Shown here piece by piece: positions 1-64,000 of a stretch of 64,000 nucleotides of DNA (position 1 is its first letter; each line of letters opens with the position of its first letter). Source of the DNA: Siphonodentalium dalli (lineage: Eukaryota; Mollusca; Scaphopoda; Gadilida; Siphonodentaliidae); the NCBI GenBank assembly GCA_032622095.1, contig CP136063.1, positions 217,449,982 through 217,513,981 of the forward strand, written 5' to 3'. The notes under the pieces were generated by a model that did not search any database, was not told where the DNA came from, and worked only from the letters and a program-made list of their open reading frames with translations. The position numbers and the translations under genes are program-made.

Positions 1-601
1 GCCTTGGTATTTTGTTAGCATATCTCAGTCATGTGTAGTGGCGTGTAAAAATTCCCTGTCTGGATCTAGTTTCAATGGGGTTAATAATTAATTCAGCACG
101 TGTGGTATATACTTTATACAAATCACACTTCACAAGCCTATACTGTTGGCTGTCAAATCGAAAGTGTTTGATCACTTCACGCATATGTAGACTCTCATTA
201 CCCAGGAATACAAATATAAGTGGCCCTACGTTTTAGTCCAATGCTCATTTTGATTTGTATCTTTCAATCGGCAGTTAGGCAGATGTAAAGCCTAATAATT
301 TCTAGCTAAAAAAATTCTAGATTGTCTGATATTGAATTTCTTCTATTTCAAGAATCATTCAATTATTTGAGAGATCATTGTACGACATTCGGCTGTAAAT
401 TCCTTAGAAAAAATACACTGTATTGACATAATCATGTGCAAATATACACTTACATTCTGATCGATGGAATTAAAGTTAACAATAGTGGTGTCATTTTCCT
501 AACTGGATGGTGAATTGCATAGATTCATAAAAGAAGAAAAAAATTGTTTCTAACAAAGATTTGAATGCCAACCTATGAATGTTGCAGATCAGAAGATGCC
601 C
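1..601. other. No recognised feature
   Basis: AT-rich sequence with no exon, repeat family or hairpin that I could recognise. It is either PTBP intron or upstream flank. Confidence 0.5.
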
Positions 602-751
602 TTAACCCTTTCATGACTTGAGCTTCCTGAACTTTTCCGATAACCATGTGCCAATGCATTCTCTTATATATGCGAGTCTCCCATAGGGAGAATGCACTGG
701 CACATGGTCTTTAATGCTGCACCAGCACAGCTCCCATCACGAGAGGGTTAA
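602..751 (+). mobile_element. TTAA-A MITE, internally deleted
   Basis: The ends are TTAA-CCCTTTCATGAC and a variant CATCACGAGAGGG-TTAA. Only the outer arm of each of the two internal hairpins remains; the inside was lost, leaving about 150 bp against about 260 for a full copy. Confidence 0.85.
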
Positions 752-781
752 TTTTATGATCCAAATGCCACTATTGATGCT

Positions 782-1295
782 TTAAAGGGGTACTGTACAC
801 TAAATCCGGCCATTTATGGGACCATCTCCTATTACAGTAATGCCCTAAGTAATCGACTCTTTAACTACAGCAGAATTATGGGTAACTTTTCAGGATTTAG
901 TCGGAAATATGGCTTGTTGCCATTCATCGGAAAGCTCACCCCGAGAGCTTTCCGATGAATGGCAACAAGCCATATTTCCGACTAAATCCTGAAAAGTTAC
1001 CCATAATTCTGCTGTAGTTAAAGAGTCGATTACTTGGGGCATTACTGTATACTCAACTGAATATATGCAACAAATGAATGAATTTGAGCCATGGATTAGT
1101 GCAAAACACACTCATTTACTTCATGAATCATGTAAAACAACATGGTAATAATTATAATGAAAATGAATAAATTCATTTTCATTATAATTACCTTGTTGTT
1201 TTACATCATTCATAGAGCACATGAGTGTATTTTGCACTAATCCATGGCTCAAATTCATTCATTTCTTGCTGGATTTAGTGTACAGTACCCTTTAA
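782..1295. mobile_element. TTAA-G element interrupted by a TA-D palindrome
   Basis: Inverted ends (AGGGGTACTGTACACTAAAT at 786; reverse complement minus one G before 1292) are flanked by TTAA at 782-785 and 1292-1295. A second inverted pair lies inside (about 1075-1160 against 1175-1265). A TA-D copy sits at 833-1049, so the original element was about 300 bp. This is the only copy of family G in the window. The TTAA with AGGG-type ends could fit Kolobok or piggyBac. Confidence 0.75.
833..1049. mobile_element. TA-D palindromic MITE (copy 1), nested in TTAA-G
   Basis: TA-CAGTAATGCC...GGCATTACTG-TA. The two arms of about 105 bp are near-perfect complements around a short CCCCGAG-type loop. Arm-specific changes (ctacag/ctgtag) appear in both arms. 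Confidence 0.9.
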
Positions 1296-1400
1296 GCTGA
1301 CATCAAGCCATAAATATATGCACAAACAAAAATCTTTTTTTGCTGGCATTCCGTTCAAAGCCACATGTAAAAAGTCTTTCTATGCTGAAGGGATGTATTG

Positions 1401-1645
1401 TGACTCTTTCGTACTGAATGGATTCTCTCGCCCAGTTCTAACAGTATACATTGGAATGGTCTATTCATTTAGATGGGTGATCAGGTAATAAAAGCAGATG
1501 ACAGACAAAAAAAACCCCCAGATAATACAAGAGCAGAATGATTCATATTCAAAGGGTGGGAAATGTTCTGATAATAAGTTCAACAAACGACCTGTTGTCC
1601 TAAGGCAACTACTCATCCATGAGTATTTAGTATAGAAAGGGTTAA
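1401..1645 (+). mobile_element. TTAA-C MITE (copy 1)
   Basis: A degenerate left end (actctttcgtactgaatgg) and a clear right end (TATTTAGTATAGAAAGGG-TTAA at 1642-1645). It contains the family landmarks tatacattggaatggtctat and gggaaatgttctgataataa. Confidence 0.8.
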
Positions 1646-2163
1646 ACAATTTTCAATATCATCAGTCGCTTTAGAAGGGCGCAGAAAATTGATACAGATT
1701 GACAACTTCTCCCAATCCCCAACTCTCAGATATTATTGACAAACATTTTGGATTTGGCCAAACATTGATGAACTACAGAGGCATGCATGTAAAATGACAT
1801 TCACAGTGACAGAAATTCTCAAAGATCCAGTGAAAAGATCACCATAAGGTCAAATGTAGATATTATATTATTATCCAATTTAATGGTGGCAGACGGCCTT
1901 CCTAACCTTTCTAAAAAATTATATACATAAAAGTGGTGATGTCATGTTGGGAAATATATATTTACTGTGGTATTTAAATTTTCAAACGCCCTGTTTGAAC
2001 TCCTTTTACTTGCATGTAACTCAACCTAGTGTCATGGCCGAAACAGTGGCCTGTATAGTGGTTAGCCTGCTGGACTAATAACATCATGGTCTGAAAATAT
2101 TTCTCCCTCCTGATATGCTCCTTAGGAGCGAAGGTTATAATTGGGTTCTCAGAAGTATTCATT
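1646..2163. other. No recognised feature
   Basis: Unique AT-rich sequence between two MITEs; no exon or repeat recognised. Confidence 0.5.
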
Positions 2164-2741
2164 CAAGCCTGCAAATAGCGTGTCTGTCATTTGCAGAATG
2201 AGGTCCCCAGAGGGTGAATTTAGTGATGCTATCCCGCACAGCGGGCTAGCATCACCAAATTCACCCTCTGGAGACCTCATTCTGCTTAGGCCTCATCTTC
2301 TGGGAAGCATCTATAGTATCAAATTAACATTGTTTTTAGTTTTGTTTTCCCTTCTGGGAAGTTTCTATATCCCCTAATTTGCAGAAGGTAAAATCAATAA
2401 TCGAGGTGCCCAATGGGTGATCATCACCAACTTCAACTGGGGAACTTCAATCTGATCCTAGATCTACCATAGCAGTTGTGGGCCTAAGCAGAATGAGGTA
2501 CCCAGAGGGTGAATTTAGTGATGCTAATCCGCTATGCGGGTAGCGTCACTAAGTTAACAAAATGTTACTAAAAACAATGTTAATTTGAAAGTATAAATAC
2601 TTCCCAGAAGATAAGGCTTAAGCAGAATGAGGTCCCTAGAGGGTGAGTTTGGGCATGTTAGTCCTCTGTGCAGGGTTGTGTCACTAAATTCACCCTCTGG
2701 GGGCCTCATTCTGCTAATGACAGACACTATTTCAAGGGATG
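2164..2741. mobile_element. hAT-E MITE (long form, copy 1)
   Basis: It starts CAAGCCTGCAAATAG and has a hairpin at each end built on AGAATGAGGTCCCCAGAGGG and its complement. A middle segment lies between (gggaagcatctatag...atctgatcctag). The right end is eroded (ttcaagggat). No target duplication is left. Confidence 0.82.
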
Positions 2742-3957
2742 GATAACCTGTTGGTTTAATAGTACAACTTCCCTTTGAGTTCTGATACTCTACGATCACA
2801 TCTTCAGTGCAATAACAGTCCCTGACAAACTGATTTGAGTACTAAGATGGCCTCTCATTCAAAGAGAATATGGAGACTCCTTACAGATTCCAGGAATTAG
2901 ACTTTTAACCTTTCATTAATGTTCTTCAAAACAAATTCGAGAAATGAGATTATAGTCAATGTTGTTGATGACTTTAGCGACAGATGTGGCTTTACGCCTT
3001 GGAAAAAATCGCCAAACAAATGTAAAGATAATGCGTCTGGGCTGCCAATAAAAAAAACTCGTTAGTTGGAACAGCTTTTCAAGAGAATATCGGTTATATA
3101 CCTTCATAGGAAAACCTAACGGATTTTCGATTGAACTACGCTGATATCAATTCCTGCCTGGACTTGAACTCAATTAGTTGTTTCCCCTTTTAATGTTGTA
3201 TCATAAAAGGGAGAATTGATGAGCCGCTCGGGAACTCGACAGGCTTGATGTATTCAGCGTTTCAGAAATGTTGACAAGGTTTATTTGTTGTATGCCGTGA
3301 AGTGTTTACTTTGAAGTTAGTAGTGTGGTCTATTGCATGTAATTATGCATGGTTACCCCTTGACATTGTATATCGATCGAGTGGCGAAACAAAATTCAGT
3401 CATGCTCGAAATATGTTGTGGATTTTTGGCCTGAAGAACTTCTTGTTTATGCCAGTAATAATTATGAAGTGGTTCTGCTTTCAGTTAATTTACTGCGCCC
3501 TTGGCTCCACTATGTCATGGCTGTTTTTCTCATGCAAACTGTTCTACAAAGCTTGAAAAATATGTTAGGCCTTATAAAATTAATAGATTGTTTCTCAGGG
3601 ATTATTTTTTTCAATTTGACAAGAAACTGTGACAAGTGAAATATATGAATACCGCCCATAATATTTGTATTTATTACCAAAAAATTTGTCGAGGAGGCAG
3701 GCATTTATATATAAAATATTTAGTTGAGTCTCATATATATGGGTTATTGGGGTCCTTATTATCAAATCTTCACATATTACGACTTAATCTCCAGCCATCG
3801 TGGACAATTTGACATTTTGGTGAAGATCTCCAAACTATCTCCCTTCGTGTGAATGTAATAGCACCTTCTTCCGACAACTTTCATGGCAGAGTGTTCCATT
3901 CAATGAATTACGGATGGGCAGTATTTATATATTTATTTATTTATGGAATGTCATACA
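2742..3957. other. No recognised gene or repeat family
   Basis: About 1.2 kb without family copies. A small imperfect inverted repeat (ccccttttaa / ataaaaggg) lies near 3185-3215. Several short open frames overlap on both strands and look like chance. Confidence 0.5.
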
Positions 3958-4402
3958 TACATTAATGCCCCAAATAATCGACTCCTTAACCACAGCAGAA
4001 TTATGGGTAATTTTTCAGGATTTAGTCGGAAATATGGCTTGTTGCCATTCATGTGTTGCCATTCTTAAGAAACAAACTATTTTGTTTATCCGGCCTTATG
4101 CTTGTTTACTATAATAGAAGATAAATCAGTCTTTCTTCCTTGATACAAATTACATTTCTTTTCGTGTTAACTCTTCTAGACTGAATGGATTATACTGCTT
4201 TTTTTAACCCTTTCTATGCTAAATCGATTCTCCCATTCAGTTATAAAAGTATTCATTGGAATGGCCTATTATTTATCTTGAGGGGTTTTCAAGAAAAATA
4301 AGCAGATGACAGATTTACTGCAGGGAAATGTTCAGACTAAATCGTGAAAAGTTACCCATAATTCTGCTGTTTAAGGAGTCGATTATTTAGGGCATTACTG
4401 TA
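3958..4402. mobile_element. TA-D halves separated by a partial TTAA-C: chimeric copy
   Basis: The left half of TA-D (3958-4055) and the right half (4336-4402, ending CATTACTG-TA) flank about 280 bp. That middle carries TTAA-CCCTTTCTATGC (4204) and the left half of TTAA-C, which runs directly into TA-D sequence near 4336. The right end of C is missing, so an insertion followed by deletion across the junction is likely. Confidence 0.75.
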
Positions 4403-5180
4403 GCTGGAATAGAGATTCATGACATGATATATGTAAAATGATGAGTCATCTATTCTATCCCTGTAAGTAAAAAGTGGGTACAAAAATTAGCTGTTTAATC
4501 AAATTTATATTTCCATATGAATATTCTTGACTCAGACGTATAGTATATGATAATTCTATTCAGGAAGCATCATTGAATTAAATTCTTTTGTAAATTTAGC
4601 AGTGCAGCAAGATTATATCTAATATCTAGTAGCGCTATTGAACAAACTATCAAAGATCAGTGTGTTTGTCTGCATCGTCTCTTTTGTCAGTGTGAGCTTC
4701 ATATTTTTTTTTAGATCCATTACGTTGCCAATTCATTTAATAGAGCCAATTGGGATTACCATATATGCTTTAGAAATAGCCAAAATAATAGTCAAATTCC
4801 AATGACAGGTGGTGTTTTATTTCGGCCCTATGCAATGATGATAGAAGGATTTTTGGTTATGTATCTCACATAGGCGGGGATATAGAAATGGGCTCCGTCT
4901 GTGAGTCAGTCCGTCAATCACAACTTTTTGGGGTTCAGATGCCAGGTGGGAACAACACTTGAAATTGGTGAACTGATTGTTTAAATCACTCACTTGACAC
5001 ATACTATTCATTTCTAGATCAAATGCTGATGTTAATATACTGAACAAAAGTCATTCCATCATGCAATATTTATCCCTGGTTGAAATTGACTTATCCATTA
5101 AAATTTGGCAGGGAGGGAATGACATCCCATTTTCAGGAATCCAGGAAGTTTCCTCATTGCTGGCTCTACCGGCTGCACTA
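4403..5180. other. No recognised feature
   Basis: No exon seen. A short patch at 4893-4932 (gtcagtccgtcaatcacaac) has the look of a low-copy dispersed repeat also seen near 8810 and 58385. Confidence 0.4.
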
Positions 5181-5467
5181 TTAACCCTTTCAGTGCCAAG
5201 TCCGATTTTTGTATCAACCCATATTTCCTTGATAATTTTTCAAATTTATTGATTATAATAATGTGATACATTGATGGAAAGAGCTCATAGGGATCCTCAC
5301 ATATATAAGAGAATGCATTGGCCTAAAAAATATTTACCATGACCTTGTAAGCCAGTGCATTCTCTTAAATATGTGAAGCTCCATGTGGGAAACTCATATA
5401 TAAGAGAATGCACTGGCACAGGATCTTTAATGCTGCACCAGTGCAGCTCCCATTATGAAAGGGTTAA
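5181..5467 (+). mobile_element. Chimeric TTAA element: H-type left end, A-type right end
   Basis: The left end (TTAA, then CCCTTTCAGTGCCAAGTCCG) matches family H at 28643. From the hairpins onward it is TTAA-A, ending GCTCCCATTATGAAAGGG-TTAA. Both termini and both TTAA sites are intact, so the hybrid may have moved as a unit. Confidence 0.8.
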
Positions 5468-5530
5468 TCATTTCTCCGATGACTTTTTCCCAGGTAAATT
5501 GAGGCATACCATGACTTGTCAAATATTGTC

Positions 5531-5767
5531 CTAACAATATTTACCTTTCAAGACCTTGTAAGCCAGTACATATGGGATACTCACATATATAAGATAAAAT
5601 GCACTAGTAAAGGATATGTTGTATGTCACAGAGTTCGCAAATTTACAGAAATCCACCTGCTTGGGTAAAAAAAAATCAATTTCTCAGTCACTCGCATATA
5701 AAAGTGAATACACTGGCACAGGATCTTTAAAGCTGCACCAGGACAGCTCCCGGCATGAAAGGGTTAA
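5531..5767 (+). mobile_element. TTAA-A right half, degenerate
   Basis: It starts near ctaacaatatttacc and ends CGGCATGAAAGGG-TTAA (5764-5767). About 80 bp of foreign or diverged sequence (5607-5690) interrupts the second hairpin. Confidence 0.65.
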
Positions 5768-6094
5768 GTGCACACATGGAATTGATGGACATTTTATTAC
5801 AGATAATTTCCTCTCAGATGGCCAGACATCAGCAGACTTTTAGTGTTGGCTCATTGATTCTATTTATCAGTGACAATCCCATTCCCTTGTTTACAATTTC
5901 TGGTAATGCTTACGTGTCAAGTCACCAGACTGTTTTAAGCTTCCTTAATATCCGCTGAAGTCATTCTGATCAGAAGTGAAGGTGATGCATGATGCCCTTG
6001 CACTGTTGACGGCAATTAAACTGGGAAGACACCTAGCTTGTTAAATGTTACTCATCCCCTCAAAATTAATCGAGGCAATCCCATGGAATTTTGT
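5768..6094. other. No recognised feature
   Basis: Unique sequence between MITEs; nothing recognised. Confidence 0.4.
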
Positions 6095-6318
6095 TTAAAC
6101 CTTTCTTTACTACATGGGTTTTCCCACCGAGTTATAAAATTATATATTGGAATGGACTATCATTAATTTGGAGGGGTGTCCAGGAAAAATTAGCAGACGG
6201 CAGATATACAAAAATATAATACAAGTGCAGAAGGTTTACTATCCATTGGTGGGAAATGTTTAAAATAATACAATGGGAAAACTACTTGTCAATGAGCATT
6301 TGGTATAGAAAAGGTTAT
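6095..6318 (+). mobile_element. TTAA-C MITE (copy 3)
   Basis: TTAA at 6095-6098, then acctttctttactacatgg; the right end is aaaaggttata. The middle of the palindromic segment (acgacc/ggtcgt) is deleted, and the ends are diverged, so this is an old copy. Confidence 0.78.
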
Positions 6319-6564
6319 AGACAAAAAACTTAAGAGATGTCAAACATTAATTTTCTGATATAACTTGATGAAAAATTGGTAGATCCTGGTAGACCAATAA
6401 AAATAATGATTTAAAAAATCATGAACCTATGCTATAAAATGCTATAAAATGTTTTATTGTATTGTGGATAGTTTGTGTCTGCAAAAATATTAATATTCCC
6501 AAAAGAGTCAGTGGACTAAACTGTATGCTACAACCAATATTAATTTGCCCATGTCTGGCCCTAC

Positions 6565-6824
6565 TTAACCCTTTCATGATGGGGAGCTGCGCTTGTGCGC
6601 ATTAAAGATCAGGTGCCAGTGCATTCTCTTATATTTGCGAGTCTCCATATATAGTGAGCCTCACATATATAAGAGAATACACTGGTTTAAAATGTAAATA
6701 TTGTTTGGCCAATGCATTCTCTTATATATGCGAGGTGCCCTAAGGGCGACTCGCATATATAAGAAAATGCATTGGCACAGGGTTTTCGCAAAATTTCAGG
6801 AAGCTCCAGTCATGGAAGGGTTAA
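6565..6824 (-). mobile_element. TTAA-A MITE, reverse orientation
   Basis: TTAA-CCCTTTCATGATGGGGAGC on the left and GCTCCAGTCATGGAAGGG-TTAA on the right, with two hairpins built on CATTCTCTTATATATGCGAG. A full-length copy. Confidence 0.88.
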
Positions 6825-7793
6825 TGGGTACTGATCCACCTAAGATATTTTTAAAATGATTAACTGGAGACAGTTGGAAAATTTTCTTTAAAAATTAATA
6901 CAGTACTTATGTTGTAGTCTTCATTATAGTACCAGTAATTAATGAACAGCTGATACTGAACCAATGCCTCATGTATTCTGACAACATTATATACAACCCT
7001 AATCATCTATGTGGGCCTTATTGCATTTAATTTATTATTTCAAAGGGCTAATTTATATCCTTCGTAATAATACCAGTGCTAAATGTATTGGGAGGAGTAA
7101 TGTGTGCTGCAGTCATAGTGTTCATAATAGTACAAGTACTCAATGTAATTAGAGTAACAGCAATAATCGGTGCGGTCCTCATTGCATTTGAGGAACAATA
7201 GTACCCAAGTCCCGAAATCAGTGCGTCGTAATAAAGAAGACTGGCAGCTAATAATCTAATAGTCTTCTCCGACATCTTGTCTGGGAACTGGTCTATCTAC
7301 AGGTACAACGTCAAATTGTCCATTACAGAAAAGACAACTGTCAGAGTCATGGTCGTTCTTGCCCTCAATTCAGTGGAGAATGTAATGTCAGTGCGTCATT
7401 CAGTACTAAACCTCTCGATACCACATGCTGCCGCTTTGATGACAACTAATTACAAGGGGACACTGGACTATTTCCTAACTCGTAATTGGGTTTTTTTTTT
7501 TTTCCCCTGCTCATCAATGTTTGAGATTGGCTGGGACGCTCCCATGCAGTGTATCATACACAATCACTTTATTCCTCTTCGTTCCATTGATCGACATCTT
7601 AGCTCACTTTTCTCATCCACAAGGTCTCATAGGAGTTCTGCACTTAGTCGTGAACAAATTCTCATTTCATACGAGATGAATTACTTTGATTGAAGGAATT
7701 TTTTGTTCAATCAGCCCACCACTGAAACATGTATAATGTTGCATATTTTTGTTCGCTGAAAATAGCCGTCTCAATTTTCCATTAAGTGCAGTA
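6825..7793. other. No recognised gene; imperfect internal repeats
   Basis: Around 7058-7150, two imperfect copies of about 70 bp share aatagtac/aataccag and aatgtatt motifs. Open frames at 7048-7275 (-) and 7277-7693 (+) have no recognisable domain, no splice context and no neighbour support. Confidence 0.4.
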
Positions 7794-8022
7794 TTAGCCC
7801 TTTCATGACGGGATCTGCATTGGTTCAGCATTAAAGATTCCTGTGCCAGTGCATTCTCTTATATATGCGAGTCTCCCATATGGAGCCTTGTATATATAAG
7901 AGATGCACTGGCTTGCAAGGAAAGTGTGTTAGGCCAATGCATTCTCTTATATATGCGAGGCTCCCAATGGGGGACTTGCATATATAAGAGAATGTGGCAC
8001 AGGGTTTTCATGCAAGGGTTAA
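7794..8022 (-). mobile_element. TTAA-A MITE, reverse orientation, right end shortened
   Basis: TTAG-CCCTTTCATGACGGG on the left; the right end keeps only gcaagggttaa after a deletion that removed the aatttcaggaagctcc segment. Both hairpins are present; the second lost part of its right arm. Confidence 0.82.
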
Positions 8023-8578
8023 AAGTAGTGATGCTTCTGGAAGTGTTGCCTCGGGATGAATGGAATTTATAATATCAGTGAACTTTTAGTCTCTTTCTCC
8101 ACACAAATACATTCCTGTTAGACTGTACTGGCTCTAGTAAATGTACAAATAGTCTGTGCTAGCAGTGAAAGCACCCACTTGACTCAAATGCTCATCAGTC
8201 GAATATCTGTCAGGTTGTATTCATTCATCTGTCAGTGAAGTCAACAATTATCATACTTACTGAGGATTTTTTCACTCAGTACATTTGTGGTCTATTCTTA
8301 CATCTCTGGGATGTTTAGATAATATAGGCAGACCACAAGCAATGACACACCATATGGATTCCCATTAATTCATTTATAGGAGAAATATTTTTGTCAGATT
8401 TGAATTCGCGAATTCTAAGTGCGCGAATTTTGAATTGAGCAAAAAAATTATAACTGTGCAAAGTGACTCAACTGTCTTATCATACCTATTTACTATCTCT
8501 ATCTTCATGCCACAAAATTGTCCAGAATGTTAGAAATTATACAGATTCCCTGTAACGCAATTGTTGTTTTTATTTCAG
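8023..8578. other. Intron before first visible PTBP exon
   Basis: No repeat family recognised. It ends with the acceptor tatttcag at 8578. Confidence 0.6.
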
Positions 8579-8725
8579 GCCTTCTTAGAGTTCATCGATG
8601 AGCATGCAGCTAACACAATGCTGAGTTACTATCAAACATCAACGCCCATGATCCGAGGCAAAGCTGTGTTTCTACAGTATTCAAATCACAAAGAACTCAA
8701 AACAGATGCATCACGGTCATACCAG
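8579..8725 (+). CDS. PTBP: PTBP exon: second half of RRM1
   Basis: The exon is 49 codons, phase 0 at both ends, with acceptor tatttcag and donor gtacat. It starts at RNP1 ([15 protein letters not shown]) and runs through strand beta-4 and the loop after it ([13 protein letters not shown]), which matches the vertebrate PTB RRM1 closely. The 5' partner exon encoding RNP2 should end in phase 0 and was not found upstream in this window. Confidence 0.95.
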
Positions 8726-11700
8726 GTACATACAGTAACTACACCCCACATCCCAGGCTCCCCCAACTTTACTACGTATGTGCAGTAACTAATTACTAAT
8801 TTCATGTGTTTGGTCGTCCATCTGTCTGTGTGTTCAGATATCGCCATCATATCGGTTATCGGATCATCATCTGGACATTCACCATCTGGAGTGCTTTTAG
8901 GATAATATCCATTGATGTGCTCGAACATTTTTCAATAACTTGAATAATCATCACTTTAGACCTCTTTTGATACGTCTAGGACGAATGATGTATTACCATT
9001 GTACACAAAGGCATTTTTGTAATGAATTTTGTGAAATGGTAAAACGGTCATAAATTCCAGTGTTTATTTTTATAATTGTCGGATGTTCCACTTTCACATG
9101 CAATGCTGTTTCTATATTCGACCCCTTAACCACAGCAGAATTATGGGTAACTTTTCAGGATTTAGTCGGAAATATGGCTTGTTGCCATTCATCGGAAAGC
9201 TCTCGGGAACAAGCCTTATTTCTGACTAAATCCTGAAAAGTTACCCATAATTCTGCTGTGGTTAAGGGGACGATTTGTTCCAACAGAAATCAACCCTTTG
9301 GAGTGCAATGATCCTACTAAAGATGTACAGCTTAGTAGATTAAAGTGCAGAGATTAGGAAGGTTTCACCATTACACCTGCAATATCAAACATTTTATTAC
9401 AGATATTTTCTTATGTCTTCTAGATAATGGGTACCAAAATGATAATCATAGTAATAATGACCTCTTTGAAGTACTGCCTCACTACTTGTAAATGCATTTA
9501 TTCATTCACACTGCATTGATTGTTCTCTAAATGTACTGAGTAATGACATCCACAGATATGTGTACTTATCCCTTGTGCCTCAAGTACATCTGTACTCATG
9601 GTGACTTATATGTTCTCATATAGCCTCATGATAGTCTATTGTATGTGTAGTCATTTGTCATTTCCTGTTCACATGTTACTCCCATGTGAAAATTTCTATC
9701 TTGCCATGTTGTGAAAATAAATTGTTTATACCATGTCAAATTTCCATGGTTTTTCTTTAGAAAAATAATTTTTTTTCTTCTCAAACTCAAGGCTGGCTTG
9801 TATGTTATTAACAAATTGGTTCTTGAAGGAATTGGTGTTGTCGACTTACTATGAGTGGCTATGAATTGAACTAATAACAAGAGAGGGAAGACTTAAGTCT
9901 AATGCATTCTCTAATTAAGTAGAGACGCTGAATTCTTCACACAAAGTAGATATTATTAAGGACATATTGAGCATTTGTTAAGGAGACCAGATGGAGGGGG
10001 ATTAAGAACGTTAAGTCATTTCTGATTTAGGCCTAGTCCTGACCTCAGGCCCTCCTAATTTTATCGACCACAGTGAAGAACAAAAATAAACACAAAGACC
10101 GAAACGAACATCAAGTTTATCAATCTCAGAAACCTTAGCCTATATGGTAAGACAACTGTTGTAAAGACACTGGCCTTGCCTATGTTAGCACACTGTTTCT
10201 CAGTTATACCTTCACCCTCTCAAGAGGTGTCTGAAAAATTAAAAAAAGTTATTTTCAAATTTTTATGGTCGGGAAAGCCAGACAAAATTAAAAGAAACGT
10301 AATGATAAACAACTGGGAAAATGGGGCAATAAAATTCCCCCACATTGACTCATTTTATAAAGCATTAAAGATGACTTGGATTAAAAAAAATTTAGACCCA
10401 CAGACAGAAGCTGGTTGGAAAACATTACTGGTAGATGACCTAGAAACTTTCGGTGGCCACAAAATATGGAACCTTCATAAAGAAGGGCTTAAGATGTTGA
10501 GTAACACACTAAATCCATTCTGGAAGGATGTGATAAATGAATGGTCCAGTTTGGATAAAAATATTACCATAACCCCAGAAGAAGAGATATTAAAAGAACC
10601 ACTATATTATAATCAAAACATATTGGTGAATCAAAAAATGTTCTTACCCAACAGAAGGGCCCTGTGCCAATGCATTCTCTTATATATGCGAGTCGACCAT
10701 AGGTCGCCTCGCATATATAAGAGAATGCATTGGCTTAACACATTAAAAATTATAAAATTGTTAAAGAATGTAAGAAAAAATGGTAAAAAGTGTTAAAAAA
10801 AGATTTGTTTTAGGCCAATGCATTCTCTTATATATGCGAGGCGACCTATGGTCGACTCGCATATATAAGAGAATGCATTGGCACAGGCCATAACTGTAAC
10901 TATCACAATGTGGTCAAGGAGCCGGTTCCAATGATATCCATATGTGTATGGTTCTATTGAGACAGACCGAAGATATTTTAGGCTGTTGAAGCTTTATTTG
11001 GCCGGTTGTGGCCGGTTTGTTGGGTAAAGGGTTAATAAAACATGGATTAAAAAAGGTATATACTTTTTAAACGATCTTATTGAAGAAAACTCAGGACTAC
11101 TGGAATACGAGAGTTTCTGTAAAAAATATGATATAAAAACTCCCTTCACCACCTATAATGGGTTACTTGCAGCATTACCAGCTTCCTGGAAGCAATATGC
11201 TAGAAGAAACCGGGCTCTTAGCACCGTGACCACACAAAATATAGATATGTTAAATAAATCTGAAAAGACCTGTAGGACTTTCTATCCAATATTCTTAGAG
11301 CAATACTCTAAACCCCCAGATATATCTAAAAAAAAATGGGAAGACAGATTAGAGATAAATTTCACGATAGATGAATGGAAAAGAAACTACACAAAAACTA
11401 GTAAAATTACAAATGACACAGATCTATTGTCTTTTCAGTTTAAAATAAATCATAACATTTTATATACTAACACAAAGCTCTACAAATGTAATTTGTCAGA
11501 AACAGAAATATGTCATCTTTGCCATACAGGAAGAGAAACGATTCTACATCTATTTGATGAATGTCCAGTGACAAAATCAATTTTATTAAATTTTCGACAG
11601 TTATTGAACAATAGGTGTGATCTAACCTTTGAAATACTCCCTGAAAAAATAATTTTTGGAACAGACATTATTACAGGAAATGAAGTAGATGACAACTTAA

Positions 11701-14700
11701 TAGGCATATGTATACTTTTATACAAAAGATATATATATTCAAATAGAATGAGAGCAATTGAACTAAGTATCAATGGACTATTAGAATGGATTAAGAGCTA
11801 TAAAGCTATTGAAACTACGGTATAAGCTTATTATTACCAAAAGGTCAAACATAAAAAAAAGACCAACTTTTCTGTGACAGATGGCACAGAATAGAAAATC
11901 TTTTTACAAAAAGTGTTCACGGTGCAAAAAGCTAAATTTGCAATGATAAATAAACAAGATAACATAATTGCCAAAAAACTAAAACAAAAACAAAAATAAA
12001 ACATACAATCATATAATAAAAATTATAAAACCCATATTATCTCTTTTGTTCTTTTATTCTGAGGAAAGCCCACGACTTATAAAGAAATTTCTAAACGAAT
12101 AGCTATAGTATATTTATAAGTGGATGACACTATATTTTAGCTACCATTATAATCATTTGTTATATACCATGTATTCTTGTTTATGACCTGAATAAAAATT
12201 ATAAAAAAAAAAAAAAAAAAGTTTATCAATCTCCCAATCGTCGTAAAACTGCTGATCTGCATTAATTGATCGTTTTTTGTTTTTTTTATATAAACAAATG
12301 CTACCAAGGATTCATTATCCCTTCTAATACCTAGAGTAATAATATTTTCCCACGTTGCATGAGTTTAGCGGGAAAATCTTGTCTTCTACCGGTCGTTTGG
12401 ATAAACAATTAGTTAGTGTGGCTAATGAGAATCATTCTCAGTGGTGTTAATTAGTTTCAATGCCCACCTTGCTTGATGGCACATATAGTGCTTGTTTTAA
12501 TATTAAAGTTTATCTGGCGATAGGGTAGACTGCTTATTGTCTCCTGTTTTATCATTTGAGCTGCCAGGAGCAAATATTCTGCATCAATATATTCCTACAG
12601 TTCTTTTAACAAAACTAAAAAAAAAAGAAGCAAAAAATTGGCAAACTATATTTTCAATTTGATTTTGAGCACTGAATGAGTTGCAACATAATTTATTGTA
12701 CACTGTAGTTGCAAATCAAAGTTGTTTGTTGAATCTTATAAATATATTGAACCATCAATACTGCATTCATAATAATTTACACTGTTATTTATGTTTGTAT
12801 TTTAAACCCTTGTGGAGCTTACTGATATTTTGCAAAAACCCTGTGCCTATGCATTCTCATATATATGCGAGTCTCCCATAGGGAGCGTCGCATATATAAG
12901 AGAATTCATTGGTCTAACAATATTTACCTTGATCTTGTAAGCCAGTGCATTCTCTTATATATGCGAGGCTCCCTATGGGAGACTCGCATCTATAAGAGAG
13001 TGCACTGGCACATGATCTTTAATGCTGCACCAGCGCGGATCCCGAAAGGGTTAACACTGATCTTGGTTGCATGTCACATTCATGGATATAAGGATAATAA
13101 GCAATGCCCTGATGTGTTGTTCTGGTACCTGAGTATCTAACATGCCTTGAAAACACCATTTCAGAATGCTACAGCACAAGCAGCACTCCAAGCGGCACAA
13201 GCAGTGGTTGTTGGTGGCGCCGATGAACAGAAAACTATACTTCATTTAATAGTCGAAAATATGATGTACCCTGTCACGATAGAAGTCCTACAACAGGTAT
13301 TATAACTATTTTAAATCATTAAGATTTAAACAATATTTTTTCTGTCTATGATTTTGCAACAGATAAATTGCTGGACCACATTGCATTTTGTATTTATCAA
13401 GCTAAAAACTCACTAGACCTTTTATCACAGGAGTGTATGAATGATGCTCCCATACAGTAATGCTCTAATTAATCTACTTCTTAACCACAGTATAATTATG
13501 AGTAACTTTTCAGGATTTAGTCGGAAATATGGCTTGTTGCCATTCATCGGAAAGCTCTCCCCGAGAGCTTTCCGATGAAAGGCATCAAGCCATATTTCCA
13601 ACTAAATCCTGAAAAGTTACCCATAATTCTGCTGTGGTTAAGAAGTCGATTAATTAGAGCATTACTGTAGTTGCAAGCCTGCAAATAGTGTGTTTGGCAC
13701 TTGCAGATTGAGGTCCCCAGAGGGTGAATTTAGTGATGCTACCCTGCACAGCGGGATAGCATCACCAAATTCACCATCTGGGAACCTCATTCTGCTTAGG
13801 CCTCAACCGCTATGGGAGACCTAGGATCAGATTGATGTTCACCCATTAGCCACCTCGATTATGCATTTTATCTTACATCTCAGAAGATGAGACTGTGTTG
13901 TATAACGTCACTAAATACACCCTCTGGGGACCTCATTCTGCAAATGACAGATACTATTTGTAGGCTTGTTCACATGGATATTTGTTTCTCATAGTGACAT
14001 TGTGTTATATATATAAATGCGTATACACACAACAATAATCGGCAACAATACCTGGCCCATAGGCAAGCCTTGTAATAGTGTGTCTGTCATTTGCAGAATG
14101 AGGTCCCCAGAGGGTGAACTTAGTGATGCTACCCCGCATAGCGGGCTAGCATCACCAAATTCACCCTCTGGGGACCTCATTCTGCTTACACCTCAGCAGA
14201 ATGAGTTTCACAGAGGGTGAATTTGGTGATGTTAGCCCACTATGCAGGGTAGCATCACTAAATTCACCCTCTGGGGACCTCATTCTGCAAATGACAGACA
14301 CACTATTTCAAGGCTTGCCCATAGGGCACTCTACTAGTATTTATTATTAATTAATATGTATGAGTGATGATCCCACAGTTGTAATATTTGGGCAGTGAGA
14401 CACGGAATTTTATTGGGATGAGGATCGTCAGATATTCAAACTGAACAGCCTTACAATTTTCTCATTGGCAAATACCTATAATTTTTTGTAAAGACTTTGT
14501 CTGTGCTTTTATATAAGTTATCTCATGGTAATTCCCAAGAGCAAAAAAGGAAATTTTTCATGTCTCCAATTGTAATTGTAAAATAGGACAGCTGAGTAGG
14601 ACGGAAATATTTATGTGGCTACCTTCATAGCTTCAGCTTTTATCCATGGTACCATTATTCATCTAGATTGTGTAGAGCAATTGCATCACAGTATTACCCA

Positions 14701-17700
14701 TGTATTATTGTACACAAAGCGCTGCACACACATCGGGAGCACAGCAGTTTTATACCACAATCAATATGAAAACATTATCCACTAATGGAAGTTCACACAA
14801 TACTAACACAGAATCACGATGATCCAATAAATTGTCTTCTATTCTTGTTCAATAAGCAGGACAACTTGTCTTTCTAACAATAAACTCAAATAGAAGAAGT
14901 TCACCGTTTTAACCCTTTACCCAACAAAACGGCCAAAACCGGCCAAATAAAGCTTCAACAGCCTAAAATATCTTGGGTCTGTCTCAATAGAACCATACAA
15001 ATATGGATATCATTGGAACCCGCTCCTTGACCACATTGTGATAGTTACAGTTATGCCCTGTGCCAATGCATTCTCTTATATATGCGAGTCGACCATAGGT
15101 CGCCTCGCATATATAAGAGAATGCATTGGCCTAAAAAAAATATTTTTTTAACACTTTTTACCATTTTTTCTTACATTCTTTAACAATTTTATAATTTTTA
15201 ATGTGTTAAGCCAATGCATTCTCTTATATATGCGAGGTGACCTATGGTCGACTCGCATATATAAGAGAATGCATTGGCACAGGGCCATTCTGTTGGGCAA
15301 AGGGTTAACGAAGGTGTTGTATTGAGTGATCCTCTCGACATCGGTCAATACACCCTCAGCGGGATGCCATTAGATATATCCTACGTCTGTATCATTTCAC
15401 GATTCGATGTTTTGTGCCTCAATTTTACTTTCACGCCTAATGGTTCTGATATTGTTACTACTGCGACAGAACATGATTTTCTCGCGCATCTAACCTTTTC
15501 TTCACTAAATACTCATTGACGAGTAATTCCTTTAGGAAATGTTTGTATAATAAGTTGAGGCTCTTTGTTTAGCTTATTATACGAACATCTCCCACCAATC
15601 AATAGGAATCCTTCTGTACTTGTATTATCTGTCATCTGCTTATATTTCCTGAACACCTCTCCAGATGAATAATAGACCATTCCAATGTATACTTTTATAA
15701 CTGATGGAAGAACACATTTAATTAAGATTAAGTTAGTTAAGTTGAGATTTACTTATATGAGTACCAAATTGGAAAGAATTTTTTTTGGTATAATTTCAGA
15801 TATTCTCCAAATTTGGAAAAGTGCTAAAGACCATTATATTCACAAAGAATGGTAAGTACCAATATCATGTTACTAGTCCAGATTAAAAGTAGTCTTTCTA
15901 TGCCATCACAGAAAGCCCTCTGGCTCGGACATATATTGGACTCCTATGAATAAATAATACAACCAATTTGCCCCAATCAATCTTTGGCAGACGACTTCTG
16001 CTGTGTCAAACACAGAAGAAATAACTTTTTTTTATTGAGATCTTTCCGATGAATGGCAACAGGCCATATTTCCGACTAAATCCTGAAAAATTACCCATAA
16101 TTCAGCTGTGGTTATGGAGTCGATTATTTAGGGCATTACTGTAAGCATTTTTCCAATATCTTAATTATCTACTTTCCAGGAATATTCCAATCATTGATAC
16201 AATTTGGTGATGCCATTGCTGCGAGGACGGCCAAACTGGTATGACCTACTATTTAACTTATCTTTAATTCAATGTTAATGGATATTTTCATAGCTTTCAA
16301 TCAAATAATTATCAGCAGATTTTGTTCTACCAATCAGCAACTGAGTCGGTCACTTGCTGTGTTAAATTCTTACGCCATTTTTGTTAACCCTTCCATGACT
16401 GGAGCTTCCTGAAATTTTGTGAAAACACTGCCAATGCATTGTTATATATGCGAGTGTCCCATATATAAGAGAATATATTTGCCTAGCAATATTTAGCTCG
16501 ACCTTGTAAGCCAGTGCATTCTCTTATGTATGCGAGGCTCCATATATATTAAGAGAATGCACTTTTAGTGTGTTAAATTGACTGTTTTGAAACAAATATT
16601 TGTTGTCAAACCTGATTTAAAGGAACTTACAGTTTGTGCACATATGTTGGAAATTTATCCATGGCTATAATATGTGTATCTGATTTCACATGACACTCAT
16701 TATAAATTCCTTGTGTATATCTCGCATATATACCCATGGGCAGAAATAGTTTAGTTAGTTTATCAGCGGTTTCCCTGATGGTCATTTGATGGGTTTTTTT
16801 TTTATGTTAATGATCATATTTTCTTTTTTTTTCAGTCTCTTGATGGACAAAATATTTACAACGGGTGTTGTACATTAAGGATAGATTACTCGAAGCTGAG
16901 TAATCTAAATGTGAAATACAACAATGATAAAAGTCGCGATTTCACGAATCCGAACCTGCCACTGGGTGATTCACAGCTCGACAGTCAGATGTCATTAGCA
17001 GGAGGTATGGTTCCATCTATAGACACTGGTCAGATTCTCAGTCTGGTGCCTGTCTTCTAGGAACTTAGTGCATGAATTTAACTTAACCCTTCCATGACTG
17101 GAGCTTCCTGAAATTTTGCGAAAACCCTGTGCCAATGCATTCTCTTATATATGCAAGTCTCCCACAGGGAGCCTCGCATATATAATAGTATACATTGGCC
17201 TAACAATATTTACCTTGACCTTGTAAGCCAGTAAATTCTTTTATATATGCAAGGCTCCCTATGGGTGATTCGCATATATAAGAAAGCACTGGCACAGGAT
17301 CTTTAATGTTGCAACTGTGCAGCTCACATCATGAAATGGTTATACCGTCTCTTGCGTGGGGTTCGGGAATAACTTCCCCCAAACTTGTGTCCCAAACGTG
17401 TCTTCAATTTCCACACAATGCATCCTTTTATATGAGCTCAAACAATGTCAGGGTGTCATCAAATTCTCCCTACCTTTAAGCCCTTACCCAACAAAACGCC
17501 CAGAAAAATAGCCCAAAGAAACCTGCAACAGCCTAAATTATCTTGGGTCTGTCTCAATAGAACCATACAAATATGGATATCATTGGAACCGGTTCATTGA
17601 CCACATTGTGATAGTTACAGTTATGCCCTGTGCCAATGCATTCTCTTATATATGCGAGTCGACCATAGGTCGCCTCGCATATATAAGAGAATGCATTGGC

Positions 17701-20700
17701 CTAAACAAATTTCACTTTTTACCATTTTTTATTACATTCTTTAACAATTTTATAATTTTGTCTTACATTTTTTAACAATTTTTATAATATTTTTCTACAT
17801 TCTTTGACAATTTTATCATTTTTAATATGTGTTAAGCCAATGCATTCTCTTATATATGCGAGTCGACCTATGGTCGACTCGCATATATAAGAGAATGCAT
17901 TGGCACAGGCCGTTTTATTGGGTAAAGGGTTAAGCCCTTTATTTACAAAATACTCTTGGTCATTTGTTGAACTTTAATATTATCTGAACATTTCCCTCTA
18001 ATGAGTAGGATTCCTTCTGCACCTGAATTATATTTTCGTCTTGAATACCCCTCCAGATGAATAATAGACCATTCCAATGTATACTTTTTAACTGGGTGGG
18101 AGAATCCATTTGGTATAAAAAGGGTAAATGTAAATGAGTGCTTATTATAGTGTTGTGATGCCAACGTTGTATATTTGGTTGAAAAATGTAGCTGTAGAAT
18201 TTACTGCCAAAAACTCCAAACCACATTCATTGTCCTGTTTCTAGGGGCAAACCCTGTCGTCCTAAATATAAAATCTCAATGCCAGTTCCACAGTCGTTAG
18301 TCTGATAAGATTATATTCAACTTTTAAAACTGACTGGAGGTTAATCTGTGTCTGATTTTCACACAATTATTTTTGCAAACTGAATAAATAATATTGAATT
18401 ATCTCCTGAATAATTTGAACAGAATATTATGAAACCCTGTACATTGTTTGATTATATAGACCCAAGATTCCAAAAGCAGACTTTGTACTTACACCTGTAA
18501 AGGTTTTTCCTCCCTTAATTGTCTGGGCACTATTTTGGACTGCCACTATCAAATTCTTACACACTAAACGATTTATATATGATCCTGACAATTATTTCAT
18601 TCTTATTCTTTACTTATCTTCTTTATGACCTACAGACTATTGTGATCTTTATCTGCTGTTTATTTTATGATAAATTTTACCCCAAAATTGCTAAGAATTG
18701 TACATGAGTAATATTATTTCCACTAACTTAATTTTTAATATGAATCTGTCCTCTCTGAAATATAAAGTTTCAATTTCAGTTTCACAAATATTCAAAAAGA
18801 TGAAAGTTTGGTGAATTGGTTTTTCAAAATTAAAAAAATTAATCACTATTATTGGATTAATTGTCTACCATTTTCAAGCTGTTATCGAAGGAAAAACTTG
18901 TTGCTTTAGACCTTAACCCTCAATGATGGGAGCTTCCTTAAATTTTGCGAAAACCCTGCGCCAATGCATTCTCTTATATATACAAGTCTTCCATAGGGAG
19001 CCTCACATATTTAAGAGAATTCATTTGCCTAACATTAATTACCTTGACTTGTAAGCCAGTGCATTCTCTTATATATGCGAGGTTCCCTATGGGAGACTCG
19101 CATATATACGAGAATGCACTGGCACAGGATCATTCCCCGATGCAGCTCCTGTCATGAAAGGGTTAAGTAATAGTACTAAGGAAAAAGTAACAATTTATAT
19201 ATTGCATGTATAGCTGAGAGGACAGACTCAATGTTGAGTGGATTTGTCATTAACATATACTTTGCTAAGTTTGATTAATGAGAGCATTTGAAATATGAGT
19301 GTTTAAAGATTTGCTAACAATTTGCTTGTTTGCCTTGCAATGAAAACATAATGTTCATAGTAATGTTAGGTGCATGCAAATTAGGGGTAGAATAGCGCTA
19401 GCGATAAGTATATCAACATGGAACATTCAGATATACCAATAAAGAATAGAAATTGACATTAACCCTTTACCCAACAGAACGGCCCTGTGCCAATGCATTC
19501 TCTTATATATGCGAGTCGACCATAGGTCGCCTCGCATATATAAGAGAATGCATTGGCTTAACACATTAAAAATTATAAAATTGTTAAAGAATGTAAGAAA
19601 AAATGGTAAAAAGTGTTAAAACAGATTTTTTTTAGGCCAATGCATTCTCTTATATATGCGAGGCGACCTATGGTCGACTCGCATATATAAGAGAATGCAT
19701 TGGCACAGGGCATAACTGTAACTACCACAATGTGGTCAAGGAGCCGATTCCAATGATATCCATATTTGTATGGTTCTATTGAGACAGACCGAAGATATTT
19801 TAGGCTGTTGAAGCTTTATTTGGCCGGTTTTGGCCGGTTTGTTGGGTAAAGGGTTAATGTATAAACAGATATTTATTTGGGGAATTTAAACATTTTTGGG
19901 CAGATTTTCACAGAAATCATCATCAAAACAAGCATTACGGCTTCTAATTTTAGTATCGGCTCTTATAAATTAGCTTCTTGTTTTAGCTTTGATTAAAGAT
20001 AGGTTATGGATATTCTTTATATGCGTGGGGTACATAGTTTGAGGATTGGCTTATTTATTGAACTGTTTTAGATGAATCATAACACTAGTCTAACTTAGTA
20101 TTGCTCAGATTGAATGGATTGAGGTCACCTGAACAAAATATGAAGCTTATTCACCGACTCCCATATTGCTCGTCATAATTATACCTTTGTCAGCTAGCAT
20201 CTATTTGCACAGTCTCTTTGAAAAGCCAACAAAAATCCTATATCGGATGTACATCTCTAGAACTCTATTAAAATTAGGTTCTGTATTGAAGGGATTCCCT
20301 CCATTTCATTAGAGAGTGGTGCAGACTATGCACAATTTCATTGGTTTATGGCATAACAGATCTGAGGTCAATGACGTGTTGACAATTTTCCCACGCATTG
20401 TCAAACTCAACTATTGTTGGAATAATATCCATCAATCATTTTACTCATCGCAATATAGGAGACATCATCTTCGAGTTTTTATCAGTCAACGATATTCATG
20501 ACTGATTATTCTTTCGCATATTGTTGTATTTATAACTATTTTTATATACTACGATTCTCACAAACATTTATTACACCAGGAATTCACTCCATATTTGGAA
20601 ACGGTTTATTACATCATGTTGGGAATGCCACGTCGTCGTAGAAATGAAATATAATGGACACTTCTAGAGACGTACATCTGTTAGGATATTTGTCGGCATT

Positions 20701-23700
20701 TCAAAGAGACTGCTATTTGTAGTCAAACATATAATTGACAATTCCATCGATTGTCATCGTGGTGTATACAAATGTTCATTGAGATATTTAGTGTCACAAA
20801 CAATCTCATTTTGGCCCCACCTTTTGATAATTTCTACAATTTCCAAACTTTGTAATACTGCATTTCAGCCAATGAATCCATACTTAGTATATACTCATGT
20901 GCCCAGGCCAATATATAGTTTGTTTTGAAAATAGTTTCATTTGTCTCAATCCATTAATTTTAAAGCTTTTTATAACTTACCCAAACTTCTGATCGTATAT
21001 GATTCAAGACTTCCAGGTTGTTGTGATTCTTGGATTTGTGTACTAAGCAGACGCATTGCTGGGAACAAGCTACATGTAAATGGTGTCTTAACCCATTCAA
21101 ACTGAGCCCAGCTATGCTTTCATCTTAGAACCTATTTCATTGTGTTCGTGCATGTCACATCATCTAAATATTATGTTATAAAGGTACACATGGTATTGTC
21201 CAGCCAACATTTCCTATGCCCGGTTACGGAACGTCGCCACTAACCACGTTTGGCACCGCTGGAGGTACGCTGCTTTTAATGTTATCAATTTGTGTTTCCT
21301 CTCTCAAGGTGTGCTACAGGATGTATTGGCTGGCTTTCTGAGATCTGTGTTAGCAAATTCTTGAAAATCCAATACTTATTTTGTGTTGGGATTCTCAAGT
21401 AATCACAGTATATTATAAATGTTGCACTCATTGCAGTTAGGTGACCATGGATGCCGGAAGCAACCAAAACGGGCACACTATTTTTGTCAGATGTAAATTA
21501 TGAAAGCCAAAAAGGCAACATTTTGCCACTTTAAGCACTTTCGAAGTGCAATTTCATATTTCCCTGCATCCTGTAGCACTTGGGGATCTTTGTCAACTTG
21601 TCCCAATTATCTGTCAACTTATCTATCGTATAACCCTTTCATGACAGGAACGGTCTCAAATTTTGTGAAAACCCTGTGCCATTGAATTCTCTTATATATT
21701 CGAGTTTCCCATAGGGAGCCTTGCATATATAAGAGAATACATTGGCCTAACAATATTTACCATGACCTTGTAAGCCAGTGAATTCTCTTTTATTTGCGAG
21801 GCTCCCCATGGGAGAGTCGCATATTTAAGAGAATGCATTGGCACAGGATCTTTAATGCTTCACCAGCACAGCTCCTGTCATGAACCTTGGGTTAATGTCT
21901 CAACATTCTTTGGTACTGCTAATAACTTACCCTTCTCGTGTGACTGAACAACTTATAATTTTAGTATACAAAGAAGAGAACAGTCACTTTATTCATATCG
22001 GAAATAATATTGCGCACAATTTTAATTCAATAGGGAAATTAATGTCACGCAAAACATAAACAAAGCAGCTAGCTCACTTGAACATGATGAAGATAAATAC
22101 ATGGCAAATGATTACTCTAAGTCCAGTATAACAAACATTGTTTCTAGATAGCTTATAGCACTATTTATTAAAAAGTTAGTTGAAGTCCAGTATAACAAAC
22201 ATTGTTTCTAGATAGCTTATAGCACTATTTATTAAAAAGTTAGTTGAAGTCCAGTATAACAAACATTGTTTCTAGATAGCTTATAGCACTATTTATTAAA
22301 AAGTTAGTTGTATTCAGGGTTCCAGACCTCAAGTTACAACAACAACATAAAAAACAATCTTATCTTAACATCGTTTTCCGCTTTTTTCTGTTCAATAAAT
22401 GTTGAAAAACAAATAGGACATTATAAGCAAGACCTGTAAATACCAAAATATGTATCATTTTGCTGTTGAAAAATTAACAAAATAATTTTAGGTGTCTCTA
22501 GAACATTGAAACGATATGAAATACAGTAATGCTCTAATTAATCGACCCCTTAACCACAGCAGAATTATGGGTAACTTTTTAGGATTTAGTCGGAAATATG
22601 GCTTGTTGCCATTCTTTGGAAAGCTCTCCCCGAGAGCTTTCCGATGAATGGCAACAAGCCATATTTCCGACTAAATCCTGAAAAGTTATCCATAATTCTG
22701 CTGTGGTTAAGGGGTTGATTAATTAGAGCATTACTGTAAATGTACAGAAAATATCCAATATTGAACAAAATAGCGTCTTTCATGTTATACTTCTCCTTCC
22801 ACAGATGATATTTCATGCACTAGAATAAGAAGTTGAATAGGTTTCGTAAAAATTAACTTGGAACCCTGAATGCATCCAAGCCTTGAAATAGTGAGTCTGT
22901 CATTTGCAGAATGAGGTCCGCTGAGGGTGAATTTAGTGATGCTGTCCCATAGAGTGGGCTAGCATCACTAAATTCACTGTCTGGGGACCTCATTCTGCTT
23001 AGGCCTCATCTTCTGGGAAGTATCTATGGTATAAAATTAACATTGTTTTTAGATACTTTTTCCCTTTTGTTTAGTTTCTATATCCCCTAATTTGCAGAAG
23101 ATAAAATGCATAATCGTGGTGACTAATGGGTGAACGTCTCCCACTTCCACTGGGGAACTTCAATCTGATCCCAGGTCTCCCATAGCAATTGAGACCTAAG
23201 CAGAACAAAGTTCACTAAATCTGGGACCTCATTCTGCAAATTTCAGACACACTATTTCAATAGGCTTGAATACATCTTGAAGCTACAGTGTTATTAACAC
23301 ATAATTATAAAGGTCCCCACCACTGGATTGGATATGATGGATACTTTAAAAGTCCCCACCACTGGATTGGATACTTTCATGTTTCTTGTGTTTAATTATC
23401 GAGTGAGCGGTAGTGCATCTGAATATATCTGATCTAATCAACCAGAGTCTCAGTTAATACTTTACATCTAAATTTCTAAGGGACAGTGTGGCCGCCCATA
23501 CGCTGTGCGGATCATTAGTTTAATTTGCATCATAAATCAGATCGTTAGCTTGAGTTATCCCCCCTGGCTGAGTGATTAAGGCTTTGTCTGCATATGGGAC
23601 AACCTGGTACGGTCTCGGCAGATTAATTAACCTGCTTAATTAGAATGTCATTTGCATACCTAGGATCTCAATTATCATTCTGTGCAGACCATAAATTAGA

Positions 23701-26700
23701 TTCGGTATTGATTATTCACAGTCTGTATCGAGCACCGTAGAAATTCTCTGACCCACTCCCCATAGTGGTGTGTGTTACAGTAATGCCCTAAATAGTCAAC
23801 TCCTTAATGACGGCAGAATTTATGGGTAACTTTTCAGGATTTATTCGGAAATATGGCTTGTTGCCATTCAACGGAAAGCGAGAGCTTTCCGTTTCTCGCT
23901 TTCCGTTGAATGGCAACAAGCCATATTTCCGGATAAATCCTGAAAAGTTACCCATAATTCTGCTGTCTTTAAGGAGTCGATTATTTAGAGCATTAATGTA
24001 TGTATGGCCTCACAAGAAAGAAAAACTCAAATTAAAGATATATTTGGTCTAATTCATAACGTTTATTTTCTAAACATCCAGGCCACAACCATGTCTTGAA
24101 ATAGTGTGTCTGACATTTTGCAGACGGGTGAATTTAGTGATGCTGGCATCACAAAATTCGTCCTCTGGGAACCTCATTCTGCGTTGACCTCAACTGCTAT
24201 GGGAGACCTGGGATCAGTTTGAAGTTTCCCAGATGGAAGTTGGTGATGTTCACCCATTAGTCGCCTCTATTATGCATTTTATCTTCTGCAAAACAGCGGA
24301 TATAGAAACTGAACAGAAGGGGAAATTTAACTAAAAACAGGTATTATTTGAGACTATAGATACTTCCTAGAAGATGAGGCCTAAGTAGAATGAGGTCCAG
24401 GGAGGGTGAATTTTCTGATGCTTGCCCACTATGCGGGATATCATCACTAAATTCGGCCTCTGGGGACCTCATTCTACAAATGACAGACACTCTATCTTGA
24501 GGTTTGGCAACAACGAAGCCTGGTTTACAAACATTTGGGACTTTTTCTTAGAAAGACAATAAGAATTTTTTAAATAAAAATTCTACTAAATATTTACTTA
24601 GTCTAACTTTTAAACAAAACATGTCGCTTTTCATTTAAAATCGAGAACATGAATAGCATATGAGGGCCTAGGAGAAACACTTTAGAAAGACAATCCTGTT
24701 AAACATTGAACTTTTTACCCATTTATTTTGTATACTTTGGATGTAGAGGGATACTAATAATGTTACTTTTGCAATAAAAATTATTTTGTTTGGTATTTAA
24801 AAGCAAAATTTAATAGTCGTGTGGGGTCTAACAAATTTTTCTCTGGTACTATCAGGTACTATTGGATCTTATAGAAAGAAATATGCAGTTAATGTAATTG
24901 GAGGCAAGAGTACATCTGTATGGAAAGAGGCCTTTTATCACACTTATCAGGCTGATTATTAAATCTATAATCTGATTTTTGGCGGAGTGGAGCTAATTGT
25001 GATCAATGCTTGTTAACCCTTTACCCAACAGAAGGGCCCTGTGCCAATGCATTCTCTTATATATGCGAGTCGACCATAGGCCGCCTCGCATATATAAGAG
25101 AATGCATTGGCTTAACACATTGAAAATTATAAAATTGTTAAAGAATGTAAGAATAAATGGTAAAAAGTGTTAGGCCAATGCATTCTCTTATATATGCGAG
25201 GCGACCTATTGTCGACTCGCATATATAAGAGAATGCATTGGCACAGGGTATAACTGTAACTATCACAATGTGGTCAAGGAGCCGGTTCCAATGATATCCA
25301 TATTTGTATGGTTCTATTGAGACAGACCGAAGATATTTTAGGCTGTTGAAGCTTTATTTGGCCGGTTTTGGCCGTTTTGTTGGGTAAAGGGTTAATTCAG
25401 CCTAAACTGTAATTTCACATCCTTATCCCTGTTGATGTCTTGGTTATAACCTTCTGGTTCTAATTGATAAATATTAGATATATTTAAAATAAATAATCCA
25501 TTTCATGAACAATAATTCAGATAACCAGACAAGAGATAATTGTAAGCAGTTTCCTTCTTCTTTTTATTGATTTCTATAGTTTTTTTCTTTAACCCTTTCA
25601 TGACGGGAGCTTCCTGAATTTTTGTGAATACCCTGTGCCAATGCATTTTCTTATATATGCGAGTCGACCTTTGGTCCCTTCGTATATATACCAGAATGCA
25701 TTGGCCTAACAAATTTAAATTATATTTTCTAATTGTTAAAGAATGTAAGAATAAATGATAGAAAATTGTTAAAGAATGTAAGACATAATGATACAAAATT
25801 ATCAAAAGTTAAAGAATGTTTATAACAATTGTTAAAGAATATAAGAAAAAATTATTTAAACAAATGATAAAAATTGTTAAAGAATGTAAGAAAATTTGTT
25901 TAAATTGTTAAAGAATGTAAGAAAAATAAAAAAAAAATGGTAAAAATTTGTTAGGCCAATGCATTCTTTTATATATGCGAATAGGTCGCCTAGCATATAT
26001 AAGAGAATGCATTGGCACATGGTCTTAAGATGTTGCGCCAGCACAGCTCCCATCATGAAATGGTTAATTTTTTATATATATTTTTATATATTTTTTTGCT
26101 GTTGCTTCATTTCGATGCCAGCCAGTTTCAGACAGAATTTGGTTTTACAAAAGTTACATTGCAAAATTTGAATTTGTGATATGTTCACTTCACTGCACTA
26201 CTAACTTGCATGTTTACACAGTAATATCCATGCTTTGTGTATTAATGTTATGTTATAATCCAAGAGGAGTAACTCTAGTAGTTTCATATGCAGTATATTT
26301 AATCACCATTATCTGTATTGTGGTCTCACATTGCATCTTTTATGTTGACATTTGTTTACAGACACATTTGACCATGTAGATATGTCAAGCAGTTATTAGT
26401 TATTTAGTACAGTCACATTTCATGGCAAAATTGAAATCCAATGATAATTTGAAGGGAATGATGTTAAAAAAGCTTGCCAAAGAAACTTCAGCTACATATT
26501 GTACTTTGGGTGCACATATAGTGTTTAACTTCATTGTCAACTCCACAATATTATTAAAAAGAAACCATAATATCCAATAATCCTCTGATAAATGGATACT
26601 GCAGATGACAGGGTTAGTAATTTGATTTCCATTCATCTATGTGTCGAGTTGTTTAGCTATTAATTCAACAAATTGCCTTGTTATCATAACCGCCCTATAT

Positions 26701-29700
26701 GTGAATGAATGGGAGTCATTTTCTCAGCTGGTGTACTTGTAACATGTATTATCTTAATCCTTTATTCACCAAATACTCATTGACGAGTAATTCCCATTAA
26801 AAAATGTTCAGATAATAAGTTGAACAAACTACCATAGGTTCGTTGGTTGAGCATATTATCTAAACATTTCCCATTAATGAATATGTAACTTTCGGCTTTT
26901 GAATTATCTGTTTTTCTGTCTTATCTGCTTTTGAACAGTGAACTCCCCTCTAAATGAATAATAGACCCTTCCCTTTTATACTTTTATGACGGAGTGGGAG
27001 ATTTCATTTAGTACAGAAAAGGGTAACAACTCATAAATAAAGAACATACTATTCCAATGTATACTTAGTATTGACTGTGAGAACCCAATCAGGATTGCAT
27101 GCGCTCACTGCTTTAAAATTAATGAATTCATGGAAAATTTTGATAGATCCACAATTATGTTATCTCGTTCGCAAGATACATACGTCCTATGAACAGGTTG
27201 TGTAGAAATTCATCATGATACCTGTTGTGTTAATTTTTGACGTCATCACCCACATGTGTTTCGTCAGTATGATGAAATATCTTATGGAATTGTTTCTTTT
27301 ACATTTGTAGTCCCTGGTTATGGTTCAATGGCTGGTGAGTTTTCCTTGTCTGAATGTCTGACTCTCCGTCTCATTCTCTTTCAGTCAGTTCTCCTCACTG
27401 ATCTCGGCTAGAACTCTGTCTGTGATTTCATCCCCTGTAGAGCATAGTATTTGATAAATCCCCTGTAGAGCATTAGATTTGATAAATTGATGTTGACTTG
27501 CTTGCGTTCCATGGTTTCTGGATGCTAGATGGTTTGACATTTTTGCCAAAAATATCAGAACACATGCATCCATGCTCCATGTAGCACAACAAAATCAAAA
27601 TTTATTCCTTATATTTACACTTATCTGGTAGATTAACAGAGCATTTAGCACATATTTTCAACAAAATTCTAGTAACGCGTTGCAAGTTTCTTCCATGCAA
27701 ATATGGATGCAAGTTGAGGTCTGCGCACAATGTCACATGCCGTGATGTTAACCAAACAACATCCCGCTTATTTCCTGCTTTCAAGTTCCCATGCGAGAAT
27801 GCATGCATGAGTAAATATTCCAAGTTAATACAGTTAAATTATATTTCAATCTAATTATGTTAAGTTCAATTTAAATGAACCTGGCTCTTTATTTCTTCCA
27901 CAGAACGCTCTTTTCTGTTCTCTGTTCCATGTCATGCAAGTGACTGTTTTTTGTTTGGGACCCAAACATTTGTTCAAAGTTGTATTTTGTATGACTTAAG
28001 TATTTATCAACCTATTTCGATACCAGGACAAATTCAAGAGCGATTACTATTCGGTGTATTTTTGAGCGCAAACTGCCAAGTGGCTTTAAATGTCTAATTG
28101 AAGAGTCACCAGGGTGGACATTTGTGTGCCTCAATTATTCAATTACTATATGGATATGGACATGTATGACTGCTTCAAGTGATAACAAACTGTGATTAAA
28201 TGTACATGGCTCGTTTGAAGCCTAAAGCTATGTATATGTAATTTGTTGAGAGCTTTCCGATGAATGGCAATAAGCCATATTTCCGACTAAATCCTGAAAA
28301 ATTACCCATAATTCTGCTGTGGTTAAGGAGTCGAATATTTAGGGCATTACCGTATCTCAAATCATACCAACTTGGAAGATTTCTGAACGAACTCGTTGAC
28401 ATTGGTTTTGAAAAAACATATTTTGTTTTATGACATAACTTCAATTGTGCATATTAAATTTTTTGCACCTGCAAATCATGGAGAGAAAACCCCGAGCAGT
28501 TATTGGTCTAAACATTTTGTGGTATTACATAAATTTAATAATTAAAAGGAAGAGGGGATTCATGAATTTAAAACAGTTTACTGTTGAGATAGCACAATAT
28601 ACGTCTTCTAGGCTGGCAAGTATTCACGGTTTATTCCGTACCTTAACTCTTTCAGTACCAGGTCCGATTTTTGTATCAACCCATATACCCTGTGCCAATG
28701 CATTCTCTTATATATGCGAGTCGACCATAGGTCGCCTCGCATATATAAGAGAATGCATTGGCCTAACAATTTTTCATCATTTGTTATTATTTTTTACAAT
28801 TTTAATAATTTTTTCTTATATTCTTTAACAGACTTATTTTGTAGGTTTAGTGCCAGGGAATCTTACGTTTTTCATGGGCATCAAAATTATTACTATGAAT
28901 ACTTGGTGATAGTTTTGAGTTATAACATGCCCCTAAGGTTTTATCCAGTTTGTTTTTAAATTCGCTATAGCATGCTTAAGCATACCCAAAAAAAATTCAA
29001 CCCAAAAACATCTAAATAAAAACATTATTTATTATTTTTTTTAGGGCTGATTTTACAGACCGTAAATTAGGGCCGATGAGATCGGCCCTGGCACTGAAAG
29101 GGTTAATCCAAAACTTCAGTGAATAAAAAATGGCAAATCAAGCTACTCGGGCTAAAAATGGCTAGACATTTTTCTTTTAAGAAACTGATCCTCTCTTGCC
29201 TGTTTAGAACATTTGCTCTCATATATGTTGTAAGAGTGATTTCATTTGATCTTGTAGTACCTGCTTATAGTCCCATAGGTGAGTTACGTCCCTTTGTTTT
29301 ACATCTACTAGAACTCCGCCTTGTAACTTTCTCTCTCTCATACAATTATCATTCATGTTGCACCCTTAATGTTTTAATAAAAGTAAACCCTATTATCTTT
29401 AAACACTTGTACTCTTCTAAGGCATAGTGTTTATTTCTCTTCTCCCTTCTAATCTTATCTACATACCAAAAATACTCCCCTACTCATAACAATATTGTGG
29501 CCAAAGAGAAAAGCTTATCTTCCAAATAGGTTTCCTTTATTTCAGCAAGGATGTACGTATAAAAAAAGAGTCATCAAAATAGTTTCTATGTTGATTAACA
29601 GATTTCTCAAGTTTTGAATTTCAAATATTTAAATATTCAAAATGACCTCTTGGATGAATCAGAGAATACATTTATAACTGTAATACTGATAAAACTATAT

Positions 29701-31400
29701 ACTAATTCTTGAAACTTTCAGTAAGGAATGGACGAAACAAATATGATTCATCTAAGACCCTATCTCGATTAAATTTCTACCCACTGAAATTTTAAATTTT
29801 TAATCTATTTCTCATCTTTTAAAAGTTTTATCTGTCTTTCTCGGATCTCTGTCCTGACTTTAATTCCTTACTTTCTATTCTAATTTGATAATCTTGCACT
29901 ATCACACTATTTTAATGACATGTTCCTAGATCAGTGTCTTGGCTCATCTCATAAAAACAACTGGTTTTCTCCATACTCGTGTCCTAATTTACTTCCTTTT
30001 TCTTTTTTATGTACATGTACTTAACTTCCTGTCTGTTCTATATATTGACTTTCTTCCTCTTGACTCACTTTTCAATCATATAATGAAGGTCTATCTTATC
30101 GATTTCTTCTCCTCATCTGCTGGATTTGATTGTCTTCTTTCTCCTTCTCCGTCTGCTGAATCTGATTGTCTTTATGTGCATTCTTCATCTACTGAATTTG
30201 ATTTTCTTCTTTCTCATTCTCCGTCTATGGCATTTGATTGTCTTAGCACTCTCACTGAGAATTATGGACTTGTTATTCTCATTTTGTCCTGTACTAGTTC
30301 TCAGATCTCGTTTACTGTCTGAAATGTCCGACTGTTTGCATGTTATTTCTAAAAAAAAAAAAACCCAATGTTTTTCAGCATGGTTCACACCCTTCTTGAA
30401 ATGCTGATTCTAATCCTTATTGAGTCGTCGTATTTCTTCCTGGCATTCTCCTCCACGAGATATCATTTTAAACTTCCAATTTCAGCTTTTCTTGTCAACT
30501 ATTTTGGACGTCCTCTTATTATAAATGGGCTGTTGAAATATATTGCTCAATATTATTCTATATGGAGGTGATCACATATGTTATGATATCTCTCATAGTT
30601 CAAATTTCAGCATGAAGAATTTCTCAAGCATGTCTGTTTTCTTTTCAGTTAAATTAAGAACATGTCAAACGTGTGAAGATTACCTCAATGACATGTCCTC
30701 TAATTTTGAGATATTCCCCAATGTTACATTTTGCATTAACCCTTTACCCAACAGAAGGGCCCTGTGCCAATGCATTCTCTTATATATGCGAGTCGACCAT
30801 AGGTCGCCTCGCATATATAAGAGAATGCATTGGCTTAACACATTAAAAATTATAAAATTGTTAAAGAATGTAAGAAAAAATTGTAAAAAGTGTTAAAAAA
30901 AGATTTTTTTTAGGCCAATGCATTCTCTTATATATGCGAGGCGACCTATGGTCGACTCGCATATATAAGAGAATGCATTGGCACAGGGCATAACTGTAAC
31001 TATCACAATGTGGTCAAGGAGCCGGTTCCAATGATACCCATATTTGTATGGTTCTATTGAGACAGACCGAAGATATTTTAGGCTGTTGAAGCTTTATTTG
31101 GCCGGTTTGTTGGGTAAAGGGTTAATATAAAAAAAAAATTAAATAGAAAAAAACAAACTCTATGAAATTGTGGACAATTAGAATATATTAGAGAATGTTA
31201 TAAATATAGATGCTTGACACTTGCATTCAATTTCATTGCTAAATACTCATTGACGATTAGTTATTACTTAGGAAATGTTCAGATAATAAGTTCAACAAAC
31301 GACCATAGATCGTTTGTTGAACTTATTTTCTAAACATTTTCCTCCAATGAATAGGAATCGTTCTGTACTTGCAATATATGTCATCTGCTTATTTTTCTTG

Positions 31401-31434
<34 letters not shown>

Positions 31435-34400
31435 AGCTGAGTAATAGACCACTCCAATGTATACATTTATTATTATTGAGTGGGAAAATGCATTTAGCAA
31501 AGAAAGCGTTCAAATCAGATTTATTTGAACTGTGAAGGATAGTTGATTTAATACATGCTAATTTTATAAACTTGAATTTGTGTATAATTGCAGCCATGCC
31601 TGTTGGATATGGCCTTCAGAACCAAGCTCTAGTCAACTCCCGAATGGGTGCTGTTGGAGCCATGGGAATGCAGGGCATGCCAATCGCTACACAGATGGGC
31701 AGCAGCGTCATTCTAGTTTCAAATTTAGATGAGCAGGTACGATCATCATTCTCTAACTCTTATTAGAGCAAACCACTTAATATCATCCTTGAACATTTGA
31801 AGTTTCCGAAATAATAATTAGTTCATTGTGGTTAACCACCATTTCATACTACAGTAATGTCCTAAATAATTGACTCCTTAAGCACAGCAGAATTATGGGT
31901 AATTTTTCAGGATTTAGTCATAAATATGGCTTGCTGCCATACATCGGAAAGCTCTCACCGAGAGCTTTCCGATGAATGGCAGCAAGCCATATTTTCGACT
32001 AAATCCTGAAAAATTACCCATAATTCTGCTGTGCTTAAGGAATCAGTTATTTAGGGCATTACTGTATGTGCACCATGTGGCTCTCCATTAAATTGCACAC
32101 ATAAATCTCTGTTTTGCTATCCAAACATTAACCCTTTCATGACTGGAGCTTCCTGAAATTTTGCAAAAACCCTGTGCCAATGCATTCTGTTATATATGTA
32201 AGTCTCCCATAGCGAGCCTCATATATATAATAGACTACATTGGCCTAACAATATTTACCTTAGCCTTGTAATCCAGTGTATTTTCTAATATATGCAAGGT
32301 TCCCTATGGGAGACTCACATATATTAGAGAATGCATCTTTAATGCTGCACCAGCACAGCTCCCGTCATGAAAGGGTCAATAAATGTGTGCTTATTGGTGA
32401 GGTTATATGGTGCAGAAATGTTCATTAAAGGTCATTTAATTTTTGTTTTCTTAACTTGAGTTTTTCCGCATTGTGAAACTTGATGTTTGGATAATGCATA
32501 AATGTTTCAATTTTCAAATTGCAACGAACTTGTTTACTCGATGTAATGTCACGTTTTCATTGAATAATAACTGATTAGAGAATCTTAACATATGACATGT
32601 CAGTAGTTTGTTGAGTTTTATTATTTTATATACAAGAGATATTATTTGTCTTTAATTGTGATTGAGGTTCTCATGTGGGTACTGCTTGTTGAGTACTTGT
32701 GAAAAAATGGTGTATTCATGACTTCAGACCTCCATTTACAACTTTTTTGTTTCTTTTTTGTTTTTTGTTTTATTTTATCTCTTCTATTACTGGAGCTTCC
32801 TGAAATTTTGCGAAAACCCTGTGCCAATGCATTCTCTCATACATGCGAGTCTCCTATAGGGAGCCTCGCATATATAAGAGAATACATTGGCTTAACAATA
32901 TTTACTTTGACCTTGTAAGCCCGTGCTTTCTCTTATATATGCAAGGTTCCCTATGGGAGACTCGCATATATAAGAGAATGCACTGGCACAGGTTCTTTAA
33001 TGCTGCACCAGTACAGCTCATGTCATGAAAGTGATAATTCAACTTTACATTACTTTCCACTGGCGTAACAATACTTATCAATATATAAAATAAAGTAGAA
33101 CAAATTTCTTCAAACTGAATACATCCTGAAATTTTGATTTGTTTTAATTTGATAAAAAAAATTAAAACTCTCTTGCATTCGGCAATATTCACATGAGGAT
33201 CTACATTATTCTTAAATAAATAACTAGGATCGCCACCTTGTGCAATGTCTTAACCCTTCCATGACAGGAGCTCCGCTGCTGCAGCATTAAAGATCCTGTG
33301 CCAGTGCATTCTCTTATATATGCAAATCTCCCTTAGGGAGCCTCGCATATATAAGAGAATGCACTGGCTTACAGGTCAAGGTAAATATTGTTAGGCCAAT
33401 GTATTCTCTTATATATGCGAGGCTCCCTATGGGAGACTCGCATATATAAGAGTATGCTTTGGCACAGGATTTTCGCAAAATTTCAGGAAACTCCAGTCAT
33501 GGAAGGGTTAAATATATAATGTTAACAATGAAAGGCTGTAATGGATCTGTCAATACAATATAATACTAATGATGGGGTAGTGTTGTCATAACAATGGGGC
33601 ATGCTTTATTCCATGTTGTTGGTGGTGCTTTATGCTTCATGTCAGAGTGCCAGTCAGTTCATCAAACTTTTTAAATCGTCCCTTTGTTCTCCCAACTAGA
33701 ATCATTTTAACTCAAACCCACCAGTATTATTTGTTCAAAAATAATTTGCAAGGAATTGAACAATATAAGACCCCCCTCCTTAACTCAAAGCTACCAGTGT
33801 TTATTTGTTCAAAATAATTCACAAAGAATTGAACAATATAAGACCCAACCCGGGGGGGGTGGGGGGGGGGCTCCTTAACTCAAACCTATCAGTATTTATT
33901 TGTTCAAAATAATTCGCAAATAATTGAATAATATAAGACACCCCACCTTCATAATGCAAGGAAATTCTAAATTAATCATCAAGCGTGGTCACAGGACCAG
34001 ACAACGATATGACAAGAGCGAGAATTACTCTGTATAATTTGATGCTCCATGTAATGTCTTAGTTTTTGCTTTAAACTAAACCTGACCTCTTTGAAGAACC
34101 ATGCCTGGCACAATGAGATGGAAACTGTTGCTATAGTACTCTGTATGATTAACTTCTGAACTTTCTACACAGGGATTCTCTAATGCTTTGTATTTCAGCC
34201 GTCTCTGGTCATGTCCCTATCTATGCATATTGTGTTCCATCTGTTATGCAGTGGCACCCATAGCTTAGGAAACAGCAATGTAATAGCCTGTTTTACGACC
34301 CCCCCCCCCCCCCCCCCCCCCCCACAACTTTTTCCTCAATATTGTAAAAAAATATAAAAAATTTCGTATGATTCGTTTGTTGACGCTGATTAAAATAAAG

Positions 34401-37400
34401 TGAAGAAAATATTTGAAGCCAGTGTCTCTTTCTTGCTTTCACCTTCTTTTCCAATGTTTATACAGTTATATGGGAAGGAATACCTAAATTTATTTTTATA
34501 ATTTGAGTAAAAGTTATCGTATTAAAAAATCTTGTGAGATTCATGGAAAATTCAGATTTTTGTCAATTGATGTGGTGGTGATGCATAATTTTAGATTTTT
34601 TCTCCTCCTGCATCTACTTTTTTTCAACCCAAATGTTCGTAAACCAGGCTATTTTATTGTTGTGACCTCAATCTTTGTAGCACAGTGCTAGCTCTCTTTC
34701 TCGAACCATATGTATAAAAGTTATGGATGAAACGATTAACCGCAATACTCATAATCGCAAATAGTGATAAATGTGCATTGCGTTTCTTTCTGAAGAATCG
34801 TATCGCGATAACGTTTTAACAGCATTATCGCAATGAGCATGTTTCCAACATTTTTATATATTTAGTCTGAGTCACGATACGCATATTACATCATGACGAA
34901 AAAACTGGTATGTATCATATCCAGTCATTCTCTCACTAAACTACTACCTATTTATAGTAATAAACGGAAGATGTCGGAGTTTTGTGGCACTACTAATAAC
35001 AGAGTCTTCTCTCTATATAGTACTTGCTTTTGCATCATTGTATCATTAAATGGACATGGCTTGTTTGAACCTCTAAATTATGTATACGTAATTTGGGAGG
35101 TGGGATTACAAACCATTCTTAATATAGAACTTGTTGATATATGACTGAAAAAAAATATTTTCTTTTAATTTGAGCATGATGTCTTTGTGCAAAAACAAGG
35201 GCCCTTTTCAGTCTCCAAAGTGGTCATTTCTATGACATAAATAAGTCTTACCAAGGCATATATAAATATGGACCAAATTAAAGTATTTTGGACCTTTTTT
35301 TATCGCGGGAATGTGTCAAAAGCAAGAATTACTAGGTATGATTTGATGCTCCAAACCACCATGTACCTTTAATAGCGTAATGTTACCTGGAATCGTTTAA
35401 TAAGTCTTGATATGTTGGCTTGCCGATTATATTTTATTTTATTATAATATATGGTTCTTTGGAATATATCGCTTAGATAGGGACATGACTTCAGTGAAAA
35501 GTCAGCTGTCCACTGGCATGACTTAATGTTTCTGTGCATGACCATTCTTTCAACAAAAGTTGTCTTTATGGGAAAAAGTGTCACAGTGTGATAGACTGTA
35601 ATAAATCGACTGCCTTTTGAAATGCTGCTAATTTTCTCATAATTGTTACGCAAAATCCTTCCTTTACTAAATAGATTCTCCCTTTCTATTATGAAAGGAT
35701 ACACTGGAATAGTCTATTTCTCATCTGTCGTTTGTTGAACACTTCCCTTAGGGAACTACTCGTCAATGAGTATTTAGTAAAGAAAGGGTTAAACTAAGAG
35801 ATTTTATCGTAACAATATTGACCTTGATCTTGGGAGCCAGTGCATTCTCTTATATATGCGAGGCTTTCTATGGGAGAATGCACAGGCAAATGATCTTTGA
35901 TGCTGCATCAGCGTAGCTCCTGTCTTGAATGGGTTATGGAGTAACCTTCAATCCCTGATGAAATTACACTGTATAAAACATTTACGCTATCCCGCATTCT
36001 GCAAATGACAGGCACACTAAACTCAGCCTTGGGTACAAATGTGTTTATACTTTATAATTATATCAGGAATGAAGATTTTCCATAGATGCCATGTTATTTC
36101 TACTCAATGTTTAGTTCTGCCCTAATGTAGATTACCCATTTAAACACATACTGTCCTCACAATTGGCCACAGCAATAAGCAATAATGGCCATGGCAGCAA
36201 TTGGAATCTTAAAATACGACAGCACTACATGTGCCGTGGGATGTTTTTTTCTAATTTTTAGTGCTGCACTTTGACCAAATTACTATGGGAAATGAAGTTG
36301 CCTAATTATTTCAATCTAAATATTTGGTCCCAGGTCTCAAAATATGGTGCTGGACATTTGCAGAATGAGGTCCCCAGATGGTGAATTTAGTGACGCTACC
36401 CCGCATAGTGTGTTAGCATTACTAAATTCACCCTCTTGGGACCTCATTCTGCTATATCGTCATCTTCTCAGGAAAGTATCTTTATTATCAAATTAACAAG
36501 TTTTTTTTAGTTTCTTTAGACAGTATCTTTTTTTTTTTTTAGTTCAATTTCTCTATCCCCAAACTGGCAGAGAACACAATTAATAATCGACATTCCCAAT
36601 GGGTGCACATCATCATCTGGGAACTTAAATCTGTGTCTATGACCATTTAGAATGAGGTTCCCCCAGAGGATTTGGTGATGCTGGCCTGCTATGCGGGGTT
36701 GCGTCACTACATTCACCCTCTGGGGACCTCATTCTGCAAATGTCCAGCACCATATTTTGAAACCTGCCCAAATACATGTTACCGGTACAGCCTCAATAAG
36801 CAGCCGATTTACAACAGTTCTTATGATAAATCTGATCTAGTACTATAGATCCTTTTGTTGATTTAGCAATGTGTAAGCTGCTCACATTATTGGTTCCAGG
36901 GAGATCACTCTATTCATTTCGGAATCTTTTCAAGTCAATGTAGTTCTCCAAACTTCCAAACATTTGAGCAGCTTATACCAAATCTTTCTTATCTCTGCAA
37001 TGTTGGTACTAAGAATAAATAAAAAAGTCTCTTGTAGCAATTGTACAACCAGTTAATCATTTTTGACTGGTATTCACTTTAATGCACCAGTTTTAATCTT
37101 AATACATGAAAAATATAACCATTAATTTAAAAACAAAAACATCAATTATAGTAATGCCCTCAATAATCGACTCCTTAACCACATCAGAATTATTGGTAAT
37201 TTTTCAGAATTTAGTCGGAAATATGGCTTGTTGCCATTCATCGGAAAGCTCTCGCTGAGAGCCATATTTCCGACTAAATCCTGAAAAATTACCCATAATT
37301 CTGCTGTGGTTAAGGAGTCGATTATTTAAGGCATTACTTGCTGATTAGTACGAAATATTGCAGAGAAATATGTAAATATTGAGGATTCTATATTGACTCT

Positions 37401-40400
37401 TTTCAGATGACATGTGTCTCATATATTGATTTTTTCCCATTTTTTCTTTTAACCCATCCTACTCACGCTGACGTACCATGTGGACTCTTCTATATGTTCG
37501 CTCGGACACTGATTCGATTCTGTCTTCGCTCTGCTGTAATTCCTGTTGCTTTACTATAGAAGGTCACGCCCGACGCTCTCTTTACCCTTTTCGGTACGTT
37601 TGTAAGCACTCTTTTTATTTCATTTTATGAATCTGTAATTCGCTTGCAGTCAATTTCCTCATCAAAGATGCAAATTTGAAAAAAACATTCGGTGATAAAA
37701 GATCAGTGAAAAAAATATAAGATAAAAGAAACAAATGAAAAAAAAATCTTTTTCAATAATGGCATTCAAGAAGATTGAATTTTTTTTTCCTTAGGTTTTC
37801 ATTAATTCTGATGTGGTATTTTCAAACAATACTGCCTAAATCTCTAAAAAAATAAATAAAAAATATTAGAGTTGGAAATATTATTTCTTTTAAAAAATGA
37901 GCCCAAATCGACTGCAAGCTCTGATCTGGTTGAACTGTTTGCATAGTCTTCATAGATCTCATTTCGCACAAAGTATTTTGTCAACAAAATTAACGAGTGT
38001 GGCTAGTTGAACATCTGATGATAGATTAGATTACTCAACTCTCAACTTTTTCTTTGCTGCTTTCAAACGTGGCCTTGGATAATGTCTATGGCTCATTTAA
38101 CTGTTCTTCATTAAAGCAGCTCCGTGATAACTCTTTATCATTTTGACACAATTTAATTTTTTCCATATGACATGTATGCTCAAACAAATTATTTCGTTTA
38201 ATAGACTTTTAATCTGAGTATCGTATATCTTAGTGAAGTCGTATTTGCATGACTTATGCATGCTCATGGTATATTGTCACCAGTTTTGCAGCTAAGTAGA
38301 ATAAATATTGAAACATCTATAACTTTTTCAAACATCATTCTATAGTGTTTCTGAAGCATGGTTGATTTTAATGAATATAACGTGAACATGTAGCAGCCGA
38401 TAGTTGAATTCGGCACTAAAAATTACACAAGAAATTGTTCTGTCACAGACAAATTATCAGCCATGCATTCTTTTCTGGATCGAAATGGCTATATCAATGC
38501 CAATTTGGGGATATAGAGAAACTAAACTAAAAAAGAAATAGAATCTATTAATAGACCTCATTCTGCAAATGATAGGCACCTTATTCTCAGACCTGTGCCC
38601 ACTGACACAGTTACTGTAATGAATCCTAGTGTGAACTGGATCACCAATGCTCAATGTTGCTATTACCATTTGAGCATAGCAAGCCTTGAAATAATGTGCA
38701 TGGCGAGCTAGCATCAACAAATTCACCCTCTGGGAACCTCATTCTTCTGAGTCCTCAGCTGCTATGGGAGACCTAGGATCAGAATGAGGTCACCAGAATG
38801 TGAATTTAGTGATGCTAGCCTGCTGTGCAGGTTAGCGTCTCTAAATTCACCCTCTGTGGACCTCATTCTGCAAGGCTTGGACACAAGTGTGAATACTGGA
38901 GGCGCCTTGCTTGAGCTATACTACATGCCAAGGATGGAAGTTACAATGACATCAAAGACATGTGTATAATTATGCATTCAGCTATTTGAAATGTTGGCAC
39001 AGCAAATGAATGGATGACCATGTTTACAACTGTAGTTTATGCAATCATCTGCCAACAACTTATACAATTTTGAACTATTTAAATAATGGCCTAATTAATG
39101 GTCAGTCAGTTAAATAATTAATCGTTGTGGCCCTGATAACAGTGACAATACAGTGAGTTATCTAATTAAGGGTCGGCCATGCAGAATGAGGTTGAGGAAT
39201 TTCTGTAGACAAATGTATATGGTATGCCCATGCCAGAAACTATGATGTTCAGGAATTATGTTGTAAAAAACATTTGTCTGTCTAAAATTATAAAAGTAGC
39301 TGATAAATTTTAAAATATCAGTTTTCATTAACTCTTTCATGATGTGAGCTTTGATGGTGCAGCATTAAAGATCCTGTGCTAGTGCATTCTCTTAATATAG
39401 GCTTCCCAAGTCAAGGTAGATATTGTTAGGCCAATATATTCTCTTATATATGCGAGGCTCCCTATGGGAGACTCGGATATATAAGAGAATGCATTGGCAC
39501 AGGTTTTTTGCAAAAAATTCAGGAAGCTCCAGACATGGAAGTGTTAACCTTCCTGAATTTTTGCGAAAACCCTGTTCCAAAGCATTCTCTTACATATCGG
39601 AGGCTCCCTATATATGAGGGAATACAATGGCCTAACAATATTTACCTTGACCATGTAAGCAAGTGCATTCTCTTACATATGCTAGACTCCCTATAGGAGA
39701 CTTGCATATTTAAGAGAATGCACTGGCACAGGTTCTTTAATGCTGCACCAGCACAGCTCCCATCATGAAATGGTTAAATATTTGTATTATGCTCTCGTCC
39801 ATTTACTCTTTCAATTTAACTGCAAAACTGGTGATTTGTATTAAAAATGATTAATTTACTTGTATCATTATTGACATTACTAATAAAAAGATATTTAATT
39901 CCTATTAGGGGTGTATGGGGACGTACATCGGGTGAAAATTCTGTATCAGAAGAAGGATAATGCATTAATACAGATGGCCGAGGCACATCAGGCACAACTA
40001 GGTAAGAATAGATGTAAGATGAGTCTTATATGATGCTCACCTTTAGACTTTTATATTATTATATGCATAGTATGGGAGAAGTAGCATTCTGCGAACATTC
40101 GAGATTTTATTCTATGCTGATATTGGCGACCCGATTCGAGATCGACACCTTGTCAGTCTACTAATTCACACATTTTCAATTTGGCATGATGTGGTGCCAT
40201 TGTCTCAGGGAGAATCCTGGACCTTTCAAGTTGGGAGAAGTCACTTATCGCTGTTTTATTATTACTGAGAAATGGACTTAATAATCAGGGAGAAGTAACA
40301 ATGGGTGATATTCAATTTACACTCAAACATCACCCTTCTATGATCCAATAAGTATTATGAATAACGAGATCTCCCAAACATCACCCTTCTATGATCCAAT

Positions 40401-43400
40401 AAGTATTATGAATAACAAGATCTCCCAAACATCGCCCTTCTATGATCCAATAAGTATTATGAATAACGAGATCTCCCAAACATCACCCTTCTATGATCCA
40501 ATAAGTATTATGAATAACAAGATCTCCCAAACATCGCCCTTCTATGATCCAATAAGTATTATGAATAACGAGATCTCCCAAACATCACCCTTCTATGATC
40601 CAATAAGTATTATGAATAACGAGATCTCCCAAACATCACCCTTCTATGATCCAATAAGTATTATGAATAACGAGATCTCCCAAACATCACCCTTCTATGA
40701 TCCAATAAGTATTATGAATAACGAGATCTCCCAAACATCACCCTTCTATGATCCAATAAGTATTATGAATAACGAGATCTCCCAAACATCACCCTTCTAT
40801 GATCCAATAAGTATTATGAATAACAAGATCTCCCAGTCATCACCCTTCTATGATCCAATAAGTATTATGAATAACAAGATCTCCCAGTCATCACCCTTCT
40901 ATGATCCAATAAGTATTATGAACAACAAGATCTCCCAAAACTGGGTCACATGCCTCTGATTTTATAAGGAGTTTCAACATTTCAAGTATTATTAATCGAT
41001 TGTGATTATATCAGTAATAATCAAATGACAACCAGGTATTATCCTGTATCCCTTGAGTTGACTCCTTTTGAAAATATTATTTCTGTGTTCATAATATTTG
41101 ATTAATTTATTTACTTTTGTATTGCAGCAATTGCTCACTTAGATAAAGTTAGGGTTTGGGGAAAGAACATACGAGTTGCTCAGTCAAAACATTCACTCGT
41201 CCAGATGCCCAAGGATGGTCAGCCGGTATGGTTTTATATAATATGAAAATTAAATGTTATTTTAATTTAATTATTCTTTGTGGATAAAGCAGTGGAATAT
41301 GCATGTGATGGACGCTTGCATGAGCTACATGCTACATATATTCTCATTAACCCTTTACCCAACAAACCGGCCAAAACCGGCCAGATAAAGCTTCAACAGC
41401 CTAAAATATCTTCGGTCTGTCTCAATAGAACCATACAAATATGGATATCATTGGAACTGTCTCCTTGACCACATTGTGATAGTTACAGTTATGCCCTGTG
41501 CCAATGCATTCTCTTATATATGCGAGTCGACCATAGGTCGTCTCGCATATATAAGAGAATGCATTGGCCTAAAAAAAATCTTTTTTTTAACACTTTTTAC
41601 CATTTTTTCTTACATTCTTTAACAATTTTATAATATTTAATGTGTTAAGCCAATGCATTCTCATATATATGCGAGGCGACCTATGGTCGACTCGCATATA
41701 TAAGAGAATGCATTGGCACAGGGCCCTTCTGTTGGGTAAAGGGTTAAAGATTAACATCCTACCTGTCAGAGCTTCCAGTTTAATTTCAGTTAGATATTTC
41801 CACATGCTCATAACTATTATAAAAAGTATTTCAATTCTTATTTTTTTTAACAAATCTTAAATTTTAAATGAATCAAAGCTGAATGTGTATTCAATTTTAA
41901 AATATGCACGACATTGCATCACCTGGTTTCAACGAACAAATGTCCTGTGTTTAGGTTTCACAGTATGAATGCCTACAAGAGTGGAAATAAAATAACATGA
42001 TTGCTCTTTCTATTACAGGACGCTGGGCTTACGAAAGATTTCACGAACTCACCTCATCACCGATTTAAACGACCAGGATCTAAAAACTGTCAGAATATAT
42101 TTCCTCCCTCACCAGTTCTTCATCTCTCTAACATTCCGTAAGTTATTATTCTAGACGCTCCTTTTCTGAGAAATGCAATTTTTTCCAGATTTTCAATAGC
42201 GTGCTTTAGTTTTAATTAGGTCCGTGTAATACAGATTGAGTTCCATCTATTTTCATTATCTAGAACTATTCATTATATACTAAATGATTTAAATTTGTTA
42301 ACTCGCTGAGAGTTAACAACTATATCCTCTGTGCAGACAGAAATCTTCACCTTCACAATTTTGTTGCATTTCCATTTCACTTTCATGCATTCTTATTCAA
42401 GTTTCCGCTAAAAAAAAAAAAATTGTTGTTTCGGTCACAAATCTGCTGCCCAAATAAGTTCATTTTTTATTATCATTCAACAATACTTGAATATCTGTGT
42501 CGACAAGAGTAACACTATTACATCAGATTCTTAGCTAATGACAACACCGCTATTGCATTTAATAAAAGATATGTCTTTTTTGCAGACAAACAACCACTGA
42601 AGATATCCTAAGAGATCTGTTTTGTGATTTTGGTACAGTCGTCGGATTCAAATTCTTTCAGTAAGTAATTTCTTCTTGAAATTTTGCGAAAACCCTGTGC
42701 CAATGCATTATCTTACTAGTATATATTTGAGTCTCCCATAGGGAGCCTTGCATATAAAAGAGAATACATTGTCCTAACAATATTGACCTTGTAAGCCAGT
42801 GCATTCTCTTATTTATGCGAGGCTTCATATGGTTGACTCGCATATATAAGAGAATGCATTGACACAGGGTCTTTAACGCTGCACCAGCGCAGCTCCTGCC
42901 ATGAAAGAGTTAAACTCCTTCACAGGCATAAGACAGCCAGTCAAAACAAACAGGGTATGCAAATGTCCTGCTCCGGTACATAACCTCGTTTATAGACTGG
43001 TTTGTCTTGGAAAGCAAGATTTCCTCAGGGCCTTGAATATCTAGAATAGCCTTGAATTTGACTAATAACATGCACAATGAGTTCCCCAGAGGGTGAATTT
43101 AGTGACGCTACCCCACACAGCTGGCCAGCGTCCCAAAATTCACCCTCTGGGGACCTCATTGCATATGCCTCAAATGCTATGGGAGACCTAGGATCAGATT
43201 GAAGTTTCCGAGTCGAAGTTGGTGATGTTCACCCATTAGTCACCTCGATTATGCATTTTATCTTCTGCAAATTTAGGGGACATACAAACTGAACAGAAGG
43301 GAAAACGTAACTAAAAGAATGTTGATTTGAGATTATAGATACTTCCCAGAAGATGAGGCCTAAGCAGAATGAAGTCCCCAGAGGCTGAATTTAGTGATGC

Positions 43401-45317
43401 TAGCCTGCTGTATGGGTACCATCACTAAATTCGTCCTCTGGGGACCTCATTCTGCAAATAACAGACACACTATTTCAAGGCTTGCCATTCATTGCCTGGA
43501 ATTTGCTTTAACGTGAACATTTATGGTTTGTCTTGAATTTCAGTGATACTTTCACCTTTATCGGAACTTGTGAATTCACTCTGATCTGTATTTTACCTTA
43601 TTTAATGGAGAGTCTTGAAAAATGATCTTTAAAATTTGTGACAATTTAGAAATTGGAAATGATTTATCCTTCATTTTTTTTAGGAAAGACAAAAAGATGG
43701 CTCTAATACAGCTAGGCAGCGATGAGGAAGCAATCCACGCCCTAGTCGTAAGCATCTTATCATTCTTACTTCTCCAAATATTGGTTCTGAAATCATGCAA
43801 AGAGAGCTGATGGAAAAGATTATTTTCATTAATTAGAAGATCCTGCATAGAATAAAAATTTTACAATATGTCCTGAACTGACTAGAATATCAACCAACCA
43901 AAGTAATTACTTCATGGCCTTGGCGTTAGGCCACTGGAAATTAATTCTCTGTTTTTCAGACACTGCCGCCCCCATAAAATAGGCGCCGCTGGGTGCTTTT
44001 TATTACACACCACAAAATAAAAGTGTTAATCATCCTGCCCAATCCTGCCCGCAAAAAAAAAATGCATTAGAGTGCATGTTCACCTGCACATAACATATTT
44101 CTATTGGATACACATATACAAGGTTGCACTATCAGCAAGTTGAACTTTTCCAAGTGACAGTGGTAGCGTTGACAAAGAATCTGGTATCAATCTGTTATTT
44201 GATTCTGCCCATAATTATTTCACTGTTCTAAAAGTTGATGTGATGATGGTGCAGTAAAATCTGACTAATACTACACTGAGTACATTAAAGTTGGTTATTC
44301 AATTATTCAATTCGGGGATAAACAAATAAAAACCTGCCTGCCAGAAATTTTTTGTCATAAAATAGGCCAATAAAAACCTGCCTGCCAGTAAATATTTGCC
44401 ATAAAAAATAAATATAGAAACCTGCCTGCCTGCCTGATTTGAAGAAAAAAAAAGTGTTGATATATATCAACAGAGAATTAATATCCTGTGGCCTAATATG
44501 CTGTCATCTATAAATGATAGCTCACTTTAACTCAGGGAATTATACAAAAGTTGCTCATTACTGGATGAAGGAGGGAGCTCCCCGCCCCCCAAAGAATTCT
44601 AGAAATTAATGGATGTATGGAATTAAAAGGATTCTATAATTTTCCAAGCAATGTATAAAATCTATCCTCCAATGCCTTTTAATCACTGTGTCGTCAACAG
44701 AATTTTATCTTAATTTCTAATTGTGAATATATTGGAGAATGAGTTTTGAACTCTTGAAAAATCTGGATAAACTGCAAATAAATTTGTTCTATGAAGTTCT
44801 CTTTTCAGTGAAGATGGAGTTGCATGAGAACTTTATTTTCATCTTTTTGTTTTTAAATGTAATAACTGAAATATTTTTCATAATAACTGATGGAATCAGA
44901 TAATATAATACATTATAACTGTAATATGCTTAATACGGCCAGGTATTTATTGTGACATTAACCCTTCTATGAGGTTCCTGAAATTTTGCTAAAACGCTAT
45001 GCCAATGCATTCTCTTATATATGCATAGGGAGCCTCGCATATATAAGAGAATACATTGGCCTAACAATATTTACCTTCACCTTGTAAACCAGTGCATTCT
45101 CTTATATATGCGAGGCTCCCTATGGGAGACATGCATATATAAGAGAATGCACTGGCACACGATCAGCGCAGCTCCCGTCATCAAATGGTTAAAACATTAT
45201 TTCAGGTGTTAAAGGGTCAAGAATTCATTTTCTTTGTTATTTCAGGGTCTACACAATTCAGAACTCAGTGAACAACAACATCTCAAGGTCTCATTTTCTA
45301 AGTCAACTATACAGTAA
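8579..45317 (+). CDS. PTBP: Polypyrimidine tract-binding protein (PTBP/hnRNP I), 3' part of gene, 16 exons
   Basis: PTB is a nuclear and shuttling RNA-binding protein that binds UCUU/CU-rich RNA through four RRM domains and represses or activates exons. Joining 8579-8725, 13165-13296, 15800-15851, 16180-16238, 16836-17004, 21184-21264, 27311-27334, 29258-29278, 31594-31736, 37560-37593, 39909-40001, 41128-41225, 42019-42137, 42586-42660, 43684-43747 and 45246-45317 gives 1383 nt, or 460 residues plus a TAA stop. All introns are GT-AG and all phases agree. RRM1 is half present (residues 1-49); RRM2 covers about 71-170, the RRM2-RRM3 linker about 171-265, RRM3 about 266-350 and RRM4 about 385-460. 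Vertebrate PTBP1 is about 530-557 residues, so roughly the first 100 residues are missing, including the start codon. Every intron of any size carries MITEs. The family call is certain; which vertebrate paralogue is closest cannot be told, and a single pre-duplication gene is likely. Confidence 0.96.
8805..8935 (+). repeat. Low-copy dispersed repeat, copy 1
   Basis: tccatctgtctgtgtgttca and tcggttatcggatc, followed by tccattgatgtgctcg, resemble 58383-58515 in the same order. No inverted ends seen. Origin unknown. Confidence 0.45.
9119..9274. mobile_element. TA-D palindrome, both outer ends lost
   Basis: It begins within the arm (cgaccccttaaccacagcag) and ends at ctgctgtggttaagggga. The loop side is shortened asymmetrically (ctctcgggaacaagcc). 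The terminal CAGTAATGC and TA are gone. Confidence 0.85.
9275..10112. other. No recognised feature
   Basis: Intron sequence; nothing recognised apart from AT-rich runs. Confidence 0.5.
10113..10127 (+). repeat. LINE target-site duplication, left copy
   Basis: aagtttatcaatctc is repeated right after the poly(A) at 12221-12233 (the leading aa merges with the A-tail). It marks the insertion point of the LINE. Confidence 0.92.
10128..11825 (+). pseudogene. LINE ORF2 C-terminal fragment, split by a MITE
   Basis: The frame runs 10128-10641 and resumes at 11032-11825. There are no internal stops other than those brought in by the MITE, which suggests a fairly young insertion. The fragment lacks endonuclease and RT catalytic motifs and so cannot be autonomous. 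Tx1/L1 clade is inferred from the post-RT residues; a jockey or CR1 origin is less likely because of the W-x-G-KPDKI motif and zf-RVT layout. Confidence 0.85.
10642..11035 (+). mobile_element. TTAA-B MITE nested in the LINE (copy 1)
   Basis: The right end GGTTTGTTGGGTAAAGGG-TTAA (11032-11035) is intact. At the left end about five bases of TTAACCCTTTACCC are missing (ttcttaccc). It has both hairpins with the loop GTCGACCATAGGTCG. The LINE codons on either side fit together if one TTAA is kept, so the empty site can be inferred exactly. Confidence 0.93.
12221..12233 (+). repeat. LINE target-site duplication, right copy
   Basis: gtttatcaatctc follows the poly(A) directly and is identical to 10115-10127. 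Confidence 0.92.
12234..12801. other. Intron, no recognised feature
   Basis: AT-rich with several A/T runs; nothing recognised. Confidence 0.5.
12802..13054 (+). mobile_element. TTAA-A MITE (full hairpins)
   Basis: TTAA at 12802-12805 with a degenerate left end (acccttgtggagctt); the right end is cccgaaaggg-TTAA (13051-13054). Both hairpins are near-intact with CCCATAGGGAG loops. Confidence 0.85.
13165..13296 (+). CDS. PTBP: PTBP exon: RRM1-RRM2 linker and RRM2 start
   Basis: The exon is 44 codons, phase 0-0, with acceptor ccatttcag and donor gtatta. The Ala/Gln-rich linker ([16 protein letters not shown]) is followed by RRM2 RNP2 ([19 protein letters not shown]). The linker is shorter than in vertebrate PTBP1. 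A TTAA-A element ends 110 bp upstream of the acceptor. Confidence 0.94.
13453..13669. mobile_element. TA-D palindromic MITE (copy 4)
   Basis: TA at 13453-13454, CAGTAATGCTC...GAGCATTACTG, TA at 13668-13669. Arms are nearly complementary over more than 100 bp. Confidence 0.92.
13674..13968. mobile_element. hAT-E MITE, 4 bp from a TA-D copy
   Basis: CAAGCCTGCAAATAGTGTG to ctatttgtaggcttg. It holds one complete hairpin, part of the middle segment and a shortened second hairpin. It begins 4 bp after the TA-D element ends. Confidence 0.85.
14064..14317. mobile_element. hAT-E MITE, short form, with 8-bp target duplication
   Basis: CAAGCCTTGTAATAGTG to CACTATTTCAAGGCTTG, with two hairpins back to back and no middle segment. 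It is flanked by cccatagg at 14056-14063 and 14318-14325, an exact 8-bp duplication as expected for hAT elements. Confidence 0.93.
14326..14908. other. Intron, no recognised feature
   Basis: Unique sequence; nothing recognised. Confidence 0.5.
14909..15307 (-). mobile_element. TTAA-B MITE, reverse orientation (copy 2)
   Basis: TTAA-CCCTTTACCCAACAAAACGG on the left, TTCTGTTGGGCAAAGGG-TTAA on the right. Both hairpins have loops that pair (GTCGACCATAGGTCG and its complement). Confidence 0.94.
15491..15725 (-). mobile_element. TTAA-C MITE, reverse orientation (copy 4)
   Basis: It starts taaccttttcttcactaaat and carries tactcattgacgagtaattc and accattccaatgtatac. The far end is diverged (acacatttaattaa). 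Confidence 0.78.
15800..15851 (+). CDS. PTBP: PTBP exon: RRM2 helix 1 to beta-2
   Basis: The exon is 52 nt, phase 0 to 1, encoding [17 protein letters not shown] plus the first base of a Gly codon. The acceptor is aatttcag and the donor gtaagt. The same peptide lies at this position in vertebrate PTB RRM2. Confidence 0.95.
16038..16143. mobile_element. TA-D, right half only
   Basis: It runs from gatctttccgatgaatgg to GGCATTACTG-TA. The left arm is absent, so the break lies at the hairpin tip. Confidence 0.86.
16180..16238 (+). CDS. PTBP: PTBP exon: RRM2 RNP1 and helix 2
   Basis: The exon is 59 nt, phase 1 to 0, encoding [20 protein letters not shown] with acceptor actttccag. This is RNP1 and the second helix of RRM2. 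The preceding exon (52 nt) and this one together give 37 whole codons, which fixes both boundaries. Confidence 0.94.
16384..16563 (+). mobile_element. TTAA-A MITE, right end truncated
   Basis: TTAA-CCCTTCCATGACTGGAGC on the left. Both hairpins are shortened, and the copy stops at aagagaatgcactt without the terminal segment. Confidence 0.82.
16836..17004 (+). CDS. PTBP: PTBP exon: RRM2 C-terminal part and start of long linker
   Basis: The exon is 169 nt, phase 0 to 1, with acceptor tttttttcag. It encodes [20 protein letters not shown] and then the extended region [16 protein letters not shown], the hallmark fifth strand and tail of PTB RRM2. It ends in a Ser/Leu-rich stretch ([12 protein letters not shown]) that begins the RRM2-RRM3 linker. 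A TTAA-A element begins 79 bp after the donor. Confidence 0.96.
17083..17343 (+). mobile_element. TTAA-A MITE
   Basis: TTAA-CCCTTCCATGACTGGAGC on the left; the right end is decayed (catcatgaaatggttata). Both hairpins are present with scattered changes. It lies 79 bp after a PTBP exon. Confidence 0.87.
17477..17933 (-). mobile_element. TTAA-B MITE with enlarged middle (copy 3)
   Basis: TTAA-GCCCTTACCCAACAAAACG on the left, TTTTATTGGGTAAAGGG-TTAA on the right. The segment between hairpins holds three tandem versions of a ttctttaacaattttata motif, against one in other copies. The right TTAA is shared with the adjoining TTAA-C copy. Confidence 0.92.
17930..18127 (-). mobile_element. TTAA-C MITE, reverse orientation (copy 5), abutting TTAA-B
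   Basis: TTAA, then gccctttatttacaaaatac; landmarks tcatttgttgaacttta, ataatagaccattccaatg and the end tttggtataaaaagggtaaa. It shares TTAA 17930-17933 with copy B3. Confidence 0.8.
18131..18912. other. Intron, no recognised feature
   Basis: AT-rich intron between the 17004 and 21184 exons; nothing recognised. Confidence 0.5.
18913..19166 (+). mobile_element. TTAA-A MITE
   Basis: TTAA-CCCTCAATGATGGGAGC on the left and CTCCTGTCATGAAAGGG-TTAA on the right, with both hairpins present. Confidence 0.87.
19459..19857 (+). mobile_element. TTAA-B MITE (copy 4)
   Basis: TTAA-CCCTTTACCCAACAGAACGG on the left, GGTTTGTTGGGTAAAGGG-TTAA on the right. It is nearly identical to copies at 30736, 49633 and 51909. 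Confidence 0.95.
19858..20200. other. Intron, no recognised feature
   Basis: Unique sequence; nothing recognised. Confidence 0.45.
20210..20712. mobile_element. IR-F: element with ~52-bp inverted ends and 9-bp direct repeat
   Basis: The left end (cagtctctttgaaaagccaa, about 20210-20262) is complementary, with a few mismatches, to the right end (about 20661-20712, ending tttcaaagagactg). Flanks are ctatttgca (20201-20209) and ctatttgta (20713-20721), an 8/9 match. The interior is about 400 bp without a coding frame. It is the only copy in this window. A 9-bp duplication would suit Mutator-like or Merlin-type elements; the superfamily is not settled. Confidence 0.75.
20722..21183. other. Intron, no recognised feature
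   Basis: Unique sequence up to the acceptor at 21183. Confidence 0.45.
21184..21264 (+). CDS. PTBP: PTBP exon: linker segment, 81 nt, phase 1-1
   Basis: It encodes [19 protein letters not shown] and then TTFGTAG after a split Gly codon. The donor is gtacgc. The acceptor (ttataaag) lacks a good pyrimidine tract. A better-looking acceptor at 21203 (attgtccag) would break the frame into the next exons, so 21184 is preferred. Linker sequence is poorly conserved in PTB proteins, so support comes from phase and Pro/Gly composition, not homology. Confidence 0.7.
21265..21629. other. Intron, no recognised feature
   Basis: Unique sequence; nothing recognised. Confidence 0.45.
21630..21895 (+). mobile_element. 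TTAA-A MITE
   Basis: The left end has lost one T (gTATAA-CCCTTTCATGACAGG); the right end is CTCCTGTCATGAACCTTGGG-TTAA, with a small insertion. Both hairpins are present with several substitutions. Confidence 0.85.
22119..22310 (+). repeat. Tandem repeat, 3 x 64 bp, identical units
   Basis: Units start at 22119, 22183 and 22247 with aagtccagtataacaaac and end aaaaagttagttg. I see no difference between the three, so the expansion is recent. Confidence 0.95.
22522..22738. mobile_element. TA-D palindromic MITE (copy 6)
   Basis: TA-CAGTAATGCTCTAATTAATC...GAGCATTACTG-TA. Both arms carry the variant ccccttaacc/ggttaagggg. Confidence 0.93.
22877..23268. mobile_element. hAT-E MITE with 8-bp duplication (7/8)
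   Basis: CAAGCCTTGAAATAGTGAG to ctatttcaataggcttg. Flanks are aatgcatc (22869-22876) and aatacatc (23269-23276). The second hairpin is largely deleted. Confidence 0.9.
23311..23380 (+). repeat. Short tandem duplication, ~39 bp x 2
   Basis: gtccccaccactggattgga appears at 23313 and 23352, each followed by gata and actttA-type sequence. Confidence 0.85.
23557..23626 (+). tRNA. tRNA-like sequence (degenerate; Ser/Leu-type A box)
   Basis: tggctgagtgattaaggc at 23565 fits the A box and D arm of class II tRNAs. ggtacggtctc at 23607 is a poor B box. A weak ttgtc/gacaa stem could be the anticodon arm, with a 9-nt loop. The acceptor stem does not pair. It is most likely a tRNA pseudogene or SINE head, not a working tRNA. 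Confidence 0.3.
23776..24000. mobile_element. TA-D palindromic MITE (copy 7)
   Basis: TA-CAGTAATGCCC...GAGCATTAATG-TA. The tip has an extra inverted piece (gaaagcgagagctttccgtt), making the loop differ from other copies. Confidence 0.9.
24090..24506. mobile_element. hAT-E MITE with 8-bp duplication (7/8)
   Basis: The left end is catgtcttgaaatagtgtg and the right end ctatcttgaggtttg. Flanks are gccacaac (24082-24089) and gcaacaac (24507-24514). The left hairpin is partly deleted; the middle segment and right hairpin are present. Confidence 0.87.
24515..25012. other. Intron, no recognised feature
   Basis: AT-rich; nothing recognised. Confidence 0.45.
25013..25395 (+). mobile_element. TTAA-B MITE (copy 5)
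   Basis: TTAA-CCCTTTACCCAACAGAAGGG on the left, GTTTTGTTGGGTAAAGGG-TTAA on the right. The inter-hairpin segment is about 20 bp shorter than usual (the aaaagattttttttagg part is missing). Confidence 0.94.
25589..26067 (+). mobile_element. A/B hybrid TTAA MITE with expanded centre
   Basis: The termini are TTAA-A type (CCCTTTCATGACGGGAGC; catcatgaaatgg-TTAA). The hairpin loops are B-like (gtcgacctttggtccc). The centre (25733-25945) is a degenerate array of the B-type motif attgttaaagaatgtaagaa, repeated at least five times where B has one. Confidence 0.88.
26068..26753. other. Intron, no recognised feature
   Basis: AT-rich; nothing recognised. Confidence 0.45.
26754..27026 (-). mobile_element. 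TTAA-C MITE, reverse orientation (copy 6)
   Basis: TTAA, then tcctttattcaccaaatac; a palindromic centre (ttgaacaaactaccatagg / ttcgttggttgag) and gagtgggagatttcattta near the end. Confidence 0.82.
27311..27334 (+). CDS. PTBP: PTBP microexon, 24 nt, phase 1-1
   Basis: Acceptor acatttgtag and donor gtgagt enclose 24 nt that read VPGYGSMA plus a split Gly codon. It keeps the frame whether included or skipped. The PGYG motif repeats that of the preceding exon (PMPGYG) and resembles PVGYG in the 31594 exon. Evidence is phase, splice sites and motif; transcript data are absent. Confidence 0.72.
27335..28194. other. Intron, no recognised feature
   Basis: Contains a local duplication gagcat-agtatttgataaat/ gagcat-agatttgataaat at about 27435-27490. 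Nothing else recognised. Confidence 0.45.
28195..28246 (+). repeat. Dispersed repeat shared with 35044-35097
   Basis: attaaatgtacatggctcgt and the following tatgtatatgtaatttg match 35044-35097 with a few changes. Here the match stops where a TA-D half element begins. Confidence 0.6.
28247..28354. mobile_element. TA-D, right half only
   Basis: It runs from gagagctttccgatgaatgg to GGGCATTACCG-TA. The left arm is missing. Confidence 0.86.
28643..29106 (+). mobile_element. TTAA-H element carrying the A/B hairpin
   Basis: TTAA-CTCTTTCAGTACCAGGTCCG on the left and GGCCCTGGCACTGAAAGGG-TTAA (29103-29106) on the right. One complete hairpin with the B-type loop (GTCGACCATAGGTCG) sits at about 28690-28763. 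The right third has no similarity to A or B. Confidence 0.85.
29258..29278 (+). CDS. PTBP: PTBP microexon candidate, 21 nt, phase 1-1
   Basis: Acceptor gatcttgtag and donor gtgagt enclose 21 nt reading VPAYSPI plus a split Gly codon. It follows the same VP-x-Y pattern as the 24-nt microexon and has the same phase. At 21 nt a chance match is possible, but splice sites, phase and motif all agree. Confidence 0.6.
   Translation, partial: YLLIVP
29279..30735 (+). other. Pyrimidine-rich intron segment
   Basis: From about 29420 to 30340 the + strand is T/C-rich with many TCTT and CTTTCT motifs. 30107-30243 is a degenerate tandem of about 51-54 bp (tttgattgtcttctttctcc and relatives). Open frames here are by-products of low complexity. 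Confidence 0.6.
30736..31125 (+). mobile_element. TTAA-B MITE (copy 6)
   Basis: TTAA-CCCTTTACCCAACAGAAGGG to GGTTTGTTGGGTAAAGGG-TTAA, full length and close to the family consensus. Confidence 0.95.
31236..31512 (-). mobile_element. TTAA-C MITE, reverse orientation (copy 7), with C33 tract
   Basis: A perfect central palindrome (aagttcaacaaacgacc / gatcgtttgttgaactt). An uninterrupted run of 33 C at 31402-31434 replaces the usual acacccctcta segment. Terminal TTAA sites are eroded. Confidence 0.85.
31594..31736 (+). CDS. PTBP: PTBP exon: linker end and RRM3 RNP2
   Basis: The exon is 143 nt, phase 1 to 0, with acceptor taattgcag and donor gtacga. It encodes a Met/Gly-rich linker ([19 protein letters not shown]) and then RNP2 of RRM3 ([12 protein letters not shown]). 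In vertebrates the linker here is longer and Ala-rich. A TTAA-C element with a C33 tract ends about 80 bp upstream. Confidence 0.95.
31850..32066. mobile_element. TA-D palindromic MITE (copy 9)
   Basis: TA-CAGTAATGTCC...GGGCATTACTG-TA, with variant ttaagcacag/ctgtgcttaa and ttgctgcc/ggcagcaa present in both arms. Confidence 0.93.
32128..32379 (+). mobile_element. TTAA-A MITE
   Basis: TTAA-CCCTTTCATGACTGGAGC on the left; GCTCCCGTCATGAAAGGG-TCAA on the right. The hairpins are diverged and the second lacks the cactggcacagg part. Confidence 0.87.
32380..32782. other. Intron, no recognised feature
   Basis: AT-rich with T-runs; nothing recognised. Confidence 0.45.
32783..33037 (+). mobile_element. 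TTAA-A MITE, left terminus lost
   Basis: It begins at tactggagcttcctgaaat without TTAA-CCCTTCC. The right end is tgtcatgaaagtgataa. Both hairpins are present. Confidence 0.84.
33250..33511 (-). mobile_element. TTAA-A MITE, reverse orientation, full length
   Basis: TTAA-CCCTTCCATGACAGGAGC on the left, CTCCAGTCATGGAAGGG-TTAA on the right. Both hairpins are well preserved. Confidence 0.92.
33709..33948 (+). repeat. Degenerate tandem repeat, ~3 units, with G-rich insert
   Basis: Units at 33709, 33782 and 33878 share aactcaaa, tatttgttcaaaataatt and gaacaatataagac. Unit 2 is extended by a G-rich run at 33852-33870. Confidence 0.8.
34012..34053 (+). repeat. Dispersed repeat shared with 35317-35366
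   Basis: agcgagaattactctgtata followed by atttgatgctcca matches agcaagaattactaggtatg at 35321 and what follows. Confidence 0.55.
35044..35097 (+). repeat. Dispersed repeat shared with 28195-28246
   Basis: attaaatggacatggcttgt and tatgtatacgtaatttgg are the counterparts of the 28195 copy. Confidence 0.6.
35653..35792 (+). mobile_element. TTAA-C MITE, centre deleted (copy 8)
   Basis: The left end is eroded (tccttcctttactaaatag), the middle 100 bp is gone, and the right end TATTTAGTAAAGAAAGGG-TTAA (35789-35792) is intact. Confidence 0.82.
35810..35937 (+). mobile_element. TTAA-A, right part only
   Basis: taacaatattgaccttgatc to cctgtcttgaatgggttat, with the second hairpin shortened at its tip. 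Confidence 0.75.
35990..36043. mobile_element. hAT-E right-end fragment
   Basis: cattctgcaaatgacaggca followed by cactaaactcagccttg is the terminal 45 bp of hAT-E; the rest is absent. Confidence 0.6.
36331..36766. mobile_element. hAT-E2 MITE (variant ends)
   Basis: The ends are CAGGTCTCAAAATATGGTGC and its complement; two hairpins built on the AGAATGAGGTCCCCAGA core. The middle segment is diverged from E. No clear 8-bp duplication at this copy. Confidence 0.86.
36767..37148. other. Intron, no recognised feature
   Basis: Unique sequence; nothing recognised. Confidence 0.45.
37149..37338. mobile_element. TA-D palindrome, right arm partly deleted
   Basis: TA-GTAATGCCCTCAATAATC on the left; the tip of the right arm (tttccgatgaatggcaacaa) is missing after gagag. 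It ends ggcattact. Confidence 0.88.
37380..37559 (+). promoter_or_regulatory. Pyrimidine motifs before the 34-nt exon (candidate PTB sites)
   Basis: The last 180 bp of the intron contain gactcttttcag, gattttttcccattttttct, ggactcttctat, tgtcttcgctctgctg and ttcctgttgctttac. PTB binds UCUU and CUCUCU in RNA; vertebrate exon 11 repression uses flanking pyrimidine tracts. The binding role here is inference. Confidence 0.45.
37560..37593 (+). CDS. PTBP: PTBP 34-nt exon in RRM3 (equivalent of vertebrate PTBP1 exon 11)
   Basis: Acceptor tttactatag and donor gtacgt enclose exactly 34 nt, phase 0 to 1, reading [11 protein letters not shown] plus the first base of Gly. This is helix 1 of RRM3 (vertebrate VTPQSLFILFG). 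The vertebrate exon at this place is also 34 nt and is skipped under PTB autoregulation (established for PTBP1). Skipping here joins phase 0 to a phase-1 exon and creates a TGA at 39933-39935. The upstream intron end holds several pyrimidine motifs (CTCTTCT, TGTCTTCG), and the intron nearby is free of MITEs for about 220 bp. Confidence 0.93.
37594..38497. other. Intron after the 34-nt exon
   Basis: No repeat family copies. The first 50 bp include actctttttatttcattt, another pyrimidine run. Confidence 0.5.
38498..38598. mobile_element. hAT-E2 fragment
   Basis: caatttggggatatagagaa and actaaactaaaaaagaaata match the middle of the copy at 58975; tctgcaaatgataggcac and ttctcagacctg are an E/E2 right end. 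Confidence 0.65.
38680..38879. mobile_element. hAT-E MITE, shortened
   Basis: CAAGCCTTGAAATAATGTG to ctgcaaggcttg. The left hairpin lost its outer arm and most of the middle is missing. Confidence 0.82.
38880..39327. other. Intron, no recognised feature
   Basis: Unique sequence; nothing recognised. Confidence 0.45.
39328..39547 (-). mobile_element. TTAA-A MITE, reverse orientation, first of a head-to-tail-opposed pair
   Basis: TTAA-CTCTTTCATGATGTGAGC on the left; CTCCAGACATGGAAGTG-TTAA on the right. The first hairpin is mostly deleted. Confidence 0.87.
39544..39777 (+). mobile_element. TTAA-A MITE, second of the pair, sharing one TTAA
   Basis: It starts at TTAA 39544-39547 directly with ccttcctgaatttttgcg, lacking the outer TIR, and ends CCATCATGAAATGG-TTAA. 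Orientation is opposite to its neighbour. Confidence 0.85.
39909..40001 (+). CDS. PTBP: PTBP exon: RRM3 core with RNP1
   Basis: The exon is 93 nt, phase 1-1, with acceptor ttcctattag and donor gtaaga. It encodes [15 protein letters not shown] and then RNP1 [15 protein letters not shown]. The match to vertebrate PTB RRM3 is close. A 51-bp minisatellite fills part of the next intron. Confidence 0.96.
40002..40323. other. Intron, no recognised feature
   Basis: Unique sequence before the minisatellite. Confidence 0.45.
40324..40937 (+). repeat. Minisatellite, ~12 x 51 bp, intronic
   Basis: The unit includes tatgatccaataagtattat, gaataacgagatctccc and aaacatcaccc. The period is 51, a multiple of three with no stop in one frame, so it reads as a 200-codon open frame of a 17-residue repeat. 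It lies between two PTBP exons with good splice sites and so is non-coding. Units alternate gag/aag at the start of the array and become uniform later. Confidence 0.97.
41128..41225 (+). CDS. PTBP: PTBP exon: RRM3 C-terminal end
   Basis: The exon is 98 nt, phase 1 to 0, with acceptor tattgcag and donor gtatgg. It encodes [20 protein letters not shown] followed by [12 protein letters not shown], matching the end of PTB RRM3 (vertebrate GKPIRITLSKH...). A TTAA-B element begins 121 bp downstream. Confidence 0.95.
41347..41747 (-). mobile_element. TTAA-B MITE, reverse orientation (copy 7)
   Basis: TTAA-CCCTTTACCCAACAAACCGG to CCTTCTGTTGGGTAAAGGG-TTAA, full length, 121 bp after a PTBP exon. Confidence 0.95.
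41748..42018. other. Intron, no recognised feature
   Basis: AT-rich sequence up to the acceptor tattacag. Confidence 0.45.
42019..42137 (+). CDS. PTBP: PTBP exon: RRM3-RRM4 linker and RRM4 RNP2
   Basis: The exon is 119 nt, phase 0 to 2, with acceptor tattacag and donor gtaagt. It encodes [20 protein letters not shown], then [20 protein letters not shown]. This short linker and RNP2 pack RRM3 against RRM4 in vertebrate PTB and are highly conserved here. Confidence 0.97.
42138..42585. other. Intron, MITE-free
   Basis: No element or repeat recognised; AT-rich with a poly(A) run near 42411. Confidence 0.5.
42586..42660 (+). CDS. PTBP: PTBP exon: RRM4 helix 1 and beta-2
   Basis: The exon is 75 nt, phase 2-2, with acceptor tttttgcag and donor gtaagt. 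It encodes [20 protein letters not shown] and FKFFQ. A truncated TTAA-A element starts about 11 bp past the exon end, so the downstream donor context is MITE-derived. Confidence 0.95.
42672..42913 (+). mobile_element. TTAA-A MITE, left terminus lost, abutting a splice donor
   Basis: Homology starts at cttcttgaaattttgcg, about 11 bp after the PTBP exon end at 42660. The right end is CCTGCCATGAAAGAG-TTAA (42910-42913). An extra tagtatat piece lies in hairpin 1. Confidence 0.87.
43046..43484. mobile_element. hAT-E MITE (long form)
   Basis: The left end is eroded (atagccttgaatttg), with a complete left hairpin, middle segment and right hairpin, and ends CACTATTTCAAGGCTTG. No target duplication can be read. 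Confidence 0.86.
43684..43747 (+). CDS. PTBP: PTBP exon: RRM4 RNP1 and helix 2
   Basis: The exon is 64 nt, phase 2 to 0, with acceptor ttttttag and donor gtaagc. It encodes [20 protein letters not shown] plus Val, the RNP1 strand and second helix of RRM4. Confidence 0.96.
43748..44957. other. Intron with small repeats
   Basis: A degenerate triplication (aaaaacctgcctgccag) lies at 44326-44436. Nothing else recognised in this 1.2-kb intron part. Confidence 0.5.
44326..44436 (+). repeat. Degenerate tandem repeat, ~46 bp x 2.4
   Basis: cctgcctgccag recurs at about 44332, 44377 and 44420, separated by attt-gtcataaaataggcc-like sequence. Confidence 0.75.
44958..45192 (+). mobile_element. TTAA-A MITE just before the last PTBP exon
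   Basis: TTAA-CCCTTCTATGAGGTTCC on the left; AGCTCCCGTCATCAAATGG-TTAA on the right. It ends 53 bp before the exon, so it occupies the branch-point region's upstream side. Confidence 0.87.
45246..45317 (+). CDS. PTBP: PTBP terminal coding exon with stop codon
   Basis: The acceptor ttatttcag is followed by 23 codons and TAA at 45315-45317. The peptide [20 protein letters not shown] followed by TIQ is the PTB C-terminus; vertebrate proteins end in SFSKSTI, so one extra Gln is present. A TTAA-A element ends 53 bp upstream of the exon. Confidence 0.96.
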   Translation, partial: GLHNSELSEQQHLKVSFSKSTIQ

Positions 45318-45757
45318 CAACTCTACACATCAACATAGTGCTACCACACCAACGGGTCAGGCCACCTCGTCCGTGACGGGAAACCTTCACGCTAATAAGT
45401 CCTCGTTGATGTTGTGATTGTTGCTGGTTAGAGAGTGGTTCCCGTTTATTCGGGAATTGTTTCGTTCAAGCGTCCGGACCAGCAAGTGGAGGGAGGAATT
45501 GCTATTGGCAGAAAAGTGCCTTGATATAGTGAAGACTCATTTTATATAGACTCCGCTAAGACGGTGACTTTTTCTGCGGGAGCTCAGCATATTATTGGTG
45601 CAGATAGTTTTACGAGACATACATTGATGATCATGCCAGCGATACACGCATCTCATGAATACTAGTTTTCGCAAACATTGTTCTTTGTGCATAATTGTGT
45701 TGATGTTGATTATTGGGTACATTTCGTTGATTCTATTACACATTGTTTGATTTAAAT
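45318..45757 (+). other. Presumed PTBP 3' UTR start
   Basis: This sequence follows the stop codon and is more GC-balanced than the introns. No AATAAA occurs before the TTAA-C element at 45758. The first AATAAA after the stop is inside that element (45870-45875). The true cleavage site cannot be fixed from sequence. Confidence 0.5.
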
Positions 45758-46010
45758 TTAACCCTTTCTATACTGAATGGATTCACCAATTCAGTTATAA
45801 AAGTATACATTGGAATAGTCTATTATTCATTTAGAGGGATGTTAAGGATATATGAGCTGACGAATTGACAATAAAAGTGCAGAAGAATTCAAATTTATTG
45901 GTGGGAAATGTTTAGGTCATAAGTTCAACATGGTCGTTTGTTGAACTTATAATCTGAACATTTCCTAAGGGAACTACTCGTTAATATGTATTTAGTATAG
46001 AAAGGGTTAA
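45758..46010 (+). mobile_element. TTAA-C MITE, near-intact (copy 9)
   Basis: TTAA-CCCTTTCTATACTGAATGG on the left, TATTTAGTATAGAAAGGG-TTAA on the right, with the palindromic centre. It includes an AATAAA at 45870-45875, the first after the PTBP stop. Confidence 0.92.
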
Positions 46011-46128
46011 ACATTGTTTGATTAAGAGAAAATTTATCATACAAAAAAAAACCTCATTTTAACCACAATCAATATTCATTTTTGCTGGGTCATTAGTATG
46101 TATAATTCTCAGGATTTTAAAGACAAGC

Positions 46129-46345
46129 TACAGTAATGCTCTAATTAATCGACCTCTTAACCAAAGCAGAATTATGGGTAACTTTTCAGGATTTAGTCGG
46201 AAATATGGCTTGTTGCCATTCATCGGAAAGCTCTCCCCGAGAGCTTTCCGATGAATGGCAACAAGCCATATTTCCGACTAAATCCTGAAAAGTTACCCAT
46301 AATTCTGCTTTGGTTAAGAGGTCGATTAATTAGAGCATTACTGTA
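46129..46345. mobile_element. TA-D palindromic MITE (copy 11)
   Basis: TA-CAGTAATGCTC...GAGCATTACTG-TA; the variant ccaaagcag/ctgctttgg is present in both arms. Confidence 0.94.
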
Positions 46346-46752
46346 AATACGGAAATTATGTTGAGATGCTGTGGAATTGGGTGACATTTCAGTGTCTTCA
46401 CTCGTGGTGCTCCATTTAGCATTAGTGTCGCCTAATTTAATTAACTTCCTCAACGTATTTCCAAGTTTCAAGTTAATTCAGCAAATTTTTGTCTGATATC
46501 TGTCAGACCATACTATGATTTAATGAAGAATATTAGATCACCATGTCAGAGATTGTGTCCATCATTCGTTAATTATATGGACATATCTCTTCTCGTGTGA
46601 TCTTGCATATATCATTATCACCAACTACGCACTGAAACAGCTCGTGTCTAGATCTGTTTAATAATTTAGTCCTGATTAGAGAGGGTTTAGATGATCCATC
46701 TCGGCTGTGTATTTTAAACTGTCCATTCAAAACATAAATACACCATTCTGGT
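46346..46752. other. No recognised feature
   Basis: Unique sequence; nothing recognised. Confidence 0.45.
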
Positions 46753-47072
46753 TAGGCCTCATATGCTGTTGGAGACTTAGGATCAGATTTAAATTCACCA
46801 GTTGAAGTTGGTGATGGTCTCCCATTAGACTCCTCGATTATGCAATTTATATTCTGCAAATTGTGGTTATGGAAACTGCCCAGAAGGGCAAAAGTAACTA
46901 AAAACAATGTTAATTTCAGACTATAGATACTTCCCAAAGATGAGGCCTAAGCAGAAGGAGGTCCCCAGAGGGTGAATTTGGTGATGCCAGCCCACTTTGC
47001 GGGATAGCATCACTAAATTCACCCTCTGAGGACCTCATTCTGCAATTGACAGGCACACTAATTCAAGGTTTG
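46753..47072. mobile_element. hAT-E, left third missing
   Basis: It starts in the middle segment (aggcctcatatgctgttgg) and has the right hairpin and right end (cactaattcaaggtttg). Confidence 0.84.
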
Positions 47073-47150
47073 GCTAAATAGACATAATCAGCTTGGTTTG
47101 CAATTAAAATTACTGGCAGAGTGATATGTTGTCAATAATAGTGACTCAAT

Positions 47151-47230
47151 TGTTTGAGTTGGATTGTGTACTCCCTCTCTAACACATGAATGTTTGATTT
47201 GGATTGTGTACTCCCTCTCTAACACATGAT
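47151..47230 (+). repeat. Tandem duplication, 2 x 40 bp
   Basis: gattgtgtactccctctcta is repeated at a 40-bp offset with three differences across the unit. Confidence 0.93.
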
Positions 47231-48148
47231 CGTTTTGTTTTGTTAAGATTGATTGAGGTTGAAATGTTTCATAATATGTTGCAATAATTTATTGCAGCTA
47301 AAATAAATTGTACATTTTGGGGATAATTTGTACACAGTGATTTCAGATACAATTATATATAATGAATATACCTGTATTTTTGTTGATATTTTTATGTGTT
47401 TTATAAGATATTGATAAATATGAGCAAGATTTGTTAAAGAATTCATCACATTGTGGTACATGGTGAATTGTTGTTGTCAATGAAGGGGGATAATTCAGTG
47501 AGCGATCAGGAAAAGAATTCTTCTGGTAAATCTAGCTGATACCTATTCCCTTTTAAATTCACAAACAGGTCTATATGTCTGTTCTAATCAAGGTTTGCGT
47601 TGCCGACTTTCAAACAAATACTAAATATATTGTCATTTGGAAATTGTTTTTGTCCACATATGATTTGGAGTTTATATTTAAATTTCCAAAGAATTAGGAT
47701 ATATTTTTTACAATGATTTCTATTAAATACTGGTTAAAGTTTCATTCATATGTGGCCCATACTAGGTTATTCACTTCTTATACCAAAAATGTCATTTGCT
47801 CTGTTTAAATGTTCAGAATGTTAGCCAATCGAATGGATTACGGCTCAAGTTTCTTATCTATTCTATCAGCTTCGTTCAGGATATTTGGCAAATTCTAAAA
47901 ATAATTTGTCAAATGAAATTCAGTTTGGCAAATAAAGATTTTGACTGGCACAAATCCTCTCTAATTGTTTGTAATTGTCCTTAATGTTCTGTTGTTACTC
48001 TAGAGTTCCAAATAAGCGTCCATCCTACACGTTGCTTATTTTGGGTCTGCACATTTCTTATTTCGCTCCCTCTGCCGGAATCTTCGACTATATTTTGTTG
48101 ACATAAATCGCTGGGAGATGTTTCTTATTTATTCTTTGATACATAATG

Positions 48149-48253
48149 ATACCAAACGTATGATGTCAAATATTTATCTTTTGATGACAGCTGTACATAA
48201 TGACACACAATTTGCTCGACTAGTATTAATACCAAACGTATGATGTCAAATAT
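48149..48253 (+). repeat. 25-bp direct repeat, 80 bp apart
   Basis: accaaacgtatgatgtcaaa with flanking bases occurs at 48149-48173 and 48229-48253 without mismatch; the intervening 55 bp also share gtacataatgac/tacataatgat. Confidence 0.9.
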
Positions 48254-48991
48254 ACCTGGATCAAGCACGGGATATTACTCCTAAGATGTCATGGTGGTTT
48301 ATGTTTTGACAAGTGTGTTGAAGAGGGACACCGGAACAGGCATAACAACCATCTCAGACTGGATAGGATGCACCCTTGTGGAAACCCCGGCGTATTTTCA
48401 TGCACATTGCGGGATTCATAATTGAAAATAACAGTTATAATTGTTTCGAACTATACTACCCTGCACGATTACTCGTGTCTGCACGTTTATTATATATTTT
48501 TCCAGGATTTTCCCCCCTGCACGTTTATTTGGGACTGCACGTTTATTTGGAACACTTGAGTAAGGATAGGTGGATAGTCCCGAACTCTATGATGAAGAGT
48601 GGAACTTGTCTCGCATTGTTCCTCAGGGTTATGTGCCACAAATTTACAGTCTGTCAGCATCAAGATATCTTACATGAAATCCATGTACATTGTTTTAAAG
48701 GTCGTCCGTGATTGTTGCAGGGTTCATGCAGGTTCTTCAAGAATTTCATTGGATCTGTGATTATCAATGTCCTTGTTAGTAAGGAAGGTTTAACCATCAC
48801 AGAAATATAAAACGTAATACTTTTCGTAAGTCATGCTATTTGTTTCAGACTCTCAACCGCGTAGTTAGTTCAATAGTCTGGGGTTCAATCAGACTGACTT
48901 GATTCAGTAAGAAGAGAACACTCTTGTTGATGTCGACTATAGAACTGCTAGAAATGTTTCAAGAAATAATTGAAAGGTTACTGGAAGTACT

Positions 48992-49252
48992 TTAACCCTT
49001 CCATGACTGGTGCTTCCTGAAATGTTGCGAAAACCCTGTGCCAATGCATGCTCTTTTATGTATGAGTCTCCCATACGGAGCCTCGCATATATAAGAGAAT
49101 ACATTGGCCTAACAATATTTATCTTGACCTGGTAAGCCAGTGCATTCTTTTAAATATGCGTGGATGCCTATGGGAGACTCATATATATGAGAATGCACTG
49201 GCACAGGATCTTTAATGCTGCACCAGCGCAGCTCCTGTCATGAAAGGCTTAA
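48992..49252 (+). mobile_element. TTAA-A MITE
   Basis: TTAA-CCCTTCCATGACTGGTGC on the left; CTCCTGTCATGAAAGGC-TTAA on the right; both hairpins present. Confidence 0.9.
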
Positions 49253-49400
49253 TATAATTTTTAATGAACCAGTTTGAACCCTGCATTAGGTGTTCTGAAA
49301 AAAACTCAGTCATGACTTTAACCCTTTCTATATTAAATGCATTCTCCCAGTCAGTTAAAAAGTGTATATCAGAATGGTCTATTATTGATTTGGAGGGACG

Positions 49401-49550
49401 TTAACTCTTTTGATGCCACCCACCACCACAACGGGACATTACAGTGCCACGATATTGAATTAAGCTCAGCTGGCAATTTTTTGCTATTATGAGCGCTTGG
49501 CATCGACCGGATAATTCGCAATAATGCGCATTTGGCATCAAAAGAGTTAA
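49401..49550. mobile_element. TTAA-I MITE, 150 bp
   Basis: TTAA-CTCTTTTGATGCCACC and TTTGGCATCAAAAGAG-TTAA are inverted ends within the TTAA-C copy. The interior is cgatattg / cggataattcgcaataatgc, without the A/B hairpins. Only copy in the window. Confidence 0.87.
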
Positions 49551-49632
49551 GGTGATAAAAAGAGCAGACGAGAGATAAATAGAAGCACAGAATGAGCCCT
49601 ACTTTATTGAACGAAAATGTTAAGATAATAAG

Positions 49633-50022
49633 TTAACCCTTTACCCAACAGAAGGGCCCTGTGCCAATGCATTCTCTTATATATGCGAGTCGACCATAGG
49701 TCGCCTCGCATATATAAGAGAATGCATTGGCTTAACACATTAAAAATTATAAAATTGTTAAAGAATGTAAGAAAAAATGGTAAAAAGTGTTAAAAAAAGA
49801 TTTTTTTTAGGCCAATGCATTCTCTTATATATGCGAGGCGACCTATGGTCGACTCGCATATATAAGAGAATGCATTGGCACAGGGTATAACTGTAACCAT
49901 CACAATGTGGTCAATGAGCCGGTTCCAATGATATCCATATTTGTATGGTTCTATTGAGACAGACCGAAGATATTTTAGGCTGTTGAAGCTTTATTTGGCC
50001 GGTTTGTTGGGTAAAGGGTTAA
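49633..50022 (+). mobile_element. TTAA-B MITE nested in TTAA-C (copy 8)
   Basis: TTAA-CCCTTTACCCAACAGAAGGG to GGTTTGTTGGGTAAAGGG-TTAA; full length and nearly identical to copies 6 and 9. Confidence 0.96.
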
Positions 50023-50061
50023 GGTCGTTTGTTGAACTTATTATCTGCACATTTCCTATGA

Positions 50062-50274
50062 GATAATGCCCTAAATAATCGACTCCTTAACCACAGCAGA
50101 ATTATTGGTAACTTTTCAGGATTTAGTCGGAAATGTGGCTTGTTGCCATTCATCAAAAAGCTCTCACTGAGAGCTTCCGATGAATGGCAACAATCCATAT
50201 TTCCGACTAAATCCTAAAAAGTTATCCATAATTCTGCTGTGGTTAAGGAGTCGATTATTTAGAGCATTACTGTA
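50062..50274. mobile_element. TA-D palindrome nested in TTAA-C (copy 12)
   Basis: The left end lacks CAGTA (gataatgccctaaataatc); the right end is GAGCATTACTG-TA. It sits in the TTAA-C tail between tttcctatgag and actactcatc. Confidence 0.9.
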
Positions 50275-50312
50275 ACTACTCATCAATGATGCTTTAGTAA
50301 AGAAAGGGTTAA

Positions 50313-51908
50313 TTAAGAATCCGTGTTCAGTTGTCTCAGTGGTTGCATTTCTTCATGCAGTTAAAAGATAATATTGCCTTATATTTAAAGTTAAGCAACT
50401 TTGCTCATTAAAATCTTGTGCCAAGTAAATGTTTTGCCTTCTTAACCTGGGCTGTTAAATTCACAAATTGTTATGTTCTATGTATCAAGAATTTTATGGA
50501 GTGTTCTAATGTGCTCAAGTTTGGGGTCCGGTTGATTTACTTTCAGCAGTCTATGTTGTAACATTTGATCTATTTCATCATAAATAGCTACTTATTTTAC
50601 CTGCCGCTGATGTAGACTTGGGTTTCTGTGACTACTAATAGTTGGCTGGAGACAATGGAACATTGATCCCGGCCACATACAGGTTTCCCTTGTAACAAAG
50701 TGCTTATAATACTGTATCAGTGGAGAAACTTTTTTGATTTTGTACCATATGGTATACATTCCATGTTGGAATTATGTTTCAAGATATTTTATGATATCAG
50801 GACTTACACGGCAAGATGTACGAAGCTTGTGTATTTTACTCGCGCGTGTATTTGTGGCATATACTCAAGCAATGCACACACGAAGTATTGATTGCGTATT
50901 GTCCCATTGTGCGTCTATCCATGGCATCATATTGCATGATATGGCATTGTGATTAGCGGTCAGTCCAATTGCGGAAATAGATGCTCAATTCATTTAGAAT
51001 TTTTCGCTGTCGACATTTTGATTACTGTTATAGTAGCCTATACCTCACATACAGTCTGCTAAAACGCCCTTGCATTCTATTTATACAGTCACAGCATGCA
51101 GGCTTATAAGATGGTGATTTGTGTTATCAACTGATACGGACGACCAATCGCCTAAGAACGCAACATGAGGATACACTGGCAATGTCGCTGTAAAATAACA
51201 AACAAGTTTTGCTTCTGTATATCCCCTGGATACACATGTGTATAATCAAACAAGCTTCTTACATCTCGACGACAATCTTCTTTTTTTTGTTATTTGTTGA
51301 ATGCATTATTTTCATTTCTGATCTTTTCAACTCCTCCCTAATCCCCCCTCTCTGGCTTTTTATTTTAAATCATAAATTTTTGTTATTTATTTTGATTATG
51401 ATCGAATATTAATCACTGACGCAATTTATGGAATTTAAAGAATAATTAATGGAATCATGGTAATTGGATACTTTTGTTCAATAGTGGCCCAAGATGTGCC
51501 GTAGTGTTTGAGTTTTTGGTTATTTCCTTGTTTTTAGGACAAATGCATATCCTTTATTGCAGTCCATGACATGATAACTAATAAGTCCCTTCATATGACG
51601 CCTCTAATTCCCTATTTACTCTTTATGAAAGATTACTTTCATTTTTACAAATGGTCGAGTTTACCTGTCTCAAAATAACCAGGTGATAGTTGTAAGGCCG
51701 TTCCACATGGTGAGAGGATATCATGTTGCCTGATCAAAGTTAAAATGATACACAGCATTTCACAACAAATGGGAACATATACATTTTCACCGCCACTGAT
51801 CTAGCTAGCTACACAATTTGTGTGCGTTTCATAGACAAATTTTGACGTTGATAAAGAAAATCACAAATGGTACCAGAAAGATGAATCAAGTCAATATAAT
51901 TCCATCTA
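50313..51908. other. 3' flank, no recognised feature
   Basis: About 1.6 kb of unique AT-rich sequence. Several short open frames, none with a recognised domain. Confidence 0.5.
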
Positions 51909-52298
51909 TTAAACCTTTACCCAACAGAACGGCCCTGTTCCAATGCATTCTCTTATATATGCGAGTCGACCATAGGTCGCCTCGCATATATAAGAGAATG
52001 CATTGGCTTAACACATTAAAAATTATAAAATTGTTAAAGAATGTAAGAAAAAATGGTAAAAAGTGTTAAAAAAAGATTTTTTTTAGGCCAATGCATTCTC
52101 TTATATATGCGAGGCGACCTATGGTCGACTCGCATATATAAGAGAATGCATTGGCACAGGGCATAACTGTAACTATCACAATGTCGTCAAGGAGCCGGTT
52201 CCAATGATATCCATATTTGTATGGTTCTATTGAGACAGACCGAAGATATTTTAGGCTGTTGAAGCTTTATTTGGCCGGTTTGTTGGGTAAAGGGTTAA
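51909..52298 (+). mobile_element. TTAA-B MITE (copy 9)
   Basis: TTAA-ACCTTTACCCAACAGAACGG to GGTTTGTTGGGTAAAGGG-TTAA, full length. Confidence 0.95.
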
Positions 52299-53280
52299 AC
52301 ATGGTTAGAGAAAATCCTACTGAAGATATAATTCTTGCCATACACCATCTGGAAGGGTCTTTATTTTTTTGACAGCTGGTCACTTGAGTTTTGACCCCTA
52401 AAATTTCTTTTTGATCATCCCCCACTTCGGGTCTATGGCACAATGAGCCAGTGTTTTACCTCATGAGTTTAACAGTCAAGTCCTGTGCTCGGATACATAA
52501 ACAAAGGTTTGTTCGGAAGCTATTTGGTCAAATTTTGTGGAAATATTACAGCACTTTGATAATTTCTCATTCAAGTTTGGTCTGCTATAATGAATTTCTA
52601 AAAAATATATTGTCCAATCTGGAATATTTTATTAAGTTTTGTAATCTACTCAGAATAAATTTTGATTATTTACAGAATGTATTAGTTTTTTTTTTAATTT
52701 CATGCCTCAATTGAGCTGCTTTTTTAAACCAATGTTTCATTATATCTGTTTATATATGTCAGTTAACCTGGCTATGAGTAATCAGAAATAAACAGTGTTA
52801 TTTTTCAAAAACCAGTTGACTATTCGCCTCCGATAACGGCTTTGTTTATGGGATCTGGGCCTATGTGTTTTATTGAGTGTATGGTTATGTGTTTGTTCAT
52901 GTTTCATCATTTCAATAGTTTGTCCGACCCGTAGCATTTTTTACCCATGAACATTCATACAAGTCAGCATAGTATTTAAATATTTTGCCTGAATTTTTTT
53001 TAGATTTAAGTTACAAATTACAATTATTTGTAATGTGGAAATTTTAAATGATATTAAAGTATCTTTTGTACAAGTTTTGTCTCGGTCAACTGACAGGCTT
53101 GTATTACCCCACAAATGGCTGCTAAAAGAAATATTCAAATGTCTCAACAGATATTGTTGGAGATAATTTTCTACCTTTATGCTCTATACACTCGGTCTTC
53201 TTACTTTTCCTATATCATTCTATTTCAACTCTTTTGCATGAACATAGAGGACAAGGGTTGTTGGATCATCAAACAGTGGA
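52299..53280. other. 3' flank, no recognised feature
   Basis: Unique AT-rich sequence; nothing recognised. Confidence 0.5.
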
Positions 53281-53281
53281 C

Positions 53282-53525
53282 TAACCCGTTCTATAATAAA
53301 TGGATTCTCCCATCAGTTATATAATTATACATTGGAACATTCCACTAGTCATTTGGAAGGGTGTTCAGGAGAAATAGGCAGACGACAGATAATAAAAGTG
53401 CAGAATAAGTCTCTATTTATTGGAGGGAAATGTTCAGATACGGTCATTTGTTGAACTTAATATCTGAACATTTCTTATGGGATGGGATAACTACTCATCT
53501 ATGAGTGTTTAGTATAGAAAGGGTT
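53282..53525 (+). mobile_element. TTAA-C MITE (copy 11)
   Basis: TAA-CCCGTTCTATAATAAATGG on the left; tgtttagtatagaaaggg on the right, with the last TTAA mutated. The palindromic centre is shortened. Confidence 0.86.
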
Positions 53526-53869
53526 GGTAAAATTTAATTAAATTTCAATTATTTTTCTTGAAGTCTTGATAGAGTTTGACAATAAATTTAAAAAATATTA
53601 GTTTGAAACGCTTTTGATAACTAATGTTACAATGCCTAGTACAATAGCTAGTACAAACTACTAAATTCAATTTTTTTCAGTCAGTTTGAGACAGATAACA
53701 GAATTTATATTGAATAATGATTGCATAGAGCTGTGTGAATGGTGAGATATCGCTGTACAAACCTTTCCTGTAACATAGTCGAGTGATATACCTGTACTCT
53801 TTATTTCTCTGTATCTATTTTGATTAACAATTTCTCTGTTATTTCTCTTGATTTTGTTCTTTGAATGGA
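53526..53869. other. No recognised feature
   Basis: AT-rich; nothing recognised. Confidence 0.4.
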
Positions 53870-54000
53870 CCTAGTTTCCTCCGCATCCCGCCATAATGTC
53901 AGATGTGATCAATGCTGACGGGGACTGGTTCTGCGACAATAGCAAGCACTCTCCGCCCACCCACAATTTGATTGGCAGTTTTTCCCGTCTATTTGATATC
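53870..54000. promoter_or_regulatory. GC-richer patch with promoter-like motifs
   Basis: It stands out from AT-rich surroundings. On the + strand it has cccgccataatg (YY1-like ATGGCGGG on the other strand), ctccgcccaccc (GC-box-like) and gattggc (CCAAT on the other strand). A short open frame from ATG at 53896 (SDVINADGDWFC) is unrecognised. It could be a promoter or first exon of a neighbouring gene. Confidence 0.3.
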
Positions 54001-56588
54001 ACAAGTCAATATCTCAATATCTAGCTGTATTCATCCCTGGTCAAGTGTTCCTGCTATGATGTTGGTGGGTCAACTGATGCTGTTATAAAAAGTTACCATT
54101 ATATTTTTTCTAAAGTTGTCATTTTCACTGTGCTTTGGCTAATCCGAGCAATTTGAGAAAAAGCCAGTGTCCCGCTGAAACATTCAAGAACATATATTTT
54201 TTTTTTATTTAATAATTGCTGCTTGGTGTTCGCAAAATGATGTGAATAGCCATCTTGATTACTGTATAGACGTTTTGGAATGACTCATACAATGAGGTAC
54301 TAAAATATTTCGCAATAAAAAATGACATCTCTAGAAAAAATATTGTAATTTTACTTAACAGCATTAGATTGTCGTAACAGCATCATAGCAATTCAGCAGG
54401 AACTCATTACCAGGAGTGACATTAAAAACGTACACATTTATAAAAATCATGGTTTCATGGGTACATTGTAAATGAACAACACTTTAGACCCTTCATTTAT
54501 GATCATATAAACAGCGGACTATTCTAGTGAGACAGATAGTGAATCTCAGATCTCTATTATCTTTGAATCAAGTTTCAGTTGACTTAACTCAACTGGTATT
54601 ACTGATTCAACCAACATACTGAAATGTATCTATTTATATACCAGAAGTTTTTTCCTATACCATTTATAATAGCCAATGAACATTCTTGTGCAATATCTCT
54701 ATATTCTTTGTAAATTACTCGCAAGCTCTTAACTGCATCGGAAACTAGGTCTATTCTTCGTAGTGTAGCCAGAAAAGATTTCACCGACTGACTATATGCA
54801 TCTACTATGTACACACTATTCTTTGTTCATTAAACTTCTTCTTAGTCTTACTTGCCTTCTTTCCACTGTTACTATTTTCTCCTAGCATGTACGCTGCTTC
54901 AACCTATATCTAGCCCTAATTTCTACATGCTCTTCTATTTTTCCAGGGAAAGGCCTGGGGTCCAGAGAAATATTTTTACAAATTCTATCTAATATGTGTT
55001 TTCACAATAAACTACTATTAAAGATGGATTATCTCTTTAAATAACAAATTTGAAATAGTTGCGATGAACTAAAGACCCCTGTCCGGAAAGGCTTCTATCA
55101 ATTAATATTGATTTTATTTCGAATATTTTATTGGGACCGTTTATTTGTTTATTTTTAGAACAGACCATTCGGATGATACCATATAGCGATAGAGTTTTGG
55201 TTCTCAGGCCCCGCCGCATTGAATAAAAAGGGCCGCATTAGGCCTTTTTATTGCAATGCCTGATGTTATGACATGATTTTTTTTTTTTTTGTATAAACAT
55301 GTCCATAGTAGATCCATAGTAGATATGTGTTGAATATTAGTGTGCATTGAGCTCTAACATGTAATGTGTTAAAAAGTGACTTGCAGGCTTACAACATGAA
55401 GTAGATGACTACAATTAAGAAAATGATCAGCTGATCCTCATGCTCTTCATACAATTTAGTCATTGTGAACTAACTTTAAACACTAATTGTAACTTTATAC
55501 AATTGAAAGGCACAGGATTAAATTCAGGATCACATATTAGAATGGGGAGGTATCAGTTTTTAGACAACAATAACAGTAGTTAATGTCAGGGGCATTATAT
55601 AATGGCAGGTAATCTCAGTCATACACTGGTAGTACAATGTCATTTTTATATAAGACTAAATGAGTTTATATGCATAACAGTTCCCTCTACATTTCTGGTT
55701 ATTACTAGACAGAGGAAGGTATATTTGTCCATGCTTACTATGCGCAGAATAAAATATAAAAATAAAACCCTCCCTCATTGATTTGAAAAAAAAATTGCCC
55801 CAGAACCTAAACTCTTTTGTTTTTTGGCCTAAGCGATAATGATTATAATTAATGTTTATTTGTGACAAAATTACACCATAAAATTTCTGGTCTCTGTTAA
55901 CAGTAACCACTATTGTTCGTTAGCTAAACAACCACACCTTTTTAGACCAGAAAATATTCGAAATAAATTGAATATTAATCGATAGAAGCATTTTCGGACA
56001 GGAGTCTTCGATTCAGATCTAATATTTTATACCCCGGTAACTATATAATACATGTTTACAAAGAGATAATCCACCTTTAAGATTTTGCTCATAGAATTAT
56101 TGGCCTTGACTGGATTACAATGTCAATGTTTTAAGGTAGGGGGTCTATAACGAGCTCTGATAGTCTGTTTAGCTATTAAAAATAACATACAATTTCATCC
56201 CTTTGAAAATCAATGTGAGGAGATATGGACCTATACACAAACTTATATATGAACAATGGGAACAAGTGTGTTATGGGCCTTTGTTCGGACATTCCCCATT
56301 TGCAGCAGTATTCTTTTTTGATGTCTTTAACTCCAGTGTACATATGCTAAGCATGGGGAAGTCAGTACATCTATTAATAGAAGATAGCATATGGTTGATA
56401 ATGATGGAACAGTGGAAATAGTCTGAAACACGTTGACGGAATCGTGGACTAACTAACACCACTAGAAACATCAAATATTTCAAATACAAGTTTGGACAAA
56501 ATGTTCACATTGAAAATACTAATATAGGTTCCCCTTCAGGATTTGTAATATATGGATAATTCTGGGATGGTTTTATTATTCCCACCAG
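54001..56588. other. Long stretch without recognised features
   Basis: No MITE copies for about 2.6 kb, unlike the rest of the window. A small hairpin (aaaaagggccgcattaggcc / tttttattg) lies near 55225-55255. No exon recognised. Confidence 0.45.
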
Positions 56589-56905
56589 AAATTTATTTAT
56601 TCCATCTCTCTCTATCAATGGATTTCAAAGATTATTGGTATGTGAGTTCACAAAAGGAGTATCTGAAACAAGTTCACAAAATAGGCCCGGCCATACATTA
56701 CCAGAGTTGTAGTAATTTGATTGTAATTTTTGGGAATTAACACACAGGAAAAGTTGTCCAGGGTTTATTTCAAACGTTTAATTATCAATGGATTTGAAAG
56801 ATTATTGGCATATGAGTTCAAAAGAGGAGTTTCTGAAACGAGTTCACAAACTATTCAATTTTACCAGAGTTACGGCCCTTTCTTTAATTGTAATTTTTTG
56901 GCATT
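56589..56905 (+). repeat. Diverged tandem duplication, offset ~170 bp
   Basis: Copy 1 (56589-56741) and copy 2 (56761-56905) share tatcaatggatttcaaagat/tatcaatggatttgaaagat, gagttcac, tctgaaac-agttcacaaa, taccagagtt and tgtaattttt. Identity is roughly 80% by eye. Confidence 0.85.
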
Positions 56906-57527
56906 ACAATTTAAATTTTAAGCCCAATCTCAAACAAATCATAATTTGTTAGCATATTTTGAAAATGCCCGTCCCAAACTTTGCCCATCCTGGGTGGGGG
57001 TACCACCATCGGCGACTGCTTGTTGGGCTTTGTATTGCATGGTAAATCTTGAGGCACTACAGACGAATCTTCCTACATTTCTTTGCTACATCCTTTAGAT
57101 ATGCATGGAACACTAACCTAAGACAATGTTGTATAGCTCTATGTAATGGTGTTATGTCAAATCATAATCTCGATATGGTGACGATTTGCAGAATCTACCA
57201 TGCAAATGCCGACCTGGTGCCTGTTTATGTTCAGTGACCAGCCTAGATGGAGACTCGGAGAGATTTTTTTTTCCACCGATGTCGCTTCTATTGACTAGTA
57301 CCTGAATAACTGCTTTATTCCCTGATAACACATATCACTCCATATTCTTCTACTATCCTTATATCTGATATACTTGGTTCTACTTATCATCCTAAAGATT
57401 GCTGCTGAAAACAACCAGTATTTCTGAATAATGTCGCACCATAATGAATAATTAGCTCCAATTAACTCAATACCATTACTACCCTGGATCGAAAGAAGGC
57501 CTGATCAATTCAATACATAGGGTATAA

Positions 57528-57602
57528 TCATTTACTTGATTGAACTGATGACGTGAAATAATTCATGAGAGGCAGGGACATCACCAGTTCAATCAAGTGA
57601 TT
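57528..57602. repeat. Inverted repeat, stem ~17 bp, loop ~38
   Basis: cttgattgaactg at 57534 pairs with cagttcaatcaag at 57585, extended on the outer side by tcattta/tgatta. Function unknown. Confidence 0.8.
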
Positions 57603-58145
57603 ATTCTGTTTATATTATTCCATTATAAACATCTGATTAACCGGAAATCTGAATAATCCATCATACGCACAACTCATAAATCTATGCGGGTATGAATACA
57701 TAACATACTAGTTCAAGTGACAATTCACTAACGAAATTATCATTTATCACTCGATAAATCAAAGTTAATCACACATAGGAATGATATTCCTGTGCAAACA
57801 AGTCGGAGCCCATCAATATTGGGACTGTAAGAGTCTGAGCTTTTGAAAAACGAGCACATGTGCATTTCATTTATTTTAATGTTTGCTTAAAACAAAATCA
57901 GCGCATCATATTGATGATATAAAAACGCGATTAAAAAGTATGTTTATGGTAAATCACAATTATTGTAAGTATCATGGCTTATTCAGTCTTTGTTCTTCTC
58001 AAAACTTATGCCGAAGTTGGATTTGTGAAATTCAAGGCAAAATCTGGTAGTTCGCCTTATCATATGGACAAACCGAGATGCTTCTATCAACCATCTTGTT
58101 AATTGTAGGTTCTGTGCATATTCATCTACTCATTCCAAACAAATG

Positions 58146-58205
58146 GTGGGAGACTCATATATAAGAGAACGCACCGACAGAAGATCTTTAATCATGAAAT
58201 TGTTA
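58146..58205 (+). mobile_element. TTAA-A remnant
   Basis: gggagactcatatataagag, then acgcaccgacagaagatct and atcatgaaattgtta match the last third of TTAA-A with deletions. Confidence 0.65.
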
Positions 58206-58382
58206 CTACTCACCATAACCATTTTCCCTTGACCGCGTAAGTTTTTCACTGTCAAAATGGCCGAAAATGAAACAAAAATTTAAATAAAAATCGCAACTCT
58301 GTAGGGACCCCAGTGTTAGTGGACTAAAGTTATTTGGAACATGCAGCGAAATGTATAGGGGGGGGGGGGGGTACTGGATTAC

Positions 58383-58515
58383 ATGTGTTCGTCAATCTGT
58401 CTGTCCGCTCATGTATCTCAACCATGGGTTATCGGATCTCGATGAAATTTGGTATGCAGGTTTGGCACCAGGAGGGCTTTCAAAATAGGGTTCATTGATG
58501 TTCAAGTAATTTGTT
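58383..58515 (+). repeat. Low-copy dispersed repeat, copy 2
   Basis: caatctgtctgtccgctcat, gggttatcggatctcgatg and gggttcattgatgttcaa are in the same order as at 8805-8935. Confidence 0.45.
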
Positions 58516-58740
58516 CGTTCATCACATTTTTTTTCCTAATTTGGTTTCCGACCTGCCCATACTTCAATTTTCCCCATGGGGGTATCCCAGCACCCATGGT
58601 GCAACCTCTTGTTTCATTTGTAGTGCAGAGAGGAGAATGGGATGACAGATAACAAAAGTTACTGGTGCAGTCTATTTTAATATACAACTAAGTATCATCT
58701 CAATGAGGAGGCCTGATTTTTTACCTTGACATAATTGCAG

Positions 58741-59180
58741 CAAGTCTGAGTTTAGTTTGCCTGTCATTTGCAGAATGAGGTCCCCAGAGGGTGAATTTAG
58801 TGACGCTATCCCTCATAGCAGGCTAGCATCAACAAATTCACCTTCTTGGGAACTCATTCTAAATGGACTCATCCGCTATGGGAGATATAGATTCAGATGG
58901 TGAATATTGTGATGTGCACCCATTGGGAACCTCGATTATGAAATGTGTCGTCTGCCAAATTGGGGATATAGAGAAACTAAACTAAAAAAGAAATAGAATC
59001 TATAAGTTTCTATAGAGATTTGATAATAAAGACACTTTCCAGAGAAGATGAGGCCTAAGCAGTATGAGGTCCCCAGAGGGTGAATTTAGTGATGCTAGTC
59101 CACTATGCGGGATAGCGTCACTAAATTCACTCTCTGTGGACCTCATTCTGCAAATGACAGACACACTATAATCAGGCTTG
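58741..59180. mobile_element. hAT-E MITE (long form)
   Basis: caagtctgagtttagtttg to cactataatcaggcttg, two hairpins, with an E2-like middle (gagaaactaaactaaaaaag). Flanks aattgcag and aatggcgg match 6 of 8, a possible old duplication. Confidence 0.88.
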
Positions 59181-59357
59181 AATGGCGGGAATGTGAAAAT
59201 CGTCGTTTATATCAGCTGAGTGTTTCTAATACTGGGACATCTCCGTCTGTCTTGGATACTTTTGATTCGAAGAAATCTAAGTGCTGGTGGAATAGAACCT
59301 GAAATATTAACAGTGTCAATTGAAGCTCATGTTGACATTGTCAGGGGTTTGCAATTG

Positions 59358-59635
59358 TTAACCCTTTACCCAACAGAACGGCCATGTGCCAATGCATTCT
59401 CTTATATATGCGAGTCGACCATAGGTCAATGCATTCTCTTATATATGCGAGGCGACTTATGGTCGACTCGCATATATAAGAGAATGCATTGGCACAGGGC
59501 ATAACTGTAACCATCACAATGTGGTCAATGAGCCGGTTCCAATGATATCCATATTTGTATGGTTTTATTGAGACAGACCCAAGATAATTTAGGCTGTTGC
59601 AGCTTTATTTGGCCGGTTTGTTGGGTAAAGGGTTA
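59358..59635 (+). mobile_element. TTAA-B MITE, deletion between the hairpins (copy 10)
   Basis: Ends are intact (CCCTTTACCCAACAGAACGG; GGTTTGTTGGGTAAAGGG). The inner arm of hairpin 1 and most of the spacer are missing: ccataggtc runs straight into aatgcattctcttatatatg. Confidence 0.94.
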
Positions 59636-60173
59636 AAACAAAGCTCTAAAGCTGTAAGTTGCACTTTATATTAAAGACATATGGATTTGTTCAGATGTGT
59701 GGAACTAATAAGTTAGTACTCTGGAGCTATGCCAACTGGGGGATGTAACATTCTACTAACGTCTCTGAAAATCTCAAAGAAATTGAGATGGTATAAACAG
59801 ACCGTATTTGCATAGCAGGAAAATATTGTCCAAGAGTGATACATCTATGTTTTATGAAGTCTGTGCACACAGTTTGCACCACTTTCTTAAGAGGTAGACA
59901 GATTATATAAGTGACTGCTTCTCGTAGTATGAAACAAGTCTTGTGATTGTTATGATGAGCTTTTTGACAGATTTTAATTCAGCTATTATAAGTTATATCG
60001 GGCAACATCTTGGGGTACATGGAGATTTTATACCTGGATGTCGATTTTGAAAAAAGAAAGCCAGGTATTAAATTTCCATGCACCCCACAATGTTGCCGAA
60101 GATAACATTTTTTTTTTCCCCACAACAATAACCATACGTCCTCAATTAAGTTTGGTTTTTATAGGTTCTCATC
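59636..60173. other. No recognised feature
   Basis: Unique sequence; nothing recognised. Confidence 0.45.
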
Positions 60174-60574
60174 TTAACCCTTTACCCAACAAACCGGCCA
60201 AAACCGGCCAAATAAAGCTTCAACAGCCTAAAATATCTTCGGTCTGTCTCAATAGAACCATACAAATATGGATATCATTGGAACCGGCTCCTTGACCACA
60301 TTGTGATAGTTACAGTTATGCCCTGTGCCAATGCATTCTCTTATATATGCGAGTCGACCATAGGTCGCCTCGCATATATAAGAGAATGCATTGGCCTAAA
60401 AAAAATCTTTTTTTTAACACTTTTTACCATTTTTTCTTACATTCTTTAACAATTTTATAATTTTTAATGTGTTAAGCCAATGCATTCTCTTATATATGTG
60501 AGGCGACCTATGGTCGACTCGCATATATAAGAGAATGCATTGGCACAGGGCCCTTCTGTTGGGTAAAGGGTTAA
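60174..60574 (-). mobile_element. TTAA-B MITE, reverse orientation (copy 11)
   Basis: TTAA-CCCTTTACCCAACAAACCGG to CCTTCTGTTGGGTAAAGGG-TTAA, full length, very close to copy 7. Confidence 0.96.
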
Positions 60575-60901
60575 TTCACACCAATAAGAATAATTCAGTA
60601 GCCGACCAATGGATCCGGCATCAGGTGATGTCAAACTCATGCTTGCTAGAACGATTGGTGGAAACTAAGTTCAAGGGTCATTCATATATCCCAGACGTTT
60701 CACACACTTTCTCTCAAACCCTACTATCAAGGGCTCATGGTGATATGAACGTGGCGTTGTAGCCAATCAGACTTCTAGTTACAACCAGATGCGGGTACAA
60801 CATTGGACATCTCCCGCCACAGATAAGGAACGTTATAGTCTGATGATGCTTGGAATGTGACATTCTTCAATCTAAACCTCTCTAATATCCTATTAAAGAT
60901 G
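60575..60901. other. No recognised feature
   Basis: Unique sequence; nothing recognised. Confidence 0.45.
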
Positions 60902-61002
60902 TACAGTAATGCTCTAAGTAATCGACTTCTTAACTAAATCCTGAAAAGTTACCCATAATTCTGCTGTGGTTAAGAAGTCGATTACTTAGAGCATTTACTG
61001 TA
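60902..61002. mobile_element. TA-D, left arm and tip deleted (copy 13)
   Basis: TA-CAGTAATGCTCTAAGTAATC, then directly ttaactaaatcctgaaaagt and the right arm to GAGCATTTACTG-TA. About 115 bp of the palindrome are gone. Confidence 0.9.
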
Positions 61003-61004
61003 TC

Positions 61005-61409
61005 CAGGCCTGAGAATATGGTGCTGGACATTTTCTGAATGAGGTGCCCAGAGGGTGAAATTAGTTATGCTACCTCGCACAGCTGGCTAACATCACTAAA
61101 CTCACCCTCTGGGCACTCATTCTGCTTAGGCTTTTTAGTTTCTTAGAGAAATTAAACTAAAAAAAAAGAATCTTTTTTCCCCAAAATTGGCAGGCGAAAC
61201 ATTGCATATCGAGGTGCCCCATGGGTGCATATCACAATATTCACCATCTGGGAACTTAAATCTGAGTCAATGTCTCCCATAGCATATGAGGCCATGCAGA
61301 ATGAGGTCCCCAGGGATGAATTTGGTGATGCTAGCCCACTGTAGCTTCACTAAATTTACTCTCTGGGGACCTCATTCTGTAAATGTCCGGCATTATATGC
61401 TCAGGCCTG
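61005..61409. mobile_element. hAT-E2 MITE, 2 bp from a TA-D copy
   Basis: CAGGCCTGAGAATATGGTGC on the left; tatgctcaggcctg on the right. Both hairpins carry deletions. It begins 2 bp after the TA-D copy ends. Confidence 0.87.
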
Positions 61410-62394
61410 GACATACAATAAACCAAACTAACAAGTGAGTACCCAGGCACCTTTCCCACCGAATGAATGTAACTTTGAACTAAAATAACGAAATTCCAGC
61501 CATGTTGATCAAGCGATTTCAGAAAACATCACGTCTGAACTCAAATGTAAATATTTACTACTTAATTTGGGACATATTTTCGCCGATAAATGAACGGCTG
61601 CAGTCATATAAAAGAACGATGTTGTGGGCTACTAATTTGGGTATACGATCAGATTTTTCAACCTTTTGGCCAAACATTTATTTTTCACCATAAACGGAGA
61701 TAGAAATCTAATTCAAAAAGCTCTGAACAGATCGACGAAATATCGCCAGTTTTGGTGACGCAGGTTTCGTACTTCTGCTACATCAATACATCATATGATG
61801 ACAACCCAAATTTATTTTGTAAGGGGAGCGTAGAATGAATGGTGATGGTTGTACAAAGGCGATTACTAATTGTCAAAAACCTTAATCTCTGCACTGGGTA
61901 TATCCTATTTTGTTGACTGGGTGGTCTATAAGATGAAATAAGAGAATGCATTGTCCTATAATTTGATGTACCAGCGATGGCATGCCTGTTACGCAATGTG
62001 TCGCACACTGCCTCCCTTGTAACAACAACCGGGCTTCACACCATAAAGGTTATTAATACAACAATAGATCTTCAACATCTAATAAGCAACAGAACTGTTG
62101 TTTTATTTCGGCGAAAATAGCGATGACAACTAACACACCCCATTACATGATTAGTTGGTGAAGATGGTGTCAGCGACGTGACAGAGAGTTATATATTTAA
62201 AAAACATAATTTAGTCGTCAATTGTGAGCCCAGAAAATTATGATTTAATTTGGCCAAAGTTTTTTTTTTAAATTGGCCAAAAAACATTTGGCCAGAAGAT
62301 TTATCGATCCAGCACGAATATTATACGATTGATGAAAATAACTGTTTATTCTGTACTCCCAATCGACCACCCCAGCAAAGTGTTCCACATCACT
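61410..62394. other. No recognised feature
   Basis: Unique sequence with a possible tiny TTAA-A hairpin trace (aagagaatgcattgtcc) near 61938. No exon recognised. Confidence 0.45.
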
Positions 62395-62579
62395 TTAACC
62401 CTTTGATGATGGGTGCTGCGCTGGTGCAGCATCAAATATCATGTGCCAATGCCTTCTCTTATATATGCGAGTCTCCCATAAGAGAATGCACTGCTTACAA
62501 GGTCAAGGTAAATATTGTTAGACCAATGTGTTCAGGGTTTTCGCAAAATATCAGGAAGCTCCGATCATGGAAGGGTTAA
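62395..62579 (-). mobile_element. TTAA-A MITE, reverse orientation, internally deleted
   Basis: TTAA-CCCTTTGATGATGGGTGC on the left; CTCCGATCATGGAAGGG-TTAA on the right. The second hairpin is deleted and the first shortened. Confidence 0.88.
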
Positions 62580-62593
62580 AATGTACCAAACAA

Positions 62594-62851
62594 CAAGCCT
62601 TGAAATAGTGTGCCTGTCATTTGTAGAATGAGGTCCCCAGAGGGTGAATTTAGTGATGCTACCCCGCATAGCGGGCTAGCATCACCAAGTTCACCCTCTG
62701 GGGACCTCATTCTGATTACAACTCAGCAGAATGAGGTTCCCAGAGGGTGAATTTGGTGATGCTAGCCTGCTATGCGAGGTAGCATCACTAAGTTCACCCT
62801 CTGGGGACCTCATTCTGCAAATGACAGGCACACTATTTCAAGGCTAGCTTG
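62594..62851. mobile_element. hAT-E MITE, short form, exact 8-bp duplication
   Basis: CAAGCCTTGAAATAGTGTG to tcaaggctagcttg. Flanks ccaaacaa at 62586-62593 and 62852-62859 are identical. Two hairpins with little between, as in 14064-14317. Confidence 0.94.
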
Positions 62852-62859
62852 CCAAACAA

Positions 62860-63149
62860 TATGTGTAATTGTTACAAACAAGAAGTGTGCTCACGACCGT
62901 ATACTCACAAAAACCTGTAGCTCTCATCTATAGAGACAAGTTGGCCAAATATGCTGTTTATATGGTATATGCATGGACAGAAATAGAATGCAGACTCATC
63001 TTTTCTGTGGGAAGAATTGGTATTACTGGTGATATTTACCTCATTCCCCCAACTTGACCATCCTGGCCACAAATTCCTGGCAAACAATTCCAAACGTTTT
63101 GGGTCATCTGGCAAATATCCATCCAGGATTTCTGAAAGTGAGAGCCAAG
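62860..63149. other. No recognised feature
   Basis: Unique sequence; nothing recognised. Confidence 0.4.
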
Positions 63150-63157
63150 ATGTAACA

Positions 63158-63596
63158 TAAGCTTGACAATATGGTGCTGGACATTTGCAGTGGGCTAGCA
63201 TCATTAAATTCACCATCTGGGGACCTCATTCTGCTTAGGCCACATCTTCTCTGGAAAGTGTCTTTATTATCAAATTAACAAGTTTTTTAGTTTCTTTAGA
63301 AACTTCAAATTCTTTAGAAAGTTTATTTTTATTTTTTAGTTTAGTTTCTCAATACCCCCAAATTGTCAGATGAAACAATACATAACAAAATTGCGGTGTC
63401 CAATGGGTGCACATCATCATCTTCACTGTCTGGGAACTTAAATCTGAGTCTAGGTCTCCCATAGCAGATGAGGCCATGCAGAATGAGGTCCCCAGAGGAT
63501 GAGTTTGGTGATGGTAGCCAACTGCAGGGTAGCGTCACTAAATTACCCTCTGGGGACCTCATTCTGCAGATCTCCGGCACCATATTTTCAGACCAG
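63158..63596. mobile_element. hAT-E2 MITE, exact 8-bp duplication
   Basis: The left end taagcttgacaatatgg and right end ccatattttcagaccag align to E2 ends at equal length. Flanks atgtaaca at 63150-63157 and 63597-63604 are identical. The left hairpin lost its outer arm. Confidence 0.9.
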
Positions 63597-63717
63597 ATGT
63601 AACATATAAATTTGTGAACATCAACTCAAATTAACATATAAGCAAGATTTTGGTATGCCAGAAAATATATAGTGAACATACATTATTTTATCAAGATCCT
63701 CAGGCAGACAGGCAAAA

Positions 63718-64000
63718 AAATATATATTTCCAGATAAACAAAGATGAAAAATGCAATGTTTGACACTTCTTTGAAAGCCCTTATGATGATAAACATCCAT
63801 AATAAATTTTACCAAGATCCTATAACCTAATGCTGAGATACTCTGGCAGATGGCAGTCCTCAAGCACCTATAACCAATGGCTGATATACTACTCCTGCTG
63901 ACAGAAAAAAATCTACATTTCCAGATAAACAAAGATGAATAGCTCTAGATGAGTGCAAACAACACTGTTTGACACTTCTTTAAAAGCCCTCATGGTGATG
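63718..64000 (+). repeat. Tandem duplication, offset ~191 bp, running off the window
   Basis: tttccagataaacaaagatg at 63727 and 63918, and tgtttgacacttctt with aaagccct after each. A second short duplication (cctataacc-aatg-ctga) lies at 63819 and 63867. Confidence 0.88.

Follow-up and report, generated by a model that had tools for sequence, protein, structure and literature searches.

A stretch of 64,000 nucleotides from the scaphopod mollusc Siphonodentalium dalli (contig CP136063.1, positions 217,449,982 to 217,513,981 of the forward strand; the whole stretch is referred to below as the window, and positions are counted within it) contains most of a PTB-type gene, including an exon of 34 nucleotides (nt) in its third RRM. 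The original prediction was that this exon is a switch of the kind known from vertebrates, in which PTB represses inclusion of a 34-nt exon and so limits its own level through nonsense-mediated decay (NMD). The question raised by the locus is whether the DNA bears this out, or whether the exon is one that the splicing machinery simply always includes.

By its sequence matches, the gene encodes a PTB-family protein. A tblastn search with an approximate human PTBP1 query located forward-strand exons from the second half of RRM1 to RRM4 within 8579-45317, those for the second half of RRM1 and for RRM2 lying at 8579-8725, 13165-13296, 15800-15851, 16180-16238 and 16836-17004 (the end at 17004 was read from frame and donor). 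The best solved-structure matches of the joined RRM3-RRM4 product are RRM3-4 of PTBP1 and PTBP2 (E 1e-81 to 4e-77), PTBP1 chain 2adc among the structures matched, and the match to an hnRNP L structure is far poorer (E about 2e-18). Its score for NCBIfam TIGR01649 (hnRNP-L/PTB/hephaestus) is 288.4 bits, slightly over the cut-off of 287.4, with a query comprising half the protein. No exons encoding the N terminus or the first half of RRM1 turned up in quick scans of the window, including the region 1-8578; they may be situated before its first base or may have been overlooked. A search of the window for RNA families returned 0 matches at the gathering threshold.

PTB is probably single-copy in this genome, in keeping with a non-vertebrate, since a 231-aa RRM3-RRM4 query run against the full assembly (9 contigs totalling 2.2 Gb) gave seven confident matches (E 5e-21 to 4e-4), all of which fall at this locus; a search of this type can miss matches, and the copy number is accordingly provisional. 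Elsewhere in the genome the same query gave three weak matches only (E 0.25 to 6.3), and at two of these loci inspection by eye turned up no convincing hnRNP-L-like exon.

Three forward-strand exons, all with GT-AG borders, determine what skipping would do. The first (31594-31736, 143 nt) encodes the linker and the start of RRM3 and ends in phase 0 (DEQ/gtacga). The second is the 34-nt cassette exon of RRM3 (37560-37593; tatag/AAG to TCG/gtacgt), whose coding content is 11 residues plus the first base of the following codon, and the third (39909-40001; attag/GGG to TAG/gtaaga) is 93 nt long. Inclusion of the 34-nt exon keeps the RRM3 frame open. The skip product, in which 31736 is joined to 39909, runs for eight codons past the junction and then meets a TGA at 39933-39935, where the V-K codons GTG AAA are read out of frame. 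The length, position and borders of the exon are as originally predicted, and our translation of the skipped form agrees with the prediction on the stop. A loose pattern scan of 31737-39908 (forward strand, three frames) found no second copy of the 34-nt exon; a match at 37388 contains a stop and was discarded as spurious.

As a rule, NMD acts on messages in which a premature stop lies more than 50-55 nt ahead of a junction. Because the distance from the end of the TGA to the junction at 40001 is 66 nt, the geometry of the skipped message fits this rule. The prediction that more junctions lie beyond was also correct by measurement: there are five in total after the stop, the later ones at 164, 283, 358 and 422 nt, contributed by exons at 41128-41225, 42019-42137, 42586-42660, 43684-43747 and 45246-45317, the last of which contains the normal stop of the gene (45315-45317). 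Families of the NMD machinery are represented in the genome, with three matches to UPF1_Zn_bind and five to Mago_nashi.

By themselves, the length of the exon and the stop are weak evidence of regulation. Six internal exons of this half of the gene were tested; the length of four is not a multiple of three, and skipping leads to an early stop in three of those four, so that a frameshift on skipping is unremarkable alone. Moreover, exon 10 of human ROD1 (PTBP3), the equivalent exon, is without sign of alternative splicing or other regulation in the material available from PMC1940037, and is apparently always included. It is conceivable, then, that the mollusc exon is constitutive, its length and stop being relics of where introns were placed long ago and of the V-K codons, from which both would follow, and the AG-free stretch ahead of it being a product of chance. 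We regard this as unlikely. The orthologous exon is regulated in both C. elegans and mammals (PMC4876481, PMC1940037), and the sequence preceding the mollusc exon is unusual in ways that exon length and reading frame do not address.

Immediately upstream of the exon is an AG exclusion zone of 151 nt (37407-37557, forward strand; 68% pyrimidine), with no AG until the one at 37405-37406. The PTB gene has 12 further acceptors that were mapped, and their zones are 15-68 nt. That the longest zone of 13 acceptors falls at exactly this exon counts against constitutive use, as does the shortness of the second zone, successive zones moving upstream measuring 151, 21 and 16 nt. Verified cases of distant branch points have a long first zone and a short second one (PMC1431707), and these lengths match the zone pattern of that class, a first zone of at least 100-150 nt followed by a short second one.

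Zones of this length are rare at other exons. Of 120 exon starts taken as controls from other parts of the genome, with acceptors assigned by a scoring matrix rather than from transcripts, two have a zone of at least 100 nt and one a zone of at least 150 nt, the latter lying in what looks by eye like tandem-repeat sequence; if any AG near the start of the match is admitted, the upper bounds become 4 of 120 and 1 of 120. These controls were hand-picked, roughly in order of E-value, as 60 of 96 AAA_6, 40 of 89 DHC_N2 and 20 of 97 RRM matches; they were drawn from part of the eligible rows, only from matches starting inside the domain, and without the copies at C3:24.9 Mb and at C3:57.8 Mb, which nearly duplicate a copy on C6 (C3 and C6 are contigs of the assembly). 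Dynein exons account for 100 of the 120, and several of these come from related paralogues, so the controls are not fully independent. In human, 165 of 67,334 exons have a zone of at least 150 nt (PMC1431707).

Pyrimidine richness alone is insufficient to account for the lack of AG, because only a fraction of 0.00995 of 20,000 shuffles of the 151 bases were free of it. The composition is itself distinctive: the 150 nt before the exon are 67% pyrimidine and 25% C, each value being matched by 1 of 132 controls. The zone could nonetheless be luck, since AG-free runs of at least 130 nt recur across the 64-kb window. There are 12 over both strands, 7 on the forward strand (the zone of this exon included) and 5 on the reverse, and one of the 12 (39757-39888) lies just upstream of the next exon. 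This recurrence favors the chance element in the constitutive reading; the depletion beyond composition and the coincidence with this particular exon weigh on the other side.

The acceptor of the 34-nt exon is weak. At 4.05 it ranks last among the gene's 13 acceptors by score, the next being 4.5 and 4.8, and acceptors scoring as low or lower make up 7 of 132 when the set is unfiltered and scored leave-one-out, all of these scores deriving from a small home-made matrix. A count in which the acceptor was weaker than every control (0 of 126) was dropped, as that set had been pre-filtered on score. The donor is strong (9.2, in a range of 2.9-9.7 over 12 donors), as might be expected of an exon that is always included, whereas an acceptor that is the weakest of 13 is not what constitutive use would lead one to expect.

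The AG that bounds the zone at 37405-37406 is itself a fair 3′ splice site; it scores 8.2, a value not exceeded by 49 of the 132 acceptors from the gene and the controls, and thus outscores the actual acceptor at 37560 (4.05). Its use would create an exon of 187 nt, open for 50 codons and then closed by the TAG at 37557-37559, which is also the proximal splice site's own TAG. One might imagine that the two acceptors compete, the distal one being used instead of or besides skipping to give an NMD-type exon of 187 nt, and that the AG-free stretch is an extension kept clear of other acceptors. We think this quite improbable. Few stops, and no TAG, would be expected anyway in a pyrimidine-rich stretch devoid of AG; the difference in score, a point in its favor, comes from the small matrix just mentioned; and we saw no precedent for such an arrangement in those portions of the PTB papers that we consulted.

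In the distant-branch-point class (Gooding et al. 2006), a high-scoring branch point is expected near the upstream end of the zone, with none at the usual distance from the exon. Heptamer scoring, with our own weights modeled on the human consensus, nominates CGCTGAC (A at -89), TACTCAC (A at -95) and CACTGAT (A at -48), all on the forward strand. The top-scoring candidate, CGCTGAC, reaches 8.8 bits, a value as high being found in a fraction of 0.0255 of 2000 shuffles, and it sits in the middle of the zone, not at its upstream end. CACTGAT, the nearer candidate, beats the best candidate between -15 and -50 of 107 of 132 controls; a usable branch point at so ordinary a distance is again what a constitutive exon would have. 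A scan of 37300-37700 for bacterial promoters and terminators was uninformative for an animal.

The original prediction also pointed to several UCUU and CUCUUCU motifs in the intron just before the exon. They are real, and their enrichment is just moderate: the 150 nt before the exon hold 9 PTB-type motifs against a control mean of 3.6, a count reached in 84 of 1277 forward-strand windows and at 7 of the 132 intron ends used as controls. The 200-nt segment 37380-37579 ranks fifth on the forward strand of the window for such motifs. Within the 34-nt exon a synonymous-site test found no significant excess of PTB motifs (P 0.10) and a mildly high pyrimidine count (P 0.016). So moderate an enrichment, together with the location of the top forward-strand motif cluster of the window elsewhere (30051-30250), would suit an exon that is regulated and feeds NMD mainly by way of some factor other than PTB, with no self-limiting loop. 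To this possibility we assign only a slight chance, given that in mammals and in C. elegans it is PTB itself that represses the orthologous exon (PMC1940037, PMC4876481).

We consider it quite probable that the 34-nt exon is the orthologue of exon 11 of vertebrate PTBP1, exon 10 of PTBP2 and exon 11 of C. elegans ptb-1, and that it serves as a negative-feedback cassette. When abundant, PTB would bind the pyrimidine-rich exclusion zone and its flanks and block the weak acceptor at 37560, with the result that the 143-nt exon would be joined to the 93-nt exon; the skipped message, stopping at 39933-39935, would be destroyed by NMD, and PTB would thereby be limited. When PTB is low, the 34-nt exon would be included, perhaps by way of a distant branch point at about -89 to -95, and a full RRM3 would be made. 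Regulation is supported by three features beyond those named in the original prediction, namely the 151-nt zone, its richness in pyrimidines and the weak acceptor. Because the zone is long and depleted in AG, the acceptor is weak and the arrangement is shared by exon 11 of human PTB, PTB-repressed skipping coupled to NMD is likely in this animal.

The mammalian exons provide the closest comparison. This layout, with a long AG exclusion zone ahead of the exon, is also that of exon 11 in human PTBP1 and exon 10 in PTBP2 (PMC1431707). The zone is 151 nt in the mollusc versus 381 nt in human PTB and 438 nt in nPTB (PTBP2), and it is 590 nt in Fugu PTB; the branch point of human PTB exon 11 has been verified at -351 (PMC1431707). 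Whereas mammals have three paralogues, there is apparently one PTB gene here. Skipping, NMD and control by PTB have been demonstrated in mammals (PMC1940037, PMC1431707), while for the mollusc we infer them from sequence. A different human exon, exon 2 of ROD1, is likewise 34 nt long, with an AG exclusion zone of 168 nt and a response to both PTB and nPTB, but unlike the exon described here it lies near the start codon, and its inclusion ratio was unchanged by knock-down of UPF1 (PMC1940037).

The original prediction further held that the switch would date from before the vertebrate paralogues. That is a reasonable inference; it is not new. That the switch predates vertebrates is already known from C. 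elegans, where a 2016 study described a 34-nt exon 11 in ptb-1 whose skipped form is NMD-sensitive and is undetected in the ptb-1 mutant, its authors remarking that the role, position and size of the exon are conserved between mammals and C. elegans (PMC4876481, in the sections dealing with this exon). In the nematode as in the mollusc, both non-vertebrates, RRM3 includes a 34-nt cassette exon whose skipping leads to a frameshift and a premature stop; the regulation was demonstrated in C. elegans with smg-2 and ptb-1 mutants, and in the mollusc it is deduced from the DNA (PMC4876481). In those sections of the study, neither an AG exclusion zone nor a distant branch point is mentioned for the nematode exon. 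As to other accounts, the main text of a paper on Drosophila hephaestus, as far as it was available, lacks the stem "autoregulat" (PMC4778870), and the relevant part of PMC12992808 discusses PTBP1 for a different, mammal-specific exon skip. In what we could consult of the open-licence PMC literature, we came across no invertebrate in which this exon is reported to have an exclusion zone or a distant branch point.

What may be new here is a layout resembling that of a distant branch point in an animal with an apparently single PTB gene. S. dalli probably adds to the non-vertebrate examples of PTB self-limitation, here in a genome whose introns are large. The findings also suggest that the distant-branch-point arrangement may belong to the ancestral plan of the switch rather than having been added in vertebrates. 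A bolder reading, to which we would give somewhat less than an even chance, is that the whole vertebrate layout (34-nt exon, distant branch point and exclusion zone) was already in place in a single pre-vertebrate PTB gene. The circuit would then possibly be among the oldest homologous splicing-feedback circuits, and a second PTB-binding block at 30051-30250 may join in it.

That block is the strongest cluster of PTB-type motifs on the forward strand of the window, with 30 motifs in 200 nt against a mean of 4.8. It sits in the 14.6-kb intron preceding the exon at 31594, within a region (29760-30650) that is AG-poor (zones at 29935-30086 and 30089-30244) and up to 74% pyrimidine, and it includes a degenerate 36-nt tandem repeat at 30116-30244. 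When 329 bases of the cluster region were used as a query, they matched only themselves in the genome. A cassette exon following the cluster was considered and rejected: the acceptor at 30649 is good, but the frame enters a hairpin element, and the donors 221 and 234 nt farther on look weak.

The original prediction had stated that the intron end before the 34-nt exon is free of a MITE; this holds for about the last 220 nt, but a hairpin MITE copy lies farther up the same intron, upstream of the exclusion zone, at 37150-37340 (outer limits by eye), with terminal motifs at 37162-37190 on the reverse strand and 37298-37326 on the forward strand. The terminal motif, ATTCTGCTGTGGTTAAGGAGTCGATTATT, occurs at 16 places in the window with at most three mismatches, where 0 are expected (for example 3973-4001, 37162-37326 and 50074-50259), and four opposite-strand pairs of copies, about 140-160 nt apart, form hairpins. 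A second hairpin family, with arms like AATGCATTCTCTTATATATGCGAG, is found in introns at 39420-39730, 30740-30990, 17130-17300 and 7940-8010 (limits by eye).

Among the dynein heavy chain exons used as a source of controls, matches with equal or near-equal scores were found in three places (C3:24960879-24989876, C3:57827067-57829861 and C6:62039052-62054607), which suggests a recent duplication or an effect of the assembly.
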